This document shows positions 1 to 64,000 of a stretch of DNA of 64,000 bases, one piece after another. A model generated the notes under the pieces. That model worked only from the letters and a program-made list of their open reading frames with translations. It made no database searches and had not been told where the DNA came from. This DNA is from Halarchaeum rubridurum. GTDB lineage: Archaea; Halobacteriota; Halobacteria; Halobacteriales; Halobacteriaceae. Both the position numbers and the translations under genes were made by a program. Each line of letters begins with the position of its first letter. Positions within the stretch are counted from its first letter, which is position 1. Location: assembly GCF_014647115.1 (NCBI RefSeq), contig NZ_BMOO01000004.1, forward strand, positions 124,001 through 188,000, in the 5' to 3' direction.

Positions 1-2
1 AC

Positions 3-752
3 CGACCGGTCAGCATCGACGAGGGCTCCCGAGAGGTCAGACTCCCCCACGAGACCGGCGTCTCGCTCACCACGCGCGACCACGAGAGCGAGTTCAAGCG
101 CGTCACGATGGCCGACCTGATGACCGAGACGAACTACCTGAACCCCGACGTCGAGGTCATCGCGGAGATAAACAGCCCCGCGAGCTTCGAAACCTTCGGC
201 GAGGTCCTCAACACCGGCCACGGCGTCATCGGGACGACGCACGCCGAGGACGTGGAGACGCTCGTCAACCGCGTCACCGAGCGCGGCCTCCCGGCGTACC
301 TCCTGCGCGAGGTCGACCTCGTCGTCTTCCCGCGCCACGTCGACGGCGAGCGCTACGTCGGCGAGCTCGTCGAACTCGTCCGCGACGACGACGCCCCCGC
401 GGACGGCGAGGTCGTCAACGACGGCGTGGCGGTCAGATACCGCCGGCTCGTCGAGCGCACCCACGACGGCGGCTTCCGAGTGAGCGGCGGCGAGTCGGCG
501 TTCCTCGCGCGTCTCGCGGCCCGGACGGACCGCCACGTCGACGACGTCCGCGCCGAGTACGAGCGCAAACACCGCTACGTCCGCTACCTCGTCGAGCACG
601 ACGTGAGCGACGTCGACGCGCTCTTCAGCTTCCTCGCGGACCTGCGCGTCGACGAGGCCGCGACGGTCGAGCGCGTGCGGCGCGGGCGCGACGCCGGCCC
701 GAACCCGCGGCCCGCGGACGCCGACGACCGCGACGACCGGAGGGTGGCGTGA
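3..752 (+). CDS. Type II/IV secretion (pilus assembly) ATPase, C-terminal part
   Basis: This is the 3' end of a PilB/TadA/ArlI-type ATPase that powers assembly of type IV pilus-like filaments at the cytoplasmic membrane. The frame is open from base 3, so the gene begins upstream of the window. What remains shows the Walker B region (VEVIAEINS) and the following conserved NTGHGVIGTTHAED segment, where GTTHAED is the family His-box. The Walker A motif must lie outside the window. The C-terminal roughly 100 residues (REC-like winged tail rich in Asp/Arg) are typical of haloarchaeal versions. Its stop codon overlaps the GTG start of the membrane partner at 749 (GTGA), which supports an ATPase-platform operon. 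Confidence 0.88.
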   Translation, partial: RPVSIDEGSREVRLPHETGVSLTTRDHESEFKRVTMADLMTETNYLNPDVEVIAEINSPASFETFGEVLNTGHGVIGTTHAEDVETLVNRVTERGLPAYLLREVDLVVFPRHVDGERYVGELVELVRDDDAPADGEVVNDGVAVRYRRLVERTHDGGFRVSGGESAFLARLAARTDRHVDDVRAEYERKHRYVRYLVEHDVSDVDALFSFLADLRVDEAATVERVRRGRDAGPNPRPADADDRDDRRVA

Positions 753-2575
753 GAGGGGTGCGGGGCCTCGACCGGGCGTGTTACGCGCTGTTCGGCGGGC
801 GCTCCGAGCGCCCGCGACACGAGCGCGACCGGAGTCACTACCGCGCGACCACGATCACGACGGGCTTCGACGTCTACGTCGCGCGCGTCTACGCGGCCGC
901 GGCGCTCTGTGCGCTCGCCGTCGGCGCGCTGGGCGCGGGCGCGTGCCTCGCGCTCGGCGGGCCGCTGTTCGTCGCGCTCCCGGGCGTACCGCACGGTCTC
1001 GTGGCCATCCTCGCGGGCGTCGTCGCGGCTGTCGCCGCCTTCGAGGGCGTCGTTCGGGGCGGCGGGCGCTACCTGCAGGCGGCCGCGCTCGCCCGACGCG
1101 CCGACATCGAGCAGACGCTCCCGAGCGCGGTGCGCTACCTCCGCGTGTTGGCCTCGGGCGGCGCGGACGACCGGACGCTCGTCGCGCGCGTCGCCGAGCG
1201 CCCCGACGCCTTCGGGGAGACGGCCGCGACCTTCCGCACCGTCCAGTCGCGCACCGAACTCACCGGGAGCATGGGCGAGGCGCTTCGCGTCGTCGCCCGC
1301 GACACGCCCTCCCGAAGCCTGCTCGCGCCGTTCCTCCTGAAGTTCCGCGAGCACGCCCAGCAGGGCCCGGACGCCGTCGAGAGCTTCCTCGAACTCGAAG
1401 CCCGGATGCTGGCGAACCACCAGTCGCGCGCGAACGACGAGGCCGCGGGCTTCCTCGAACTCCTCGCCGAGCTGTTCGTCGTCCTCCTCGTCGTCCCGAC
1501 GCTCCTCGTGGTCGTCGTCACCGTCCTCAGCGTGCTCGCGCCGTCGCTCGACCGGTCGGTCGCCACCGCGTTCGGCCCGGTGTCGCTGCGCGCGCTCGTC
1601 GTCTACGGCTGTGCGGCGTGCGTCCTCGTCATCGGCGCGGGCGCGGCGGCGCTCGTCGACTCCCTGCGGCCGACCGGCTACGGGCTCGACTGGTACGTCC
1701 GCTCGTCGAGCGTCGAGGGGGTGCTCGCGGGCGCGCTCGACAACCCCGCGAACGCGGTCGTCGTCGTCCTCCCGCTGGGCGCGCTCACGGGCGTCGCCCT
1801 CCTCCTCACCGGTCTCGACGCCGTCAACGCCGCGTTGCTCGGCTACGCCGCCGGCGCGATTCCCGTTGGCGCGATTGCGGTGCGCCGGGCGCGCCGCGAC
1901 GACGCGAAGGACCGGGAGATCAAGGACTTCGTGCACGGCGTCGCCGGCCACGTCGGGCTCGGCCAGCCGTTCGCGGCCGCGGTCGAGGCCGTCGCGCGCG
2001 ACGCGCACCTCGGGCCGCTGCGGGCTGACGTCGCCGACCTCGCGTTCAACCTCGGGCTGACCGCGTACGGCGACGAGGTGCGCGCGACGGCGCTCGCGCG
2101 CTTCACCGAGCGAATCGGCACGCCGCTCGCCGGGCGCTCCATCGGGCTCGTCACGGGCGCGCTCGACGCGGGGAGCGACGCCGAGACGGCCTTCGAGGCC
2201 CTCCAGATGGAGATCGGCCGGCTGTACGACGAGCGCAAGGCCCTCCGCTCGCAGCTGCAGGTGTACGTCGCCGTCGGGTGGACGACCGCGCTGCTCGTCG
2301 TCGGCATCGTCGTCGTGGTGAACACGTACGTCCTCGGGAGCTTCGCGCAGCTCGCGGCCGTGAGCGGGAGCACCGCGGGCCTCGCCATCGACCCCGCGGC
2401 GGTCGACCCCGCCCGCGAGCGCTATCGCTTCTACGTCGTCACGCAGGCGACGATGCTCGCCTGCGGCTGGTTCGCCGGCGCGGCGAGCCGGGGGCGCTAC
2501 GAGGCGCTGTTGCACTCCGGGCTCCTCGTCGTCCTGACGTACGCCGCCTTCGCACTCGCGGGGGTGATGCGGTGA
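749..2575 (+). CDS. TadC/PilC-like pilus assembly membrane platform protein (T2SSF family)
   Basis: A 608-residue polytopic membrane protein that would be the platform partner of the preceding ATPase. Two T2SSF-like cytoplasmic helical domains are visible (about residues 105-230 and 385-500). They are separated by hydrophobic segments near 48-98, 230-260, 275-305 and 325-375, with terminal segments near 505-530 and 585-605. This duplicated layout is usual for haloarchaeal PilC/ArlJ-like proteins. The GTG start at 749 overlaps the upstream stop, and the stop overlaps the next GTG at 2572, so translation of the whole string is probably coupled. Whether the filament is an adhesion pilus or another surface structure cannot be told from sequence. 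Confidence 0.85.
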   Translation: MRGVRGLDRACYALFGGRSERPRHERDRSHYRATTITTGFDVYVARVYAAAALCALAVGALGAGACLALGGPLFVALPGVPHGLVAILAGVVAAVAAFEGVVRGGGRYLQAAALARRADIEQTLPSAVRYLRVLASGGADDRTLVARVAERPDAFGETAATFRTVQSRTELTGSMGEALRVVARDTPSRSLLAPFLLKFREHAQQGPDAVESFLELEARMLANHQSRANDEAAGFLELLAELFVVLLVVPTLLVVVVTVLSVLAPSLDRSVATAFGPVSLRALVVYGCAACVLVIGAGAAALVDSLRPTGYGLDWYVRSSSVEGVLAGALDNPANAVVVVLPLGALTGVALLLTGLDAVNAALLGYAAGAIPVGAIAVRRARRDDAKDREIKDFVHGVAGHVGLGQPFAAAVEAVARDAHLGPLRADVADLAFNLGLTAYGDEVRATALARFTERIGTPLAGRSIGLVTGALDAGSDAETAFEALQMEIGRLYDERKALRSQLQVYVAVGWTTALLVVGIVVVVNTYVLGSFAQLAAVSGSTAGLAIDPAAVDPARERYRFYVVTQATMLACGWFAGAASRGRYEALLHSGLLVVLTYAAFALAGVMR

Positions 2576-3306
2576 GCGCGAGGCTGGAGGGCGAAAGCGC
2601 GACGTGCCGCGGCCAGTCGCACGTCGTCGGCGTCGCGCTCCTCTGTTGCGTCGCCGTGGTCTCGATGGCCGCCGTCACCGGGAGCGTCGGCGGGGTCGTC
2701 GGCGAGACGGCCGCGAACGCCGACGCGACGCGGGTCGCTGACGCGCTCGACGGTGCGGTCGGGCCGACGGTGGGGACAGGACACGCCACCAGACGCGTCC
2801 CCTTCGCGGCGGGCCGTCTCCACACCGCGGCGCGCGACGTCCGCGTGCTGGACGCGAACGGGACGGTGGCGCGGTATCGGACGAACGCCGTCACCTTCGA
2901 CGCCGCGAACCGGGGCGTGACGAGCGTCGCGGGGACGACCGTCGTCCGAACGCGGGGGTGGGCGCGCGTCACGGGGCCCGTCCGCGCGACGGCCGTCCCC
3001 GACGCGCTCGTGCTCGACCTCGTGGTCGTCGAAGGCGACGTCGACGTCTCGGGACGCGGCGGCGGCGCGACGCTCCGAACGGACACGACGGTGACGCGCG
3101 AGACGCTCGCGGGCGGGACGTACCGCCTCGCCGTCGAGACGCGACACCCCGAGGCGTTCGCGCGTCGCTACGGGCGCGACGGCGTCCCCGGCGCGGTCGT
3201 CGGCGAGCGGGACTTCGACGGCGACGGAATCGAGAGCGTCGTCGTCGCGTACCCGCCGGCCGCGCGGGCGTACGTCGTCGTCCGGACCGTGGAGGTGGCG
3301 GTGTGA
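2572..3306 (+). CDS. Pilin-like small secreted/membrane protein 1 of pilus operon
   Basis: A 244-residue protein from a GTG start that overlaps the stop of the platform gene (GTGA). Near its N-terminus the sequence CRGQSHVVGV leads into one hydrophobic helix of about 25 residues, followed by a beta-rich, Thr/Val/Asp-rich ectodomain. RG followed by Q just before the helix looks like a class III (prepilin peptidase) site. I do not recognise a characterised family. By context it should be a pilin or minor pilin. An in-frame upstream extension exists but lies inside the platform gene, so the coupled GTG is preferred. Confidence 0.75.
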   Translation: MSARLEGESATCRGQSHVVGVALLCCVAVVSMAAVTGSVGGVVGETAANADATRVADALDGAVGPTVGTGHATRRVPFAAGRLHTAARDVRVLDANGTVARYRTNAVTFDAANRGVTSVAGTTVVRTRGWARVTGPVRATAVPDALVLDLVVVEGDVDVSGRGGGATLRTDTTVTRETLAGGTYRLAVETRHPEAFARRYGRDGVPGAVVGERDFDGDGIESVVVAYPPAARAYVVVRTVEVAV

Positions 3307-3758
3307 GGACGGACCGGGGGTTGACGCCGGTCGTCTCGAAGACGCTCGGGATCGGGATCGTCCTCTGTTACGTCGCGCTCGTGTCGACGACGCTCTACGG
3401 GGGCGTCGTCCCGGCGGCGGAGGCGGACGCCGCGGCGACGCTCGGCGACCGGGTGCTCGCGGCGGGGTCCGTGGCCGTCGAAGACGCGGTGCCGAACGCG
3501 GCCGCGGCGTCGGTGCGCGTCCGAGCGGCGGTGTCGCTCCCCGCCACCATCGGCGGACGCCCCTACGAGCTCCGGGCGACGAACCGGACGCTCGTCCTCG
3601 ACAGCCCCGTGCGCGGCGTCGGCGGGACGGCGTCGCTGAGCCTCCCGGCGCGCGTGACGGGCGTCGAGGGGACGTGGCGGAGCGACCGGCCGGCGGTCGT
3701 CGTCGTCACCGGGAACGCGAGCGCGTGCTCGGTCGAACTTCGCGAGGTGCCGGCGTGA
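3303..3758 (+). CDS. Pilin-like small protein 2 of pilus operon
   Basis: A 151-residue protein with a GTG start overlapping the previous stop. The N-terminus DRGLTPVVSKTLGIGIVL contains an RG site directly before a hydrophobic helix, then a beta-rich domain with NXT/S sites (NRT, NAS) that could be N-glycosylated on the cell surface. A pilin or pseudopilin role is inferred from position and from the shared N-terminal architecture of all five small genes. No characterised homologue recognised. Confidence 0.72.
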   Translation: MRTDRGLTPVVSKTLGIGIVLCYVALVSTTLYGGVVPAAEADAAATLGDRVLAAGSVAVEDAVPNAAAASVRVRAAVSLPATIGGRPYELRATNRTLVLDSPVRGVGGTASLSLPARVTGVEGTWRSDRPAVVVVTGNASACSVELREVPA

Positions 3759-4441
3759 GTCGCGGGCGCGGACAGGCCTCCCTGCTCGCGCTCGGCGTCG
3801 CGTTGCTCCTCGTGACGGGCGCGCTCGGCGTCGCGCTCGCCGCCACGCACGGGGCGTTCGCGGCCGTGGACCGGGACGCGGCGGACGCCCGGCTCGCGGA
3901 CTCGCTCGCGGCGCGCGCCGTCGCCCCGGACGGCCCGTTCAGCGACCGAGCGCGCGCGAACGTCCTCGACGGGGCGGCGCTCCGGAACGCGAGCGCGGCC
4001 GACCTCGGCGCACTGTTCCCGGCCGCGCGCGGTCACGCCGTCCGCATCGCCCTCGACGGCGACGTCGTCGCGGCGGCGGGCGACGCGAGCGCGGGCGCGA
4101 CGAGCCGGCGGCTCGTCCTCGTCACGAGCGCGGAGACCCGGACGTACGGCCCGCGCTTCGAGACCGGGACCGGGTTCGCCCTCCGCGGGCGGGTCGACGC
4201 CCTCGACGTCACGCTGACCCCGCCGAACGGCACCCGGGTCACGGCCGTCCGCGTCGGCGGGCGCGTCGCCCTCTCCGACCCGCGCGGGCTCGCGGGGGCG
4301 TATCGCGTCGCGGTGAGCCCGTACCGGAACGCGAGCGTCGCCGTCGACGCCGACGGCCCGCTCCCCGCGGGGAGCGTCGTGCTCGTCGCGCACGGCGAGA
4401 CGACGCGGACGGCGGTGCTGGAGGTGCGCGCCCGTGCGTGA
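3755..4441 (+). CDS. Pilin-like small protein 3 of pilus operon
   Basis: A 228-residue protein starting at a GTG that overlaps the previous stop (GTGA). The N-terminus SRGRGQASLLALGVALLL again puts RG|Q before a single transmembrane helix, and the rest is predicted extracellular and beta-rich, with several Asn-X-Thr/Ser sequons (NAS, NGT). Role inferred as minor pilin or filament-associated subunit. No better family name can be given from sequence alone. Confidence 0.72.
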   Translation: MSRGRGQASLLALGVALLLVTGALGVALAATHGAFAAVDRDAADARLADSLAARAVAPDGPFSDRARANVLDGAALRNASAADLGALFPAARGHAVRIALDGDVVAAAGDASAGATSRRLVLVTSAETRTYGPRFETGTGFALRGRVDALDVTLTPPNGTRVTAVRVGGRVALSDPRGLAGAYRVAVSPYRNASVAVDADGPLPAGSVVLVAHGETTRTAVLEVRARA

Positions 4442-4862
4442 GGCGAATCGTGCGTGGTCGGGCGGTGGCGGTGCTCTCCGCGGACGCGACCGCGGTCAGC
4501 TCAGCCTCCCGTTGGTCGAGGCGATACTGGGCGTGCTGGTGATACTCGCCGTCGCGGGCGGCTTCGCGCTCGGCGTCCCGGAACACGGAGCGGAGCACCG
4601 ACTCGACCTGTACGCGAGCGACGCCGCGACCGTGCTCGTCGCCGAGGCCGACGCGGGAAACGCGACGGTGCTCGCGGACGGCGAGCCGGGACGCGCGGCG
4701 CTCCGGGCGCACCTCGACGCGATGCTCCCCGCGAGTTGCATGTACCGCGCGACGACGCCGTGGGGGACCGTGGGCTATCCGCGCCCGCCCGGAGTGGCCG
4801 TCGGGCGCGCGACCGTCCCGAGCGCCGCGGGTCCGGTCACCGTCGAGGTGTGGGACGCGTGA
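4434..4862 (+). CDS. Pilin-like small protein 4 of pilus operon
   Basis: A 142-residue protein whose GTG start lies eight bases inside the preceding gene. The segment GRDRGQLSLPLVEAILGV has the RG|Q site and a following hydrophobic helix with a Glu at about the +7 position after the site, resembling the conserved pilin E5. That makes this the most pilin-like of the five. The ectodomain is short (about 100 residues) and has a single Cys (CMY). Function inferred from context. Confidence 0.72.
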   Translation: MREANRAWSGGGGALRGRDRGQLSLPLVEAILGVLVILAVAGGFALGVPEHGAEHRLDLYASDAATVLVAEADAGNATVLADGEPGRAALRAHLDAMLPASCMYRATTPWGTVGYPRPPGVAVGRATVPSAAGPVTVEVWDA

Positions 4863-5401
4863 GCGGGCGCGAGCGGGGCGGACGGGGCGAGCGCGGGCAG
4901 CTCGTCCTCGTCGCCGCGGTGGTTATCGCGCTCGCGTTCGTGCCGGCGCTCGCCGCCGTCCTCCAGTTCGGCTACGCGGGCGACGCGGACGCGATGGCGG
5001 CCCGCGACGGAACGGCGACGGCGACCGTCGCCGCGCTCGACCCCGCCGTCGACACGGCGCGGCCCGGGCTCGCGGCGAACTACACGTGGACGGAGCGGAC
5101 GGCGGCCGTCGCGGCCTACCGGAACGCGCTCGACGCGAACGTCGCCCGAGTCGAGAACGCGAGCGTCGGGGGCGGGCGCGTCGTGCTGGCGGCGACGAAC
5201 GCGAGCGCCGCGACGCGGTGGGCGGCCGAGTCCTGCCCGAGCGGTCGCGGCCGGGTCTTCGGACCCTGCGAGGCCGTCGACGGCGTCGTCGTGCAGGAGC
5301 GCGCGAACGAGACGCACGTCGTCGCCGTGGCGTTCGACGTGACGGTCGTCGGGGAGGGAAGCGAGACGCACCTGACGGTCGCGGTCAAGCGCGCTACGTG
5401 A
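4859..5401 (+). CDS. Pilin-like small protein 5 of pilus operon (last gene)
   Basis: A 180-residue protein beginning at a GTG overlapping the previous stop. The N-terminus GERGQLVLVAAVVIALAFV shows the same RG|Q plus hydrophobic helix arrangement. The ectodomain holds several NXS/T sequons and two Cys (CPSGRGRVFGPC) that could form a disulfide. It ends the operon: a strong 13-bp hairpin follows at 5468. A pilin or minor pilin role is inferred. Confidence 0.73.
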   Translation: MSGRERGGRGERGQLVLVAAVVIALAFVPALAAVLQFGYAGDADAMAARDGTATATVAALDPAVDTARPGLAANYTWTERTAAVAAYRNALDANVARVENASVGGGRVVLAATNASAATRWAAESCPSGRGRVFGPCEAVDGVVVQERANETHVVAVAFDVTVVGEGSETHLTVAVKRAT

Positions 5402-5467
5402 CTATCGCGCGCTCGTATCTGCGGAAACAACAGTAAGCGGGACGCATATCAGGGAATATGTGATACC

Positions 5468-5496
5468 AGAGAAAACTCACTATGTGAGTTTTCTCT
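5468..5496. terminator. 13-bp perfect inverted repeat (hairpin)
   Basis: Arms at 5468-5480 (AGAGAAAACTCAC) and 5484-5496 are perfect reverse complements around a TAT loop. It lies 66 bases after the last pilus gene and before an AT-richer gene. The hairpin includes a TTTT tract, so it may act as a terminator. It could instead be a protein-binding palindrome or mark the edge of inserted DNA. Confidence 0.55.
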
Positions 5497-5603
5497 GAGT
5501 TCCAGATATATGAATATACTGGCCGCCTGAATCTGTGAGGTCGAGAAGTCAAAAGGGTGCTAAGCGAAAGTTTACACAGACGTAGTGGAAGAGGGAAAAT
5601 GTA

Positions 5604-6260
5604 GTGCCAGAGAAAGAGCGTCCGAGTCAAGATCGCCAATCCAGCTCGGAATCTGAAGAAACACCGCCTGCAGAAACCGTAGAAGAAGCAGCACTCGAAA
5701 CAGTCCGTCAAGAGTCACGAACAGTCCTTAGCGAGCAAGTCAGCCTTCTCAACGATATTGATGACAAAGCGATGCGGACCGTTCGGACCGCCGTCCTACT
5801 CTTGGGCCTCGTCATCTCCGCCATCAAACTCAGCGACCAGCCAGTTGCTCCAAGTGAGATTGGACCCCTGGTATTCTCCATCGGTTCATCTGGGATTGCA
5901 TTACTTCTTCTTGCGGTTCTTCTCGGATCGATCACGTACTCATACTCAAAACCGGAGCTCGGCGTCAGCAAAGACCACCGGCGTGACGTTGTTCGAGGAG
6001 GCTATTCAAACAAAGAATGGCTTCGACTCCAACTTAACGAGTATGATGAATGGATAGATGACATGTCTGAAACAAACTCAATAAACGCATTTCTCCTTAC
6101 AGTCACACAGATATCCCTCATTACAGGAATTGGTTCACTGCTGTTAGCGTTTGTTAAGTCTGCTAAAATTAGTAGCTCCGCTCTCGAGATGCCAATTATA
6201 GTAAGTGGCGTGGGACTGGGGGTTACTGCGGTAGTTTTATGGCTCGCAAAGCGAAACTAG
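5604..6260 (+). CDS. Small polytopic membrane protein of unknown function (effector-like architecture)
   Basis: A 218-residue protein from a GTG start. A charged N-terminal region of about 45 residues is followed by a short amphipathic stretch (LLNDIDDKAMRTVRTAVLLL) leading into TM1. TM2 is near residues 92-112, then a soluble loop, then TM3 and TM4 near 158-185 and 192-213. Codon use is far more AT-rich than the pilus operon to the left or the minD gene to the right, which suggests transfer. The layout (D-x-K-A before TM1, paired TMs, soluble loop) resembles small membrane effectors of prokaryotic defence systems, but I cannot assign it firmly. Function unknown. Confidence 0.7.
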   Translation: MPEKERPSQDRQSSSESEETPPAETVEEAALETVRQESRTVLSEQVSLLNDIDDKAMRTVRTAVLLLGLVISAIKLSDQPVAPSEIGPLVFSIGSSGIALLLLAVLLGSITYSYSKPELGVSKDHRRDVVRGGYSNKEWLRLQLNEYDEWIDDMSETNSINAFLLTVTQISLITGIGSLLLAFVKSAKISSSALEMPIIVSGVGLGVTAVVLWLAKRN

Positions 6261-6268
6261 AGGACACG

Positions 6269-6382
6269 ATGGGGCGCTCACCAAAAACGAATGCCGAGCT
6301 TGAACCACAGACTGGTAACAAAGGCCCCGGACCTGTCCTTCGAAAAGCCGGTTCGAAGGTTTGGAACGCATTCCGTCGGTAG
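6269..6382 (+). CDS. Candidate 37-residue basic small protein
   Basis: Starts at an ATG eight bases after the stop of the membrane protein. It encodes a short, basic peptide beginning MGRSPKTNAEL and ending SKVWNAFRR, which would be the second cistron. Its close spacing and matching AT-richer composition favour a real cotranscribed small gene. There is no homology evidence, and a chance ORF of this size is possible. Confidence 0.35.
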   Translation: MGRSPKTNAELEPQTGNKGPGPVLRKAGSKVWNAFRR

Positions 6383-6577
6383 TTTGTTGTCTTTTGCCGT
6401 AGGTTAGTTGAATAGATAGCGAAGCGTACACGTACTCTTCTCCAACCTGGCTTTCAATAGTCGTACAAACGATTTTTGGTAGTAATCAGTCATACAGGCC
6501 GAGCACGCTCTATAATCTGGCAATCCCAAGATGAAGAGCCAAGCTGACAAGATTGATACTCAGCCGCGAAAAGTGTG
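6383..6577. other. AT-rich intergenic stretch
   Basis: About 195 bases with no convincing gene. Composition matches the AT-richer insert to the left and changes abruptly at about 6570, where the GC-rich 3' end of the minD-linked gene starts. That makes this the right-hand boundary of the low-GC patch. Confidence 0.4.
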
Positions 6578-7096
6578 TCAGCCGTCGAGGTCTCCGAACC
6601 CGAGTTCGGCGGCGCGTGCTTCGGCGTCCGCCCGGGCGCGCTCGCGGATGGCCTCGACGCTCGCGTCGTCGTCGAGGAAGGCCGTGACGGCGTCGGGGCC
6701 GGTGTCGGGCGACGCGGGCGCGCGCTCTCGGGTGCGTTCGGCGAGCGCGGGGTCGCCGGCGAGACGCTCCGCGAGCGCGTCGGGGTCGACCGCAGCGTCC
6801 GGGCCGAGCGGCGGGTCTGTGTGGTCGTAGAAGCGAACGTGGTAGGGGCCGGGGAGCGCGAGCGCCGACACGGCCTCGTCGCCGACCGGGCCGGTCGAGT
6901 GGCGCACGCGGACGGGGACGCCGTCCTCGAAGGCGACGAGGCCGTCGCCGCCTTCGCCGAGCAGGAGCGCGTCCGCGGGGACGAACTCGGCGTAGCCGGT
7001 GACGGCGTCGTCGAGGGCGCGTTCGAGGGCGACGGCGGGGTCGGCGACGACGCGCGAGAAGGTGAGGTCGCCCCCGAAGGCCGCGCGGACGTCCAT
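6578..7096 (-). CDS. Uncharacterised haloarchaeal protein downstream of MinD-like ATPase
   Basis: A 172-residue acidic protein whose ATG abuts the stop of the MinD-like gene. A GGAGGTG ribosome-binding sequence overlaps that stop. No membrane segment is evident. The first half looks like a compact alpha/beta domain (FVPADALLLGEGGDGLVAF), and the C-terminal 40 residues form an Ala/Arg/Glu-rich helix ending ELGFGDLDG. I do not recognise the family. Strict adjacency suggests it acts with the ATPase. Confidence 0.75.
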   Translation of the reverse strand: MDVRAAFGGDLTFSRVVADPAVALERALDDAVTGYAEFVPADALLLGEGGDGLVAFEDGVPVRVRHSTGPVGDEAVSALALPGPYHVRFYDHTDPPLGPDAAVDPDALAERLAGDPALAERTRERAPASPDTGPDAVTAFLDDDASVEAIRERARADAEARAAELGFGDLDG

Positions 7097-7870
7097 CTAC
7101 ACCTCCTCTGGGATGACGGCGCTGCGGAAGCGGTCGGCGAGCGCCTCGCCGTCGCCGCTGTCGACGTCGATGGCGGCCGCGGCGTCGTAGTACGCGTTCG
7201 CGGCGGGGCTGTCGGGGGCGTGGGCGAGGAGGGGGCGGCCGGCGCGGCGGGCGGCGCGGGCGGCGTCGTCGTCCGGGACCGCGCCGACGATGGGGCCCTC
7301 GAAGTAGCGTTCGGCCTTCGGCGTGATGCGCTCGATGCCGTCCTCGGGGCGGACCTTGTTGAACAGGACGCCGGCGACGCCCGTGCCGTACGACGCCGCG
7401 TACTCCTGGACTTTGAGGGCGTCGGAGAGCGCGGGGACGGTGGGCTGGGTGACGAGGACGACGCGGTCGGCGAGGACGATGGGGAGGACGGAGGCGGCGG
7501 AGTCGAGCGCCGCGGGGGAGTCGAGGAGGAGGACGTCGGTGTCGGCGGCGAGTTCGGCGACGACGTCGCGGAGTCGCGCGGGGTCGGCCTCGCGGAACCC
7601 CGCGAGGTCGGTGCCGCAGGGGACGACGGTGAGCCCGAAGCGCTCGTAGCAGGCGTCGGCGACAGCGACGTCGCGGTCGCCGAGGAGGAGGTCGTGGAGG
7701 GTGACGTCGGCGTCGTCGAGGCCGGCGTGGAAGAGGAGGTTCGCCATGCCGGTGTCGGCGTCGACGACGGTCACGTCGTACGTCTCGGCGAGCGCCAACC
7801 CGAGCGCGAGCGTGCTCGTCGTCTTCCCCGTGCCGCCCTTGCCGCTGGCGACGGCGAACGCTTCGACCAT
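7097..7870 (-). CDS. MinD/ParA-family P-loop ATPase
   Basis: A 257-residue deviant-Walker ATPase of the MinD/ParA family. The motif SGKGGTGKTT (residues 9-18) is the deviant Walker A with the signature Lys. VVDADTG (about 36-42) is the switch I Asp region, and VLLLDSPAAL (about 114-123) matches Walker B. Such proteins position machineries at membranes or DNA, and haloarchaea carry several paralogues with roles in placing chemosensory arrays and archaella. No clear C-terminal amphipathic helix is seen, so membrane cycling is uncertain. It forms a two-gene operon with the 6578-7096 gene, and an RBS-like GGAGGT lies just before its start. Confidence 0.9.
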   Translation of the reverse strand: MVEAFAVASGKGGTGKTTSTLALGLALAETYDVTVVDADTGMANLLFHAGLDDADVTLHDLLLGDRDVAVADACYERFGLTVVPCGTDLAGFREADPARLRDVVAELAADTDVLLLDSPAALDSAASVLPIVLADRVVLVTQPTVPALSDALKVQEYAASYGTGVAGVLFNKVRPEDGIERITPKAERYFEGPIVGAVPDDDAARAARRAGRPLLAHAPDSPAANAYYDAAAAIDVDSGDGEALADRFRSAVIPEEV

Positions 7871-8023
7871 TTGCTACCTCCTAGCGACCGGCGGGTAAAA
7901 GCACGCTGGTCGGTGTGTGCGGGCGTGAGCGCCGCGATTGCGCGGCAGGGAAGGATTTGACGCACGTGGCCGTCCTCGACTCCGACGGCGGCCGGGCGGT
8001 GACGCGGCCGCCGCTCGCTGCGC

Positions 8024-8965
8024 ATGTCAAGCCAAACCGACAGCCCGTCCCTCGCGTGGGGCGGCACACGAACGGTGTACAGCACGCTCGCGGCCCTCTC
8101 CGAGTACGGGACGCGAGCGAAGGACGCGTTGGTGTACAGTTCGGCGTACCTCGTGGTCATCGCCGCCGTCGAGGTGGTGACGGCGATGGTCGCGCTCTCG
8201 CTCCCGCCGAGTCCGGCCCCGCTCGTCATCGCCCTGTTGACGTTCGCGGTCTACGTCGGCGACAGAATCGCGGACGCAGCAGAGGACGCCGCGACGAGCC
8301 CGGAACGGGCCGCGTTCGTCACGCGCCATCGCCGCCTGTTCTCGCTCGGGACCGCGGCGGCGTACGGGCTCGCGGTCGCGCTCGCCGTCCTCGGCGGCCC
8401 GCTCGCGCTCGCCGTCACGCTCCTCCCCGGGGCGTTCTGGATACTCTACGCCTCCGACTGGCTCCCGTCGCTGAGCCGCTACGCCAGCCGGCTGAAGGAT
8501 GTCCTCGTCGTCAACTCCGCGGTCGTCGCGCTCGCGTGGGCGGTCTGCGTCGTCTGCCTCCCGCTCGCGTACGCGGACGGCGCGTTCACGCCGACCGCGG
8601 CCGTCGTCTTCGGCTACTTCTTCCTCGACACCTACGTCAACACGGAGATTCCGAACCTCCGCGACCGCGAGGGTGACGCCGCGAACGGAGTCGCGACCCT
8701 CCCGGTCGTCCTCGGGGTCCGGCGCACCCGCCACGTCCTCTACGCGCTCGACCTCGTCCTCGTCGCGGGGATCGCGCTCGCGTTCGGCGCGGGTATCCTC
8801 GGCGTCGCGATGACCGCCGGTGTCCTCGTCGGCCTCGGCTACGCGCTCTGTCTCGCGTGGTTCGTCGGCCGCACGGAGCGGTACGGTCGCCTCGCAATCG
8901 CCGGTGAGGCGAAGCACCTCCTCGTCGTGGCCGTCGTCGTCGCGCTCGGCGCGGCCGGCTTCTGA
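8024..8965 (+). CDS. UbiA-family prenyltransferase
   Basis: A 313-residue polytopic membrane enzyme of the UbiA superfamily, which transfers isoprenoid chains onto lipid, quinone or carotenoid acceptors. About eight to nine hydrophobic segments run from residue 40 to the end. The first Asp-rich motif is divergent (VGDRIADAAED, about residues 77-87) and the second is better conserved (PNLRDREGDAANG, about 208-220). Substrate cannot be told: menaquinone, archaeal ether lipid and bacterioruberin (lycopene elongase) enzymes all belong here. It is a monocistronic unit, divergent from the MinD operon. Confidence 0.85.
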   Translation: MSSQTDSPSLAWGGTRTVYSTLAALSEYGTRAKDALVYSSAYLVVIAAVEVVTAMVALSLPPSPAPLVIALLTFAVYVGDRIADAAEDAATSPERAAFVTRHRRLFSLGTAAAYGLAVALAVLGGPLALAVTLLPGAFWILYASDWLPSLSRYASRLKDVLVVNSAVVALAWAVCVVCLPLAYADGAFTPTAAVVFGYFFLDTYVNTEIPNLRDREGDAANGVATLPVVLGVRRTRHVLYALDLVLVAGIALAFGAGILGVAMTAGVLVGLGYALCLAWFVGRTERYGRLAIAGEAKHLLVVAVVVALGAAGF

Positions 8966-9003
8966 GTCGGGCACGGACACCGCGTCCAGTCGCCCGACTG
9001 AAA

Positions 9004-9013
9004 CGTTTATTTC
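9004..9013 (+). promoter_or_regulatory. TATA box for histidine kinase
   Basis: CGTTTATTTC about 30 bases before the GTG at 9041 fits a haloarchaeal TATA element. It implies an almost leaderless transcript and supports that start. Confidence 0.45.
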
Positions 9014-9040
9014 TCGGTCGTCGTCGGTTGATTCATATGG

Positions 9041-10729
9041 GTGTGGTGGCTTGTACCGAGCAGTAGTACCGTGCTGCTCCTCACCGCGCTCCTGCTCGTC
9101 TCGATAGCCGTCGGGACCGGAGCCGCGATCCTCGCGTGGCGGGAGCGACCCAAACCCGGGGCGTTCCCGCTTGTCGCGCTCCTCGCCGCGCAAGTGTGGT
9201 GGTCGACGTGCATCGTCTTCCGCCTCCGCGCCGACACCGTCCCCGCGAAGCTCCAGTGGTTGCACCTCGGCTGGCTCGGCGTCGTCTGCGTCCCCGTGGC
9301 GTGGCTCTGCTTCGCGCTCGAATACACCGGCCGGGACCGATACCTGCGCCCGCGGTACGTCGCGCTCCTCTGTGCCGTGCCCGCCGCCACGGTCGCGCTC
9401 GTCGCCCTCGGCGGCCACGACCTCCTCGTCGTCGAGTCACACACCATCGGCGCGAACGGCGTCGTGCGCTTCGAGCAGGGCGGGCCGTGGTACGCCGTCG
9501 TCGCCGGCTACACGTACCTCCTCGGGCTCTGCGGCGTCGCGGCAATCGTCGAACTCGTCGGGAGCGACGCCGTCGCCTTCCGCGGGCAGGGCGTCACGCT
9601 CCTCGTCGGCCTCGCCGCCCCCTGGGTGACGAACGTCGCCTTCCTCCTCGGCACCTTCGAGACCGCGGGCGTCGACCCGACACCCATCGCGTTCGCCGTC
9701 TCCGGCGTCGCCTACCTCGGCGCCATCACCCGCTATCGGCTCCTAGAAACGAACCCCGCGCCGCGGCGGCGCGCCCGCCGCCTCGTCTTCGACGGGATGC
9801 GCGAGGGCGCGGTCGTCCTCGACACGAACGGCAACGTCGTGGACGCGAACGAGTACGCGGTCGACGCCCTCGGCATCACGCGGGAGTTGGTGCTCGGCGA
9901 ACCCGCGACGCGCGTCATCCCCGAGTACGAACGTCTGCGCGACGGGAACACCGCCGGCCACCTGACGCTCGGCGACGGCGACGACGCGCGAACGTACGAC
10001 GCCGCCGTCACGGACGTGAGCGACGTCCACGACCGCCACATCGGCTCCATCGTCACCTTTCACGACGTCAGCCGGTACGTCAGACAACGCCAACGCCTGG
10101 AGGTGCTCAACCGCGTCTTACGCCACAACATCCGCACGGAGACGAACGTCATCCACGGCTACGCCGAGCGCTTCGGCGACAGCGACGCCGGGCGGATAGT
10201 CCAGGAGCGCGCCGCACGCATCGAGGCCGTCGGCGAGAAGGGCCGACAGGCCGTCGAGTTGTTCGAGCGGACCCGCGAGGAACACACCGGCCGACCGCTC
10301 GCCGGCATCCTCGACGACTGCGTCACGCGCGTCCGCGAGAGCCACCCCGACGTCGACGTGTCGTACGACCCGCCGCCCGCGGACGTCGTCGTTTCGAGTG
10401 CCCTCAGCGCCGTCTTCGACAACCTGATCGAGAACGCCGCGAGACACAACGAGGGCGACGAGCGCCACGTGACCGTCGAGACCCGGCCGGACGCCGAGGA
10501 GGTGTCCGTGGTCGTCGCCGACGACGGGCCCGGAATCGACGCCCAGGAGACCGACGTCATCCGCGACGGTGGCGAGAGCGCGCTCCGCCACGGGAGCGGC
10601 CTCGGCCTCTGGATCGTCCGCTGGGGGACCGAAATCGCCGGCGGCCGCGCCGAGTTCGACGACCGCGAACCGACCGGAACCGCCGTCACCGTCACCGTCC
10701 CGCGACTCGACGCGCCGAGCGGAGAGTAG
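9041..10729 (+). CDS. Sensor histidine kinase (7TM N-terminus, PAS, HisKA-like, HATPase)
   Basis: A 562-residue membrane sensor kinase. Seven hydrophobic segments fill residues 8-230 (the histidine-kinase N-terminal 7TM domain). A PAS domain follows at about 240-350 (MREGAVVLDTNGNVVDANEY), then the dimerisation helix with the phospho-acceptor His in VLRHNIRTE (about 363-371), and the ATPase domain with N-box (NLIENAARHN), G1 (ADDGPGID) and G2 (GSGLGLWIV). The signal is unknown. The upstream ATG at 9036 is out of frame and stops at once, so the GTG is used. A HalX-like regulator lies convergently at 10781-11239 and could be its partner. Confidence 0.9.
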   Translation: MWWLVPSSSTVLLLTALLLVSIAVGTGAAILAWRERPKPGAFPLVALLAAQVWWSTCIVFRLRADTVPAKLQWLHLGWLGVVCVPVAWLCFALEYTGRDRYLRPRYVALLCAVPAATVALVALGGHDLLVVESHTIGANGVVRFEQGGPWYAVVAGYTYLLGLCGVAAIVELVGSDAVAFRGQGVTLLVGLAAPWVTNVAFLLGTFETAGVDPTPIAFAVSGVAYLGAITRYRLLETNPAPRRRARRLVFDGMREGAVVLDTNGNVVDANEYAVDALGITRELVLGEPATRVIPEYERLRDGNTAGHLTLGDGDDARTYDAAVTDVSDVHDRHIGSIVTFHDVSRYVRQRQRLEVLNRVLRHNIRTETNVIHGYAERFGDSDAGRIVQERAARIEAVGEKGRQAVELFERTREEHTGRPLAGILDDCVTRVRESHPDVDVSYDPPPADVVVSSALSAVFDNLIENAARHNEGDERHVTVETRPDAEEVSVVVADDGPGIDAQETDVIRDGGESALRHGSGLGLWIVRWGTEIAGGRAEFDDREPTGTAVTVTVPRLDAPSGE

Positions 10730-10780
10730 GCGACCCTCGCGGCCGATACCCCGAAAAGAGGGGGAGAACGGACGGGCGCG

Positions 10781-11239
10781 TCAGGACGGTCGGATGATCG
10801 CGGCGACGTCCGCGTCGTCGAGGTCGTCGGGGAGCGCGGCGAAGCGCTCCGCCGCACGCTCGCGCGCCGCCGCCGTGCCCTCGCCCGGCGACGTCTCGTA
10901 GAGCGTCGCGACCGCCTCGCGGTACGCCGCGATTCGCCGCGCGCGGTCGGCGACCCGTCGAACCGTCGCCCCGTCGGCGTCGGGCGCGAGCACGCCGTCG
11001 TACGCCGCGGTGTCGACCGCCTCAGCGGTCTCCGAAACTGCGACGACCGCGAGCGACCCGTCGGCGCGCTCCCGAGCCGCCCGCACGAGCTCGTCCGGGT
11101 CGTCCACGGCGTCCGGGGCGAGCAGGAGGAGCGTCCCCCCCGGGATACGCTCCGGGAGCGCGGCGCGCGACTCGACGTGGACGCAGCGCTCGTCCAGCAC
11201 ACCGACGAGGGACGCGTCCGAATCGACGACCAGTATCAC
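10781..11239 (-). CDS. HalX-type response regulator with degenerate receiver
   Basis: A 152-residue protein from a GTG start. The first 90 residues follow a receiver fold (MILVVDSD, with the acidic pocket Asp pair). The usual phospho-Asp strand reads LLLLAPDAVDDPDEL and the conserved Lys region is weak, so phosphorylation may be lost. The C-terminal Arg/Ala-rich helix (VADRARRIAAYREAVATLYET) resembles the HalX domain found after haloarchaeal receivers. It is convergent with the histidine kinase. A TATA-like GTATTATC about 30 bases upstream points to a leaderless transcript. Confidence 0.7.
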   Translation of the reverse strand: MILVVDSDASLVGVLDERCVHVESRAALPERIPGGTLLLLAPDAVDDPDELVRAARERADGSLAVVAVSETAEAVDTAAYDGVLAPDADGATVRRVADRARRIAAYREAVATLYETSPGEGTAAARERAAERFAALPDDLDDADVAAIIRPS

Positions 11240-11266
11240 TGCACCGGGATAGTTTCACCCCATCGA

Positions 11267-11275
11267 GGATAATAC
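11267..11275 (-). promoter_or_regulatory. TATA box for HalX-type gene
   Basis: On the minus strand GTATTATCC lies about 30 bases upstream of the GTG at 11239, the spacing of a leaderless haloarchaeal gene. Confidence 0.45.
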
Positions 11276-11733
11276 TTCGGTATGAGACAGCTGAAATTAC
11301 CGCTCGGCGACGTGTTGAGGGCGTCTCCGTCGCATAAGAGAGGAAGACCGCCAGCGAGGAGGTCGTCACGTCCGGGGACTGCTCGCGCGCGTGCTCGGAG
11401 ACCGTGGCGGCGGCGGTATCCGTCACTGATCACCCTCTGATTCAGCCGCGAGAATCACGAGACAGCGGTGACCCTGGACAGGTCCCCCGTTCAACTCACC
11501 TTTTCGGGTAGCTTGCAGGAAATCGAAAACCGGTACGAGGGAACTATCTGCCCGGAGTTTACAGCGTTTCCACTTCTGCGTGGAATCGGCGGGAAGTAAG
11601 ATCCGCCCTCCCCGATCGTGAACTCCGGGAGACGACCTCGCTCCGCTCGGCTGCGACTCCCGTGCTCAAATCGGCTCTCGGGATTTTCGACTCGCACGCG
11701 ACTCGCTACGCTCGTCGGTTCGAGTCAGGAAAA
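11276..11733. other. Intergenic region with a tRNA 3'-end duplicate
   Basis: About 460 bases without a convincing gene. Short minus-strand reading frames here lack typical haloarchaeal composition. It contains a 16-base copy of the tRNA-Tyr 3' end at 11601-11616 and a stretch rich in TCGCTCCGCTCGGC-type imperfect inverted repeats (11635-11725), as often seen next to haloarchaeal tRNA genes. Confidence 0.5.
11601..11616 (-). repeat. Partial duplicate of tRNA-Tyr 3' end (att-like)
   Basis: ATCCGCCCTCCCCGAT here is identical to 11733-11748, which covers the 3' end of tRNA-Tyr. The copies are 132 bases apart. Integrases often use tRNA 3' ends as attachment sites, and a leftover direct repeat of this kind is what an excised or decayed element leaves. 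No integrase gene is adjacent. Confidence 0.5.
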
Positions 11734-11807
11734 TCCGCCCTCCCCGATTTGAACGGGGGGCAAGCCGATCTACAGTCGGCTGCTCTACCAGTCTGAGCTA
11801 AGGGCGG
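11734..11807 (-). tRNA. tRNA-Tyr (GTA anticodon)
   Basis: A complete 74-nt cloverleaf on the minus strand. The acceptor is CCGCCCT paired with AGGGCGG, with discriminator A. The D stem is GCTC/GAGC. The anticodon stem is GCCGA/TCGGC around loop CTGTAGA (anticodon GTA), the variable loop is TTGCC, and the T stem is CCCCG/CGGGG around TTCAAAT. The C1-G72 pair is the archaeal tRNA-Tyr identity element. CCA is not encoded and no intron is seen. Confidence 0.96.
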
Positions 11808-11836
11808 GCGCATCGAAACGTAGGCCGTGGTACGAA

Positions 11837-11842
11837 TTTAAG
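11837..11842 (+). promoter_or_regulatory. TATA box upstream of cdrL-like gene
   Basis: TTTAAG between tRNA-Tyr and the ribbon-helix-helix/zinc-ribbon gene. Transcription would begin near 11864, ahead of the in-frame ATGs at 11881, 11896 and 11911. Confidence 0.4.
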
Positions 11843-11910
11843 ACTTCTCATTCGACACCGCCAGCGGGGCGTGGTTTCAAATGGGCGGGCGTCGTATGAC
11901 CCGCTATCGC

Positions 11911-12456
11911 ATGTCGAAGATAACGTTCCGGGCGGACGCGGACCTCGTCGAGCGCGTCGAGGCGCTGGACGCGTCGAAGAGCGAGGTGATGCGCCGCGCG
12001 CTCCGGGCGTATCTCGACGACGACGCGAGTGAGACGGCGTCGGACGCGACGCCGGGGAGTCTCGACGCGCTGCTCGACGCGCGGATCGACGAACGGGTGG
12101 ACGAGCGGGTCGCGCGTCGCCTCGACGAGGAGACGAGCGGGGACGTGACCGTAAACGTGAACGTCGGGGAGACGGCGGACACCCCGGCGGGGTCGGACTC
12201 GCGCGTACGCGAGGCGGATTCGGCGAACGACGCCGCGGGACCCGTGTCGGACGCGACGACCGCGGAGGCGTCGGACGCGCGGGCGTGCCCGCAGTGTGGC
12301 GAGTCGCTGGCGGCGGAACACGCGTTCTGCCCGAACTGCGGGGAGCGGGCCGGTGGACGACCCGCGTGCGAGTGCGGCGCGGAGCTCCGTTCGGACTGGG
12401 CGTTCTGTCCGGACTGCGGGCGTCGGACGATGGCGGGCGACGTCCTCGACAGGTAA
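11911..12456 (+). CDS. cdrL: Ribbon-helix-helix protein with double zinc ribbon (CdrL-like)
   Basis: A 181-residue DNA-binding protein. The first 45 residues form a MetJ/Arc ribbon-helix-helix domain (MSKITFRADADLVERVEAL, then KSEVMRRALRAYL). A low-complexity acidic linker follows, then two C-terminal zinc ribbons (CPQCGES with CPNCGER, and CECGAE with CPDCGRR). Its position directly ahead of cdrS-ftsZ2 matches CdrL, the larger of the two RHH regulators of haloarchaeal cell division. I chose the ATG at 11911 because RHH proteins normally begin just before the KITFR strand; ATGs at 11881 and 11896 are in frame. GTAAGAC motifs cluster at its 3' end and in front of cdrS. Confidence 0.8.
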   Translation: MSKITFRADADLVERVEALDASKSEVMRRALRAYLDDDASETASDATPGSLDALLDARIDERVDERVARRLDEETSGDVTVNVNVGETADTPAGSDSRVREADSANDAAGPVSDATTAEASDARACPQCGESLAAEHAFCPNCGERAGGRPACECGAELRSDWAFCPDCGRRTMAGDVLDR

Positions 12457-12484
12457 GACACGGTCGTTTACACAGCCATTAACT

Positions 12485-12492
12485 ATTTATGC
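12485..12492 (+). promoter_or_regulatory. TATA box of cdrS-ftsZ2 operon
   Basis: TATTTATG about 135 bases before the cdrS ATG. With initiation about 25 bases downstream the mRNA would carry an unusually long leader of about 110 bases, which contains a GTAAGAC/GTCTTAC palindrome. Confidence 0.45.
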
Positions 12493-12514
12493 AGGTCCGT
12501 TGTCGTTGTGCGTA

Positions 12515-12534
12515 CGTAAGACGGAGGTCTTACG
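12515..12534. promoter_or_regulatory. CGTAAGAC palindrome, candidate operator of cdrS-ftsZ2
   Basis: CGTAAGAC at 12515-12522 and its exact reverse complement at 12527-12534 flank a GGAG spacer. It sits where the transcription start or leader of cdrS-ftsZ2 is expected. Further GTAAGAC copies lie at 12453, 12581 and (inverted) 14041. RHH dimers bind such short inverted sites, so CdrL or CdrS is a plausible ligand (inference). Confidence 0.55.
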
Positions 12535-12624
12535 GTGAATCGGCCGGGTCCGCGTCGGTGCGTCCGGTTCGTGATGCTGTGTAAGACACCGAAGGCCAGT
12601 CCGTCTTGCAGGGGAAGACCAACA

Positions 12625-12798
12625 ATGGAGCGTGTGACACTCCGGATTCCGAAGCAGCAGATCGAGGAAGTCGAGGAGATGGTCGAGCTCGGGAAGTTCC
12701 CGAATCGCTCGGAGGCCATCCGCTCGGCGGTCCGCGAGATGCTGGACGAACAGACCGACTCGAAGTCGAACGAAAGCCGCAGCTGGGCGAAGGTGTAA
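12625..12798 (+). CDS. cdrS: Short ribbon-helix-helix cell division regulator CdrS
   Basis: A 57-residue protein that is almost only an RHH domain: strand [12 protein letters not shown], helix [11 protein letters not shown], then [14 protein letters not shown]. It sits three bases upstream of ftsZ2 and is clearly cotranscribed. CdrS is known in Halobacterium and Haloferax as a transcription factor acting on ftsZ2 and other division genes. An in-frame GTG at 12535 would add 30 residues without RHH features, so the ATG at 12625 is preferred. An RHH autoregulatory loop is likely given the palindrome in the leader. Confidence 0.9.
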
Positions 12799-12801
12799 CA
12801 G

Positions 12802-13974
12802 ATGCAAGATATCGTCAACGACGCCCTCGAAAACGCCGAAGCAGAACAGCGGGACCTGAGCGACGTCGACAGCGATGACAGCGAGTTCGGGGACCCCCGA
12901 ATCGTCATCGTCGGTGCCGGCGGTGCGGGTAACAACACGATCAACCGGCTGTACAACATCGGGGTCGAGGGCGCGGACACCGTCGCCATCAACACCGACA
13001 AGCAGCACCTGCAGATGATCGAGGCCGACACGAAGATACTCGTCGGGAAGTCCCTGACGAACGGCCTCGGTGCGGGTGGGGACCCCTCGATGGGCGAGCG
13101 CGCCACCGAGATGGCCCAGGGAACCATCAAGGAGGTCCTCGGCGACGCGGACCTCGTCTTCGTCACCGCCGGCATGGGTGGCGGGACGGGGACGGGTGCG
13201 GCACCCGTCGTCTCCAAGATCGCAAAGGAGCAGGGCGCCATCGTCGTCGGGATGGTCTCGACGCCGTTCAACGTCGAGCGCGCCCGCACGGTGAAGGCCG
13301 AGGAGGGCCTGGAGAAGCTCCGCGACGAGGCGGACTCCATCATCGTCCTCGACAACAACCGCCTGCTCGACTACGTCCCGAACCTCCCCATCGGCAAGGC
13401 GTTCTCCGTGATGGACCAGATCATCGCGGAGACCGTGAAGGGAATCTCGGAGACCATCACCCAGCCGTCGCTCATCAACCTCGACTACGCCGACATGACC
13501 GCCATCATGAACCAGGGCGGCGTCGCGGTGATGCTCGTCGGCGAGACGCAGGACAAGAACAAGACGGACGAGGTCGTGAAGGACGCGATGAGCCACCCGC
13601 TCCTCGACGTCGACTACCGCGGCGCGTCCGGCGGACTCGTCCACATTACTGGTGGACCGGACCTCACGCTCAAAGAGGCCGAGGGCATCGCGGACAACAT
13701 CACGGAGCGCCTCGACAACTCCGCGAACGTCATCTGGGGCGCGCGCATCCAGGACAACTACAAGGGCAAGGTCCGCGTCATGGCGATCATGACCGGCGTC
13801 CAGTCCGCGCAGGTGCTCGGCCCGTCCACGCAGAAGCAGGCCGATAAGTCCCGCGCGGAACTCCAGGACTTCGAGGCGGACAGCGCCGGCGGGAGTTCGG
13901 ACTGGGAGGGCGCGACGAGCGACGGCGGCCAGGACGAACTCGAACAGAACAACGGCCTCGACGTCATCCGCTAA
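12802..13974 (+). CDS. ftsZ2: Cell division GTPase FtsZ2
   Basis: A 390-residue tubulin-superfamily GTPase that polymerises at midcell in archaea with two FtsZ proteins. The glycine-rich T1 loop ([12 protein letters not shown], about residues 36-47), the tubulin signature GGGTGTG (about residues 127-133) and the synergy-loop region are intact. The MQDIV N-terminus and its cdrS partner identify it as FtsZ2 rather than FtsZ1; FtsZ2 is tied to constriction and FtsZ1 to earlier assembly. The acidic C-terminal tail ends [14 protein letters not shown] run lies 14 bases after the stop. Confidence 0.95.
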
Positions 13975-13987
13975 CGCCGTTCAGTTC

Positions 13988-13992
13988 TTTTT
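13988..13992 (+). terminator. Oligo-T terminator after ftsZ2
   Basis: TTCTTTTTC just after the ftsZ2 stop fits the oligo-T type of archaeal terminator. No strong stem precedes it. Confidence 0.4.
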
Positions 13993-14068
13993 CGCGGCCA
14001 GTACCAACGGCCAGCGACCGCGTTCCGCGCGTCTTCGTGCGTCTTACGCGCGCGTCCGACACGTGGGC

Positions 14069-15040
14069 TCAGTCGGCGGCGTGGACGGCGTCGACGAGGT
14101 AGCACTTCCGACAGACCTCGCGGGTCGTCGGCGCGCCACACTCCACACACTCGTTCAGGTCGGACTCGTCCCCCGGGCTCCGGTATCGCTCGGCGGCCAT
14201 CGCCGCCAGCTCCTCGTAGCCGGCCATGATGCTGTGTCGGGTGCCGGGGTGGGCCTCCTCCAGGGAGAGGAGGAGGTCCTGTATCTCGCCGCGGAACGCC
14301 TCGCTCGAATGCGGACACTCGGCCATGTGGACCGGGAGGTCTCGCAGTTGGGCGTAGAGCGCGACCTCCTTCTCCGGGACGTCGCGCAGGGGCTTCGCGC
14401 GCGGCGTCATCCCGGCCTGGGCGTTGCGCTCGTCGAAGGGGCCGAGCGAGGCGTCGAAGTGTTTCGCCATCTGCTCCGTGTTCCCCTCGAAGACGTTCAT
14501 CAGCGCGGTCTCGGCCTCGTCGTCGAGGTTGTGGCCGGTGAGGAGTTTGTCGGCCTCGTACCCCTGGGCGTACTTCGAGAGGAGGTCGCGGCGGAAGACG
14601 CCGCAGTACGCGCAGGCCGCCATGTTCTCGGGGTCGCTCTCGACGACGTCGTCCATCTCGACGTCGAACTCCTCGGCGTAGGAGACGACCTCGTGGGCGA
14701 TGTCGAGGTCGGCGGTGAGTTCCTCGCAGGCGTCGACGCTCTTGTCGCGGTAGCCGGCGATACCCTCGTGGACGGTGAGCGCGACGAGTTCGACGCGGGG
14801 GTCGTCGGCGAACGTCTCGTGGAGAATCTGCGTGAGCACGACCGAGTCCTTCCCGCCGGAGAGGCCGACCAGCCACGTCTGAGGGTCCTCGGGCGTCGCG
14901 GAACTCGGCAGGAGGTCGTCCTCGCGGACGCGACGGCGGACGCGGCGCTCGACGGACTCGCGGAAGTGGTGTTCGCACAAGTGGTTCCCCGAGTACGCCG
15001 CGTGCATGACCGCCTCGCGGTCGCACTTCGTGCACTCCAT
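14069..15040 (-). CDS. ncsA: tRNA 2-thiolation enzyme NcsA (TtuA/CTU1 family)
   Basis: A 323-residue PP-loop enzyme that adenylates and thiolates tRNA wobble uridine, in haloarchaea with SAMP ubiquitin-like sulfur carriers. The PP-loop GLSGGKDSVVL (about residues 59-69) is intact. The N-terminal zinc finger (CTKC with C..H), the central catalytic Cys in CAYCGVFRR and the C-terminal zinc finger (CVECG, CRKC) are visible. It is convergent with ftsZ2, an order also known in Haloferax. The E1-like activator of this pathway (UbaA) is encoded in the same window at 58391-59200. Confidence 0.92.
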   Translation of the reverse strand: MECTKCDREAVMHAAYSGNHLCEHHFRESVERRVRRRVREDDLLPSSATPEDPQTWLVGLSGGKDSVVLTQILHETFADDPRVELVALTVHEGIAGYRDKSVDACEELTADLDIAHEVVSYAEEFDVEMDDVVESDPENMAACAYCGVFRRDLLSKYAQGYEADKLLTGHNLDDEAETALMNVFEGNTEQMAKHFDASLGPFDERNAQAGMTPRAKPLRDVPEKEVALYAQLRDLPVHMAECPHSSEAFRGEIQDLLLSLEEAHPGTRHSIMAGYEELAAMAAERYRSPGDESDLNECVECGAPTTREVCRKCYLVDAVHAAD

Positions 15041-15127
15041 CGCGTCACCGTTGTCGACGCGCGCGTTTCACCATTACGGAGGGGACGGGGGACACGCAAA
15101 ACGGCGGGAACCGATACGCTTTCCTGT

Positions 15128-15147
15128 TTGACTAAGTGATTAGTCAA
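15128..15147. promoter_or_regulatory. Palindromic operator of the TetR-family gene
   Basis: TTGACTAA and TTAGTCAA are exact reverse complements around GTGA, ending five bases before the ATG at 15153. The position over the start and the near-perfect symmetry suggest a TetR dimer site used for autorepression. Confidence 0.7.
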
Positions 15148-15152
15148 CGAAA

Positions 15153-15758
15153 ATGGGCGAGGACACGGGAACGGAACGCTCGGAGACGCAGACGGCCATC
15201 ATGGAGGCGACGTACCGGGCGCTGTGCGAGCACGGCTACGCGGACCTGACAATGCAGGCCATCGCCGACGAGTTCTCGAAGTCGAAGTCGCTCATCCACT
15301 ACCACTACGACACGAAAGAGGAGTTGTTGGTGGCGTTCCTCGACTACCTCCTCGACGGCTTCCTCGCCAAGGTCGAGGAGACGAACGACGGCGACGACCC
15401 GCGCGAGCGCCTCGACACCCTCGTCGACATCCTCCTCTCGGGCCCCGAGGAGTCCGAGGACTTCCAAATCGCGATGCTCGAACTCCGCTCGCAGGCCCCG
15501 TACGTCGAGGCGTACCGCGAGGCGTTCGCGGCGAACGACCAGCATCTCGTCGGGCTGCTCGCCGACACGGTCGCCGCGGGCGTCGAGAGCGGGGTCTTCC
15601 GCGACGTCGACCCCGAGCGCGTCGCCGAGACGATTCTCGTGATGATCGACGGCGCGCGCTCGCGGAGCGTGCTCTTCGGCAGCGGCGACACCGTCGCGCA
15701 CACCAGACGAGCCATCGACGGCTACGTCCGCTCGCACCTCGTCGCCGACGAGGAGTAG
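15153..15758 (+). CDS. TetR/AcrR-family transcriptional regulator
   Basis: A 201-residue regulator. Residues 15-60 hold the TetR helix-turn-helix (ADLTMQAIADEF, then SKSLIHYHYDTKEELL). The rest is the all-helical ligand and dimerisation domain with no recognisable ligand motif. A perfect palindrome directly upstream (15128-15147) is probably its own operator. No transporter gene is nearby, so the regulated function is unknown. The divergent neighbour ncsA has its start at 15040 and could share control. Confidence 0.88.
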   Translation: MGEDTGTERSETQTAIMEATYRALCEHGYADLTMQAIADEFSKSKSLIHYHYDTKEELLVAFLDYLLDGFLAKVEETNDGDDPRERLDTLVDILLSGPEESEDFQIAMLELRSQAPYVEAYREAFAANDQHLVGLLADTVAAGVESGVFRDVDPERVAETILVMIDGARSRSVLFGSGDTVAHTRRAIDGYVRSHLVADEE

Positions 15759-15776
15759 AGAGCGGCGGGAAACGAA

Positions 15777-15830
15777 GGAGAGGCGAGAAGAAAAGGAGAG
15801 AGGCGAGAAGAAAAGGAGAGAGCGAGAGGA
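15777..15830 (+). repeat. Purine-rich short tandem repeat
   Basis: Between the TetR gene and the next start the plus strand is almost all purine. A unit of about 20 bases (GAGAGGCGAGAAGAAAAGGA) is repeated twice, followed by a decayed third copy. Confidence 0.5.
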
Positions 15831-15884
15831 AACGGGGAAGAGCGAGAGGGAAAACGCGTTGTGGTCCGAGCGCCTTCGTGCCGT

Positions 15885-16523
15885 ATGGACCGCGACGCCG
15901 CGCTGGATCACGTCGAGCGTGTCCTCGATACGGTGAGCGACGGCGACCTCCCCGTGCCCGTCACGGAGTGCTGGGTCTACGGCGAGGTCGCGCTCGGGAA
16001 GGACCCGCTCACGCGTCTCGACGTCTACGTCACGAAGGACCTCCTCTTCGGTGGTGAGCCCGCCCCGGACCTCGACGCCGAGTACGGCGTGGAGGGCCTC
16101 GGCCGCACCGTCGACGCCGCGTGGGCGCGCGAACACCCCGAGTGGGTGCGCACGGACGACAGCGGCTACGTCGCCCCCGAGAAGTGCCTCGCCGCCCAAC
16201 TCCTCCCCGAGGGCGAACCCGTTCACCTGGAGGTGTGCAACACGGGCTTCGAGCGCAACGTCACCCAACGCGCCGAAGGGGCGCGAGCCGCCGGGAACTA
16301 CGAGCAGGTCATCGACCCGCGGGGCGTCTGCCTCTACGCGGAGGGGCGACGCGACGACGAGACGCTCGACAAACTCCGCGAGGGCGCGCTCGCCTTCCCG
16401 ACGCTCGAAGACGCCCTCGGGATGCTCGGCTTCGACGACGAGGAGGCCGAGACGGCCGCCGCGGCGATGCGCGCCTACGAAGCGGAACAGGAAGGGACGA
16501 CGGTGCGCGGCGACGTCGTCTGA
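15885..16523 (+). CDS. Uncharacterised haloarchaeal protein
   Basis: A 212-residue soluble acidic protein. The N-terminal part (VPVTECWVYGEVALGKDPLTRLDVYV) resembles the core strand and turn of a minimal nucleotidyltransferase fold, but the catalytic Asp pattern is not convincing. The rest is alpha/beta with a conserved-looking VCNTGFERNVTQRAEG segment. I do not recognise a function. The start at 15885 is chosen because the in-frame GTG at 15861 adds only eight atypical residues. It is convergent with the methyltransferase; the stops are two bases apart. Confidence 0.75.
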   Translation: MDRDAALDHVERVLDTVSDGDLPVPVTECWVYGEVALGKDPLTRLDVYVTKDLLFGGEPAPDLDAEYGVEGLGRTVDAAWAREHPEWVRTDDSGYVAPEKCLAAQLLPEGEPVHLEVCNTGFERNVTQRAEGARAAGNYEQVIDPRGVCLYAEGRRDDETLDKLREGALAFPTLEDALGMLGFDDEEAETAAAAMRAYEAEQEGTTVRGDVV

Positions 16524-16524
16524 G

Positions 16525-17442
16525 TCAGGACTCGGGCACGTCGACGGCGTCGCGTTCGGTATCGGTCTCGCCCGCGTCCGCGTCGCCCCCGCTCTCGCGC
16601 GGGTCGTCGCCGTCGGCCTCGTCCGCACTCTCGCCCCCGCTCTCGTCGGCCGACGCCACGCGGCCCGCGACGACGTAGAAGGGGACGACGGCGCGGCGCT
16701 CGTACTCCCCCGCGGCCATCGCGTCGACGACGGCGCGGCCCATCGCCTTCCACTCGCTCTTGAGTTCGTCGACGCCGGTCCGCGAGAGGCCGCCGCGTCG
16801 GAGCGTCGGCGCCTGCTCCTCGATACGCGTGCCCGCCGCCTTCGCCTTCGCGGCGTCGAGCGCCGGCGCGTCGTAGGGCGGTCGGACCGTCCGCTCGTGT
16901 TCGTACCGGCGGCTCTCGACGTCCGAGAGGCCGACCTCGCGGAGGAGCGCGGCCGCGCTCGACCCGAGCGTGACGTCCGTCTCGACGCCCGCGATGTAGG
17001 TGTCGCGCGCCCGCTTCGCCAGCGGGGCCTCGGCCGCGACGCTCGACTCCACGACGACCTCGGCGTTGTCCGGCTCGACGCAGGCCACGAGGTCCGCGGA
17101 GACGCGCGCGAACTCCGCGAGCGCCGCCCGGGGCTCCGGGAGGTTGATGAGGAGCGCCTGACAGACCACGAGGTCGAAGGCGTCGTCGCGGAAGGGCAGA
17201 CGCGTCGCGTCGCCCAGCGCCCGCGCGTCCGCGTCGGCCGCCCGGAGCAGGTCGGGGTCGGCGTCGAGCGCCACCACCTCGGCGTCGCTCTCCTCGCGGA
17301 GGACGCGCGTCAGCTCGCCCGTGCCACAGCCCACGTCGAGGACCCGCGTCCGCGAGTCGAGGGCGAGCGGCGCGAGCGCCGACCGGTCGGCCCACATCCC
17401 GCGACGGGTGTCCGTCAGGTAGTCGGCGGAGAACCGTCTCAC
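16525..17442 (-). CDS. Class I SAM-dependent methyltransferase
   Basis: A 305-residue protein with a Rossmann-type methyltransferase core: motif I VLDVGCGTGEL (about residues 34-44), the acidic residue after strand 2 (VVALDADPDLL), and motif III-IV (FDLVVCQALLINLPEP). A helical cap-like region follows, and a low-complexity acidic tail of about 45 residues occupies the C-terminus. The substrate is unknown. The tail is of the haloarchaeal salt-adaptation type and is unlikely to be catalytic. Confidence 0.85.
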   Translation of the reverse strand: MRRFSADYLTDTRRGMWADRSALAPLALDSRTRVLDVGCGTGELTRVLREESDAEVVALDADPDLLRAADADARALGDATRLPFRDDAFDLVVCQALLINLPEPRAALAEFARVSADLVACVEPDNAEVVVESSVAAEAPLAKRARDTYIAGVETDVTLGSSAAALLREVGLSDVESRRYEHERTVRPPYDAPALDAAKAKAAGTRIEEQAPTLRRGGLSRTGVDELKSEWKAMGRAVVDAMAAGEYERRAVVPFYVVAGRVASADESGGESADEADGDDPRESGGDADAGETDTERDAVDVPES

Positions 17443-17502
17443 TGCGAACGCGTAGGTGCGGGAGGGAGGAAACGCTTATCGCTCGCGGCTGCGCCGCTCG
17501 CC

Positions 17503-17723
17503 AGAACGTCGCGCTTCGCGTTACTCAACCCAGCGCGGCTCACGGGTCGTTCCTCCCCGCTCACCAGAACGTCGCGCTTCGCGTTACTCAGCGCGACACA
17601 GCTCACGGGTCGTCCCTCCCCGTTCGCTAGAACGTCGCGCTTCGCGTTACTCAGCGCGACACAGCTCACGGGTCGTCCCTCCCCGTTCGCTAGAACGTCG
17701 CGCTTCGCGTTACTCAGCGCGAC
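17503..17723. repeat. 63-bp tandem repeats (3 full copies plus a partial) derived from the nfo 3' end
   Basis: Copies begin at 17503, 17566, 17629 and 17692, exactly 63 bases apart. The last copy runs into the C-terminal codons and stop of the endonuclease IV gene. Copies 2 and 3 are nearly identical and copy 1 has diverged, so the array seems to have grown from the gene end outward. Each unit carries AACGTCGCGCTTCGCGTT, an imperfect hairpin. The unit has no spacers and is not a CRISPR. Confidence 0.9.
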
Positions 17724-18588
17724 GCAACTCTCGCACGTGCTCGATGTTCCACGCGTACGAGCGCCCGTCCTCCGTCGGCGTCTCCAGGGCGAGCGGGACG
17801 TCGCGGATCGCCTCGTGGTTCAGGAAGGCCTCGAAGCCCGCGTCCCCGATGTAGCCGTCGCCGATGTGGGCGTGCTCGTCCTTGTTCGTGCCACACTCGT
17901 GCTTGGAGTCGTTGAGGTGGACGTACTTGAGACGCTCCAGGCCGACGACGTCGTCGAGTTCGGCGAGGGTGTCCGCGACGCCCTCGGGCGTGGAGAGGTC
18001 GTAGCCCGCGGCGAAGGCGTGGGCGGTATCGAGGCAGATGTCGAGGTGGGTGTCGGCGAGGTCGAGGACGGTGGCGAGGTGCTCGAAGTCGCCGCCGAGT
18101 TTCGTACCGCTGCCCGCGTCGCTCTCGATGAGGATGGTGACGTCGTCGGGGACGTCGAGGGAGTCGATGACGCCGGCGGCGTTTTCGAGGCCCTGCTCGA
18201 CGCCCGCGCCGGTGTGCGCGCCGAGGTGGACGTTCACGTAGGGGATGTCGAGCTCGTGGGCGGCATCGACCTCCTCTTGCATCGCCGTCCGGGACTTCTC
18301 GCGGAGGTCCTCCTTGGGCGTACAGAGGTTGACGAGGTAGGAGGTGTGGATGACCCACGGGCCGACGTCGTGTTCGGCGCTGGCGTCGCGGAACGCCGCG
18401 GCCTCCTCGTCGTCGACGTCCGGCGACTGCCAGACCTGCGGGGAGTGCGTGAAGATTTGCCCGCAGTTGCCCCCGACGTTCCGCTGTCGCCAGACGGCGT
18501 TCTCGATGCCGTCGCCCGGCGGGGATTCGGGGTCGCCCGAGGTCTTCGAGCCCGCGATGGAGACGTGCGCGCCGACGTTGAGGGACAT
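17710..18588 (-). CDS. nfo: Deoxyribonuclease IV (AP endonuclease, Nfo family)
   Basis: A 292-residue TIM-barrel AP endonuclease that cuts 5' of abasic sites in base excision repair. It has the N-terminal [10 protein letters not shown] strand and the metal ligands in [40 protein letters not shown] and [12 protein letters not shown], which match the tri-zinc site. The ATG at 18588 gives the standard N-terminus; longer reading frames upstream run into the peroxiredoxin promoter. Its last eight codons overlap the fourth copy of a 63-bp tandem repeat. Confidence 0.93.
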
Positions 18589-18679
18589 GCTCGGGGGGAG
18601 GGTGGCGGCGAGCAAAGGGGCTTCGGAGTCCGTCGCGCGGGCGGAACGCACTTCGGTCCCGCAACCCTGTGTGGCGACT

Positions 18680-19213
18680 ATGAGCGAACCGCTCGCCGTG
18701 GGGGACGTCGCCCCGGACGTGACCGCCCCGCTCGTCCGCCCGGACGGGCGCACGGCGGACGTCGCGCTCTCGGCGTTGACGGACGAGCGGCCGACGCTCC
18801 TCGCCTTCTACACGAACGACTTCAGCCCGGACTGCATGGCGGAGTGGTGTTCGTTCCGCGACTACGGCTGGTTCGCCCACGACGAGCGCGTGCAGGTCGT
18901 CGGCGTCTCGCGCTCGCACGCCGCGACCCACAAGCGGTTCATCGACTACCTCGACCTCGACTTCCCCCTCTACGCCGACCGCGACCTCGCGCTCGCGCGG
19001 GCGTTCGGCGTCGACTACCGGACGTTCGGGCTCTTCCGACGCTCGAAGCGCTCCGTCTTCTTCCTCGATACGGACCGGACGATTCGCTACCGGTGGGTCG
19101 GCGACCACCCGCTCGACCCGACGCGCGACCAACCGCCCCTGGAGGAGATACGGGCAGCCGTGGAGGACACCCTCGACGAGGACGCGGGCCCGGAGACCTT
19201 CGGATTCGAGTGA
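18680..19213 (+). CDS. Peroxiredoxin (PrxQ/Bcp-like)
   Basis: A 177-residue thioredoxin-fold peroxidase that would reduce peroxides. The active-site region reads [16 protein letters not shown], with peroxidatic Cys and a second Cys five residues on, the C-x4-C spacing of PrxQ/Bcp. The downstream [23 protein letters not shown] and ALARAFGV segments are typical. It is divergent from nfo, so DNA repair and peroxide defence may share control. An iron-box-like palindrome lies just after its stop. Confidence 0.88.
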
Positions 19214-19234
19214 GGGGCGAAACGCTTTTGATGA

Positions 19235-19250
19235 TTTAGGTAGACCTAAA
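19235..19250. promoter_or_regulatory. Orphan iron-box-like palindrome TTTAGGnnnnCCTAAA
   Basis: TTTAGG TAGA CCTAAA is perfectly symmetric and matches the pattern at 20270 and (one mismatch) 21246. It resembles the DtxR-type (Idr/SirR) metal-regulator sites of haloarchaea. It lies between two convergent genes, so it has no obvious target. A promoter-like CGAAACGCTTTT precedes it and an ATG follows at 19257. Confidence 0.6.
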
Positions 19251-19329
19251 GGACGGATGCGGTGCGGCCGCGCGGTCACTGTTCAGACTCATACCGACCG
19301 CGGGGCTCCCCGTCCCATAGCACTCCTGC

Positions 19330-19650
19330 TCAGTAGAGTTCGCCGCCGAGTGGCACCGCTTCGTCGGGGCCGACGAGCATCGGGTGGCCGTCGTCGTCCG
19401 GGACGCCGAGCGTGAGCGCGTCGGACTCGAAGCCCGCGATGTTCACGGTCCCCAGATCGACGGCGCAGAGCACCTGTCGGCCGACGACGTCCTCGGGGTC
19501 GTGGTTGTAGCCGAGTTGCGCGGCGGAGTGGCGTGTCTCGTCGCCGAGGTCTATCTCCAGTTTGAAGAGCTCGGGCTTGCGGGCCTCCTCGAAGCGTTCT
19601 GCGGCGCGAATCTCGCCGACGCGGACCGTCGTGTCGAGCGGGCTGCTCAT
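19330..19650 (-). CDS. CsaA/MetRS-C-like tRNA-binding domain protein
   Basis: A 106-residue OB-fold protein. It begins MSSPLDTTVRVGEIRAAERF, continues with KPELFKLEIDLG and ends with the LVGPDEAVPLGGELY tail, all characteristic of CsaA and the C-terminal domain of methionyl-tRNA synthetase. Such stand-alone domains bind tRNA or act as chaperone-like factors. The ATG at 19650 is preferred to one 30 bases upstream because the conserved domain starts at once. It is convergent with the peroxiredoxin gene. Confidence 0.85.
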   Translation of the reverse strand: MSSPLDTTVRVGEIRAAERFEEARKPELFKLEIDLGDETRHSAAQLGYNHDPEDVVGRQVLCAVDLGTVNIAGFESDALTLGVPDDDGHPMLVGPDEAVPLGGELY

Positions 19651-19738
19651 ACGTCGTGGCGCGGGCGGGCGAGGCTTCAAGCTTCGCCTCGCGGCCGGGT
19701 TCCGAACGAGGCTTGTGGGTCGAGACGCACGGACGCGT

Positions 19739-20161
19739 ATGGCCTTCGAGTCGCTGCCGGCGCGCCCGCTTTCGCACGACGAGGTGATGGCGCTCTCGGC
19801 ATCCGGTCGGTTCGCCGACGTCCGCCCCGTGAACGCCTTCCACTACCCGGAGCGCGAGACGCAACTCATCACCGCAATCGTCTTCGTCACGGAGAGCGGC
19901 CTGCGCGCCGTCGACTACGACCCCGCGGCACGGGAGTGGCGCGTCGTCCGCGAGGAGCCCCTCGACGGACCCGAGGACATCACGGACGTCCCGGACGCGC
20001 TCTTGGGAGACGTGCAGGCGGAGATCGAACAGCGCGTCAGCGAACTGGAGGACGCGGGCGTCGTCGGCGCGACCGCGGCGCGCGACGACACGACGGAGGT
20101 CCGGGACGCCACCAGCCTCGGGAGCGTCCTCTACGACCAGTACACGGACGACGACGCGTAA
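19739..20161 (+). CDS. Uncharacterised haloarchaeal protein
   Basis: A 140-residue acidic soluble protein starting MAFESLPARPLSHDEVM. It has one central beta-rich part (LITAIVFVTESGLRAVDYD, then REWRVVREE) and a helical C-terminal half with an alternating Glu/Val pattern. No family recognised and no catalytic motif visible. It is divergent from the CsaA-like gene and followed by the HTH regulator after 140 bases. Confidence 0.65.
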   Translation: MAFESLPARPLSHDEVMALSASGRFADVRPVNAFHYPERETQLITAIVFVTESGLRAVDYDPAAREWRVVREEPLDGPEDITDVPDALLGDVQAEIEQRVSELEDAGVVGATAARDDTTEVRDATSLGSVLYDQYTDDDA

Positions 20162-20269
20162 ACGCGACACGGGGGAGACGCGCAAGCGGGTACGACTCGG
20201 CGTGCGCGTTCGTCCGCGGGGACCGGGAGCCGCGCCACCCCGCCGCGATGGCGGACCGATGGAAACTGG

Positions 20270-20285
20270 TTTAGGCCGTCCTAAA
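20270..20285. promoter_or_regulatory. Iron-box-like palindrome upstream of HTH regulator
   Basis: TTTAGG CCGT CCTAAA, perfectly symmetric, 18 bases before the ATG at 20304. Same pattern as at 19235 and 21246. It suggests that a DtxR-type metal regulator controls the HTH gene. Confidence 0.65.
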
Positions 20286-20303
20286 ATACGTGTCAGCAGG
20301 GAG

Positions 20304-21140
20304 ATGAAGACGAAGAACACGGACGGGACGCGGACCGACGCCGTCGAGACGGTGGCCTTCCTCGCGCGCTCGGAGCACCGCGTTCACGTCCTCGAACTGC
20401 TCGCGGACGGGACGCGAACGCGCGAGACGCTGCTGACGGCGACGGGCGTCGCGCGGGTGACGCTGAGCCGTATCCTCGGCGACCTCGAAGAGCGCGGCTG
20501 GATCGAGAAGGACGGCAACGAGTACGCCCTGACGGAGTACGGCGGGCTCGTGTACGACGACCTCGCGCGGCTGTTGGGGACGGTGTCGCTCGGCGAGTCG
20601 TACCCGGACATCGTCGGGCACCTCCCCACGGAGTGGTTCGGTTTCGACGCGCGCCACCTCGCCGAGGGGTCGCTCGTCGCCGACGAACACGCGGATCCGC
20701 TCGCGGCGGCGCGAACCGTGGCGAACGCCGTCCGCGGCGCGGACACGGTCCGGGCGCTCGTCGGGTCGTTCGTCAGCCTCCCCCTGTACGCGTACGCGGA
20801 GGCGATGCGGACCGGGGACGAACCGGACGCGGAGATCGTCTTCGGCGGCGGCACCGAGTCCGTCGTCCGCGACGACGACGGGATCGCGGACTGCGTCCGC
20901 GCAATCGAGGCGAACGCGGGGACGCACGTCTACTACAGCGTCGAGGAACCGTTCCCCTGCAACGTCGACCTCGTCGACGACGAGACCGTCTATCTCTCAC
21001 TCCCCCGCGAGCGCGGCGGCGGCTTCGACGTCATCGAGTGCGACCACCCGGCCGTCCGCGAGTGGGCGCGCGAGCGCTTCGAGCGGACGCGGACGCGCGC
21101 CGCCCCGTACGCCGCCCAGCCGACCGCGGTCGGCGACTGA
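20304..21140 (+). CDS. Winged-helix transcriptional regulator (FilR1/MarR-like)
   Basis: A 278-residue regulator. An N-terminal winged helix at about residues 10-80 (EHRVHVLELLADGTRTRETLL, TGVARVTLSRILGDLEERGWI) is followed by a larger C-terminal alpha/beta domain like the middle domain of FilR1-type archaeal regulators. Its start carries a TTTAGGnnnnCCTAAA palindrome and it lies directly upstream of the iron-type ABC genes, so a role in metal homeostasis is likely (inference). A second-layer regulator under an Idr/SirR-like factor would fit this arrangement. Confidence 0.82.
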   Translation: MKTKNTDGTRTDAVETVAFLARSEHRVHVLELLADGTRTRETLLTATGVARVTLSRILGDLEERGWIEKDGNEYALTEYGGLVYDDLARLLGTVSLGESYPDIVGHLPTEWFGFDARHLAEGSLVADEHADPLAAARTVANAVRGADTVRALVGSFVSLPLYAYAEAMRTGDEPDAEIVFGGGTESVVRDDDGIADCVRAIEANAGTHVYYSVEEPFPCNVDLVDDETVYLSLPRERGGGFDVIECDHPAVREWARERFERTRTRAAPYAAQPTAVGD

Positions 21141-21245
21141 GACGCGCGGGGGCGGGCCGAGTGAGGGGGGGAGTACCGACGGGCTTCACACCGTGTTACG
21201 CGTATCGCGGCGTGTTACACCGAACGCCGGGAGGCACTAAGTCGT

Positions 21246-21261
21246 TTTAGGCGAACCAAAA
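21246..21261. promoter_or_regulatory. Iron-box-like site before ABC transporter genes
   Basis: TTTAGG CGAA CCAAAA, one mismatch from the TTTAGGnnnnCCTAAA pattern, ending four bases before the ATG at 21266. The position over the start favours metal-dependent repression of the transporter. Confidence 0.55.
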
Positions 21262-21265
21262 GGAC

Positions 21266-22438
21266 ATGGTACGAAGACGGCGCGTGCTCGCGAGCGGTGC
21301 GAGCCTCGTCGCGGCCGGCCTCGCCGGCTGCAGCGGCGGTAGTGGCGACGAAACGACCACGAGCGAGGCGACGAGCACAGATGCGGGGACGGAGTCGTCG
21401 GACGGAACGACGCCGTACACGGTCCACATCGAACCGAACGACCCCTACACGTTCGAGGAAGTCCCCGAGACGTACGGCGTCGTCTCCGGGCCGCTGCTCG
21501 ACGTCGGGATGGCGCTCGGCATTCACCCGAGCGCGACGACCGGCCTCGAACGCGCGCCCCTGAAGTTCTACGACCTCCTCGGCCTCGACTTCGACGAGAG
21601 CGAGGTCACCAAGCTCGCCAGCGGTGCCGAATCCGGCTACGACAAGGAGAACTTCTACGCGGCGAACGCGGACGTCTGGCTCATCCCCAAGAGCACGCTC
21701 GCGCGCTTCACGAGCTGGGACGACGCCGACTACGAGGAGATCGAGTCGCAGACCGGCCCCTTCCTCGGGACGCCGCTGCGGTTCGCGCCGACCGCCGCCG
21801 TCTCCGAGTCGCCGAACCCGTACACGCTCTACGAGGCCTTCGAGAAGTACGCCACGGTCTTCCAGCGCCACCGGCAGTTCGAGGCCTGGCAGTCGATGCA
21901 CGACGACCTGATGCGCACCATCGAGGAGGGCCTCCCGCCGGAGGACGAGCGCCCGACGATTGCCGCCATCTGGCGCGGCGTCAGCCCCGATTCGGGACAG
22001 TTCCGCATCGCCCCCCTCCACCGCCTCGGGAACAACACGAAGTCCTACTACCGCCTCGGGATGCGGGACGCCTTCGAGGGCCACTACCCGGACGGCCCCA
22101 TCGGCTACGAGGAGCTCCTCGACGTCGACCCGGACTACATCGGTGCCGTCGGGATGCTCACCTCCGCGACCCACGAGGAGTTCGTGAACACCGTCGTCGA
22201 GCCCTTCGAGAACAACGAGAACGGCCAGCAGCTCAGCGCCGTCCGGAACGGGAACGTCGTCCGGAGCGCCGGTCAGTACATGGGCCCCATCGTCGATATG
22301 TTCTCGACGGAAGCCGTCGCCAAGCAGGTCTATCCCGACACGTTCGGCGAGTGGCCGGGTCCCGTCGGCGACCTCGCCGAGGACGAGCGGCTCTTCGACC
22401 GCCAGCGCCTCCTCGACGTCGTCCACCGCGAGTTCTGA
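21266..22438 (+). CDS. Iron-siderophore-type ABC transporter substrate-binding lipoprotein
   Basis: A 390-residue extracellular binding protein. The N-terminus has twin-type Arg residues (VRRRRVLASG) and a lipobox (GLAGCSGG) with lipidation at Cys near residue 22, then a Thr/Ser/Glu-rich linker. The mature part follows the class III (helical backbone) periplasmic-binding layout: an ANADVWLIP segment near residues 130-140 and AAVSESPNPYTLYEAFEKY near 175-195. This family binds ferric siderophores, heme or cobalamin; the iron-box-like operator favours iron. It is seven bases from the FecCD permease gene. Confidence 0.87.
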   Translation: MVRRRRVLASGASLVAAGLAGCSGGSGDETTTSEATSTDAGTESSDGTTPYTVHIEPNDPYTFEEVPETYGVVSGPLLDVGMALGIHPSATTGLERAPLKFYDLLGLDFDESEVTKLASGAESGYDKENFYAANADVWLIPKSTLARFTSWDDADYEEIESQTGPFLGTPLRFAPTAAVSESPNPYTLYEAFEKYATVFQRHRQFEAWQSMHDDLMRTIEEGLPPEDERPTIAAIWRGVSPDSGQFRIAPLHRLGNNTKSYYRLGMRDAFEGHYPDGPIGYEELLDVDPDYIGAVGMLTSATHEEFVNTVVEPFENNENGQQLSAVRNGNVVRSAGQYMGPIVDMFSTEAVAKQVYPDTFGEWPGPVGDLAEDERLFDRQRLLDVVHREF

Positions 22439-22444
22439 CGCTCG

Positions 22445-23557
22445 ATGGGCAAGGTTTCTGACGCGCTCGCCGAGCGGCGCGCGGCGTGGGACGAGTGGTA
22501 CGCGAACTCGAAGCTGGCCGCGGTCGCGCTCGGAAGCCTCGCCGTCCTCCTCGGCGCGACGCTCCTCCAGGTGAGCTTCGGGGCGTATCCGCTCACGCTC
22601 GCCGAGGCGTGGCACACGGTCTTCGACCCTGAGGTCCTGTTCAGCACGGCGGCGTGGCACGCCTTCCTGCTCGGCGGCGGCCTCCCGGAGTGGTTCACCC
22701 GCCAGCAGCTCATCGTCTGGAACATCCGCCTCCCGCGTATCCTCGTCGGGATTCTGGTGGGCGCGAACCTCGCGGTCTCGGGCGCCATCTTCCAGATCGT
22801 CACGCGCAACGAACTCGCCAGCCCGTACGTCCTCGGAATCAGCGACGGCGCGGGCCTCGTCGTCCTCGTCACGCTGACGTTCGTGTCGAGTCTGCTCCCC
22901 GTGATGCCGGTGCTGGCCGCCCTCGGCGGCGCGATAGCGTTCCTCATCGTCTACGCCATCGCGTGGAAGAACGGCACCAGTCCCGTCAGGCTCGTCCTGG
23001 CGGGCGTCGTCGTCGGAACGGTGTTCGGCTCCGTCCAGCGCGCGCTGTTCTTCTTCATCGACGACCTCAGCGTCGTCATGTCCGCCCAAGCGTGGTTGTC
23101 GGGCTCCCTGCTTGGCACCGACTGGGGACAGGTGCGCCTCGCGCTCCCGTTTACGGTCCTCGCGCTCGCGCTCGCGCTGGCCGTGACGCGTCACCTGGAC
23201 GTCCTGTTGCTCGGCGAGGAGACCGCACGGTCGCTCGGGATGCCGGTCGAAAAGATGCGCTTCGCGGTGGCGGGCATCGCCATCCTCTCGACGGCCGCCG
23301 CCATCGCCGTCGCCGGGTTGGTGGGGTTCGTCGGCCTCATCGTCCCGCACATGGTGCGCAACATCGTCGGGAGCGACTCGCAGCGCCTCCTCCTCGGGTG
23401 TCTGTTCCTCGGGCCGGCGCTCCTCGTCGGCGCGGACGTCGGCGCGCGCCTCGCGCTCAGCCCGGTCCAACTCCCCGTCGGCATCATCACGGGCCTCGTC
23501 GGCGGCCCCTACTTCCTCTACCTCATGCGGAAAAAGAAGGACCTCGGCTCCGTCTGA
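22445..23557 (+). CDS. FecCD-family ABC transporter permease
   Basis: A 370-residue polytopic protein of the BtuC/FecCD family, which forms the membrane channel for siderophore, heme or cobalamin uptake. The signature regions are WNIRLPRILVGILVGANLAVSGAIFQ, NELASPYVLGISDGAGL, and GLVGFVGLIVPHMVRNIVGSD, the loop that contacts the ATPase. Nine to ten transmembrane segments are expected. The start codon is six bases beyond the stop of the binding protein. No ATP-binding subunit follows (the next gene is on the other strand), so the importer depends on an ATPase encoded elsewhere. Confidence 0.93.
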   Translation: MGKVSDALAERRAAWDEWYANSKLAAVALGSLAVLLGATLLQVSFGAYPLTLAEAWHTVFDPEVLFSTAAWHAFLLGGGLPEWFTRQQLIVWNIRLPRILVGILVGANLAVSGAIFQIVTRNELASPYVLGISDGAGLVVLVTLTFVSSLLPVMPVLAALGGAIAFLIVYAIAWKNGTSPVRLVLAGVVVGTVFGSVQRALFFFIDDLSVVMSAQAWLSGSLLGTDWGQVRLALPFTVLALALALAVTRHLDVLLLGEETARSLGMPVEKMRFAVAGIAILSTAAAIAVAGLVGFVGLIVPHMVRNIVGSDSQRLLLGCLFLGPALLVGADVGARLALSPVQLPVGIITGLVGGPYFLYLMRKKKDLGSV

Positions 23558-23560
23558 CGT

Positions 23561-24709
23561 TCAGTAGAGCCGCTCGGTGGCGAGCGCCGCGCCCTCGACG
23601 AGCGCGTCGAGTTTCGCCCACGCGATTTCGGGGCTGACCATCCCGAGGCCGGCCTGCGTACCGAAGCCGCAGTCGGGCGCGGCGACGATTTCGGTGTCGT
23701 CCGGCGCGGCGTCCGCCACGCGCTCGATGCGGTCCGCGATGGTCTCCGGGTGGTCGATGATGTTCGTCTTCACGTCGACGACGCCGGGGATGAGCGTCCA
23801 GCCGTCCGGAACCGGCTCCTCGGCGAACGCGCGGTACTCGTGCTGGTGGCGCGGGTTCGCCTGCTCGACGCTCAGCCCCGTGATGTCCGCCTCGTAGATG
23901 ACGGGGAGCATGTCGACGAGGTCGACGTCGAGGTGGCCGGGGCCCTCGTAGCTCCCCCAGCAGGTGTGGAGGCGGACCTGCTCTTCGGGGACGTTTTCGA
24001 GGGCGTCGTTGAGCGCCTCGACGTGGCGGCGCGTCGCCCCGCGGATGTCCTCGATGGACGCCTCACGGAAGGCCTCGGTCTGGCCCGCGGTGAGGAGTTC
24101 GGGGGCGTCTATCTGGAGGGTGAAGCCCGCGTCCGCGACGAGCTCGTACTCCTCTTTCATCGCGGCGGCGACGTCGCCAAGGTAGTCGTCGTAGGCGTCG
24201 TAGTAGTCGTTGACGTGCGTGGAGGTGACGACGCTCGGCGACGCGGCGGTCATGAAGGTGTCCGCGGGGTCCGCGTCGAGGTCGTCGAGCGCGTCACGGA
24301 AGCCCCGAATCTCCGCTTCGGCCTCCTCGTGTCCCGTGTACTCGATGGGGCCGGTGACGACCGGCTGCTCGGAGAGGTCGATGACGTCCGTCTTGAACGT
24401 CTCGTCGGCGTACTCGGGGTAGTCCTGGAGGTCCGCCCAGAGTTCCGTCTCGCGGGTGCCCTCGATACCGCTGAGGCGGTTCTGGACGTACCAGTTGAAG
24501 GAGACGCGGGGCTGCTCGCCGTTGTTTATCGAGTCGAGGCCGACGTCGAGCTGCCGCCGGACGACGTCGTGCGTCGCCTCCGTCGTCGCGCGCTCCCACG
24601 CCGCGTCGTCGACGTCCTCGCCGTCCTGTTTCGCCGTCAGGAGGTCGAGGAGTTCGGGCGGCCGGGGGAGGCTACCGATGTGCGTCGTTCGAATCTCGTC
24701 GTCCGTCAT
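23561..24709 (-). CDS. Cobalamin-independent methionine synthase-like protein (MetE C-terminal domain)
   Basis: A 382-residue protein equivalent to the catalytic (C-terminal) half of MetE, which moves a methyl group to homocysteine. It starts TTHIGSLPRPPELLD. The zinc ligands expected for the family are visible in VRLHTCWGSYEG (His and Cys) and AAPDCGFGT (Cys). Archaeal core enzymes of this size probably use another methyl donor than triglutamyl-folate. Haloarchaea usually carry two adjacent copies; here only one is seen. It is convergent with the permease gene. Confidence 0.87.
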   Translation of the reverse strand: MTDDEIRTTHIGSLPRPPELLDLLTAKQDGEDVDDAAWERATTEATHDVVRRQLDVGLDSINNGEQPRVSFNWYVQNRLSGIEGTRETELWADLQDYPEYADETFKTDVIDLSEQPVVTGPIEYTGHEEAEAEIRGFRDALDDLDADPADTFMTAASPSVVTSTHVNDYYDAYDDYLGDVAAAMKEEYELVADAGFTLQIDAPELLTAGQTEAFREASIEDIRGATRRHVEALNDALENVPEEQVRLHTCWGSYEGPGHLDVDLVDMLPVIYEADITGLSVEQANPRHQHEYRAFAEEPVPDGWTLIPGVVDVKTNIIDHPETIADRIERVADAAPDDTEIVAAPDCGFGTQAGLGMVSPEIAWAKLDALVEGAALATERLY

Positions 24710-24820
24710 GATGTACTACGAGAATAATCCTCTGTCACAATATAACTAGTGGTATTGACGCGCGGGACGTGTGGCCCGCCGGCCGACAGGTTATCAAGGG
24801 ACGCACCCGCATTTTCGCCC

Positions 24821-25582
24821 GTGAGCGACGAGGGGGAGCTCTCGGTCGTCCACGTGACGACCGACACGACGGAACGCGCCGGACCGGCGGTGGGGGCCGC
24901 CGACGGCATCGACGCATCGCACAGACGAATCGACGAGGCGGCGGACGTGGGGGACGCGGACGCGCTCCTCGCGGGCGCGGACGTCGCGGGGAGCGAAGCG
25001 CTCGCGGGGCTAATTCGTGCGAACGACGCGGCCTGCGTCGTCGCGGACCCGACGACCGACGACGAGACGACGGCGGGGACGCTCCGGCGCGCCGTCGCCG
25101 AGGGGTGGCGCGGCTATCCCGTCCCGGCGAGCGAGCGCGCGCGCCTCGACGCGCTGGGAGCGTACGATTTCGACGACCCGACGCTGCGCGCGCACCTCCG
25201 GGGGATGACGACGACGGCGCGCGAGTGTCTCGACGCCCGCGCGGCGTTCGTCGGCCTCGTCGGGGAGCGCCACGAGACCTTCCTCACCGCGGAGGGCGTC
25301 GACCTCCCCGACCGCGAGCGCGGGCGGGCCGTCTGCGCGCACGGTATCACGAACGACGGCGTGCTCGCCGTCGACGACGTCACTGCATCCGAGCGCGGGG
25401 CACGGGTCGCCCCGGACCTCGCCAGTTACGCGGGCGCACCGCTCGTCGCGGGCGGCGAGCGCGTCGGGATGCTCTGCGTCGCCGACGACGAGGCGGGGGC
25501 CTTCGACGAGGCGGACGCGGCGGTGCTCGAACGCCTCGCCGAGCAGACCGCGCGCCACGTCGAGCGCTACGGCGCGACCTGA
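24821..25582 (+). CDS. GAF-domain protein
   Basis: A 253-residue soluble protein from a GTG start. The N-terminal 80 residues look like a degenerate receiver-type domain (SVVHVTTDTTERAG, RANDAACVVADP). The C-terminal part is a GAF domain (LDARAAFVGLVGERHETFLTAEGVDLP, then SYAGAPLVAGGERVGMLCVAD, and a closing helix VLERLAEQTARHVERY). It probably senses a small molecule or redox state, but no output domain is present. The next gene, rio2, is 65 bases downstream on the same strand. Confidence 0.8.
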   Translation: MSDEGELSVVHVTTDTTERAGPAVGAADGIDASHRRIDEAADVGDADALLAGADVAGSEALAGLIRANDAACVVADPTTDDETTAGTLRRAVAEGWRGYPVPASERARLDALGAYDFDDPTLRAHLRGMTTTARECLDARAAFVGLVGERHETFLTAEGVDLPDRERGRAVCAHGITNDGVLAVDDVTASERGARVAPDLASYAGAPLVAGGERVGMLCVADDEAGAFDEADAAVLERLAEQTARHVERYGAT

Positions 25583-25647
25583 GGGACGCGGGGCGTCTCG
25601 GGGGGTGTCGCGGGGCTTTTATCGCGCGCCGACCTACCCGGAGGGAG

Positions 25648-26556
25648 ATGGTACGGAACGTCGCCGAGGACGTCGCGGCGCTCGAACAGGAGGACTTCAA
25701 CCTCCTCTCCGGCGTCGAGCACGGGATGCGCTTCTCGGAGTGGGTGGCCCGCGAGAAGCTCCCGGACTTCGCGCGCCTCACCGCCGAGGAGGTCGACTAC
25801 CGCCTCGACCGCGTCGAGGACCGCGGACTGGTCGAGCGCCAGACGATTCAGTACGAGGGGTTCCGGCTCACCTTCGAGGGGTACGACGTCCTCGCGCTGA
25901 AGGCGTTCGCGGAGCGCGAGACCGTCTCGGGCTTCGGCGCGCCGCTCGGCGTCGGCAAGGAGAGCGACGTCTTCGAGGTGGAGTCGTACAAGCCCATGGC
26001 GCTCAAGTTCCACCGCGAGGGGTACACGAACTTCCGCGAGGTCCAAAAGGAGCGCGACTACACGAGCGACAACGACCACGTCTCGTGGTTCTACACGGCG
26101 CGCAAGGCCGCCGAGCGCGAACACGACGCGCTCCACGCGCTCTACCCGGACGTGAACGTCCCGCGGCCGATCGACCAGAACCGCCACGCCATCGTGATGG
26201 AGAAGGTCGACGGCGTCGAACTCAACCGCGCGAAACTCGAGGACGACCAGGTCGTCGGCGTCCTCGACTTGATCCTCCGCGAGATAGCCAAGGCGTACGA
26301 CGAGGGGTACGTCCACGCCGACATCAGCGAGTACAACGTCTTCGTCCGCGAGGACGGCGTGTTGCTCTTCGATTGGCCCCAGTCCGTCCCGACGGACCAC
26401 GAGAACGCTCGGGAGTTCCTCGGGCGGGACGTCCGAAACATCGTCTCCTACTTCCGCCGGAAGTACCCGAACCCGACGCCCGAGACGGACGTCGAGGCCG
26501 TCGCGGACGCCGTCGCCGACGACGCCTTCACGAGCGTCCGGGACTACCCGGCGTAG
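25648..26556 (+). CDS. rio2: RIO2-type serine/threonine kinase/ATPase
   Basis: A 302-residue atypical kinase needed for late small-ribosomal-subunit maturation in archaea and eukaryotes. The N-terminal winged helix (residues 1-85) is characteristic of Rio2. The P-loop GVGKESDVFEV (about 101-111), the ATP-site Lys in MALKFHREG, the catalytic HADISEYNVFV (about 228-238) and the metal-binding LLFDWPQS (about 244-251) are all intact. A GGAGG ribosome-binding site precedes the ATG. It lies 450 bases ahead of rpl15e on the same strand. Confidence 0.94.
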   Translation: MVRNVAEDVAALEQEDFNLLSGVEHGMRFSEWVAREKLPDFARLTAEEVDYRLDRVEDRGLVERQTIQYEGFRLTFEGYDVLALKAFAERETVSGFGAPLGVGKESDVFEVESYKPMALKFHREGYTNFREVQKERDYTSDNDHVSWFYTARKAAEREHDALHALYPDVNVPRPIDQNRHAIVMEKVDGVELNRAKLEDDQVVGVLDLILREIAKAYDEGYVHADISEYNVFVREDGVLLFDWPQSVPTDHENAREFLGRDVRNIVSYFRRKYPNPTPETDVEAVADAVADDAFTSVRDYPA

Positions 26557-27004
26557 CGCGGACATTCCGGTCGAATTTGTGCCCGATTCGGACCGAACTC
26601 CCGCACTATCTCGAAAAACCGGTATATACCCGCGGTCCGACGGATCAGGCGGAGGCTCGTTCGTGGCATACACGCGGACGACGGCACGTCGCGGTATCGT
26701 CGCCGTGTCGGAGCCCGCGAGCGAATCTGCGCTCGACGGCTCCGTAAGCCTCCCCGGGTCGTCGGCCGGACGGCCCGGTCCCCGCTGTGCGCTCTCCTTC
26801 CCCTGCGTCTCTCGGTGCGAGGACGGCGTTCGCACCGGCGACCGGCCAGTCCCGCATCCGTTTCCGAAGGCCTTAACCTCGTCACGAGGGAAGAACCACT
26901 AACTCGTCGGCGCGGGCCCGACGGGCACCCGCCGCGGCGTCGCCGCGACGGGACGAAATGTGGTGCGCCCCGCGCACTGAATCGCAAGCGCCCGCGGACA
27001 CACT
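26557..27004 (+). other. 448-bp intergenic region before rpl15e
   Basis: No convincing gene. It holds two promoter-like elements: CCGGTATATACC near 26622 and CCTTAACCTC near 26870. The second would serve rpl15e with a leader of about 110 bases. The first would start a transcript around 26650, leaving room for a small RNA or an even longer leader. No tRNA, SRP RNA or RNase P RNA hallmark was found. Confidence 0.4.
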
Positions 27005-27595
27005 ATGGCACGAAGCTTCTACTCCCACATCAAGGACGCGTGGAAGCAGCCCGGCGAGGGCAAACTCGCCGAGCTGCAGTGGCAGCGAAAGCAGGAGTGG
27101 CGCGACCAGGGCGCCATCGAGCGCGTCGAGCGCCCGACGCGCCTCGACAAGGCGCGCGAACTCGGCTACAAGGCCAAGCAGGGCGTCGTCGTCGCCCGCG
27201 TCGCCATCCGCAAGGGGACGGCGCGCCAGCAGCGCCACAAGGCCGGTCGCCGCACGAAGCGCCAGGGCGTCAACCGCATTGGCCGCGCGAAGAACCTCCA
27301 GCGCATCTCCGAGGAGCGCGCCTCCCGGAAGTACCGCAACCTCCGCGTGCTCAACTCCTACTGGGTGGGTGAGGACGGCTCGCAGAAGTGGTTCGAAGTC
27401 ATCCTCCTCGACCCGGAGCACCCCGCCATCCAGAACGACGACGACCTCGGCTGGATCGCCAACAACAGCCAGGAGAACCGCGCGTTCCGCGGTCTCACCT
27501 CCGCCGGCCGCAAGGGCCGCGGCCTCCGCAAGCGCGGGAAGGGCACCGAGAAGACCCGCCCCTCGAAGAACGGCGGGACGCAGCGCAAGAAGTAA
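27005..27595 (+). CDS. rpl15e: Large-subunit ribosomal protein L15e
   Basis: A 196-residue basic ribosomal protein found only in archaea and eukaryotes. The start MARSFYSHIKDAW, the GVVVARVAIRKGTARQQRH segment, the RVLNSYWVGEDGSQKWFEVILLDP core and the Lys/Arg-rich tail ending NGGTQRKK match the family over its full length. Monocistronic. A T-rich stretch (TTCTCCCGTTTTCC) follows the stop and may terminate it. Confidence 0.97.
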   Translation: MARSFYSHIKDAWKQPGEGKLAELQWQRKQEWRDQGAIERVERPTRLDKARELGYKAKQGVVVARVAIRKGTARQQRHKAGRRTKRQGVNRIGRAKNLQRISEERASRKYRNLRVLNSYWVGEDGSQKWFEVILLDPEHPAIQNDDDLGWIANNSQENRAFRGLTSAGRKGRGLRKRGKGTEKTRPSKNGGTQRKK

Positions 27596-27674
27596 CACCG
27601 CAGTTCCGTTTCTCCCGTTTTCCACGCCCCGTAGCGGCCGCGCTGTGAGTCCACGCGCTGGCCGCGCGCCCCCC

Positions 27675-28658
27675 TCAGCGACCCCGCCAGACGACTTCGT
27701 CGGCGACGTCCGAGCGCGTGACGACGCCGGTGACGCGGTCGCGCGAGTCGGTGACGACGGCGAGTGACGCCCCCGTCTCCCGGAACTCCGCGAGGAGGTC
27801 GTCGACCGTCCACGACTCGCGGGCGAACGACGCGTCGGCGAGGACCTCGGCGAGGGGCGCGTCGGCGGCGACGGCGCGTTCGGCGTCGGCGAGGGAGACG
27901 ACGCCGCGGACGTCGTCGAGGTCGTCGCCGTAGACGGGGACGGCGTCGACACCGGCGTCGAGGCAGGCGTCGCGGGCGTCCGCGGGGGTGGCGCTCGCGG
28001 GGACGGCGACGACGGCCGCGCGCGGCGTCATCACCTCCTCGACCGCGGTCTGTTCGAGGTCGAGGACGGCGTGGACCATCTCGCGTTCGTCGGCGTTGAC
28101 GACGCCGAGTTGCGCGCCGGTGACGAGGAGCGCGCGTATCTCCTCGCGGGTGACGTAGGGCGGGACGGCGTCGGCACCGCCGAGGAGCGAGGTGATGGCG
28201 TCGGAGGCGACGTCGAACGCCCAGACGACGGGCGAGAGCGTGCGTTCGAGGAGGGCGACGGGGCGGGCGACGGCGAGCGCCCACGATTCGGCGTGCGCGA
28301 CGCCGTACGCCTTCGGGGCGACCTCGCCGAAGAGGAGGACGAGGACGCTCGTGACGACGGTCGCGGCGACGATGGCGGGCCCCGGAGCGAAGAGCGACAC
28401 GGTGAGCGTGGCGATCACCGTCGAGAAGGCGACGTTGACGACGTTGTTGCCGACGAGTATCGTGACGAGCAGGCGGTTCGGGTCCTCGCGGAGGTCCCGG
28501 AGGGCGCGCGCACGCCGGTCCCCGCTCGCGGCGAGCGATTGGACGCGGTGCCACTGGAGGGAGAACGCGGCGATTTCGGCGGACGAGAAGAACGCGCTGC
28601 AGGCGAGGAGGAGGAGACAGAACACGCCCGCGAGCACGAGGAAGGTGGGCTCGACCAT
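27675..28658 (-). CDS. CNNM/CorC-type membrane protein with CBS domains
   Basis: A 327-residue protein with an N-terminal DUF21 (CNNM) membrane domain of about four helices (residues 5-30, 65-90, 95-115, 130-155). It carries the signature ACSAFFSSAEIAAFSL and the NNVVNVAFST helix. A CBS pair follows (about 205-325, beginning EEVMTPRAAVVAV). Family members transport or regulate Mg2+ (or Na+/Mg2+ exchange). The usual C-terminal CorC_HlyC domain is missing, a common short form. It overlaps neither neighbour and is read toward rpl15e. Confidence 0.87.
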   Translation of the reverse strand: MVEPTFLVLAGVFCLLLLACSAFFSSAEIAAFSLQWHRVQSLAASGDRRARALRDLREDPNRLLVTILVGNNVVNVAFSTVIATLTVSLFAPGPAIVAATVVTSVLVLLFGEVAPKAYGVAHAESWALAVARPVALLERTLSPVVWAFDVASDAITSLLGGADAVPPYVTREEIRALLVTGAQLGVVNADEREMVHAVLDLEQTAVEEVMTPRAAVVAVPASATPADARDACLDAGVDAVPVYGDDLDDVRGVVSLADAERAVAADAPLAEVLADASFARESWTVDDLLAEFRETGASLAVVTDSRDRVTGVVTRSDVADEVVWRGR

Positions 28659-28697
28659 ACGGGAGGCGTGGGGCGCGCGGACCGTAAGCGCTCGCGC

Positions 28698-30470
28698 CTA
28701 CTCGTCGACTTCGGTCCCGGTCCCGGTATCGGCGTCGGCGTCGGCCGCCTCGTCGGCGTCCGCGTCCGCGTCAGCATCCGCGAGCGCGTCGCGGAGCGTC
28801 CCGAACGCCGCGCGGTCGGCGTCGTCGGCGTTCGCCACGAGGCGCTCGACGATGAACTCCGGCGTACTGCGGCCGACGACGCCGAAGCGGGGCTGGTAGT
28901 CGACTTCGAGCGCGAGGTCGCCGGCGAGCCCCTCCGCGAAGATGCCGTCGATGCGCGCGACGCCGGGGAGCGGGTCGAGGTCGTCCGCGAGGTGGGTGAC
29001 GTAGACGCCGAGGGCGTCGCGGTCGGCGGTGAGCGAGACCAACCCGTGGAGGAGGTCGGCGGCGCTCCCGGGTTCGGTGATCGCCTCGAACTCGTCGACG
29101 AGCATGAGGGTGCGCCCGTCGGCGGCGAGCGGCGGGACGACGGAGCGCAGCGTCGTCTCCAGGACGCCGGCGTTGAAGCTCGCGTGGCGGCGGTGGAAGA
29201 CGAGGCGGTCGAAGTCGCCGACGAGGGCGCGCTCGGCGGGCACGGGGAGGCCGAGCGAGGCGAGCGTCGCCACCTCGGCGAGCGTCTCCAGGAGGGTCGT
29301 CTTCCCGCCGGAGTTCGCGCCCGTGAGGACGCTCACGCGGTCGCCCGAGGGCGGCCCCGCGAAGCCGTGGTCGCCGAGCGCGTACGTCACGGGCTGGACG
29401 TCGACGCCCTGGGTGCGGAGGTCGAGGTTACGCGCGCCGACGACGGCGAGCGTCGCGTCCTCGGTGTACTCGGGCCGCGTCAGGTCGGAGGCGATGGCGA
29501 AGCGCGCGAGCGAGCAGGCGAAGGCGGCGTCGGGGACGGCGTCGGCGGCCGCCTCGACGTCGGCTTCGGCGTCGGCGACGGCGGCGTCGAGGTCGTCGCG
29601 CACGGTGGCTTCGCGTTCGGTGGCGGCCTCGCGGCGCGCGTCGGCGAGCGAGCGGAGCGTCGTGCTCACGAAGTCGGCGGCGTCGCTCGCCTCCGTCGCG
29701 GCGTGCTCGCGGACGGCGGCCGCCTCGACGCCCGTCGCGTCCACGACGTGCTCGACGACGGCCTCGCGGAAGGCGTCGGGGCCGCGGACGTCGCCCGAGC
29801 GGACGTCGTCGAGGACCGCGACGGTGTCGGCCGCGAGGCGCTCGACGGCGTCGGCCTGCTCGCGGAGAGCGTCGAGGCGGTCGTCGTACCCCTCGCGGAC
29901 GCCCGCGTCACCCTCGCGGTAGCGGAGCGCGGCCGCGGCGTCGCGCAGCGCCTCGGCATCGAGGTCCGCGAACGCGGCGAACGTCCCCTCGGTGAGACCG
30001 GCCTCCACGAGCGCGAGCGCGGTCTCGACGGCCGCGCGGTCGCCGGCCTCGCGGCTCTCGTGTTCGGCGAAGGCGTCGACGGCGGCCTCGCGCTCGGCGT
30101 CGTTCAGCCCGCGCCACGTCTCGATGGCCGCGTCGATCTCGTCGAGGCGCCGCTCGGCGGCCGCGTGCGTGTCGAGCGGCGCGAGCACGCGGATGCGGTC
30201 GCGGGCGCGGTCCGTGAGGGCGTGGTCGGTCGCGGCGTCGAGCACGCCGTTGTAGACGTCGCGCGCGTCGTCGGTGGCGAAGACGTCCGCGTCGCCGTCG
30301 TCCGTCGCGCGGCGGAGGATACGGGTGGCGCGCCCCGCGGGGACGCCGGCCTCCACGAGCGCGCCGACGTCGGCGGACTCGATGGCGCGGACCGCCGCCC
30401 GCTCACCGAGCGACTCCGTGAGGAGCGCGGCGGTCTTCGGGCCGACCCCCCAGTAGTCCTGTAGTCCCAT
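28698..30470 (-). CDS. MutS-related ATPase with N-terminal helix-hairpin-helix (MutS5-like)
   Basis: A 590-residue MutS-family protein without the mismatch-recognition domains. The N-terminus carries a helix-hairpin-helix (YWGVGPKTAALLTESLG). A long Ala/Asp/Arg-rich helical region corresponds to the clamp and core (about 60-330). The C-terminal ATPase has Walker A LTGANSGGKTTL (about 388-399) and Walker B LMLVDEFEAIT (about 460-470). The extreme C-terminus is an Ala-Asp repeat tail. Such archaeal MutS5/MutS2-like proteins may act on branched or recombination structures rather than mismatches. Confidence 0.87.
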   Translation of the reverse strand: MGLQDYWGVGPKTAALLTESLGERAAVRAIESADVGALVEAGVPAGRATRILRRATDDGDADVFATDDARDVYNGVLDAATDHALTDRARDRIRVLAPLDTHAAAERRLDEIDAAIETWRGLNDAEREAAVDAFAEHESREAGDRAAVETALALVEAGLTEGTFAAFADLDAEALRDAAAALRYREGDAGVREGYDDRLDALREQADAVERLAADTVAVLDDVRSGDVRGPDAFREAVVEHVVDATGVEAAAVREHAATEASDAADFVSTTLRSLADARREAATEREATVRDDLDAAVADAEADVEAAADAVPDAAFACSLARFAIASDLTRPEYTEDATLAVVGARNLDLRTQGVDVQPVTYALGDHGFAGPPSGDRVSVLTGANSGGKTTLLETLAEVATLASLGLPVPAERALVGDFDRLVFHRRHASFNAGVLETTLRSVVPPLAADGRTLMLVDEFEAITEPGSAADLLHGLVSLTADRDALGVYVTHLADDLDPLPGVARIDGIFAEGLAGDLALEVDYQPRFGVVGRSTPEFIVERLVANADDADRAAFGTLRDALADADADADADEAADADADTGTGTEVDE

Positions 30471-30512
30471 ACCGACCCCGTGGCGCGCGGGGCGAAAAAC
30501 CGTACCGTTCCC

Positions 30513-30965
30513 CTACGACGTCAACGCGTACCACTCGCTCCCGACGTAGTTGCAGAGCCCGCCGCCCGTGACCGCGGAGAGCGACGCGAGCCAGTAGGGG
30601 GCGGCGAGCCACCGCAGACCCGCGGTGAGGACCGCCGTGTAGACGAGGTAGCCGAGCGTGCAGACGCCGAGGTAGCGGACGAAGCGCCGTCTGAGCTTAT
30701 CGGTCGCCTCGAAGGTGTAGCGGCTGTTGAGCGCGAACGTCCACGTCGCGGCCCCGAAGAAGGCGACGAACGCCGAGACGACGTAGGGGGCGTCGCCGAG
30801 CGTGGCGAGGAGGAGGACGACGTTCAGTATCGCCCCCGAGAACCCGACGGCTCCGAACTCGAAGACGCGGACGGCGCGCTCGGGCCGGCAGAACCGTCCG
30901 ACGCCGGCGCGTCTGGCGGCGGTTTCGAGCGCCGCCTCGACGCGCGCGAGCGTGGAGTCGGTCAT
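30513..30965 (-). CDS. GtrA-like four-helix membrane protein
   Basis: A 150-residue protein with four transmembrane helices (about residues 32-50, 57-78, 92-112, 118-140) and the GtrA hallmark FALNSRYTFEATDKL. GtrA proteins often accompany polyprenyl-sugar synthesis or glycan flipping at the membrane. There is no glycosyltransferase next to it, so its partner is elsewhere. It lies 42 bases from the start of the MutS-like gene and may be its promoter-proximal neighbour in one transcript. Confidence 0.82.
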   Translation of the reverse strand: MTDSTLARVEAALETAARRAGVGRFCRPERAVRVFEFGAVGFSGAILNVVLLLATLGDAPYVVSAFVAFFGAATWTFALNSRYTFEATDKLRRRFVRYLGVCTLGYLVYTAVLTAGLRWLAAPYWLASLSAVTGGGLCNYVGSEWYALTS

Positions 30966-31053
30966 GACCGAGACTGGAGGACAGTATCGCCGTGAGACGG
31001 ATAAAGGTTGTCGCGGCTCGGCGGGGTGAGCGCGTCGCGGAAGACGGAAAACG

Positions 31054-31100
31054 AAAAACCGCAGGGGAAGAGGGGTGGGCCGGCGGTCGGTCGCCGGCCC
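31054..31100 (-). terminator. katG terminator: 9-bp GC hairpin followed by T run
   Basis: On the minus strand, 31 bases after the katG stop, GGGCCGGCG pairs perfectly with CGCCGGCCC across a six-base loop (31077-31100). The sequence then reads to TTTTTCGTTTT near 31050-31058. The stem is separated from the T run by about 20 bases. Confidence 0.55.
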
Positions 31101-31131
31101 GGACGGAGTGGGGCGGTGGCCCCGGGAAGCG

Positions 31132-34133
<3,002 letters not shown>

Positions 34134-34310
34134 GGGGAGAGAACGCGCCGAGGCGGAAAGAAGCCGGCGGCCCCGGCACGGACGGCGGGTAGCGACGACC
34201 GACAGCGGCCGGCGAGACGTGGAGGGGTGACGGGGAGCGACGACCGAACTCGGAGCCCGGAGTCGCCCGACGCGATGGGTATTTCCGCGGCGGCGCGCTC
34301 ACCTAGCGGT

Positions 34311-36947
34311 ATGGACGCGGCTCTGGGACCACCGGCGGCGATGGCCGACCACCGGGAGGAGCTGACGCCGATGATGGCCCAGTACCACGACCTCTGTGCG
34401 GAGTACGACGACTCGCTCGTGCTCTTTCAGGTCGGGGACTTCTACGAACTCTTCTGCGAGGCGGCGGAGACGGCGGCGCGCATCCTGGAGATCACGCTGA
34501 CGAAACGCGAGGACTCGACGGGGAGCTACCCGATGGCGGGCATCCCCATCGACAGCGCGGCCTCCTACATCGAGGGCCTGCTGGAGGCGGGCTACCGCGT
34601 CGCGGTCGCCGACCAGGTCGAGGACCCCGACGAGGCCAGCGGCATCGTCGAGCGCTCCGTGACGCGCGTCGTCACGCCCGGGACGCTGACCGAGACCGAG
34701 CTCCTGCGCTCGGACGACAACAACTTCGTCGCCAGCCTGACGCGCGGCGACGAGGGGTACGGCCTCGCCTTCCTCGACGTCTCGACGGGCGACTTCGTGG
34801 CGACCGGCCCGGACGCCGCGGCGACCGTGCGCGACGAGATCGCGCGCTTCGACCCCGCGGAGGCCATCGTCGGCCCCGACGCCTCGGCCGACTGCTTCGC
34901 CGACGACTGCATGGTCACCGCGTACGACCCCGGGGCGTTCGCGGCCGACGCGGCGCGCGGGCGCGTCGCGGACTACTTCGGGTCGCCGGACGCCCACCTC
35001 GGCGGCGAGGCGGAGGTACGGGCCTGCGGCGCGCTGCTCGCGTACGCCGAGTACACCCGCGGCGGCGAGGGCGAGGACGACCGCCTCGACTACCTCACGC
35101 ACCTGACGCGCTACGACCCCCGCGAGTACATGGTGCTCGATGGCGTCGCGCTGCGCTCGCTCGAACTCTTCGAGCGCCGGAGCGTCCACGGGAGCGAGGG
35201 CACGGCGCTCGTGGACGTCCTCGACGAGACGGCGTGCGCGCTCGGCGCGCGGCGGCTGAAGGACTGGCTCCGCCGCCCGCTCGTCGACGCCGACCGCATC
35301 GAGGCGCGCCACGACGCCGTCGGCGAACTCGTCTCCGACCCCCTCACGCGCGACGCCCTCGCGGACGACCTCGCGGACGTCTACGACCTCGAACGCCTCA
35401 TCTCGAAGGTGTCGCGCCGCCGCGCGGACGCCCGCGACCTCCGCTCGCTGAAGGCGACGCTCGACGTCGTTCCGGGGGTCATCGACGAGCTCGCGGACGC
35501 GGAGAGCGACCTCCTGTGCGATCTACGTAGTCGTCTCGACGGCCTCGACGACGTCCGCGAGCTCATCGGGAACGCGATCCACGAGAACCCCAAGCGCGAA
35601 CTCACCGAGGGCGGCATCATCGCGGACGGCTACGACGAGGCGCTCGACGACCTCCGGGGGACGCGACGCGACGGCGAGCAGTGGATAGACGACTTAGAGA
35701 CCCAGGAACGCGAGCGCACCGGCATCGACTCGCTGAAGGTCGGGCACAACTCCGTCCACGGGTATTACATCGAGGTGACGAACCCGAACCTCGATTCGGT
35801 CCCGGAGAACTACGAGCGCCGGCAGACGCTGAAGAACTCGGAGCGCTTCGTCACGCCCGAGTTGAAGGAGCGCGAGGAGGAGATACTGAACGCCTCGGCG
35901 CGCGCGGACGACCGCGAACTCGACCTCTTCCGGGAGGTCCGCAGGGAGGTCGGCGAGGCCGCCGAGCGCGTCCAGCGGGTCGCGGACGCCCTCGCCGCGC
36001 TCGACGCGCTCTGCTCGCTCGCGGCCGTCGCGGCCCAGTACGACTACTGCCGGCCCGAGGTCGGCGCGGACGGCTTCGAGATCGAGGGCGGGCGACACCC
36101 CGTCGTCGAGCGGACGGAGGAGTCGTTCGTGCCGAACGACCTCTCGCTCACGCGCGAGACGCCGCTCGCGGTCGTGACGGGGCCGAACATGAGCGGGAAG
36201 TCGACGTACATGCGCCAGGCGGCGCTCGTCGCGGTGCTCGCGCAACTCGGGAGCTTCGTGCCGGCGCGCGCCGCGCGCGTCCCGCTCGTCGACCGGGTGT
36301 TCACGCGCGTCGGCGCGAGCGACGACATCGCGGGCGGGCGCTCGACGTTCATGGTCGAGATGACCGAGCTCGCGGACATCCTCCGCGACGCGACAGAGAA
36401 CTCCCTCGTCGTGCTCGACGAGGTCGGGCGCGGGACGAGCACCGCGGACGGCTACGCCATCGCGCAGGCCGTCACGGAGCGCCTCCACGACGAGGTCGGC
36501 GCGTACACCCTGTTCGCCACGCACCACCACGACCTCACGGCGGTCGCCGACGACCTCGACGGCGCGCGCAACCTCCACTTCCGCGCGGCGCGCGAGGGCG
36601 ACGACGTCACGTTCGTCCACGAGGTCGCCGAGGGCGCGGCGAGCGCCTCCTACGGCATCGAGGTGGCCGAACAGGCCGGCGTCCCGCCGGGCGTCGTCGA
36701 GCGAGCGCGCGACGTCGTCACCGAACGCGCGAAAGCCGTGGACGAGGAGGACGGGGACACGGACGCAGAGACGGGCGCAGCGATAGACGCAACCGAAGCC
36801 ACAACCGCCGACGCGAGCGCCAGCGCCGACGGCGGGAACGCGGACGCCGACGCCGCGGTGCTGGACGAGCTCGCGGCGCTGAACCTCGCGGAGATGACGC
36901 CCATCGAGGCGTTGACGACGCTGAACAGGCTCCAGCGGGAGCTCTAA
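34311..36947 (+). CDS. mutS: DNA mismatch repair protein MutS (first copy)
   Basis: An 878-residue full-length MutS. Mismatch-recognition motif VGDFYELF lies near residue 41. Connector, core and clamp domains follow, then the ATPase with Walker [10 protein letters not shown] (about 625-633), the STFMVEM segment, Walker [12 protein letters not shown] and the conserved ATHHHDL. An Asp/Ala/Thr-rich linker separates it from a C-terminal helix-turn-helix-like end ([21 protein letters not shown]). The ATG at 34311 with [12 protein letters not shown] is the usual haloarchaeal N-terminus. It shares with the copy at 50396 an intact Phe-x-Glu motif, so both should bind mismatches. Confidence 0.95.
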
Positions 36948-37067
36948 GGCAGAAATATTTGATCAACTACCGCGTCCATCTGCATATCGTGTGAGGCAGA
37001 CACTTATCGGCTAATAATTCAATGCAGCCGCTAGAATAGACGGGTATTCCTCGGCGTGAAAAGTCGA

Positions 37068-38870
37068 CTATATACTTTTGTTGAACCCATAGTCGGCTCG
37101 CTTGTACCGCTGTGAGATTTCTATCATATCGGTAAAATCGTGACTGTCGCTGTCGTACCACCATGATAGCAATATTAGCACAATCTTCTCTGACTCACTA
37201 ATTTCATACTTCTGGCCAATTCTTCTGACTACTTCTGGGATTATTTCTCCATAGTCCGCTGTTAAATCGGAAAGTGTCTTAATATCGGCCGATGATAGTG
37301 CTTCAACTGTTGTGTCACTTACTATAGTAAGGCCATCCAGATTAGTCGAGGGGAGGGCTACTTCTCTCTCAAATGTGACTGTAACCGGAGTCTCCAGCAA
37401 TGGCACAGTACTTCTCTCAATCGTCTGCTCGGCGCGCTTGAAGCCGTTGCGGGCCTGCCGGAAACGAATGCGGGAAACCGTCTCGTTACCAATCAAATAC
37501 TGAACAATTGCGTCTTGGAAGTTTTGCTCAGATGATTGCAGGTCTTCCGCTAGTGATGACCGTTGTTCGCGCTGAGTCGTCACGGTGTTGAGCGCCATTT
37601 TTGTAGTTTCAAGTCTAGCTTTAGGATCCTCTATATTATCGCCATCAACCGATTTTGCTGCCTCAATCGCTCGTTTGAGTTGTGTGATCGCTTCTGCGTA
37701 CGCGTTTTCAGCCCGTACATAATCACCGCTTGCTTTGGCCGTCTCAGCACGGTCAATCGTTTCAATAGCGAGTTCTTGCAGTTGGCTCGGCTCAGCTGGA
37801 TAGTCCTCGGGTTCCGGGTCGGGTATTTGTCGCAGTTCTGGGTCGGTAGTACTCGTATCGCTTGGTTGGGTTGGCCCAGAGGAGCGGGCGGACCAGTACT
37901 GCCGTATGAATTCTCCTACACCAAGAACTCCACCTGCGACAAGGAAGAGAGAAATCGGAAGTTGATTTTCTTTGAGGAGGGTGAATAACGTTGTCTCATC
38001 TGAGCCTCGGCTTATTTCAGTAGTAGCTGTGGTCGGAGTACTGGAGTTTTGGCGTGGTCTAGTAGTAGTTGGGATTATGACCGACTGTTCGGCGTACCGC
38101 CAGTCAGCGTGATGTCCGAGTGTCCCCAGTGTAGTGCGAGACCCTTCACTGGAGCCAGTAACCCCAGCGTCCACCGCATAAAGGGATCGGTAGCCACTAA
38201 CGAATATAGTGCCATCTACTACGGTCGGCGATGACCGCCCCAGACCGTATGCCTGTGGTTCAAAGGCCCACTCTTCTTCACCCGTCTCGGCATTCACCGC
38301 ATACAGGTTCGAATCTCTACTACCGACGAAAACCGTCCCATCCACCACCGTCGGCGATGAGCGAACCTGACCGCCGGTAGCGAAGGTCCACTCCTCTTCG
38401 CCCGTCTCGGCATTCACCGCATACAGGTTCGAATCTCCACTACCGACGAAAACCATCCCCCCCACTACCGTTGGTGATGACCACCATAGATACTCGTCTT
38501 TGAAGGCCCACTCCTCTTCGCCCGTCTCGGCATTCACCGCGTACAGATTCGAGTCACTACTAACGATGAAAACTATCCCATCCACCACCGTCGGTGATGA
38601 GTGAACCCGACCGCCGGTATAGAAGGCCCACTCTGCTTCACCCGTCTCAGCATTCACCGCGTACAGGTTCCGGTCCATACTACCGACGAAAGCCGTTCCA
38701 TTTACTACCGTTGGCGACGAACCACCTCCACCATAGGTGAAGGCCCACTGTAGATCTCCGGGATCAGCAGCAGCAGTAGTAGAGGTCGTATAACCTACAA
38801 TACCTAATGCAGTGAACGCGCTGGTCGTCCTGAGAACTTGTCGCCGTCCACACACTGGTGTATCACTCAT
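37068..38870 (-). CDS. Tat-exported PQQ beta-propeller protein with TM helix and cytoplasmic-type helical repeats
   Basis: A 600-residue protein of unknown function. A twin-arginine signal (CGRRQVLRTTSAFTALGIV) is followed by five 40-residue beta-propeller repeats (each SSPTVVxG..FVG..D.NLYAVNAETGEEEWAF), probably half a propeller. A Thr/Ser linker leads to a TM helix (ISLFLVAGGVLGVGEFI) near residue 300, then TPR/MIT-like helices (about 340-480, ETAKASGDYVRAENAYAEAI) and a unique C-terminal domain. The topology suggests an outside sensor and an inside effector-binding half. AT-rich codon use contrasts with mutS. An in-frame ATG at 38888 adds six residues. It is divergent from the tubulin-GTPase cluster side. 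Confidence 0.8.
   Translation of the reverse strand: MSDTPVCGRRQVLRTTSAFTALGIVGYTTSTTAAADPGDLQWAFTYGGGGSSPTVVNGTAFVGSMDRNLYAVNAETGEAEWAFYTGGRVHSSPTVVDGIVFIVSSDSNLYAVNAETGEEEWAFKDEYLWWSSPTVVGGMVFVGSGDSNLYAVNAETGEEEWTFATGGQVRSSPTVVDGTVFVGSRDSNLYAVNAETGEEEWAFEPQAYGLGRSSPTVVDGTIFVSGYRSLYAVDAGVTGSSEGSRTTLGTLGHHADWRYAEQSVIIPTTTRPRQNSSTPTTATTEISRGSDETTLFTLLKENQLPISLFLVAGGVLGVGEFIRQYWSARSSGPTQPSDTSTTDPELRQIPDPEPEDYPAEPSQLQELAIETIDRAETAKASGDYVRAENAYAEAITQLKRAIEAAKSVDGDNIEDPKARLETTKMALNTVTTQREQRSSLAEDLQSSEQNFQDAIVQYLIGNETVSRIRFRQARNGFKRAEQTIERSTVPLLETPVTVTFEREVALPSTNLDGLTIVSDTTVEALSSADIKTLSDLTADYGEIIPEVVRRIGQKYEISESEKIVLILLSWWYDSDSHDFTDMIEISQRYKRADYGFNKSI
38255..38720 (-). repeat. Near-identical 120-bp coding repeats (beta-propeller blades)
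   Basis: The same phrase CCCGTCTCGGCATTCACCGC recurs at 38281, 38401, 38521 and (one change) 38641, exactly 120 bases apart. Each unit encodes one 40-residue propeller blade. High DNA identity points to recent duplication or gene conversion and to possible repeat-number variation. Confidence 0.9.
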
Positions 38871-38964
38871 ACGTCTATAATAGATCACATAGAGGTTAAT
38901 TGATGGGGCCTATCTAGTGCCACTGTTCAGATTAGAGTTGAGGGATGAGGCGGCCGGGCACTGT

Positions 38965-39120
38965 CTAGTTCTGGATCTCGTTAATCGGTGTCCTTCCATC
39001 AAGAGTCTGACGCAGTCTGTAGCGGTTGTAATAAGGCATGAACTGTTCAATTTCGACAGCGGTTTCATCAACTGTGACCCGCTTCGGCTGCGCCTCAAAC
39101 GGGTCACATCCGCTGTCAGC
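38965..39120 (-). pseudogene. Transposase C-terminal remnant
   Basis: On the minus strand the frame ending at a TAG (38965-38967) encodes VDETAVEIEQFMPYYNRYRL followed by RQTLDGRTPINEIQN. This YNRYR..Q.LDGRTP pattern is the usual end of rve/DDE-type transposases. Nothing recognisable lies upstream, so only about 40-50 codons survive. The remnant fills the gap between two genes of the AT-rich island. Confidence 0.6.
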
Positions 39121-39183
39121 TCTAAACAATATGATCGTACTCTTGGTAAAGTTCAAGTGAGTGTCACGGATACACACAGCCAA

Positions 39184-40098
39184 ATGGGATGGGACTACGC
39201 GACCAATCAATCCGAGCTTCCTGATCGGGTTATCGGTCACCTTGAGGACGAAGGATATACCGGCAATCAGTTTGTGGTTGGCTTTCCCGTTAAGAAGGGG
39301 GTTATTCGGACAAAATCGATACTTACGCTCATATCTAATGATCTGTACGTAGTTTCGATCAATTTATTTGACGAGACGGGGACTGTATGGAGATTGTCGG
39401 AATTAGATTCGCTCATTGTCAAAGGGGGCGACGGCGATTACCGCATTTACGTAGCCGATACGACGGACTCAAAGCTAGTTTGTTCAGCTACTGGATCAGA
39501 ACGGATGATCGCGTTCTTGACCGCCTTGCATAGAGAGTACAGTGAAATAGTTGATATTGAAGCTCCACCGGCACTACTCAAGCAGTCTAAGGAGTCAGAA
39601 GATCATCATAGACGGGATCAGCGTAATGGCAAGCGTGCGCATGCACATTGGGAATATGCGGACGCACTCGTCGAACGAGGTGAGTATGAACATGCGGTCC
39701 GTGAGTATGATTCTGCTCTTACGAAATATCGTACGGCTCGGATGAGCGCCATGGACGAGGAGCGTATCGATAAGTTCGACCAAACGATTAATACAATTTC
39801 TACTGCTCAAGAAAACGCCGAGGAAAAGCGAGATGTAGTGGCGGAGGTGGCGAAGATACTGAAAGATGCAGAGACCCACCTCACAGAAGCGAGTGATGCG
39901 CTTGCAACCGAGCGGAGTGTAGTAGCTCAGACGCGCTATCGACAGGCGGACAACCGTTACAAGGAGGCAGAAGAGAAGTTGTCTTCCGTCGAGGTTAACG
40001 ATCTGAATCTGGAGGTGGAGGGCCAATCATTTACTAGTCGTACCCAAATCAAGACGCGTCGAGAAATGGCTTCTGCTGGGCTCTTTATTTGCAGCTAG
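39184..40098 (+). CDS. PH-like/helical-repeat protein of unknown function
   Basis: A roughly 304-residue protein, low GC. The N-terminal half (GHLEDEGYTGNQFVVGF, GVIRTKSILTLISNDLYVVS, a region rich in beta strands to about residue 125) looks like a bacterial PH-like domain. The C-terminal half (HWEYADALVERGEYEHAVRE, then RYRQADNRYKEAEEKL) is a TPR/MIT-like helical module, clearly like that in the PQQ protein at 37068. The reading frame is open back to 38917 but that part overlaps the transposase remnant, so the original 5' end may be lost or replaced. The ATG at 39184 is one possible start; a GTG at 39158 is another. Function unknown. Confidence 0.6.
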   Translation: MGWDYATNQSELPDRVIGHLEDEGYTGNQFVVGFPVKKGVIRTKSILTLISNDLYVVSINLFDETGTVWRLSELDSLIVKGGDGDYRIYVADTTDSKLVCSATGSERMIAFLTALHREYSEIVDIEAPPALLKQSKESEDHHRRDQRNGKRAHAHWEYADALVERGEYEHAVREYDSALTKYRTARMSAMDEERIDKFDQTINTISTAQENAEEKRDVVAEVAKILKDAETHLTEASDALATERSVVAQTRYRQADNRYKEAEEKLSSVEVNDLNLEVEGQSFTSRTQIKTRREMASAGLFICS

Positions 40099-40287
40099 CT
40101 AGTGTGACATCTACAGAAAAGTGGAGCAAATGCCTCAATAATCGACCCCGGGGTGGTTTATGTCTATTTCGTGCTGTGTAATCGGACGCTGATGGCCTAG
40201 ACAAATCGTATTTCGAATCCGAATGGAGGAGGGTGGGAGATGACAAGTCGGGAAATAAAAGTCTGTTGTAATTTTTTAAATTAACTT
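40099..40287. other. AT-rich intergenic stretch
   Basis: About 190 bases between the PH-like gene and the promoter of the tubulin-like operon. No gene, hairpin or repeat was found. Confidence 0.35.
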
Positions 40288-40313
40288 ATTATATGTATGT
40301 ATTTAATCCTATC
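40288..40313 (+). promoter_or_regulatory. Promoter of the tubulin-like operon
   Basis: Two TATA-like runs, TTATTATATG and TATTTAATC, lie 40-60 bases before the ATG at 40349 in the most AT-rich stretch of the island. The second one would give initiation just ahead of that ATG. Confidence 0.45.
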
Positions 40314-40348
40314 GTTTATGTCGGTATGCTGTGACCCTTCTGGTAGGA

Positions 40349-43300
40349 ATGACACTTCCGGATCAAATTTTTAGTATCGGCGGGGCAGGCAAGGACATCG
40401 GTATGGAAATCCTTGAATCAGAGTGGGTTCTTCGAGAGGTACTCCAACCACGCCCCGACCCAGAAACACTTACCATAACATTCCTCGACACTGCATCTGA
40501 AGAAAAGAATGATGACCTGGAACGTATCAGCGATATTCGTCAAAAGCGCGATGAAATCAAGGAAGAATATCGGGAAAGTTCAGAAGGAGGACGAGTTGGG
40601 GACGTAAAAGTCAGATACAAACTAATCACCGAAAACATCATGCTCAACAGTCGGATTGATCTCGTGGGAGACGACGTCGTTCCACGAATTACATCCGGCA
40701 CCGGAATCCCAGAGCAGAACTGGTGGGTTTCAGAAAAGCATATCGAAGAAAACCTCAATTTCGCGAAGGGGGCTGTCCGAAAACGGGGGCTCGGCAAAGC
40801 TATGTACTACAAAGCATACGCCGAGGATGACCAACTCGCTACGATGATCGACATCCCTTCGAAGGGGGAGATTGCGATCATATCCGGAATTGGTGGCGGT
40901 ACGGGCTCCGGTCTGTTCATCGATGTCGCCCAAGAACTGACCAAGAAGATGCCGACAGCCGATATTACGCTCTTCGGTGTTCTTCCCAACCATACAGAAG
41001 GACTACGTGAGAACGCGAATGCATTCGCTGCACTCTCCGAACTCGAATGGCTTAGCCTTACAGGTAATCCACTATTCAAGGACCGAATTCTGATGCCTAT
41101 TGACCCCACGGGGTTCGATGGTAAACGGGGTAACCGCGTCGAATCTGATCAGATGATCGAAGAGTTCGACCAAGCCGCGGTATACCTCCTCCTTGCATAT
41201 TATAATAACCAAGGAATGGAAGACGTCTTTAGTGGATCACCACAGTTTGCGCCATTTACGATAGGTATCCCCCAAATTCTCCGGTATAACGTAGAAGCGA
41301 TTCAGGAGGCGCGGAAGTCTATCGAGAATATCCTCAACTTCAAAGAAGACGCGCTTGACGCAGAGCGAGACATCTACGAGGAAGTGGAGATATTCCTTGA
41401 TTCACAATACGGTGAGGTCGATGGTGGACTCCGGGGAGAAGAGGAAAGTGATCTATCGAACCGGCTGACGACCTTTGAGTCACTCCTCGAATTCGACCTT
41501 TTTGAAGAGTTAGAATACGAATCTGTCAATCTGTTTCGGGAAGTTCTGGCCGACGCCGCCGAAGAATCGGAAGAGATAGGGGAACAAATAGATATCATCG
41601 GTGGCTCGCTACGAGCGGGCGTCGCGATGCCGAATGAGCAGACGACGTACGCAGATAATGTTGACGCTCATCTCTCAGAGGTCCTGCAACAAGACCTCGA
41701 TCTCATCACACGCCGGAAACAGATCCTAGAACAGAAAAGCGCGATCGACAACAACCGCGTCCGCCGTGCCGTCGAATCCATCCTCGGACTCGAAGATGCA
41801 GCAAGTAGCGCCGGCAGAACGGTCCGCCGATTAGAATCACAGCTATCCGAAGCAGAGGAAAAGCGAGCGCGACTCAACGAAGAGCTCGCAGAAGCAGCTA
41901 GCAAGCTAGAGTCAATCCGCGAAGAGCAAAAAGAGGAAGTCAGTGCAGATGTCTCTCGGTGGGAACGGGATATTGAACACCATATAGAGCAACTTTCAGC
42001 GATCGCCTACGACGAGATCAAGCGGGATCTCGACTCACTTCAGACAGCTCTCTCGCAATACAGAGGTGAAATCGTAAACTCGGGGAGCACTGAAGAAGTG
42101 GAGAACGTCAACCCTGGTGAGGTCAATACTGCGCTTGACTCACTCGAGGAATCTCTTCGACCAACCGGCGTCTCTATTGAGGACGACAAGCGAGCAATCC
42201 AGCGATCACTCTCCGAACTCCAGAACGCCCGAAAAGCATACATTCACCTCGAACGGGAAGAGAGTACGCTCGAGCGTCTCGCACCATGGGACTCCTCAAC
42301 GAAAGAAGAGAAACAGGAAGCACAGAAGACCTTCCGAATGGCGTCGAACCGTCTTGACGACACCGGCGTGTTCTCCGTTGGACCACCAAGCGCACAGTTT
42401 TCCTCAGAGCTCGAATATAACCCAGATCCGGTGTTAGGAAAGGTTGAGGAGAGACAGGATGAACTCGAAAAGGACATCATCGATAAACTCCGCGATCAGC
42501 TCGAAGAGGAACTACCACGCGAGGTGAAAGATGACCTAGAACGCGAATTGGACGAGCAAGAAATCGACCGTGAGGCCTGCCGTGATATCGCTCGACGTGT
42601 ATTTGAAAACGAGTTGGACGGGACAGCAGATATTGAATCGCGTCGAGAGAACCTCAACTCACGGATAGAAAACCTCGACGAAGATATCAGTCTCTACGAA
42701 TCAGTGATCGACCTATTTGAGTCGGTCAGTAACCGCCGCGGGGTGTTCAAAGACCACCAATCGTCGTTCCAAGAGGCATTATCAGACTTCGACGAACGGT
42801 CAAGCCGATCTGTCACAACGGAATCGGAGGACTATGTCTACATAAAGAATGTCCAGCCACAGCAAGTATTCCAAGCAACCGGAAGCAAAACGCTCTCCGA
42901 CACTGGCCTGTTCAACAATCGTCAAGAGCTAAATCGAGTTCGAGACAACCTCGAAGAACTAGCGAACAACACACTTGATCGTCAGTACACCGGCCTCCAA
43001 CGGCGTAAGCTGAGTCATAACGGTCGTCGCTACTCAGATCTCCGGGTTCGTGTCGCAGTATTAAGCGAAGCGGTCGACCAACTCGAAAGCGACACAATCA
43101 ACCTCAAGTCTACATACGAGGAAGCCTTTGATCTCGAAGGGAACCCGACAAAGCAACGATATAGTGCCTGGAACGCCGATATCGGTGATGACTGGGATAT
43201 CGGGATGGCGGTGTTTGTTGACGGCGTCTTCTTTGATAATATTCGGAAAGCCGTGCAAGCAGACGGCTACGCGAGCGGCTATGAAGAATGGGCAACTAAT

Positions 43301-43555
43301 CCCGACGTTGATATCCAGATTCATCATAGCCTCGGACTCGAAGACGGGCACTATGTCCGTCGGAAAGGCACTCTTAACGTCGAATCGAGCGACGACGTGA
43401 GCTTCTTACTACAAGATGAATCGGATGTCGTAGACGGTCTCTTGCAAGAGTGGTCTGAACAGATTAATTCGCTGGCAGACGATGCGCCAGATGGCACGAA
43501 GCTCAAAGAGGGGGTAGACGAGATGGAGAGCGAGCAGGGAGGTGGATCATCGTGA
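40349..43555 (+). CDS. Large tubulin-like GTPase with long coiled coil
   Basis: A 1068-residue protein. Its first 330 residues form a tubulin/FtsZ-type GTPase domain: T1-like loop SIGGAGKDIG (residues 9-18) and the signature GGGTGSG (182-188, in SGIGGGTGSGLFIDVAQEL), followed by ADITLFGVLP. This matches the prokaryotic tubulin-like group (Tubulin_2 type) rather than FtsZ or CetZ. Residues about 330-910 are mostly charged coiled coil interrupted by short loops. The last 110 residues (DWDIGMAVFVDGVFFDNIRK, then IHHSLGLEDGHYVRRKG) are a conserved-looking C-terminal piece of that group. Its last codons overlap the start of the membrane GTPase, so one operon is certain. It probably forms filaments at the membrane via that partner (inference). 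A GTG at 40331 is an alternative start. Confidence 0.88.
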   Translation: MTLPDQIFSIGGAGKDIGMEILESEWVLREVLQPRPDPETLTITFLDTASEEKNDDLERISDIRQKRDEIKEEYRESSEGGRVGDVKVRYKLITENIMLNSRIDLVGDDVVPRITSGTGIPEQNWWVSEKHIEENLNFAKGAVRKRGLGKAMYYKAYAEDDQLATMIDIPSKGEIAIISGIGGGTGSGLFIDVAQELTKKMPTADITLFGVLPNHTEGLRENANAFAALSELEWLSLTGNPLFKDRILMPIDPTGFDGKRGNRVESDQMIEEFDQAAVYLLLAYYNNQGMEDVFSGSPQFAPFTIGIPQILRYNVEAIQEARKSIENILNFKEDALDAERDIYEEVEIFLDSQYGEVDGGLRGEEESDLSNRLTTFESLLEFDLFEELEYESVNLFREVLADAAEESEEIGEQIDIIGGSLRAGVAMPNEQTTYADNVDAHLSEVLQQDLDLITRRKQILEQKSAIDNNRVRRAVESILGLEDAASSAGRTVRRLESQLSEAEEKRARLNEELAEAASKLESIREEQKEEVSADVSRWERDIEHHIEQLSAIAYDEIKRDLDSLQTALSQYRGEIVNSGSTEEVENVNPGEVNTALDSLEESLRPTGVSIEDDKRAIQRSLSELQNARKAYIHLEREESTLERLAPWDSSTKEEKQEAQKTFRMASNRLDDTGVFSVGPPSAQFSSELEYNPDPVLGKVEERQDELEKDIIDKLRDQLEEELPREVKDDLERELDEQEIDREACRDIARRVFENELDGTADIESRRENLNSRIENLDEDISLYESVIDLFESVSNRRGVFKDHQSSFQEALSDFDERSSRSVTTESEDYVYIKNVQPQQVFQATGSKTLSDTGLFNNRQELNRVRDNLEELANNTLDRQYTGLQRRKLSHNGRRYSDLRVRVAVLSEAVDQLESDTINLKSTYEEAFDLEGNPTKQRYSAWNADIGDDWDIGMAVFVDGVFFDNIRKAVQADGYASGYEEWATNPDVDIQIHHSLGLEDGHYVRRKGTLNVESSDDVSFLLQDESDVVDGLLQEWSEQINSLADDAPDGTKLKEGVDEMESEQGGGSS

Positions 43556-44994
43556 AGGCGGTTAAGGCGATACAACAGAACTCTGAAAAAGTCGTCCTCG
43601 CAGTCTATATGGCCGCTATCGTGGTGTTTGCGGCCTTGCTTACCCCCATGCTCGGAGATGCGTGGCGTGGGGGCGGCCTCACCCGGTTCCTCTTCCGAAC
43701 ACGGCTACTCGTCGGATTGAGTCTCGACGTCATTGCCTCCGCCCTACTCGGCCTCTACTTCGGGTTCCTCCTCCTCATGGTAGTGGACACTAAAAAGCGC
43801 CTACAGGGAGTCTTATTGTTCGCTGGTTCAGTTATCGCACTTATCATTCTATCTGGTATGGGACTCCTGTTGCCGAATATCGATTCAATATCAAACCTCC
43901 CGTGGATTGCTATCGGCCTCGCCGCTAGTGCTTTCCTCGGAGGAGGGCGAACGCTCTCAAACATTACTTCCGGAGGTGTGTTGGAATTCCGGGGAGCGTC
44001 AAAGGCAATCTACTACATCCTTACAGCCGTCGTTGTGTTGAGCTTCGTTGAATTCCATCTTGAATATCAGCTACCGGTTAGTATTACCGCAGGTGGCATC
44101 TCATTGCCACCTAACTTTTCACCAAGAATTCAGATAATCGGTGGTGCACAGCAGATAATATTCCACACAATACTCGTTACCGGATTCGTCGTCACAGCTC
44201 GTCGCTTCGTCACATACGACGCCGAACAAGATTTCTTCGTCCTCGGTCCGAAGGCATCGGGGAAGTCGCTCTTGCTCGTTGGTTCTTATCTTGAAGCACT
44301 TAACCGACTAAACAACAAGGAGCAACAAGTTCCGCTTGACCCGAGCCAAGATCTTATGAATCTGGTCGGTGAACTAGATCGCCAACAGGATGGGTGGTTC
44401 GTAGATGCGACTCGCCAGCGAGAGCTGGAGGATCTACAATTCAAATACGTTCACGGCTCTATTTTCCCACGAAATGTACAAGTTTCAACGCTAGATTATG
44501 CAGGCGAGCTGCTTGAGCAACTCCCAGACGCGCTGATGAGTGCCGGATCAAGCGGAGACCTTCCATCAACGGTGAATCAAGCTTCCCGTTCAATTCAGGA
44601 GGCGGATACTCTCGTACTGCTAATTGACTCAAACCGATTTCTGGAGAATGAGCGCCTTGATATTGAGCCGTATTTCGATATCCTCCAAGCCACGGACAGT
44701 AAGGAGGTCATTCTTGTCGCGACAAAGTCCGACATCTTCGCAGAAGAATTTCGTGAGGAGCAAGGTCTGCAGGCTCAGCAGTATTTCGACGAGTTCAAGC
44801 AATATGTCGACGATCGGCTCTCGCAGAACCAGTCGGTCCAAGCGCTCAAAGCTCAGACAGATCAACCGGTTATTCACCCAGTCTATTATCAGACACGAAT
44901 TGACGAAAACGGGGAGCGCGTCCCGATGCGTAACAGTGGATCGGTCGCAACAGTTGGGTTTGATCGCCTACTCGATATGCTAGGGGAGAAGTAA
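43552..44994 (+). CDS. Polytopic membrane protein with C-terminal P-loop GTPase domain
   Basis: A 480-residue protein whose GTG start overlaps the stop of the tubulin-like gene. Six hydrophobic segments fill the N-terminal half (about 14-34, 53-78, 85-107, 116-133, 152-170, 198-217). A GTPase domain follows: G1 GPKASGKS (232-239), G3 DYAG (315-318) and G4 TKSD (391-394, after VILVA). These three motifs mark a TRAFAC-like GTPase rather than a generic ATPase. The hydrophobic module would anchor it in the cytoplasmic membrane with the GTPase inside. No characterised family recognised. Operon context implies that it tethers or regulates the tubulin-like polymer. Confidence 0.85.
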   Translation: MKAVKAIQQNSEKVVLAVYMAAIVVFAALLTPMLGDAWRGGGLTRFLFRTRLLVGLSLDVIASALLGLYFGFLLLMVVDTKKRLQGVLLFAGSVIALIILSGMGLLLPNIDSISNLPWIAIGLAASAFLGGGRTLSNITSGGVLEFRGASKAIYYILTAVVVLSFVEFHLEYQLPVSITAGGISLPPNFSPRIQIIGGAQQIIFHTILVTGFVVTARRFVTYDAEQDFFVLGPKASGKSLLLVGSYLEALNRLNNKEQQVPLDPSQDLMNLVGELDRQQDGWFVDATRQRELEDLQFKYVHGSIFPRNVQVSTLDYAGELLEQLPDALMSAGSSGDLPSTVNQASRSIQEADTLVLLIDSNRFLENERLDIEPYFDILQATDSKEVILVATKSDIFAEEFREEQGLQAQQYFDEFKQYVDDRLSQNQSVQALKAQTDQPVIHPVYYQTRIDENGERVPMRNSGSVATVGFDRLLDMLGEK

Positions 44995-44995
44995 G

Positions 44996-45805
44996 ATGAC
45001 GAGCGTACAGATCTATGATTCGCAGGGATATCCGCTTAGTGAACAGGGAGACGCACGAGATCGGACGATCCAAGAGATGGGTCAGTACGGCGTTGTGTTC
45101 TCGCTTGAATTCGGATCTGTCACTGAGGTCATCGTCTATTTCCGCGGTTACGAGAGTCAAAGTGGCCGGATGGAACAATACTACGCTCGAGCTATTTCAG
45201 ATATGCAACCAGATCTGACCGACATCAATAGCGCAATTATCTCGAAAGCAGAACAACGCCACGGCTTAGAGATCGAAGAGTCAGCAAGTGGTGAGAATTT
45301 CTTCAATACTCTCCAGAAGTCCATCAAGCGAGAAGTTGCCTCCCGAGACCAATGTAATCGAATAAATTATCTACTCTCGCGGGGCCACCAGCTCCGGTTC
45401 GGGATTCCGAGCTATGAAGAAGGGCTTCAGCTCATCTCACAGATACAAGGCATGAAGCCAGGGCTCCGAGTTGCAGTTGTCCAAGGTGAAGGTAGGGTCC
45501 CCGACTCACTTGGCCAGTACGACCTCGTTATCGAGAAAGGGGACTACGTATCCCTTGAGCCGCTTGATAGGACGGAAGAGCTGATGGATCCAAGTACGGT
45601 GGATCACTCTACAGACGACCGCACGATTTCGGTCGATAATCGAACAATCAATCTAACAGCTGCACTCGAGTCAATCGCCATCAGTGTCGGCGTTATCGTC
45701 TTACTATCTCTACTTTATGTCGCAGTAGCTCTGATCGGCCTCCATTACTTAAATACGTCACTACCTGGAGCAGAGGTGATCAAGAATACTATCTGGATCT
45801 GGTAG
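44996..45805 (+). CDS. C-terminally membrane-anchored protein of the tubulin-GTPase operon
   Basis: A 269-residue protein starting two bases after the GTPase stop. Residues 1-200 are soluble alpha/beta (EMGQYGVVFSLEFGSVTEVI, RVAVVQGEGRVPDSLGQYDLVIEKG), then a polar linker and one long hydrophobic helix (about 222-252) near the C-terminus, ending SLPGAEVIKNTIWIW. It would face the cytoplasm with a tail anchor. The N-terminal domain could be a GTPase-adaptor or regulator of the preceding GTPase, but this is only positional inference. Confidence 0.78.
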   Translation: MTSVQIYDSQGYPLSEQGDARDRTIQEMGQYGVVFSLEFGSVTEVIVYFRGYESQSGRMEQYYARAISDMQPDLTDINSAIISKAEQRHGLEIEESASGENFFNTLQKSIKREVASRDQCNRINYLLSRGHQLRFGIPSYEEGLQLISQIQGMKPGLRVAVVQGEGRVPDSLGQYDLVIEKGDYVSLEPLDRTEELMDPSTVDHSTDDRTISVDNRTINLTAALESIAISVGVIVLLSLLYVAVALIGLHYLNTSLPGAEVIKNTIWIW

Positions 45806-46140
45806 GCATCTCAGCTCATACCTCAACCGACGGTCAGCATCTCCATGTTTTCCTTCAGTGGTTTCCTTATGTACGACCAATTCATCGGGACAGGGTTACG
45901 CTAGCGAAAAACGGTTCCCGAACGTATATTAACGAGGCCGGGAAATTTGAGCGGCCAAGCCGCGGTTGGCCGGGACGGCTATTCAAGAAGGTCCGTCAGC
46001 ACGCTGGCAGTACCGAGGACAAGTAGTGAATCAGCTCTGAATCAGTCCCTGAGACATTCTCCTTGGCCACCGGTAACGGTTGAATAGTTGACTTATTTTC
46101 GCATTCTCAAGAAGTTAGATCAAATAGTGGAACCGAAGAC
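45806..46140. other. 335-bp intergenic region, right edge of AT-rich island
   Basis: No convincing gene. One plus-strand frame without a start codon ends at 46027 (reading GWPGRLFKKVRQHAGSTEDK) and could be a decayed coding remnant. Composition changes sharply to GC-rich at 46141, the end of nucS. Confidence 0.35.
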
Positions 46141-46860
46141 TTACGGCTCCAGGCTCACGAACTCGTGGCCGTCGCGGGCGAGCACGCGGCGCGTTCGCGG
46201 CGTGCAGGAGGGCGCGACGAGGATGCCGCGGACCTCCGCGTCCGCGTGGAGGTCACGCGAGAGCGCGTCGACGTAGCGCGCGAGTTGGCTCGCGGCGTCC
46301 GGGCCGGCGCGGACGGCCTTCAGTTCGACGGCGACGGGGCGACCGCTCCGGTCGCGCCCGAAGACGTCGACGGGGCCGGCGGGCGTGTCGCGCTCGGCCG
46401 CGAGCGCGCTGAACCCCGCCTCGACGAGTTCGGGGTCGGCGAGGACGCGCTCCTTGAGGTCGGCCTCGGTCCCCGACACCTCGACGTCGGCGTCGCGCTT
46501 CTCGACCGGCATCGCGCTCGCGCGGGCGACGCGCTCGAAGGTCACGACGAGCTCCTCGTCGGGCGACTCGCGCGTCGCGGTGAGGCGAACCGCGCCGTCC
46601 TCGTGTGCGACGTCGACGGCGTCGGCGCTGAGGCGGTTCTGCGGCGTCGGACCGTCGGCGGCGTGCACGAGGAGCGTGCGGTCGGGTTTGAGCGCGACGA
46701 GGCGGTCCGCGGGGCCGGCGGAGGAGCGCGTCCGGCCGTCGTAGGCGACGTGACAGCGCCCGAGGAGCGTGCAGAAGGCGCCGCGGTCGCGGGCGTCGCG
46801 GACGAACGCCGCGGCGACGGCGGGCGCGGGATCGACGAGGGCGTCGGGCGTCTCGGACAC
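46141..46860 (-). CDS. nucS: Endonuclease NucS
   Basis: A 239-residue nuclease that cuts branched or mismatched DNA with PCNA. The N-terminal half is the beta-sandwich dimerisation domain. The C-terminal RecB-like nuclease has the residues GPVDVFGRDRSGRPVAVELK (catalytic Asp, Glu-x-Lys) and SQLARYVDAL (Gln and Tyr), plus ILVAPSCTPRTRRVL. The GTG at 46860 (VSETPDALVDP) is chosen because upstream residues look like translated promoter DNA. It is divergent from lysW. Together with two MutS genes and MutL nearby, both archaeal mismatch-repair routes are encoded within 20 kb. Confidence 0.92.
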   Translation of the reverse strand: MSETPDALVDPAPAVAAAFVRDARDRGAFCTLLGRCHVAYDGRTRSSAGPADRLVALKPDRTLLVHAADGPTPQNRLSADAVDVAHEDGAVRLTATRESPDEELVVTFERVARASAMPVEKRDADVEVSGTEADLKERVLADPELVEAGFSALAAERDTPAGPVDVFGRDRSGRPVAVELKAVRAGPDAASQLARYVDALSRDLHADAEVRGILVAPSCTPRTRRVLARDGHEFVSLEP

Positions 46861-46972
46861 GCAGCGTACTCGGCGGCGGAGGGAGAAAAGCGACGCGGCG
46901 AGCACTCGGCGCGCCGGTGCGGGCGGGAGCGGGAGGTGCAAACCTAAGTAGCCGGTCCGCGAACGCCGGCGT

Positions 46973-47137
46973 ATGTCCGAGTGCCCCGAATGCGGCGCGG
47001 AACTGGAACTGGCGGAATCGGTCGAGACCGGCGAGATCGTCGACTGTGGCACCTGTGGTGCGGAGCTCGAAGTGACGGGCGAGGACCCCGTGATGCTCGA
47101 CCTCGCGCCCGAACTCGACGAGGACTGGGGCGAGTAG
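46973..47137 (+). CDS. lysW: Amino-group carrier protein LysW/ArgW
   Basis: A 54-residue acidic zinc protein that carries glutamate or aminoadipate through lysine/arginine biosynthesis by binding its amino group to its own C-terminal Glu. CPECGAELEL and CGTCGAELEV are the zinc-binding Cys pairs, and the invariant EDWGE tail is present. The ATG after GTATG at 46973 gives the standard length. The next gene, argX, starts directly after the stop. An AACCTAAGTA element near 46940 may be the promoter. Confidence 0.95.
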   Translation: MSECPECGAELELAESVETGEIVDCGTCGAELEVTGEDPVMLDLAPELDEDWGE

Positions 47138-47995
47138 ATGCGGCTCGGCTTTTGCTACTCGCGCATCCGGAAGGACGAGACCCTCCTGCTCGACACGCTC
47201 CGCGAGCGCGGTCACGACGTGGCGAAGATCGACGTCCGCGAGCCGCGTTTCGCCATCGACGAGCGGCCCGAGGAGTTCGACGACCTCGATCTCGTTCTCA
47301 ATCGCTGTCAGGAGTCCTCGCGGGTGCGCTACGTGAGCCGGTTCTGCGAGCACTACGACGTCCCCGTCGTGAACGGCTCGGAGCCGACCTCGACGTGCGC
47401 CGACAAGGTCCGCGGGAGCCTCGCGCTCGCCGACGCGGGCGTCCCGACGCCCCGGACCGAGGTCGCCTTCGACGTCGAGAGCGCCCTCGACGTCGTCGAG
47501 GCCTTCGGCTACCCCTGCGTGCTGAAGCCCGTGACGGGGTCGTGGGGGCGGCTGATGGCGAAGATCGACACGCGGGACGCCGCCGAGGCGATCCTCGAAC
47601 ACAAACAGACCCTCGGGAGCTACGAGCACTCCGTCTTCTACGTCCAGGAGTTCGTCCCGAAGCCCGACCGGGACATCCGGGTCGTCGCGGCGGACGGCGA
47701 ACCCATCGCGGCGATGACGCGCTCCTCGAAGCACTGGATCACGAACGCCGCGCGCGGCGGCGAGGCGACGGCCTTCGAGGTGGACGACGAGGTCGCGGCC
47801 CTCGTCACGCGCGCGAGCGACGCGGTCGGCGGCGGCCTCCTCGGCGTCGACATGATGGAGACCGGAAGCGGCTACACCGTCCACGAGGTGAACGCGACCT
47901 GCGAGTTCAAGGCGCTGAACGACGCGGTCGACGTCGACGTCCCCGGCGGAATCGTCGACTGGCTGGAGACGAAAGCGGGGGTGAGCGCCGCGTGA
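47138..47995 (+). CDS. argX: LysW ligase, ATP-grasp (ArgX/LysX)
   Basis: A 285-residue ATP-grasp ligase that attaches glutamate (ArgX) or alpha-aminoadipate (LysX) to LysW. The start MRLGFCYSRIRKDE, the substrate segment NRCQESSRVRYVSRFCE, ATP-grasp pieces CVLKPVTGSWGRLMAKI and VYVQEFVPKP-like region, and the metal ligands in LLGVDMMETGSGYTVHEVNATCEFK are all present. By haloarchaeal practice the arginine route is likelier than lysine (inference). The stop overlaps a GTG at 47992 that begins a 20-codon frame where argC would be expected. Confidence 0.9.
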   Translation: MRLGFCYSRIRKDETLLLDTLRERGHDVAKIDVREPRFAIDERPEEFDDLDLVLNRCQESSRVRYVSRFCEHYDVPVVNGSEPTSTCADKVRGSLALADAGVPTPRTEVAFDVESALDVVEAFGYPCVLKPVTGSWGRLMAKIDTRDAAEAILEHKQTLGSYEHSVFYVQEFVPKPDRDIRVVAADGEPIAAMTRSSKHWITNAARGGEATAFEVDDEVAALVTRASDAVGGGLLGVDMMETGSGYTVHEVNATCEFKALNDAVDVDVPGGIVDWLETKAGVSAA

Positions 47996-48054
47996 CCAGC
48001 GTCGAACCCGCGGCCCGACTGGGTCACACTCACCACCGGGGGTGGTTCGCGTGA
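47992..48054 (+). other. 20-codon ORF in the argC slot, GTGA overlaps at both ends
   Basis: GTG at 47992 overlaps the argX stop and TGA at 48052-48054 overlaps the argB GTG at 48051. The peptide is VTSVEPAARLGHTHHRGWFA. In other haloarchaea the 1-kb argC gene sits exactly here with similar coupling. It may be the scar of an argC deletion or a spacer that keeps translation coupled. It does not look like ArgC itself. Confidence 0.35.
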
Positions 48055-48890
48055 CGGTCGTGGTGAAAATCGGCGGCGCGAAGGCCGTCGACCCTGAGGG
48101 CGCGCTCGCGGACGTCGCGGCGCTCGCGGACGACGGCGAGGACGTCGTCGTCGTCCACGGCGGGTCGACGATGGTCGACGAGACCCTCGAACGCCTCGGT
48201 ATCGAGCCGGAGTACGTGGAGACGCCGGGCGGCGTCGTCGGGCGCTTCACGGACGAGGCGACGATGGAGGCGTTCAAGATGGCGATGCCGGGCGTCGTGA
48301 ACACCGACCTCGTCGCCGGCCTCCAGAACCAGGGCGTGGACGCCGTCGGCCTCTCCGGCGTCGACGGCGGCCTCCTGACGGGCCCGCGGAAGTCCGCGGT
48401 GCGCGTCGTCGAGGACGGAAAGAAGAAGATCAAGCGCGGCGACCACTCCGGCACCATCGAGGACGTCAACGACGACCTCCTCACGCGGCTCCTCGATGGG
48501 GGGTACACGCCGGTCGCGTCGGTGCCGATGCTCGGCGTCGAGGACGACGGCTCCTACACCCCGGTCAACAGCGACGCCGACCGCTCCGCGGCGGCGGTCG
48601 CGGGCGCGCTCGACGCCGACCTCGTACTCCTCACGGACACGCGGGGCGTCTATCGGGACCCCGAGGACCCCGAGACGCTCATCGAGCGCGTCTCGACGCC
48701 CGCGGAGTACGACGAGCTCCGGACGGCCGCCGAGGGGTTCATGAAGCGGAAGGTGATGGCGGCCGAGGAGGCGCTGCGCGGTGGCGCGCCCTCGGTCGTC
48801 GTCGCGGACGCGAACGCCGACGAGCCGATTCGCTCCGCGCTTCGGGGCACCGGGACGACCATCGAGCGCGACGCGCTCCCCGAGGAGTAG
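48051..48890 (+). CDS. argB: [LysW]-glutamate/aminoadipate kinase (ArgB/LysZ)
   Basis: A 279-residue amino-acid kinase that phosphorylates the LysW-bound substrate. TVVVKIGGAKAV (nucleotide-binding Lys), VVVVHGGSTMVDETL (substrate loop), GLSGVDGGLLTG and the C-terminal ATP-site segment NSDADRSAAAVAGALDADLVLLTDTRGVYRDP are intact. The GTG at 48051 (VTVVVKIGG) is preferred to 48042 because of the overlap with the 20-codon frame. Next in the usual operon would be argD and argE, but here the gene is last and a repeat module follows. Confidence 0.9.
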   Translation: MTVVVKIGGAKAVDPEGALADVAALADDGEDVVVVHGGSTMVDETLERLGIEPEYVETPGGVVGRFTDEATMEAFKMAMPGVVNTDLVAGLQNQGVDAVGLSGVDGGLLTGPRKSAVRVVEDGKKKIKRGDHSGTIEDVNDDLLTRLLDGGYTPVASVPMLGVEDDGSYTPVNSDADRSAAAVAGALDADLVLLTDTRGVYRDPEDPETLIERVSTPAEYDELRTAAEGFMKRKVMAAEEALRGGAPSVVVADANADEPIRSALRGTGTTIERDALPEE

Positions 48891-48993
48891 CGCGGGGCGG
48901 CGCGTCGCTGTCGGTAGAGCGGGAGGGCGCTCCCGCCGCTTGGCGACGGTGAGAGCGCGAAGAAGCGGCGCGACGTCGACCGTCGCACCTCGG

Positions 48994-49028
48994 TCGTATC
49001 TAGTCCCTGTGACGAGAGCGACTTAAAC
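48994..49028. repeat. Intergenic TATA/inverted-repeat module, copy A
   Basis: TCGTATCTAGTCCCTGTGACGA closes as a short stem (TCGT/ACGA), followed by GAGCGACTTAAAC. Partial copy of the units at 49237 and 50241. It ends at the TAA of the small minus-strand gene at 49023. Confidence 0.6.
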
Positions 49029-49181
49029 GACGTCGGTGGTCGTCCGGCGGAGGGCAACGACGAGGACCGCGACGCCGACGAGGAACGGCGTGGCGAGCGG
49101 CGGTGCGTGGAGGGCGTCGAGGACGAGGGAGCCGACGCCGACCAGAACCGCGGCGAGGGCAGCGACGGAGAGCGCGCGCAT
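49023..49181 (-). CDS. Two-helix small membrane protein
   Basis: A 52-residue protein: MRALSVAALAAVLVGVGSLV, a short DALHAPPLATP loop, then a second helix and RRTTTDVV tail. Two transmembrane helices with few charges. The reading frame extends further upstream through the module at 49237, but that part is not protein-like. Hydrophobic pattern and composition are haloarchaeal; function unknown. Its stop falls in the copy A repeat. Confidence 0.5.
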   Translation of the reverse strand: MRALSVAALAAVLVGVGSLVLDALHAPPLATPFLVGVAVLVVALRRTTTDVV

Positions 49182-49236
49182 AGAGGTACGACGGACGACC
49201 GTCGCAAAGAACTGCCGCTCCGCGACGTGGCGGTGG

Positions 49237-49298
49237 GCGCCCCAGAACACGGGGCGACCCTGCTCGTATCTACTACTTGTGGCGAGAACGACTTAAAT
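49237..49298. repeat. Intergenic hairpin plus TATA module, copy B
   Basis: CGCCCC and GGGGCG (49238-49243, 49251-49256) form a stem with loop AGAACAC. Then comes CTCGTATCTACTACTTGTGG with its CGAG partner, and then the TATA-like CTTAAAT (49292-49298). It lies upstream of the ion-channel gene and is nearly identical to copy C. Confidence 0.8.
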
Positions 49299-49325
49299 GA
49301 CCGGCGGGGCGTGGGCGTCGGTGTT

Positions 49326-50183
49326 ATGCGTCGCGGGCGTGGCGTCGTAGACATGGACGGCGACGGCTCGACGGCGAGCGTCCGGGGGCGAGTGCGTTTC
49401 TACCTCCAGGACGGCGAGACGGCGGCGGGGCGCGCGCTCGACGCCGCGCTGTTCGCGTTGAACCTCGCGTTCGTCGCCATCTACGTCGCGCAGACGTATC
49501 CGCTGTCGGCCGACGTCCGCGCGGTCCTCTGGAGCGCGGAGCTCGCCATCGCCGCCGTCTTCGCGGTCGAGTACGCCCTCCGCGTGGGGGTCGCCGACGA
49601 CGCGCTCGCGGCGGTCCGCGACCCGTACGCGCTCGTGGACCTGCTGGCCATCCTCCCGACGTTCGCGGTGTTCGTCCTCCCGGCCTCGGCGGTGGCGTCC
49701 ATCGGCTTCCTCCGCGCGGTCCGCGTCGTACGCGTGCTTCGGTTCTATCGGTTCACGCGGGACGCCGAGTTCTTCTTCGGGACGGTCTCGGACAACGTCC
49801 TCCGCGCGGCCAAACTGCTCGTCACCGTCCTCGTCATCCTCTTCGTCTCCGCGGGGCTCTTCTACAGCGCCGAGCACGCCGCGAACCCCGCCGTCGGGAC
49901 GTTCGGCGACGCCTTCTACTACACCGTCGTGACGCTCTCCACGGTCGGCTTCGGCGACGTCCTCCCGGTGACGACGCTCGGGCGGTGGGTCACCATCGCA
50001 GCGATAATTGCCGCCATCATCCTCGTCCCACAGCAGGCGAGCAAGATAGTCAAGAAGTGGACGCGCCGCGAGACGGTCGACGTCACCTGCCCGAACTGCG
50101 GGCTCTCGGCGCACGACCCCGACGCCTCGCACTGCAAGGCCTGCGGGCACGTCATCTACCAGGAGACGGACGGCACGGAGTGA
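49326..50183 (+). CDS. Voltage-gated-type potassium channel with C-terminal zinc ribbon
   Basis: A 285-residue six-helix cation channel. An S4-like helix has regularly spaced Arg (RAVRVVRVLRFYRFTRD, about residues 137-153). The pore loop carries the K+ filter TVGFGD (in VVTLSTVGFGDVLP). After S6 a short cytoplasmic tail ends in a zinc ribbon (CPNCGLS with CKACGHV), a haloarchaeal variant of unknown use. The TATA at 49292 favours the ATG at 49326 as nearly leaderless; an ATG at 49353 is a possible alternative. Confidence 0.9.
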   Translation: MRRGRGVVDMDGDGSTASVRGRVRFYLQDGETAAGRALDAALFALNLAFVAIYVAQTYPLSADVRAVLWSAELAIAAVFAVEYALRVGVADDALAAVRDPYALVDLLAILPTFAVFVLPASAVASIGFLRAVRVVRVLRFYRFTRDAEFFFGTVSDNVLRAAKLLVTVLVILFVSAGLFYSAEHAANPAVGTFGDAFYYTVVTLSTVGFGDVLPVTTLGRWVTIAAIIAAIILVPQQASKIVKKWTRRETVDVTCPNCGLSAHDPDASHCKACGHVIYQETDGTE

Positions 50184-50240
50184 GGGGACGACGGGCGGGA
50201 GGCGAAACGGGACGGAGCCGTCGCTCCGTGCGTGGCGTCG

Positions 50241-50303
50241 GTCGCCCCAGAACACGGGGCGACCCTGCTCGTATCTATTGCTTGTGACGAGAACGACTTA
50301 AAG
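50241..50303. repeat. Intergenic hairpin plus TATA module, copy C
   Basis: GTCGCCCC (50241-50248) and GGGGCGAC (50256-50263) form a perfect 8-bp stem with loop AGAACAC. CTCGT/ACGAG then flank a 14-base loop, and CTTAAAG (50297-50303) follows. As a unit it could terminate the channel gene and start mutS. Same sequence as copy B with a few changes, several of them in paired positions. Confidence 0.8.
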
Positions 50304-50357
50304 AGCCGCGGGCCGGCGAGGCGGTGCGTTCTTACTCGCCCGCGGCCACTTATCGCC

Positions 50358-50399
50358 ATGATCGAGACGCCCGCGCGGACCGGGGTGAGGGCGGCGTGA
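50358..50399 (+). other. 13-codon leader ORF overlapping the second mutS start
   Basis: ATG at 50358 opens MIETPARTGVRAA and its TGA overlaps the GTG start of mutS at 50396. Lying between the promoter module and mutS, it may couple or limit translation of mutS. Confidence 0.3.
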
Positions 50400-53062
50400 C
50401 CGGCATCGTCGAGGAGTTCCTCGCGCTGAAGGAGGAGTCGGACGCGGACGTCCTCGCCATGCAGGTCGGGGACTTCTACGAGTTCTTCGCGGACGACGCG
50501 CGCCTCGTCGCCGACGAGCTCGACCTGAAGGTCTCCGAGAAGTCGAGTCACGGCTCGTCGTACCCGATGGCGGGCGTCCCCCTCACGGAGTTGACGCCGT
50601 ACCTGAAGTCGCTCGTGGAGCGCGGGTACACGGTCGCGGTCGCCGAGCAGCGCGGCGACGACGACACGACGCGCGAGGTCACGCGAACGGCGACGCCGGG
50701 CACCCTCCTGGAGGCGACGGGCGCGGACGCGCGCTACCTCGTGGCCGTGGTGCGCGACGGGGACACGTACGGCCTCGCGGCGGTGGACGTGACGACGGGG
50801 ACGTTCCGGCTGACCGAAGTGGAGGACGAGCGGAGGGCGCTCGCGGAGCTCGGGCGCTTCAGCCCCGAGGAGGTGTTACCGGGGCCGACGCTGCGCGGCG
50901 ACGACGACTTTTGCGAGGCGGTACGGGAGGATACGGACGCGACCCTGAGCGTCCACGGGACGGAGGCGTTCGCGCCCGGGAAGGCGACGCACGAGGTCCG
51001 CGAGCGGTTCGGCGAGGGCGCGCTGCGTGCGGTCGGCGTCGAGTCCGAGGGGCCGGGCGCGCGGGCGGCGGGTGCGGCGCTCGACTACGTCGCGGAGACG
51101 GGCGTCGGCGTGCTGTCGTCACTGACGCGGCTCCAGCCCTATCGGGCGGACGACCACGTCGCCCTCGACCCGACGACGCGGCGGAACCTCGAACTGACGG
51201 CGACGATGCGCGGCGAGCGGGAGGGGTCGCTGGCGGCGACGCTCGACCACACGGTGACGGCGATGGGCGCGCGACGCCTGGAGGCGTGGCTCGTCCGGCC
51301 GCTCCAGCGGCGCGCGGAACTCGAACGCCGCCACGACTGCGTCGCGGCGCTCGCGGACAACGCGCTCGAACGCGACGCGGTGCGCGAGACGCTGGACGGC
51401 GCGGCGGACCTCGAACGCCTCGCCGCGCGCTGCACGTCGGGGAGCGCGGACCCGAGCGCCCTGAAGCGCGTCGTCGACACCTTGGCGCGCCTCCCCGACC
51501 TCCGCGAGCGCGTGACGTCGTCGCCGTCGCTCGCCGACTCGCCGCTCGGCGACGTGCTCGACCGGGTGGACGCCGAGGCCGCCGCCGACCTCCGCGAGAC
51601 GGTGGACGACGCGCTCGCGGACGAGCCCGGTGGCGAGACGGGCATCTTCGCGCGCGGATACGACGACGAACTCGACGAGCTCGCGGCCGAGCACGACGAC
51701 CTCGTGGCGTGGTTCGACACGCTCGCCGAGCGCGTGAAGGCGGAGAGCGACCTCTCGCGGGTGACGGTGGACCGGAACAAGACGGACGGCTACTACCTCC
51801 AGGTCGGGCACTCGCAGACGGACCGCGTCCCCGAGTCGTACCGGGAGGTGAAGACGCTGAAGAACTCGAAGCGCTACCGCACGGAGGAGCTCGACGCGAA
51901 GGAGCGCGCGCTGTTCCGCGTCGAGGAGGAGCGCGCGGCCCGCGAGCGCGAGCTGTTCGACGAGCTCCGCGCGGAGGTCGCGTCGCACGCCTCGCTGTTG
52001 CAGGACGCGGGACGGGCGCTCGCGGAACTCGACGCGCTGGCGTGTTTCGCGGAGCACGCGAGCGCGAACCGCTGGACGCGCCCCGAGTTGCGCGACGACC
52101 GGACGCTCGACGTGACGGCGGGTCGTCACCCCGTCGTCGAGCAGACGGTGGAGTTCGTGCCGAACGACGCGCGCTTCGGCGAGGGGCGGCGCTTCCTCGT
52201 CGTCACGGGTCCGAACATGAGCGGGAAGTCGACGTATATGCGCCAGACGGCGCTCATCGTGTTGCTCGCGCAGGCGGGGAGTTTCGTGCCCGCCGACTCG
52301 GCCGCGGTCGGGCTCGTCGACGGCGTCTACACGCGCGTCGGCGCGCTCGACGAGCTCGCGCAGGGGCGCTCGACGTTCATGGTGGAAATGCAGGAGTTGA
52401 GCAATATCCTCCACTCCGCGACCGAGGACTCCCTCGTCGTGCTCGACGAGGTCGGGCGCGGGACGGCGAGCGACGACGGCATCAGCATCGCGTGGGCGGC
52501 GACGGAGTACCTCCACAACGAGGTGCGCGCGAAGACGCTCTTCGCCACGCACTACCACGAGCTGACGGAGCTCGCGGCGCGCCTGGAGGGCGTGCAGAAC
52601 GTCCACGTGACGGCGGAGGAGCGCGACGGCGACGTGACGTTCCTCCGGACGGTCGCGGACGGCCCCGCGGATCGCTCGTACGGCATCCACGTCGCCGACC
52701 TCGCGGGCGTCCCCGACCCCGTGGTGTCGCGCTCGCGCGACGTCCTCGAACGCCTCCGCGCGGACGAGGCCGTCGACGTTCGGGGCGGCTCGGGCGGGGG
52801 GAGCGAGGGGAGCGAACAGGTCGTCTTCGACCTCGGGAGCGGCGAACTGCGGGCGACGGGCGACGGCGGGGGCGACGACGGCGAGGCCGGCGGGAACGGT
52901 GGGCGGGAACGCGGCGGCGGGAGCGAGGCCGGCGACGGGAGCGACGCGCTCGACCCCGAGGCGGAGGCGGTCCTCGACGAGCTCCGGGGGACGGACGTCA
53001 ACAACTCCTCGCCGCTCGACCTGCTCCAGCGGGTCAACGAGTGGCAGAAGCGGCTCGACTGA
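50396..53062 (+). CDS. mutS: DNA mismatch repair protein MutS (second copy)
   Basis: An 888-residue full-length MutS. The mismatch-binding motif is MQVGDFYEFF near residue 23; the ATPase has [11 protein letters not shown] (Walker A, about 607-617), [11 protein letters not shown] (Walker B) and ATHYHELTEL. A Gly/Glu/Asp-rich insert of about 60 residues precedes the C-terminal helix (VNNSSPLDLLQRVNEWQKRLD). The GTG at 50396 is used since the sequence VTGIVEEFLALKEE is the usual N-terminus. mutL follows 44 bases later on the same strand, making this copy the likely partner of MutL. Confidence 0.95.
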   Translation: MTGIVEEFLALKEESDADVLAMQVGDFYEFFADDARLVADELDLKVSEKSSHGSSYPMAGVPLTELTPYLKSLVERGYTVAVAEQRGDDDTTREVTRTATPGTLLEATGADARYLVAVVRDGDTYGLAAVDVTTGTFRLTEVEDERRALAELGRFSPEEVLPGPTLRGDDDFCEAVREDTDATLSVHGTEAFAPGKATHEVRERFGEGALRAVGVESEGPGARAAGAALDYVAETGVGVLSSLTRLQPYRADDHVALDPTTRRNLELTATMRGEREGSLAATLDHTVTAMGARRLEAWLVRPLQRRAELERRHDCVAALADNALERDAVRETLDGAADLERLAARCTSGSADPSALKRVVDTLARLPDLRERVTSSPSLADSPLGDVLDRVDAEAAADLRETVDDALADEPGGETGIFARGYDDELDELAAEHDDLVAWFDTLAERVKAESDLSRVTVDRNKTDGYYLQVGHSQTDRVPESYREVKTLKNSKRYRTEELDAKERALFRVEEERAARERELFDELRAEVASHASLLQDAGRALAELDALACFAEHASANRWTRPELRDDRTLDVTAGRHPVVEQTVEFVPNDARFGEGRRFLVVTGPNMSGKSTYMRQTALIVLLAQAGSFVPADSAAVGLVDGVYTRVGALDELAQGRSTFMVEMQELSNILHSATEDSLVVLDEVGRGTASDDGISIAWAATEYLHNEVRAKTLFATHYHELTELAARLEGVQNVHVTAEERDGDVTFLRTVADGPADRSYGIHVADLAGVPDPVVSRSRDVLERLRADEAVDVRGGSGGGSEGSEQVVFDLGSGELRATGDGGGDDGEAGGNGGRERGGGSEAGDGSDALDPEAEAVLDELRGTDVNNSSPLDLLQRVNEWQKRLD

Positions 53063-53106
53063 GCGACGAGCGTCGGATTCATGTGGGCGTGCGGCCATCG
53101 ACGGCC

Positions 53107-55158
53107 ATGAGCGAGGGCGAGGACGGAGACGCCGAGATACGCGAACTCGACGCGGCGACCATCGACCGCATCGCGGCGGGCGAGGTGGTCGAGCGGCCCG
53201 CGTCGGTCGTGAAGGAACTCGTCGAGAACGCCCTCGACGCGGACGCCACGCGGATCGAGGTCGAAGTGGCGGGCGACGGGACGGACGAACTCGTCGTGCG
53301 CGACGACGGCGTCGGGATGACGCGCGCGGACGCCGAGGTCGCAGTCGAGCGCCACACGACGTCGAAGATCAGGGACGCGACCGACCTCGCGCGCGTCGGG
53401 ACGCTCGGCTTCCGCGGCGAGGCCCTACACACGATTGCCGCGGTGTCGCGGCTGACGGTGACGACGAAGCCCCGCGGCGGGCGCGGGACCGAGGTCCGCG
53501 TCGTCGGCGGCGACGTCGACGCCGTCGGCCCCGCGGGGCGCGCGCCGGGGACGACGGTGGCGGTCCGCGACCTTTTTTATAATACGCCGGCACGCCGCGC
53601 GTTCCTGAACGCCGAGAGCACCGAGTTCGGGCACGTCAACCGCACGGTGTCGCGCTACGCGCTCGCCAACCCGGACGTCGCGGTGTCGCTCGAACACGAC
53701 GGGACGGAGACGTTCGCCACGCCGGGCGACGGGGACGTGCGCTCGGCGCTCCTCGCCGTCTACGGCCGCGACGTCGCGGCGTCGATGATCGCCGTGGACG
53801 CCGCGCCCGACCGGACGCTGGAGCGCGTCGAGGGATACGTGAGCCACCCGGAGACGACGCGCTCGACGCGTGACTACCTCGCCACGTACGTCAACGGCCG
53901 CTACGTGAGCGACCGGCTGCTCCGCGAGGCCATCGTCGAGGCCTACGGCACGCAGTTGGCCGCTGATCGCTTCCCGTTCGCCGTCCTCGACGTCGAACTC
54001 CCGCCGAGCGAAGTGGACGCGAACGTCCATCCGCGGAAGATGGAGGTGCGCTTCGAGGACGAGCCGGGCGTCCGCGCGGCCGTGACGGACGCGGTGCGCG
54101 ACGCCCTCCGCGAGCACGGATTGGTGCGGACGAGCGCCCCGCGCGGCGCGTCGAAGCCGACGGACGCCGCGATTACCCCCGAGCGCGATAGCGTCGAGCG
54201 CGGTGACACGGGCGAATCGGGCGGACGCGGCGACCCGAGCGATGGTGGGGACGGTGGCGGGTCGGCGGGAGGCACGACGAACGGGTCGACGGAAGGAACG
54301 ACGGGCGGACCGACGGGCGAGGCGGCGAGCGGACGGCACGCGTCGTCGCGCGGCGCGTCGGGGTCGGACGACGGTCCGCCGAGCGCGTCGCCGTCGGCGG
54401 CGGAACGTGCGTCGTCGGGACCGCGCGGGTCGCACACCGACGCCGGTGCGACGTCGTCGTCGGGCCGACACGCGGGCGCGACGCGGAACGCCCGGTTGCC
54501 CGGGACGGCGGACGCCGGGACGGCTGACGGGACGGCGGAGCGCGAGCGCGAGCGTCTGCCGCCGCTGCGCGTGCTCGGACAGCTCCACGGGACGTACGTC
54601 GTCGCGGCGACGGACGACGGCCTCGTGTTGGTCGACCAGCACGCGGCGGACGAGCGGGTGCGCTACGAGGCACTGCGCGAGGAACTCGGCGGCTCGCCGG
54701 ACTCGCAGGCGCTCGTGACGCCGGCCGAGGTGTCGCTGACGGCGGCGGAGGCGGCGAGCTTCGAGGCGGCGCTACCCGCGCTCCGCGAGGCGGGTTTCGA
54801 GGCCGAGGTCGAAGACAGAACGGCGGTCGTGACGGCCGTGCCCGCGGTGTTCGGGCACGCGCTGGACGCCGAGCTCGTCCGGGACGTGCTCGCGTCCGCG
54901 ACGAGCGCCGCGGCGGACGACGACGTGCTCGACGCCGCGGACGCCTTACTCGCGGACATGGCGTGCAAGCCCGCGATAAAGGGGAACACGTCGCTCCCGG
55001 AGGGGGACGTGACGGCGCTCCTCGACCGCCTCGACGGCTGCGCGGAGCCGTGGGCGTGCCCGCACGGCCGACCGGTGCTCGTCGAAATCGACGCGGCGGA
55101 ACTCGACCGGCGCTTCGAGCGCGACTACCCGGGACATCAGGACCGCACGCCCGAGTGA
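53107..55158 (+). CDS. mutL: DNA mismatch repair protein MutL with endonuclease motif
   Basis: A 683-residue GHKL ATPase and endonuclease. The N-terminal motifs ELVENALDAD, DDGVGM and TLGFRGEAL are intact, followed by the transducer domain (DYLATYVNGRYVSD, VDANVHPRKMEVRF). A Gly/Ser/Thr-rich linker of about 120 residues leads to the C-terminal domain with VDQHAADERVRYE, the DQHA(X)2E(X)4E nuclease motif, plus ACKPAIKGN and CPHGRP. Thus it can probably nick DNA itself, as expected in an organism without MutH. It lies directly downstream of mutS. Confidence 0.95.
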   Translation: MSEGEDGDAEIRELDAATIDRIAAGEVVERPASVVKELVENALDADATRIEVEVAGDGTDELVVRDDGVGMTRADAEVAVERHTTSKIRDATDLARVGTLGFRGEALHTIAAVSRLTVTTKPRGGRGTEVRVVGGDVDAVGPAGRAPGTTVAVRDLFYNTPARRAFLNAESTEFGHVNRTVSRYALANPDVAVSLEHDGTETFATPGDGDVRSALLAVYGRDVAASMIAVDAAPDRTLERVEGYVSHPETTRSTRDYLATYVNGRYVSDRLLREAIVEAYGTQLAADRFPFAVLDVELPPSEVDANVHPRKMEVRFEDEPGVRAAVTDAVRDALREHGLVRTSAPRGASKPTDAAITPERDSVERGDTGESGGRGDPSDGGDGGGSAGGTTNGSTEGTTGGPTGEAASGRHASSRGASGSDDGPPSASPSAAERASSGPRGSHTDAGATSSSGRHAGATRNARLPGTADAGTADGTAERERERLPPLRVLGQLHGTYVVAATDDGLVLVDQHAADERVRYEALREELGGSPDSQALVTPAEVSLTAAEAASFEAALPALREAGFEAEVEDRTAVVTAVPAVFGHALDAELVRDVLASATSAAADDDVLDAADALLADMACKPAIKGNTSLPEGDVTALLDRLDGCAEPWACPHGRPVLVEIDAAELDRRFERDYPGHQDRTPE

Positions 55159-55168
55159 GAGTGCGCGT

Positions 55169-55762
55169 TCAGTAGCGCCGCTCGAACTCGACAGGGTCCG
55201 TGTGCGTGTAGTAGGGGCCGCCGAGGCGACCGATAGTCGTGATTTCGCGGGAGTCGACCTGGCCGTCGCGGGTCGCCTCGTCGGCGACGTGGAAGCGCAC
55301 GACGTCGCCGATGAGCATGGTGCGGCCGTGAATCTCCTGGCGGTCGTGGAGGGTGCACTCCATGGCGATGGGCGCGTCCGCGACGTACGGGGCGTCGATT
55401 CGGTCGCACTCGGCGCGCTCGACGCCCGCGAGGTCGAACTCGTCGCCCTCCTCGGGGCCCGGGTCGGCGGCGGTGTGGTCGACCGTCTCCAGGACGTCGG
55501 CGGTGGCGACGCTCACCGAGAAGACCTCGGTGTCGATGGCGTTCCGCGGGGTGTCCTTCAGGTCGCCGTCGCGGCGGCTGGCCGTGAACAGCACCGACGG
55601 CTCGTCCGCGCCGACGTACGTGTAGGAGCTGAACGGGGCGAGGTTGTCGGTCCCCGCGGCGTCGCGCGTCCCGACCCACGCGACCGGGCGGGGGCTGACG
55701 GCCGTCTTGACGATGCGCTCGCGCTCGCTCGGCGAGAAGTCGTCGGTATCTCGTGCGAACAT
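55169..55762 (-). CDS. Flavin reductase-family protein (FMN-binding split barrel)
   Basis: A 197-residue FMN-binding protein. The barrel signature includes SPRPVAWVGTRDAAGTDNLA, followed by PFSSYTYVGADEPSVLFT and later DAPIAMECTLHDRQEI and IGDVVRFHV. These proteins reduce flavin or act as flavoproteins in unknown redox pathways. Convergent with mutL (ten bases apart). No partner monooxygenase is close. Confidence 0.87.
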   Translation of the reverse strand: MFARDTDDFSPSERERIVKTAVSPRPVAWVGTRDAAGTDNLAPFSSYTYVGADEPSVLFTASRRDGDLKDTPRNAIDTEVFSVSVATADVLETVDHTAADPGPEEGDEFDLAGVERAECDRIDAPYVADAPIAMECTLHDRQEIHGRTMLIGDVVRFHVADEATRDGQVDSREITTIGRLGGPYYTHTDPVEFERRY

Positions 55763-55843
55763 TGGTCACCGATAGGGGCGAGGGGCGTATGAGTGGGCGG
55801 GGAATCCCGCGGATTGATTTGGGGCGGCGTCGTCGGCCGAGAC

Positions 55844-56797
55844 ATGAGCGACCTCGTGACGTTCGGCGAGACGATGCTGCGTCTCAGCCCGCCCGGACAG
55901 GAGCGCATCGAGCGCGCGTCCGAACTGGAGTTCCGCGCGGCGGGCGCGGAGAGCAACGTCGCCGTGAACGCCGGTCGGCTCGGTCTCGACACCGCGTGGC
56001 TCTCGAAACTGCCCGACAGCGCGCTCGGGCGGAAGGTGACGGCGACCGTCGAGTCCCAAGGAGCCGAGGCGGACGTCGTCTGGAGCGACGAGGGCCGACA
56101 GGGCACCTACTACCTCGAGCAGGCCTCAACGCCGCGCCCGACGAACGTCATCTACGACCGGGCGGACGCGGCGGTGACGACGGCGACGCCCGCGGAGCTC
56201 CCCACGGAACGAATCGAGAGCGCGGACGCGTTCTACACGTCGGGCATCACGCCCGCGCTCTCCGACACCCTCGAGGAGACGACGGCGGCCCTGCTCGCGC
56301 TCGCGCGGGAGGCCGACACGACGACCGTCTTCGACGTGAACTACCGCTCGAAGCTCTGGAGTCCCGCGGAGGCGCGCCCGGTCCTCGAATCGCTCTTTCC
56401 CGACATCGACGTGCTCGTGACGGCGGTCCGCGACGCCCGGACCGTCCTCGGGCTCGACGGGGACGCCGAGCGCGTGGCGCGCGACCTCGCCGAGGAGTGG
56501 GGGTTCGAGACCGTCGTCGTGACACGGGGCGCCGAGGGCGCGCTCGCGTGGCACGCGGGCGACGTGGTCGAACAGCCGGCGTTCGAGGCCGACACGCACG
56601 ACGCCGTGGGGACGGGCGACGCCTTCGTCGGTGGCTTCCTCGCGCGGCGGCTCCGGGGCGACGGCGTCCCCGCCGCACTGGAGTACGCGGCCGCGACCGC
56701 GGCGCTCAAGCGCACCATCCCGGGCGACACCGCGCTCGTCACGCCCGCGGAGGTCGAGGGCGTCCTCGACCGCTCGGGCGACGACATCGCACGCTGA
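55844..56797 (+). CDS. kdgK: PfkB-family sugar kinase, probably 2-keto-3-deoxygluconate kinase
   Basis: A 317-residue ribokinase-family enzyme. N-terminal MSDLVTFGETMLRLSPPGQER and the GAESNVAVNAGRLG segment are typical of KDG kinases; the catalytic PfkB signature DAVGTGDAFVGGF with its Asp base is intact. In haloarchaea KDG kinase feeds the semi-phosphorylative Entner-Doudoroff pathway. Substrate assignment is by similarity only. The ATG at 55844 fits the family N-terminus. No other sugar-pathway gene adjoins. Confidence 0.82.
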   Translation: MSDLVTFGETMLRLSPPGQERIERASELEFRAAGAESNVAVNAGRLGLDTAWLSKLPDSALGRKVTATVESQGAEADVVWSDEGRQGTYYLEQASTPRPTNVIYDRADAAVTTATPAELPTERIESADAFYTSGITPALSDTLEETTAALLALAREADTTTVFDVNYRSKLWSPAEARPVLESLFPDIDVLVTAVRDARTVLGLDGDAERVARDLAEEWGFETVVVTRGAEGALAWHAGDVVEQPAFEADTHDAVGTGDAFVGGFLARRLRGDGVPAALEYAAATAALKRTIPGDTALVTPAEVEGVLDRSGDDIAR

Positions 56798-56839
56798 CGG
56801 CCCCCTCGCTTTTCCTCACCGCCGCGCGTAGACGACCGT

Positions 56840-58234
56840 ATGCACGTCCTCGTCATCGGTGCGTACGGGAGCGCGGGCGTCGCCGCCGCGGAGGTCCTCG
56901 CGGACGCCGACGTCGAAGTGACGCTCGTCGACGACGGTGAGCCGGGCGGCGGGCTCTGCATCCTCCGGGGCTGTATGCCCTCGAAGGAGGTGTTGAGCGC
57001 CGCCCACCACGGCCATCAGGCCCGCTCGGACCCGCGGCTCGACGCCGACGTCAACGTCGACTTGGAGCGGGTCGTCGCGCGCAAGGACGACCACACAGCG
57101 TCGTTCGCGCGCCACCGCCGCGACGCCGTCCACGACCTCGCCGAGCGCGAAAACGTGACGTTCCACCACGAGACCGCGCGGTTCGTCGACGACGGCGTGG
57201 TCGCGGTCGGCGACGAGCGCTACGAGCCCGACTACGTGGTCGTGGCAACCGGCTCGACGCCGCGAACACCCGACCTCCCCGGCATCGACGACGTAGACGT
57301 GATGGACTCGGCGGACGTCCTCGACGCGACCTCGTTGCCCGACTCGGGCGTCGTCCTCGGCTTCGGCGCGGTCGGCCTCGAACTCGTGCCGTATCTCGCG
57401 GAGGCGGGCGGGACGGACCTGACGGTGATCGAGCACGACGCGCGGCCGCTCGACCGGGCGGCCCCCAAGGTCGGCGACGGCATCGTCGAGTGCTACCGCG
57501 AGGAGTTCGGCGTCGACGTGCTGACGAACGCCGACGAGCGACGCGTCGAACCGACGGCCGACGGGGGCGTTCGACTGACCGTCGAGCGGGCGGACGGCGT
57601 CGAGACGGTCGAGGCCGACCGGCTGTTCTGCTTCACCGGTCGCGTCCCGACGGTCGAGGGCCTCGGTTTCGAGGCGACGCGAGTCGAGCCGGACGCGGGA
57701 TGGGTCGACCCGGGGACGCTCCGGGCGCGCGACGACCCGACGGTGTTCGCCGCGGGCGACGTCGTCGGCGCGCGCGAACTCCTCCACACCGCAAAAGAGG
57801 AGGGCGCGGTCGCGGCGCGCAACGTCCTCGCGGACTGGCGCGACGAGGCACTGGAGACGTACGACCCGACCACGCACCGCGTGGTCTTCGCGGCGGCGGG
57901 CGTCTACCCGTACGTCACCGTCGGGATGACGCCCGGCGAGGCGGAGAATGCGGGCCACGACGTGCTGACGGCGTCGCGGAAGGCGAGCGACGACGGCGTC
58001 TTTCGGACGAAGAACGCCGCGCGCGGCCGGGCGGAACTCGTCGTCGACGCGAACGACGGCACCGTGCTCGGCTACCACGGCTGGCACTACGAGGCGGACG
58101 TGATGGCGAAGACCCTGCAGGTGCTCGTCGAGGCGGGAATGGACGTCCGGGACGTCCCGGACCGGGCCTTCCACCCGACGACGCCGGAGATAATCGACGG
58201 CCTCGTCAGGAAGGTCTCGGAGGAGCTCCGGTAG
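56840..58234 (+). CDS. FAD-dependent pyridine nucleotide-disulfide oxidoreductase
   Basis: A 464-residue flavoprotein of the dihydrolipoamide dehydrogenase/mercuric reductase family. FAD-binding start VIGAYGSAGVAAAEVL, redox Cys pair in CILRGCMPSKEV (C-x4-C as in the family), NAD-binding GFGAVGLELVPYLAEAGG, VFAAGDVVG, and the C-terminal catalytic HPTTPEI (His-Glu dyad). GAYGSAG differs from the usual GxGxxG in having Ala-Tyr. Substrate (lipoamide, glutathione analogue, metal ion) cannot be told. The gene is 42 bases after kdgK but probably separate. Confidence 0.87.
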   Translation: MHVLVIGAYGSAGVAAAEVLADADVEVTLVDDGEPGGGLCILRGCMPSKEVLSAAHHGHQARSDPRLDADVNVDLERVVARKDDHTASFARHRRDAVHDLAERENVTFHHETARFVDDGVVAVGDERYEPDYVVVATGSTPRTPDLPGIDDVDVMDSADVLDATSLPDSGVVLGFGAVGLELVPYLAEAGGTDLTVIEHDARPLDRAAPKVGDGIVECYREEFGVDVLTNADERRVEPTADGGVRLTVERADGVETVEADRLFCFTGRVPTVEGLGFEATRVEPDAGWVDPGTLRARDDPTVFAAGDVVGARELLHTAKEEGAVAARNVLADWRDEALETYDPTTHRVVFAAAGVYPYVTVGMTPGEAENAGHDVLTASRKASDDGVFRTKNAARGRAELVVDANDGTVLGYHGWHYEADVMAKTLQVLVEAGMDVRDVPDRAFHPTTPEIIDGLVRKVSEELR

Positions 58235-58390
58235 CGCGGGCGCTCGACGTGGCGAACAGGCGGCACGGGGAGAGGGGGTCGTCGCGCACGTCGCGCCGCC
58301 GGTTTCGCGGGGCGTGCGCGGGCGGTCGTCAGGGCGCGGGCATACGCCGGGGGTCGTCCCGGCTTCGGTGAAGAAGTCGCGGGTGGAGGG

Positions 58391-59200
58391 TCAGGCGACC
58401 GTGCAGCCGCCCGTGTACTCGACGTCCTCGACGCTCTCGATTGGGTCGTCGCCGCAGACCGGGCAATCGGGGTCGCGGGCGATGGGGACCTCCTCGAAGC
58501 CGACGCTCGCGGCGTCGTAGTGGAGCATTCTCCCAGTGAGGAGGTCGCCGACGCCGAGAATCGACTTGACGGCTTCGGTGGCCTGCAAACACCCCATCGT
58601 TCCGGGGAGCACGCCGAGGACGCCCGCGGTCGCACAATCCGGGACGGTCCCCTCCTCGGGGGCCTCGGGGAAGACGCACCGGTAGCAGGGGCCGTCGGGG
58701 GTGACGGTGAGCGCTTGGCCCTCGAACTTGTATATCGCGCCGTGGCTGAACGGGACGCCGGCGAGCACGCAGGCGTCGTTGACGAGGTAGCGCGTCCCGA
58801 AGTTGTCGGTGCAGTCGACGACGAAGTCCCGGTCACTGAGGAGGTCGCGGGCGTTCTCGCGCGTCAGGCGGACCGCGTGGCCCTCGAAGTTGACGTCGGG
58901 GTTCAGGTCCGTGACGTAGCGGCGCGCGGAGTCGACCTTCGGGGTGCCGACGTCCGCGTCGCGGTGGAGTATCTGACGCTGGAGGTTCGAGCGCTCGACG
59001 GTGTCGTCGTCGACGACGGCGAGCGTGCCGACGCCGGCCGCGGCGAGGTACTCGATGACGGGCGAGCCGAGGCCGCCCGCGCCGACCACGAGGACGTCGG
59101 CGTCGAGGAGGGCGGCCTGGCCCTCCGGGCCGACGTCGTCCATGATGATGTGGCGGGAGTACCGGTCGAGCTGCGTGGGGTCGAGGTCGAGACCGGCCAT
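58391..59200 (-). CDS. ubaA: Ubiquitin-activating E1-like enzyme UbaA (ThiF/MoeB family)
   Basis: A 269-residue adenyltransferase that activates the C-terminus of SAMP ubiquitin-like proteins for protein modification and for sulfur transfer to tRNA and molybdopterin. The GAGGLGSPVIEYLAAAGVG nucleotide fold, the Arg of SNLQRQILH, VDCTDNFGTRYLVND, the catalytic Cys in TVPDCATAGVLG, and the zinc pairs CYRC and CPVC are all present. Haloarchaea typically have a single such enzyme, so it should serve NcsA (14069-15040). Confidence 0.92.
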   Translation of the reverse strand: MAGLDLDPTQLDRYSRHIIMDDVGPEGQAALLDADVLVVGAGGLGSPVIEYLAAAGVGTLAVVDDDTVERSNLQRQILHRDADVGTPKVDSARRYVTDLNPDVNFEGHAVRLTRENARDLLSDRDFVVDCTDNFGTRYLVNDACVLAGVPFSHGAIYKFEGQALTVTPDGPCYRCVFPEAPEEGTVPDCATAGVLGVLPGTMGCLQATEAVKSILGVGDLLTGRMLHYDAASVGFEEVPIARDPDCPVCGDDPIESVEDVEYTGGCTVA

Positions 59201-59257
59201 GGGTGAACGTGGCGCGCGAGGGCAAAACGGGTGTCGGTGGGCGAAGCGTGGGGGCCC

Positions 59258-60685
59258 TCAGAGGTAGTAGACGGCGACGACGACGAACGGCCCGACGACG
59301 GTGAGCGAGAGGAACGCGACGACGATGACGGCCGGGTCGCGGCTGACGTGCCACGCGAGCGCGGGGACGCACGCGAAGGCGGCGACGAACGCGAGCGCCG
59401 CGTACGCCACCGTCCGGTTCGGTTCGGGGCGGTCCGCGGGACGCACGGGGAGGTCGAGCGCGAGGACGGCGGCGGCGAAGTCCGCGAACGGGCCGACGGT
59501 CGCACGCGTCCGCTCCGGGTCGTACGCGGCGTCCGGCCAGTACCCCTCGTTCGGCTCGCGCCAGTCGAGTTCGACGAGCGCGGTGTCGGCCACCCGGTCG
59601 ACGAGGCGGCGGGGTATCAACCCCTCGCAGGCGGCGAGCGGCGCGCGCCACTGCGGTTCCTCGAGCAGGCGGTCGTGGCCGACGAGCGCGTCGCCGTAGC
59701 GGTGATACGCCATCGTCCCGAGCTGGAGGTAGCGGCCCGCGGCACCGAGACAAACGCCGGCGAGGAGCAGCGAGGCGGGGAGGAGCGCGAGCGGCGAGCG
59801 GAGGACGACCGCGAGGAAGACGGTGGCGATCGCACAGAGGAACGCGGGGCGGCTGACGAGCGTCGCCAGTCCCCGGCAGGCGCACTCGATGCGGACGGCG
59901 CGCGAATCCGGCGTGCGGACGGCGTCCGGGTCGCCCTCCGGTACCGGCACGGTCGGGGCGTCGACGGTCGTGTCCCGGTCGCCGAAGACGGCTGCGAGGA
60001 CGCCGTCGCCGGGTTCGTCGTCGCTCACGCGGCGGTACGTCTCCGCGAGGAGTTTCGCGGCGACGACGCCGACGACGACCACGAGGCCGCCCGTCCGGAA
60101 CGACTCGCTCGCGGCGACCGGGACGGCGAGCAGGAGCACGAAGACGGTCTGCTGGCCGGTGTGGGAGATCGCCATGCGCGGCGAGGTATGTTCGTACTCG
60201 CGCTCGCCGACGTACTCGCGGGCGAAGGAGACGCCGTGCGCGACGGTGATGGCGAGCGCGCCCGCGGCGACGGTGAGCCAGCGCGCGTCGCCGAGGGCGT
60301 TCCACAGGTCGAGCGTGGCGGCGAAGAAGAGGCCGATACCGACCCAGACGACCCCGAGCATCGAGAGTTGGAGGAGCGCCGTCGGAACGTTACGAACGTA
60401 GAACGTGTGACCCCGATACGTCCACCCACCGCGCTTCTCGCGCAAACCGGCGAGTGGGAGGGTGTTCGTGCGCACCGAGCGGTCGAACGGCACCGCGAGC
60501 AGCGCCCGCGGCACGCCCCAGAGCGCGGCGACGCCCATCTCGACCCAGTAGAGGACGAGCACCGTGAGGAGGTCCCAGCCGAAGGCGAGGACGCCCGCGA
60601 GCGGGTAGCAGTTCGCGGCGACGACGACGAGGAGCGACGCGGTGTGTCGCGCGGTCGCCCGAGCGTCGGTGTCGGGGTCGCTCAC
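59258..60685 (-). CDS. Large polytopic membrane protein (DUF6498-like)
   Basis: A 475-residue integral membrane protein from a GTG start. About ten to twelve helices: an N-terminal pair (LLVVVAANCYPLAGVLAFG, LLTVLVLYWVEMGVAALWG) typical of DUF6498 proteins, several in the region 115-215, then a soluble stretch (225-270), a further set (290-340), a second soluble part (345-410) and two C-terminal helices. No transport motif recognised and function unknown. It is between ubaA and the cysteine-synthase-like gene, all on the minus strand. Confidence 0.8.
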   Translation of the reverse strand: MSDPDTDARATARHTASLLVVVAANCYPLAGVLAFGWDLLTVLVLYWVEMGVAALWGVPRALLAVPFDRSVRTNTLPLAGLREKRGGWTYRGHTFYVRNVPTALLQLSMLGVVWVGIGLFFAATLDLWNALGDARWLTVAAGALAITVAHGVSFAREYVGEREYEHTSPRMAISHTGQQTVFVLLLAVPVAASESFRTGGLVVVVGVVAAKLLAETYRRVSDDEPGDGVLAAVFGDRDTTVDAPTVPVPEGDPDAVRTPDSRAVRIECACRGLATLVSRPAFLCAIATVFLAVVLRSPLALLPASLLLAGVCLGAAGRYLQLGTMAYHRYGDALVGHDRLLEEPQWRAPLAACEGLIPRRLVDRVADTALVELDWREPNEGYWPDAAYDPERTRATVGPFADFAAAVLALDLPVRPADRPEPNRTVAYAALAFVAAFACVPALAWHVSRDPAVIVVAFLSLTVVGPFVVVAVYYL

Positions 60686-60822
60686 GGGCGGACGGACGAG
60701 GCGTGGCGGTCGGCGAGCGGGCGAGTGTCGGTGTCGGGGTGGTCGACGAGCGGGGCGGGGAGGGCGGCCATCACGCCCCGCTTTCGTGGCGACCCGGAAA
60801 AACGACGGGGGTCGGGCGGCCC

Positions 60823-61821
60823 TCAGAGGTAGTCGTCCCAGAGCGGGATGTGCGCGTAGCGGTCACCCCGGTCGGGGAACGGCACGACGACGACGTCGTC
60901 GGAATCGAGGTCGCCGCGGTCGGCGAGGCGCGTCACCGCGGCGAGCGCACCCCCGGAGGACGCCCCGACGAGGAACTCGCCGTCGACGCGGAGGTGGTCG
61001 CGGACGAGCGCGTCGTCGTACTGCCCGGCGTCGTGGATCGTCGGGTCGCGTCCGGCGTAGCGTTCGCGGAGGCGACGCGCCTCGTAGTACGCGTCCGCCG
61101 TCGGGACCGAGAGCACGTCGTCGAGTTCGTCCGGCGCGTATATCTCCGGCTCGTGGTAGCGCGACCCACGGACGTATTTGAGGCCGTCGATGCCGTGGCG
61201 CGGCTCCGCGGGTTCGTAGCCGACGACCGTGACGTCGCCGCGCTCGCGGAGCGCCCGCCCGACGCCCGTGACGGTGCCGCCCGACCCCGCGCCCGCGACG
61301 AAGTGCGTGACGCGCCCGTCCGTCTGCGCGCCGACCTCCGGGCCCGTCGTCCGCTCGTGGACGCCCGGGTTCGCCGGGTTCGCGTACTGGTCCGGCATGT
61401 AGGCGTCCGCCTCGCGCACGCGTCGGTCCGCGAGGTCGAGCATCGCCTCGTAATCCGGCGCGTACGTCACCGTCCCCCCCGCCGTCCGAATCGCCTCGGC
61501 CTTCTCCACGGGCGCTTCGTCCGGCATCACGATCTCGACGTCGTAGCCGCGCGCGACGCCGAGGCGCGCCAGCGCCGTCCCCGTGTTCCCCGAGGAGGGC
61601 TCGACCACGAGCGTCCCGTCGTCGAGGTCGCCCGCCGCGACCGCGGCGTCCAGCATCGAGCGCGCGATCCGGCTCTTCACCGACCCGCCGCCGTACGGTT
61701 GCGCGTGGAGGTTGTACCACTCCGGCTTCGCGTACACCTCGCAGGGCACGCCGGGGTGCTCGACCCGCAACAGGGGCGTCTCGCCGATGTGCGACTCGTC
61801 TATCGGCGGTGCATCGACCAT
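60823..61821 (-). CDS. Cysteine synthase-family PLP enzyme
   Basis: A 332-residue fold-type II PLP enzyme. It has the PLP-binding Lys in GGGSVKSRIARSML, the substrate loop EPSSGNTGTALAR, the phosphate-binding GAGSGGTVTGVG and the C-terminal VGASSGGALAAV. These mark an O-acetylserine/O-phosphoserine sulfhydrylase or cystathionine beta-synthase-like activity. GSVKSR replaces the usual GSxKDR, so the substrate may differ from classical cysteine synthase. The ATG at 61821 is used; upstream frame residues are unlike the family. Confidence 0.88.
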   Translation of the reverse strand: MVDAPPIDESHIGETPLLRVEHPGVPCEVYAKPEWYNLHAQPYGGGSVKSRIARSMLDAAVAAGDLDDGTLVVEPSSGNTGTALARLGVARGYDVEIVMPDEAPVEKAEAIRTAGGTVTYAPDYEAMLDLADRRVREADAYMPDQYANPANPGVHERTTGPEVGAQTDGRVTHFVAGAGSGGTVTGVGRALRERGDVTVVGYEPAEPRHGIDGLKYVRGSRYHEPEIYAPDELDDVLSVPTADAYYEARRLRERYAGRDPTIHDAGQYDDALVRDHLRVDGEFLVGASSGGALAAVTRLADRGDLDSDDVVVVPFPDRGDRYAHIPLWDDYL

Positions 61822-61926
61822 GGAGAACGGGAGGAGCGCGCGAGTAAAGAAGGAACGGGCCGGGAAAGGAGAGGGTGAGCCGACACCGTCATTCAAGAGC
61901 GCTCGCCGTGTAGCCCAGCGCACACG

Positions 61927-62397
61927 ATGAACGGCGACGGCGACGTACTGGAGGACGCGCGGTTCGTCCTCGGGAACCACTTGGACACCCTCGAAGAACT
62001 GAACACGCGCGCCTACCAAGTCATCAGGCTCAACGCCGTCATCCTGACGATCATCGCCGCGGGCCTCTACCGGACGCGCCCGTCCGGGCTCCTCCTCGTC
62101 TACACAGCCATCGGCGTCCTCGGACTGATCGGCGCGTCCGTGTGGTGTTTCGGGCTTCTTCGCGGCGCACCGGTCGGCGCCGGCATGAACGCGGACAGCT
62201 TCGAGGAGTTCGTCGAGGACGGCATCGACGCCGACGACTACTTCGACCACGCCGTCGGGACCATCTACCCCGCGGCGATCCGCGACGCGAAACGCTCGGC
62301 GTCGCAGCAGGCCTACCGGCTCAACTACGTCTACGCCATCGAGGGTGGCTCGATCGTCTGGATCGTCTTCAGCGCGGTCGTTACCCACCCGATATAG
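61927..62397 (+). CDS. Small membrane protein, effector-like architecture
   Basis: A 156-residue protein. Amphipathic N-terminus LGNHLDTLEELNTRAYQVIR leads into TM1 (LNAVILTIIAAGLY) and TM2 (residues about 57-78); after a loop of about 55 residues (EEFVEDGIDADDYFDHAVGT) comes a C-terminal TM (IVWIVFSAVV). The same pattern as the AT-rich gene at 5604, here with GC-rich codon use. Function unknown. It may be two- or three-helix, depending on the final segment. Confidence 0.72.
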   Translation: MNGDGDVLEDARFVLGNHLDTLEELNTRAYQVIRLNAVILTIIAAGLYRTRPSGLLLVYTAIGVLGLIGASVWCFGLLRGAPVGAGMNADSFEEFVEDGIDADDYFDHAVGTIYPAAIRDAKRSASQQAYRLNYVYAIEGGSIVWIVFSAVVTHPI

Positions 62398-62435
62398 GGG
62401 GAACGTATACGGTGCCGCGCGTACGAACCGCAGGT

Positions 62436-62549
62436 ATGTCTGACGACGGAGACGACGAAAGCGAGGGCTCCCCGTTCAGCAACGAGGAGCCGAGCGAGAC
62501 GTACAAGGGGTTCGCGGAGAACGCCGACGAGGACAGCGACGAGGAGTGA
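62436..62549 (+). CDS. Tiny acidic protein (37 residues)
   Basis: ATG at 62436 begins MSDDGDDESEGSPFSNEEPS and ends with a DSDEE tail. Strongly acidic and unstructured except the ETYKGFAENA piece. It starts 38 bases after the membrane gene at 61927 on the same strand. Small acidic proteins of this type are frequent in haloarchaea; the role is unknown. Confidence 0.5.
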   Translation: MSDDGDDESEGSPFSNEEPSETYKGFAENADEDSDEE

Positions 62550-62722
62550 CGAACGCGGGGGACGGCGGCACGTAGATCCTCCCGTCGCTCGACGGCGAAA
62601 CGCACTGCTGCCTTGGCGTCGAGACGTGACGCCGGCCGGAGAACGGCGAATACTGGGATGGGCCCTGGCGGATGGTGACTGCGCGGTTCGCAGGGTCGTG
62701 AGTGTCGGTGTTCCAGCCATCG
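62550..62722. other. Boundary region before integrase
   Basis: About 170 bases with no convincing gene. As it lies between host-like genes and the 3' end of an integrase gene, it may contain one attachment site. No tRNA fragment was recognised. Confidence 0.3.
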
Positions 62723-63760
62723 TTAGAGGTCGGGAAGGTAGTTGCGGCGCTGTTCGGATTTCTCGCGGGCGCTTCGCCGGTCGTAGTGTTTGTCGAGGAT
62801 TCCCTCGCTGGCGTCGAGGCGATCTGAGACGATCCGGCGGGGAACGTCCTCACGTCGGTAGGCGGTGACGCGGCCGCTCCGAACGTCGTGCGGGGAGCGA
62901 CTTGACGGGCAGTTGCTCGCGCGAGCCGCGTCCGTCGCTTCGCACTCTGCGGGGTCACGGTCGTGCGGACAGGGACAGTTCCGCCAGCACGGCCGCGTGA
63001 TGGTGTACAGCGTGTCGCGGAGTGTGCTGGTGTGGGGGCGGCCGTAGCAAGTCGTCAGGAGTGGCTCGTTGCCGTACTCGTCGACGACGTCGTTGCGGGG
63101 GCCGTTGACGTAGTCGCGGAGCGTACGGGCGACGCGCGGACTGATCGCGTTCCAGCGTTCGCCCTTCTCCTTGTTCTTGAGCGGGCAGTCTTCGCCCGGC
63201 CGGTGAACGAATTGGAGGCCGGGGTCGTTCCCGTCAAGGGAGACGTCGGCGAGGTTCAGCCCGCGGAGTGCGCCGATGCGCGCGCCGGTGTGCCACATCA
63301 ACAGGAGGGTGACGTGGTTGCGGCTGGCGTACTCGTAGCGTTCGAGATAGTCGAGGATGTCCTCGGCGCGCTCAGGTTTGAGCGTCGTTTCGGAGACGTC
63401 CTCACCGCCGCTCACGGTTGGAAGCGGGACTTTCTCGCGGAGTGTGCTCGGAACGGCGTCGACGTCGGCGGCGAATCGGAGGAACGCGCGGAGCGTCGAG
63501 AGCTGGCCGCGCAGAGTGACGGCGGCGATAGGCTCTCGGTTTCCGCCGTTCCCCTCGCGTCGCCAGATGCGGTACTCGTAGAGATCGCGGCCACCGAGTT
63601 CGTTCAGGTTCTCGATGTCGTTCTCCTCGCACCACTGGATGAACGCATCGAGTCGGTAGCGGTGTGATTGGAGGGTGTCGGCGCTGATTTCGTCGCGCCG
63701 TGCCTCCAGGTACATCTCAACGCCAGTCTCGGGATCGAGTGAGTCGAGGTCGCGGGTCAT
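62723..63760 (-). CDS. Tyrosine recombinase/integrase
   Basis: A 345-residue site-specific recombinase of the XerC/phage-integrase class. An N-terminal SAM-like core-binding domain (LQSHRYRLDAFIQWCEE, RGQLSTLRAFLRFA) is followed by the catalytic domain with Arg I in TGARIGALRGLNLADV, the H-x-x-R region SPHDVRSGRVTAYRRE and the nucleophile Tyr in LDKHYDRRS. A Cys-rich insert (CWRNCPCPHDRDPAECEA) is common in haloarchaeal integrases and may bind zinc. The start overlaps the stop of the upstream small gene (ATGA). It probably belongs to a provirus or integrative element reaching past the right end. Confidence 0.92.
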   Translation of the reverse strand: MTRDLDSLDPETGVEMYLEARRDEISADTLQSHRYRLDAFIQWCEENDIENLNELGGRDLYEYRIWRREGNGGNREPIAAVTLRGQLSTLRAFLRFAADVDAVPSTLREKVPLPTVSGGEDVSETTLKPERAEDILDYLERYEYASRNHVTLLLMWHTGARIGALRGLNLADVSLDGNDPGLQFVHRPGEDCPLKNKEKGERWNAISPRVARTLRDYVNGPRNDVVDEYGNEPLLTTCYGRPHTSTLRDTLYTITRPCWRNCPCPHDRDPAECEATDAARASNCPSSRSPHDVRSGRVTAYRREDVPRRIVSDRLDASEGILDKHYDRRSAREKSEQRRNYLPDL

Positions 63761-63942
63761 AGGTCCTCCTCTAACTGGGTGATCGCGTCTTGGAGGTCGT
63801 TGATCGCGTCCTCACCATCGACGGGTTGTACCGTCAACTGCCGGTAGGCGCGGTGGACTGTTTCGGCGACTTCGGCGCACACGGATTCCTTCCGCTGCCC
63901 TGCTTGCTTGGGCGGCGTGGGGGCGTGCTCGGCGTCGCTCAT
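63757..63942 (-). CDS. Small acidic protein upstream of integrase
   Basis: A 61-residue protein beginning MSDAEHAPTPPKQAGQ with a predicted helix pair (VCAEVAETVHRAYRQL, DAINDLQDAITQLEEDL). It is translationally coupled to the integrase (overlapping ATGA) and its own ATG overlaps the stop of a further upstream frame. It may be an excisionase-like or regulatory partner, but no DNA-binding motif is obvious. Similar small acidic genes often precede haloarchaeal integrases. Confidence 0.68.
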   Translation of the reverse strand: MSDAEHAPTPPKQAGQRKESVCAEVAETVHRAYRQLTVQPVDGEDAINDLQDAITQLEEDL

Positions 63943-64000
63943 GCGCCCGCCTCCGTACACGACGTCGTCCACGCCTTGCGAGCCGCGAGCGCCTGCTCGC
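63939..64000 (-). CDS. C-terminal end of a gene continuing beyond the window
   Basis: The minus-strand frame entering from the right ends with EQALAARKAWTTSCTEAGA and a TGA that overlaps the ATG at 63942. The overlap style matches the other two genes, which supports a three-gene operon in the integrated element. Too little is visible to name it. Confidence 0.4.
   Translation of the reverse strand, partial: EQALAARKAWTTSCTEAGA

Follow-up and report, generated by a model that had tools for sequence, protein, structure and literature searches.

An FtsZl1-type operon encoding a tubulin-like protein, a membrane GTPase and a single-span membrane protein on a genomic island of Halarchaeum rubridurum

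Three adjacent open reading frames in a 64,000-nucleotide stretch of the Halarchaeum rubridurum genome (hereafter the window) encode a tubulin-like protein (gene 1), a multi-TM GTPase (gene 2) and a protein with a single TM helix (gene 3), which a preliminary description had read as a candidate undescribed system with a possible role in defence. The locus therefore raises the question of whether this operon is new and what it might do. FtsZl1 and its operonic GTPase, which is membrane-associated in archaea as it is here, were already published in 2010 (Makarova & Koonin, PMC2875224), and the window operon is of this type, so the label of an undescribed system was abandoned. The role predicted for FtsZl1, exemplified by Huta_2050-2056 of Halorhabdus utahensis, was membrane remodelling (PMC2875224), and no experiments on any FtsZl1 member were found in the literature searched.

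A three-gene operon on an AT-rich island

The operon was recovered in full, with all three ORFs where the preliminary description had placed them and an order that is conserved in relatives (Table 1). Genes 1 and 2 overlap by 4 nt. The ATG at 40349 was taken as the start of gene 1 because homologues start at MNLPDRIF, making the longer ORF from GTG-40331 less likely. Together with two receptor-like genes, the operon makes up an island with a GC content of about 50% vs. about 70%, and the corresponding site is empty in two congeners, in which the flanks lie 10 bp (G003) and 152 bp (G001) apart. Both observations support the recent acquisition that had been proposed from AT-rich composition.

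Table 1. Positions of the operon, its island and associated features in the window
Feature	Position	Strand	Basis or detail
AT-rich genomic island, 9.2 kb, flanked by mutS and a nuclease-like gene	36950..46140		GC drop and empty site in congeners
Associated gene, 606 aa: Tat-signal-like N-terminus, PQQ beta-propeller, TM 310-328, cytosolic TPR-like helical tail	37068..38888	-	Pfam PQQ_2 E 2.1e-34, hydropathy
Associated gene, 393 aa	38917..40098	+	C-terminal half and cytosolic tail of the PQQ protein are paralogous; weak TPR matches
AT-rich stretch 5' of operon; weak candidate for an archaeal TATA-type promoter	40277..40305	+	TTTAAATTAACTTATTATATGTATG at 40276-40300, read by eye
Gene 1, FtsZl1 / Tubulin_2 protein, 1068 aa	40349..43555	+	ORF, Pfam PF13809, 25-sequence alignment A1, profile matches
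T4 signature GIGGGTGS/G of gene 1	40889..40912	+	GGGTGSG = residues 182-188
Gene 2, membrane GTPase, 480 aa	43552..44994	+	ORF, hydropathy, alignments A2 and A5
Gene 3, bitopic membrane protein, 269 aa	44996..45805	+	30 homologues, ectodomain Pfam matches

Sequence features of the three proteins

Gene 1 is annotated as tubulin-like by NCBI and matches the Pfam family Tubulin_2 with 49.2 bits (E = 5.9e-13, cut-off 27). Profile-profile comparison with haloarchaeal CetZ-like proteins gave E = 2.6e-8, against E = 0.26 for an unrelated profile used as negative control, with homology detectable over only about 60 columns around T4. The PDB profile matches were to TubZ, FtsZ and tubulin, the closest structure being phage TubZ 4xcq (E 1e-5). 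The signature beyond chance and these profile matches place the N-terminal domain inside the tubulin/FtsZ superfamily, as the preliminary description had supposed, and establish gene 1, at the level of its sequence, as a divergent tubulin-superfamily protein.

All 31 homologues retain the T1 and T4 nucleotide loops, with GGG[TS]G[SA]G at T4, which suggests nucleotide-dependent behaviour. In tubulin and FtsZ, the T7 motif NxDxx[DE] completes the GTPase site between subunits. When N.D..[DE] was sought downstream of T4, none of the 31 homologues contained it; FtsZ-like polymer dynamics therefore cannot be assumed for gene 1, which we file neither as FtsZ nor as CetZ. The same caveat accompanies the 2010 report on FtsZl1 (Makarova & Koonin 2010, PMC2875224). 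Nor is gene 1 the division FtsZ, as five other FtsZ/CetZ-type genes are present in the same genome and the GTPase is carried by only 48 of 392 Halobacteriales.

The tubulin-like GTP-binding domain (residues about 1-350) is followed by a charged, Gly/Pro-poor helical middle (about 440-820, with a break near 670-690) and, at the C-terminus, a globular domain (about 830-1048) in which W, G, D, N, Y, H, G and R positions are invariant. Judged by its composition and by apolipoprotein and SMC-type coiled-coil matches among the search results, the middle is probably coiled-coil-like. The earlier reading of a roughly 580-residue coiled coil overestimated its length, residues from about 830 onward belonging to a separate domain. 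The structure predicted for gene 1 from a two-sequence alignment was weak (pLDDT 45). Although 50 of 50 fold matches among those listed were to FtsZ, TubZ or tubulin, TM-scores were 0.2-0.4, so this model cannot show T7 or the inter-subunit surface.

Gene 2 comprises an N-terminal TM region (about 1-215) and a C-terminal GTPase domain. All P-loop GTPase motifs are present, with G1 GPKASGKS at 232-239, G3 DYAGE at 315-319 and G4 TKSD at 391-394; G, K, S, D, G, E, K and D are invariant across alignments A2 and A5, and the Walker B glutamate E319 of DYAGE is invariant in 19 close relatives. Profile links to the TRAFAC GTPases EngA, Era and DO-GTPase2 are weak, the score against DO-GTPase2 (PF19993) being 15.2 bits, below the cut-off of 27. 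The GTPase domain proposed earlier was thereby borne out. Hydropathy shows four clear TM helices in gene 2 (2-6 in homologues); the six attributed to it earlier are plausible by eye.

Gene 3 consists of a conserved N-terminal domain (about 1-200), a TM helix (229-247) and a 22-residue tail. Among 30 homologues, 25 have 141-828 residues beyond the TM helix, and this predicted outer domain is variable and often Ig-like, with Pfam matches in the family to CarboxypepD_reg, SpaA, PEGA, Invasin_D3 and YtkA. The description of gene 3 as tail-anchored therefore fits the window copy but not the family; the predicted topology is bitopic, the conserved domain lying inside, and the window copy would be a short form of the family. 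Homology reaches a Methanohalobium plasmid (E 7.4e-19), and gene 3 may correspond to the unnamed family A1 or A2 of Makarova & Koonin 2010 (PMC2875224). Position and topology agree with GAP1, yet GAP1 was not among the 25 Pfam families listed for 25 members. A fold search with the predicted structure (two-sequence alignment, weak, pLDDT 63) gave no significant match, the best being TagF (E 8.7e-3), and the other hits included longin, PAS and GAF-like folds; from the strand order of the model, a longin/roadblock-type GTPase-regulator domain is a possible lead.

Conservation, neighbours and known relatives

The three genes form one conserved, horizontally moving unit. A GTPase gene adjoins 31 of 31 such tubulin genes in Halobacteriales, mostly at gaps of -14 to +11 nt. 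The complete set of three, in unchanged order, was seen in 26 surveyed loci and on one Methanohalobium plasmid, so that the co-occurrence on which the preliminary description had made its reading depend was observed. Several relatives are plasmid-borne, most copies lie on large, apparently chromosomal contigs, and none was found in the IMG/VR viral contigs and phage records searched. Gene order and co-divergence suggest interactions among the three proteins. Pairwise divergences track each other (r 0.97 for tubulin-GTPase and r 0.87 for tubulin-gene 3), a pattern also expected from simple co-inheritance. Four loci (L086-L088 and L090) carry the GTPase-gene 3 pair without the tubulin, indicating that the tubulin is not always needed.

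PQQ propeller genes were found near the operon in 10 of 25 loci, compared with 1.9 expected, and other neighbours across loci include PKD, CARDB and S-layer proteins and receptor-kinase-like proteins (Ig-TM-kinase). On the island, the tails of the 393-aa and PQQ proteins match each other at a phmmer E of about 5e-4 to 1e-3. A MIT ('microtubule interacting') domain in the propeller-protein tail was considered and rejected (E 7e-6 and 26.5 bits in locus L085, cut-off 30; E 0.17 in the window); the match may merely reflect TPR-like helices.

Gene 1 is FtsZl1, with the same domain order as the type protein Huta_2051: an FtsZ-like N-domain with GGGTG[ST]G, an extended coiled coil and a C-terminal domain in about 1050 aa. 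Other features shared with the 2010 family are an operonic P-loop GTPase, a T6-H7/T7 region that is not recognisable, protein kinases and TM proteins nearby, and coexistence with an ordinary FtsZ. A difference is that the window operon has no vWA gene, the nearest ones in the genome lying on another contig, and vWA was not among the families common to at least two of 87 neighbour proteins. A vWA protein is found in the majority of predicted FtsZl1 operons, not in all (PMC2875224); it often accompanies the family without defining it.

The closest counterpart in bacteria is provided by the DO-GTPase/GAP1-N2/tubulin systems (Kaur et al. 2020, eLife, PMC7159879). Shared with the DO-GTPase2 version are a TRAFAC-like GTPase carrying TM helices and a Walker B glutamate, a partner encoded downstream, frequently with a C-terminal TM and a beta-sandwich ectodomain, a coiled-coil tubulin, and kinase, TPR, YtkA and Ig-like components. 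Those systems are, however, reported mainly from bacteria; recognisable GAP1 and FNIII-repeat proteins were not found here, nor were two GTPase paralogues seen in the window operon. CetZ, the haloarchaeal cell-shape tubulin, shares superfamily, T4 loop and host group with gene 1 but has about 360-400 aa and lacks both a coiled coil and an operonic GTPase.

Possible functions of the operon

We tentatively favour, as a possible rather than a probable account and the best explanation available, a membrane-tethered, GTPase-controlled FtsZl1 scaffold tied to the cell surface. FtsZl1 would bind GTP and, using its tubulin domain and coiled coil, form a scaffold apposed to the membrane. The GTPase, regulated by the inner domain of gene 3, would be the membrane-bound switch for recruiting or releasing FtsZl1. 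The ectodomain of the single-TM protein could reach the S-layer or the outside, with short forms such as the window copy serving only as anchors, and adjacent TM-bearing propeller or kinase proteins may feed in surface signals. The output would be local envelope organisation or remodelling rather than cell division. We infer the surface link from the gene 3 ectodomains, the nearby PQQ, PKD, CARDB and S-layer proteins, the PQQ enrichment and the receptor-kinase-like neighbours. Filament formation and membrane tethering by FtsZl1 proteins are likewise putative. Unusual contacts mediate the assembly of some members of the tubulin superfamily, and this, together with the T1 and T4 loops kept throughout the family, speaks against an unlikely, still serious alternative in which FtsZl1 is no polymer but a static coiled-coil scaffold or GTP-binding adaptor in a surface sensing or adhesion relay. 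That alternative draws on the T7 motif missing from all members, the receptor-like PQQ-TM-TPR and Ig-TM-kinase neighbours, and the GTPase-gene 3 pairs that exist without a tubulin.

A defence role for the FtsZl1 operon, as the preliminary description had suggested, was not supported. PADLOC models gave no meaningful match to the three core proteins (best E 0.084, coiled-coil driven), and matches common to more than one of the 87 distinct neighbour proteins were few and scattered (PD-T4-6, PglW, MkoA, mad2 and mad6, each at most 3/87; raw counts with no baseline), several of them probably generic kinase hits. A conflict system related to the bacterial DO-GTPase/GAP1-N2/tubulin sets, in which gene 3 would detect an invader, the GTPase would set a threshold and tubulin assembly at the membrane would be the response, is doubtful. 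The part list resembles that of Kaur et al. 2020, 6 of 30 GTPases match DO-GTPase2 at E<=0.01 (best 3.1e-5), and the distribution of the operon is patchy and mobile. On the other hand, the conflict role of the bacterial systems has itself been predicted, and Kaur et al. point out that GAP1-N2 sets may be wall sensors (PMC7159879); the Pfam families listed for gene 3 include no GAP1 domain, the window GTPase stays under the DO-GTPase2 cut-off, and no variable toxin-like effector was seen. Far less probable still is a TubZ-like module for segregation or positioning of a mobile element, in which the tubulin would help to maintain a plasmid or the island. Phage TubZ is the best PDB profile match, and the plasmid-borne relatives and the island location would agree with such a role. 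In contrast to TubZ/RepX, however, no TubR/tubC-like DNA-binding partner or iteron array lies beside the operon, and gene 1 has a coiled coil, a C-terminal domain and conserved membrane partners; the predominance of apparently chromosomal copies and the lack of any in the phage records and viral contigs searched also weigh against it.

The favoured membrane-tethered scaffold has a bolder form, which we regard as rather improbable: an outside-to-inside signalling cytoskeleton, in which a hypervariable ectodomain would act through the inner domain and the membrane GTPase on local FtsZl1 assembly. This would be an archaeal transmembrane link between adhesion and cytoskeleton, homologous to the bacterial DO-GTPase/tubulin systems and made from a T7-less tubulin relative that would have to assemble in a novel manner.

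The window operon adds one more well-formed copy to a known, functionally mysterious haloarchaeal system, FtsZl1 having been a named branch of the tubulin superfamily since 2010. What is new is the reduction of haloarchaeal FtsZl1 to a minimal set of three genes that move together, the definition of its third component as a variable-ectodomain transmembrane protein, the clustering of PQQ propellers near the operon, the absence of T7 from all 31 homologues and the island with its empty site. In addition, the FtsZl1 literature is now connected with the separately described bacterial DO-GTPase/tubulin systems. Deletion or transfer offers a direct test of what the unit does, since it is compact and missing from close relatives and some haloarchaea can be manipulated genetically. 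If FtsZl1 assembles without a T7 loop, it would offer new insight into polymerisation of the tubulin fold.

An FtsZl1 gene on a gained island

An AT-rich block of ~9.2 kb (~50% GC vs. ~70% in the surroundings), bordered by mutS on one side and a nuclease-like gene on the other, carries the three-gene operon. The flanks of this island are only 10 bp apart in one Halarchaeum congener (G003), 152 bp in a second (G001), and ~1.6 kb in a third, and the GTPase was not found in the congener genomes. Therefore, the island was gained, which bears out the acquisition proposed from composition in the preliminary description. The island is inserted just behind the first mutS, and two mutS genes plus one mutL-like gene (33474-36947, 50324-53062, and ~53070-55158) border it or lie nearby. 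For gene 1, the ATG start was favoured over a GTG at 40331 because the homologues open with MNLPDRIF.

Operon and accompanying island genes (window positions)
Feature	Position	Strand	Description
Three-gene operon	40349-45805	+, all co-directional	tightly packed ORFs
Gene 1	40349 (ATG) start	+	1068 aa
Gene 2	43552-44994	+	480 aa; 4-nt overlap with gene 1
Gene 3	44996-45805	+	269 aa; begins 1 nt past gene 2
PQQ beta-propeller protein	37068-38888		Tat-like signal, one TM helix, TPR-like tail
393-aa protein	38917-40098		tail paralogous to that of the PQQ propeller protein

Gene 1 is assigned by sequence to the FtsZl1 family. Pfam Tubulin_2 (PF13809) matches residues 10-234 with 49 bits against a cut-off of 27, and a profile from 18 N-terminal domains matched CetZ-like proteins of haloarchaea in the T4 loop region (E = 2.6e-8, vs. 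0.26 for an unrelated control profile) and also retrieved PDB chains of TubZ, FtsZ, and tubulin. With the low-confidence AlphaFold model (pLDDT 45), the 50 fold matches listed were all FtsZ, TubZ, or tubulin. T1- and T4-like loops are conserved in 31/31 homologues and the T7 motif NxDxx[DE] was found in 0/31; that T6-H7 is not identifiable in FtsZl1 had already been noted (Makarova and Koonin, 2010; PMC2875224). The remainder consists of a charged, helix-like stretch (residues ~440-820) and a C-terminal domain in which eight residues are invariant across the homologue alignment; this layout matches the FtsZl1 architecture, which the same study defined on Huta_2051 of Halorhabdus utahensis. Every family-defining feature tested was found in the gene 1 system. 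Five further FtsZ/CetZ-type genes are present in the genome, and gene 1 is therefore not its division protein. One of the five, at ~12898-13374 of the window (G000:C4:136898-137374), is a canonical FtsZ/tubulin-family gene.

The membrane GTPase and the third protein

Gene 2 is a predicted membrane P-loop GTPase, with the motifs GPKASGKS, DYAGE, and TKSD after the TM region; their G, K, S, D, G, E, K, and D are invariant across 19 close relatives. Unlike the archaeal GTPases, bacterial partners of FtsZl1 are typically not membrane-associated (PMC2875224). Family affinities are weak (EngA, Era, and DO-GTPase2, the last with E = 3.1e-5 in a relative). The operon resembles the bacterial DO-GTPase/GAP1-N2/tubulin systems (Kaur et al., 2020) in having a GTPase with TM helices and a glutamate in Walker B, a tubulin with a coiled coil, and a downstream partner of a type that carries an ectodomain and a C-terminal TM helix. 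However, gene 2 misses the DO-GTPase2 cut-off, and GAP1 is absent from the Pfam families listed for 25 gene 3 members; therefore, no membership is claimed.

Gene 3 is predicted to be a bitopic protein of a family with a variable outer part. All 30 homologues share a ~200-aa N-terminal domain followed by one TM helix. The term 'tail-anchored' fits the window copy, one of five short forms, but not the family, in which 25/30 members carry 141-828 residues beyond the helix. Pfam matches there (CarboxypepD_reg, SpaA, PEGA, Invasin_D3, and YtkA) suggest that the C-terminus is outside the cell, and none of the Pfam families listed covers the N-terminal domain.

Conservation and neighbourhood of the unit

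The GTPase is present in 48/392 Halobacteriales genomes. Among 40 fetched loci, coiled-coil tubulin genes adjoin it in 31/31 cases in a survey seeded with the GTPase, so that tubulins lacking it were uncountable; the GTPase is nearly always directly downstream, with a gap of a few nucleotides. Pairwise distances across 26 three-gene loci correlated strongly (tubulin-GTPase r = 0.97, tubulin-gene 3 r = 0.87, GTPase-gene 3 r = 0.88), values that are expected from co-inheritance and alone do not demonstrate protein contact. Gene order across the loci indicates that the three genes form a unit. The unit also occurs on plasmid pMETEV01 of the methanogen Methanohalobium evestigatum (NC_014254.1), between a pilin-like gene and S-layer genes, and has therefore spread beyond Halobacteria; the gene 3 N-terminal domain recurs there (hhalign E = 7.4e-19) in a protein named 'PGF-pre-PGF domain-containing' by NCBI, whose gene is followed by one for an S-layer protein.

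Two separately found Tubulin_2 loci (L100 and L101, ~850 aa), with no GTPase within the fetched stretch, represent another subgroup. At L086, L087, L088, and L090, the GTPase is paired with the single-TM gene with no tubulin gene detected, which we read as the unit in reduced or ancestral form. At L091, L093, L097, and L098, a GTPase that is more distant precedes a 3-4 TM protein. In the divergent tubulin-GTPase pairs of L095 and L099, the adjacent GTPase seemingly lacks the P-loop and TKxD in the alignment and a second divergent, intact-looking GTPase gene lies elsewhere in each stretch, possibly an active/inactive pair as in the 'double GTPase' idea.

Of 25 loci, 10 have propellers of the island's PQQ type in the fetched 20 kb, whereas genome counts would predict 1.9 (P about 5e-6; the loci are partly non-independent, 3/10 coming from one genus with a common neighbourhood), and relatives reach 1535 aa (L077). 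In the window, the propeller gene carries near-identical 120-nt (40-aa) blades at 38200-38769, with three overlapping 218-nt copies of 82-83% nucleotide identity, which suggests that blades of this surface domain were recently duplicated or homogenised. The cytosolic tails show below-cut-off similarity to MIT domains (L085:12588-14909 residues 537-589, E = 7e-6; window 37068-38888 residues 374-410, E = 0.17). Surface proteins with Ig, PKD, CARDB, or GLUG domains are among the other neighbours, as are fusions of a kinase with Ig or with a propeller. Protein-kinase domains, partly below the Pfam cut-off, are encoded directly beside the operon at L061:13363-15708, L077:3263-7867, and L071:12521-14419; those of L061 and L077, fused to Ig-like or PQQ/PKD domains, resemble archaeal receptor kinases, and the three kinase genes of the Huta_2050-2056 locus agree with this neighbourhood. 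Apart from these, few families are common to the 87 distinct neighbour proteins, among which vWA proteins are not recurrent; they were frequent FtsZl1 partners in the 2010 survey (PMC2875224), a common association and no family criterion.

Possible function

Building on the established sequence identity, operon conservation, mobility, and domain layout, we propose that gene 3 would span the membrane and report from, or anchor to, the surface, and that its inner domain may act on the GTPase, as proposed for the downstream partner in DO-GTPase systems. The GTPase would control FtsZl1 at the membrane, and FtsZl1 may build a scaffold through contacts without the T7 catalytic loop. The output that we tentatively rank first is envelope organisation or remodelling. 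A signalling scaffold that would not polymerise ranks second and is rather unlikely. A conflict or defence system, as the preliminary description had suggested, is less likely again, and the scattered PADLOC matches among the neighbour proteins leave it unsupported. Segregation of the element is very improbable.

The preliminary observation of a tubulin/GTPase/membrane operon was correct and careful, and its ORFs and tubulin match were confirmed. The system is wrongly called undescribed, since gene 1 is an FtsZl1 and its operonic GTPase partner has been known since 2010 (Makarova and Koonin, 2010; PMC2875224); what is new here is the detail on the third gene of this already-known kind. More than 15 years after the family was named, the haloarchaeal FtsZl1 unit is compact enough for a functional test.
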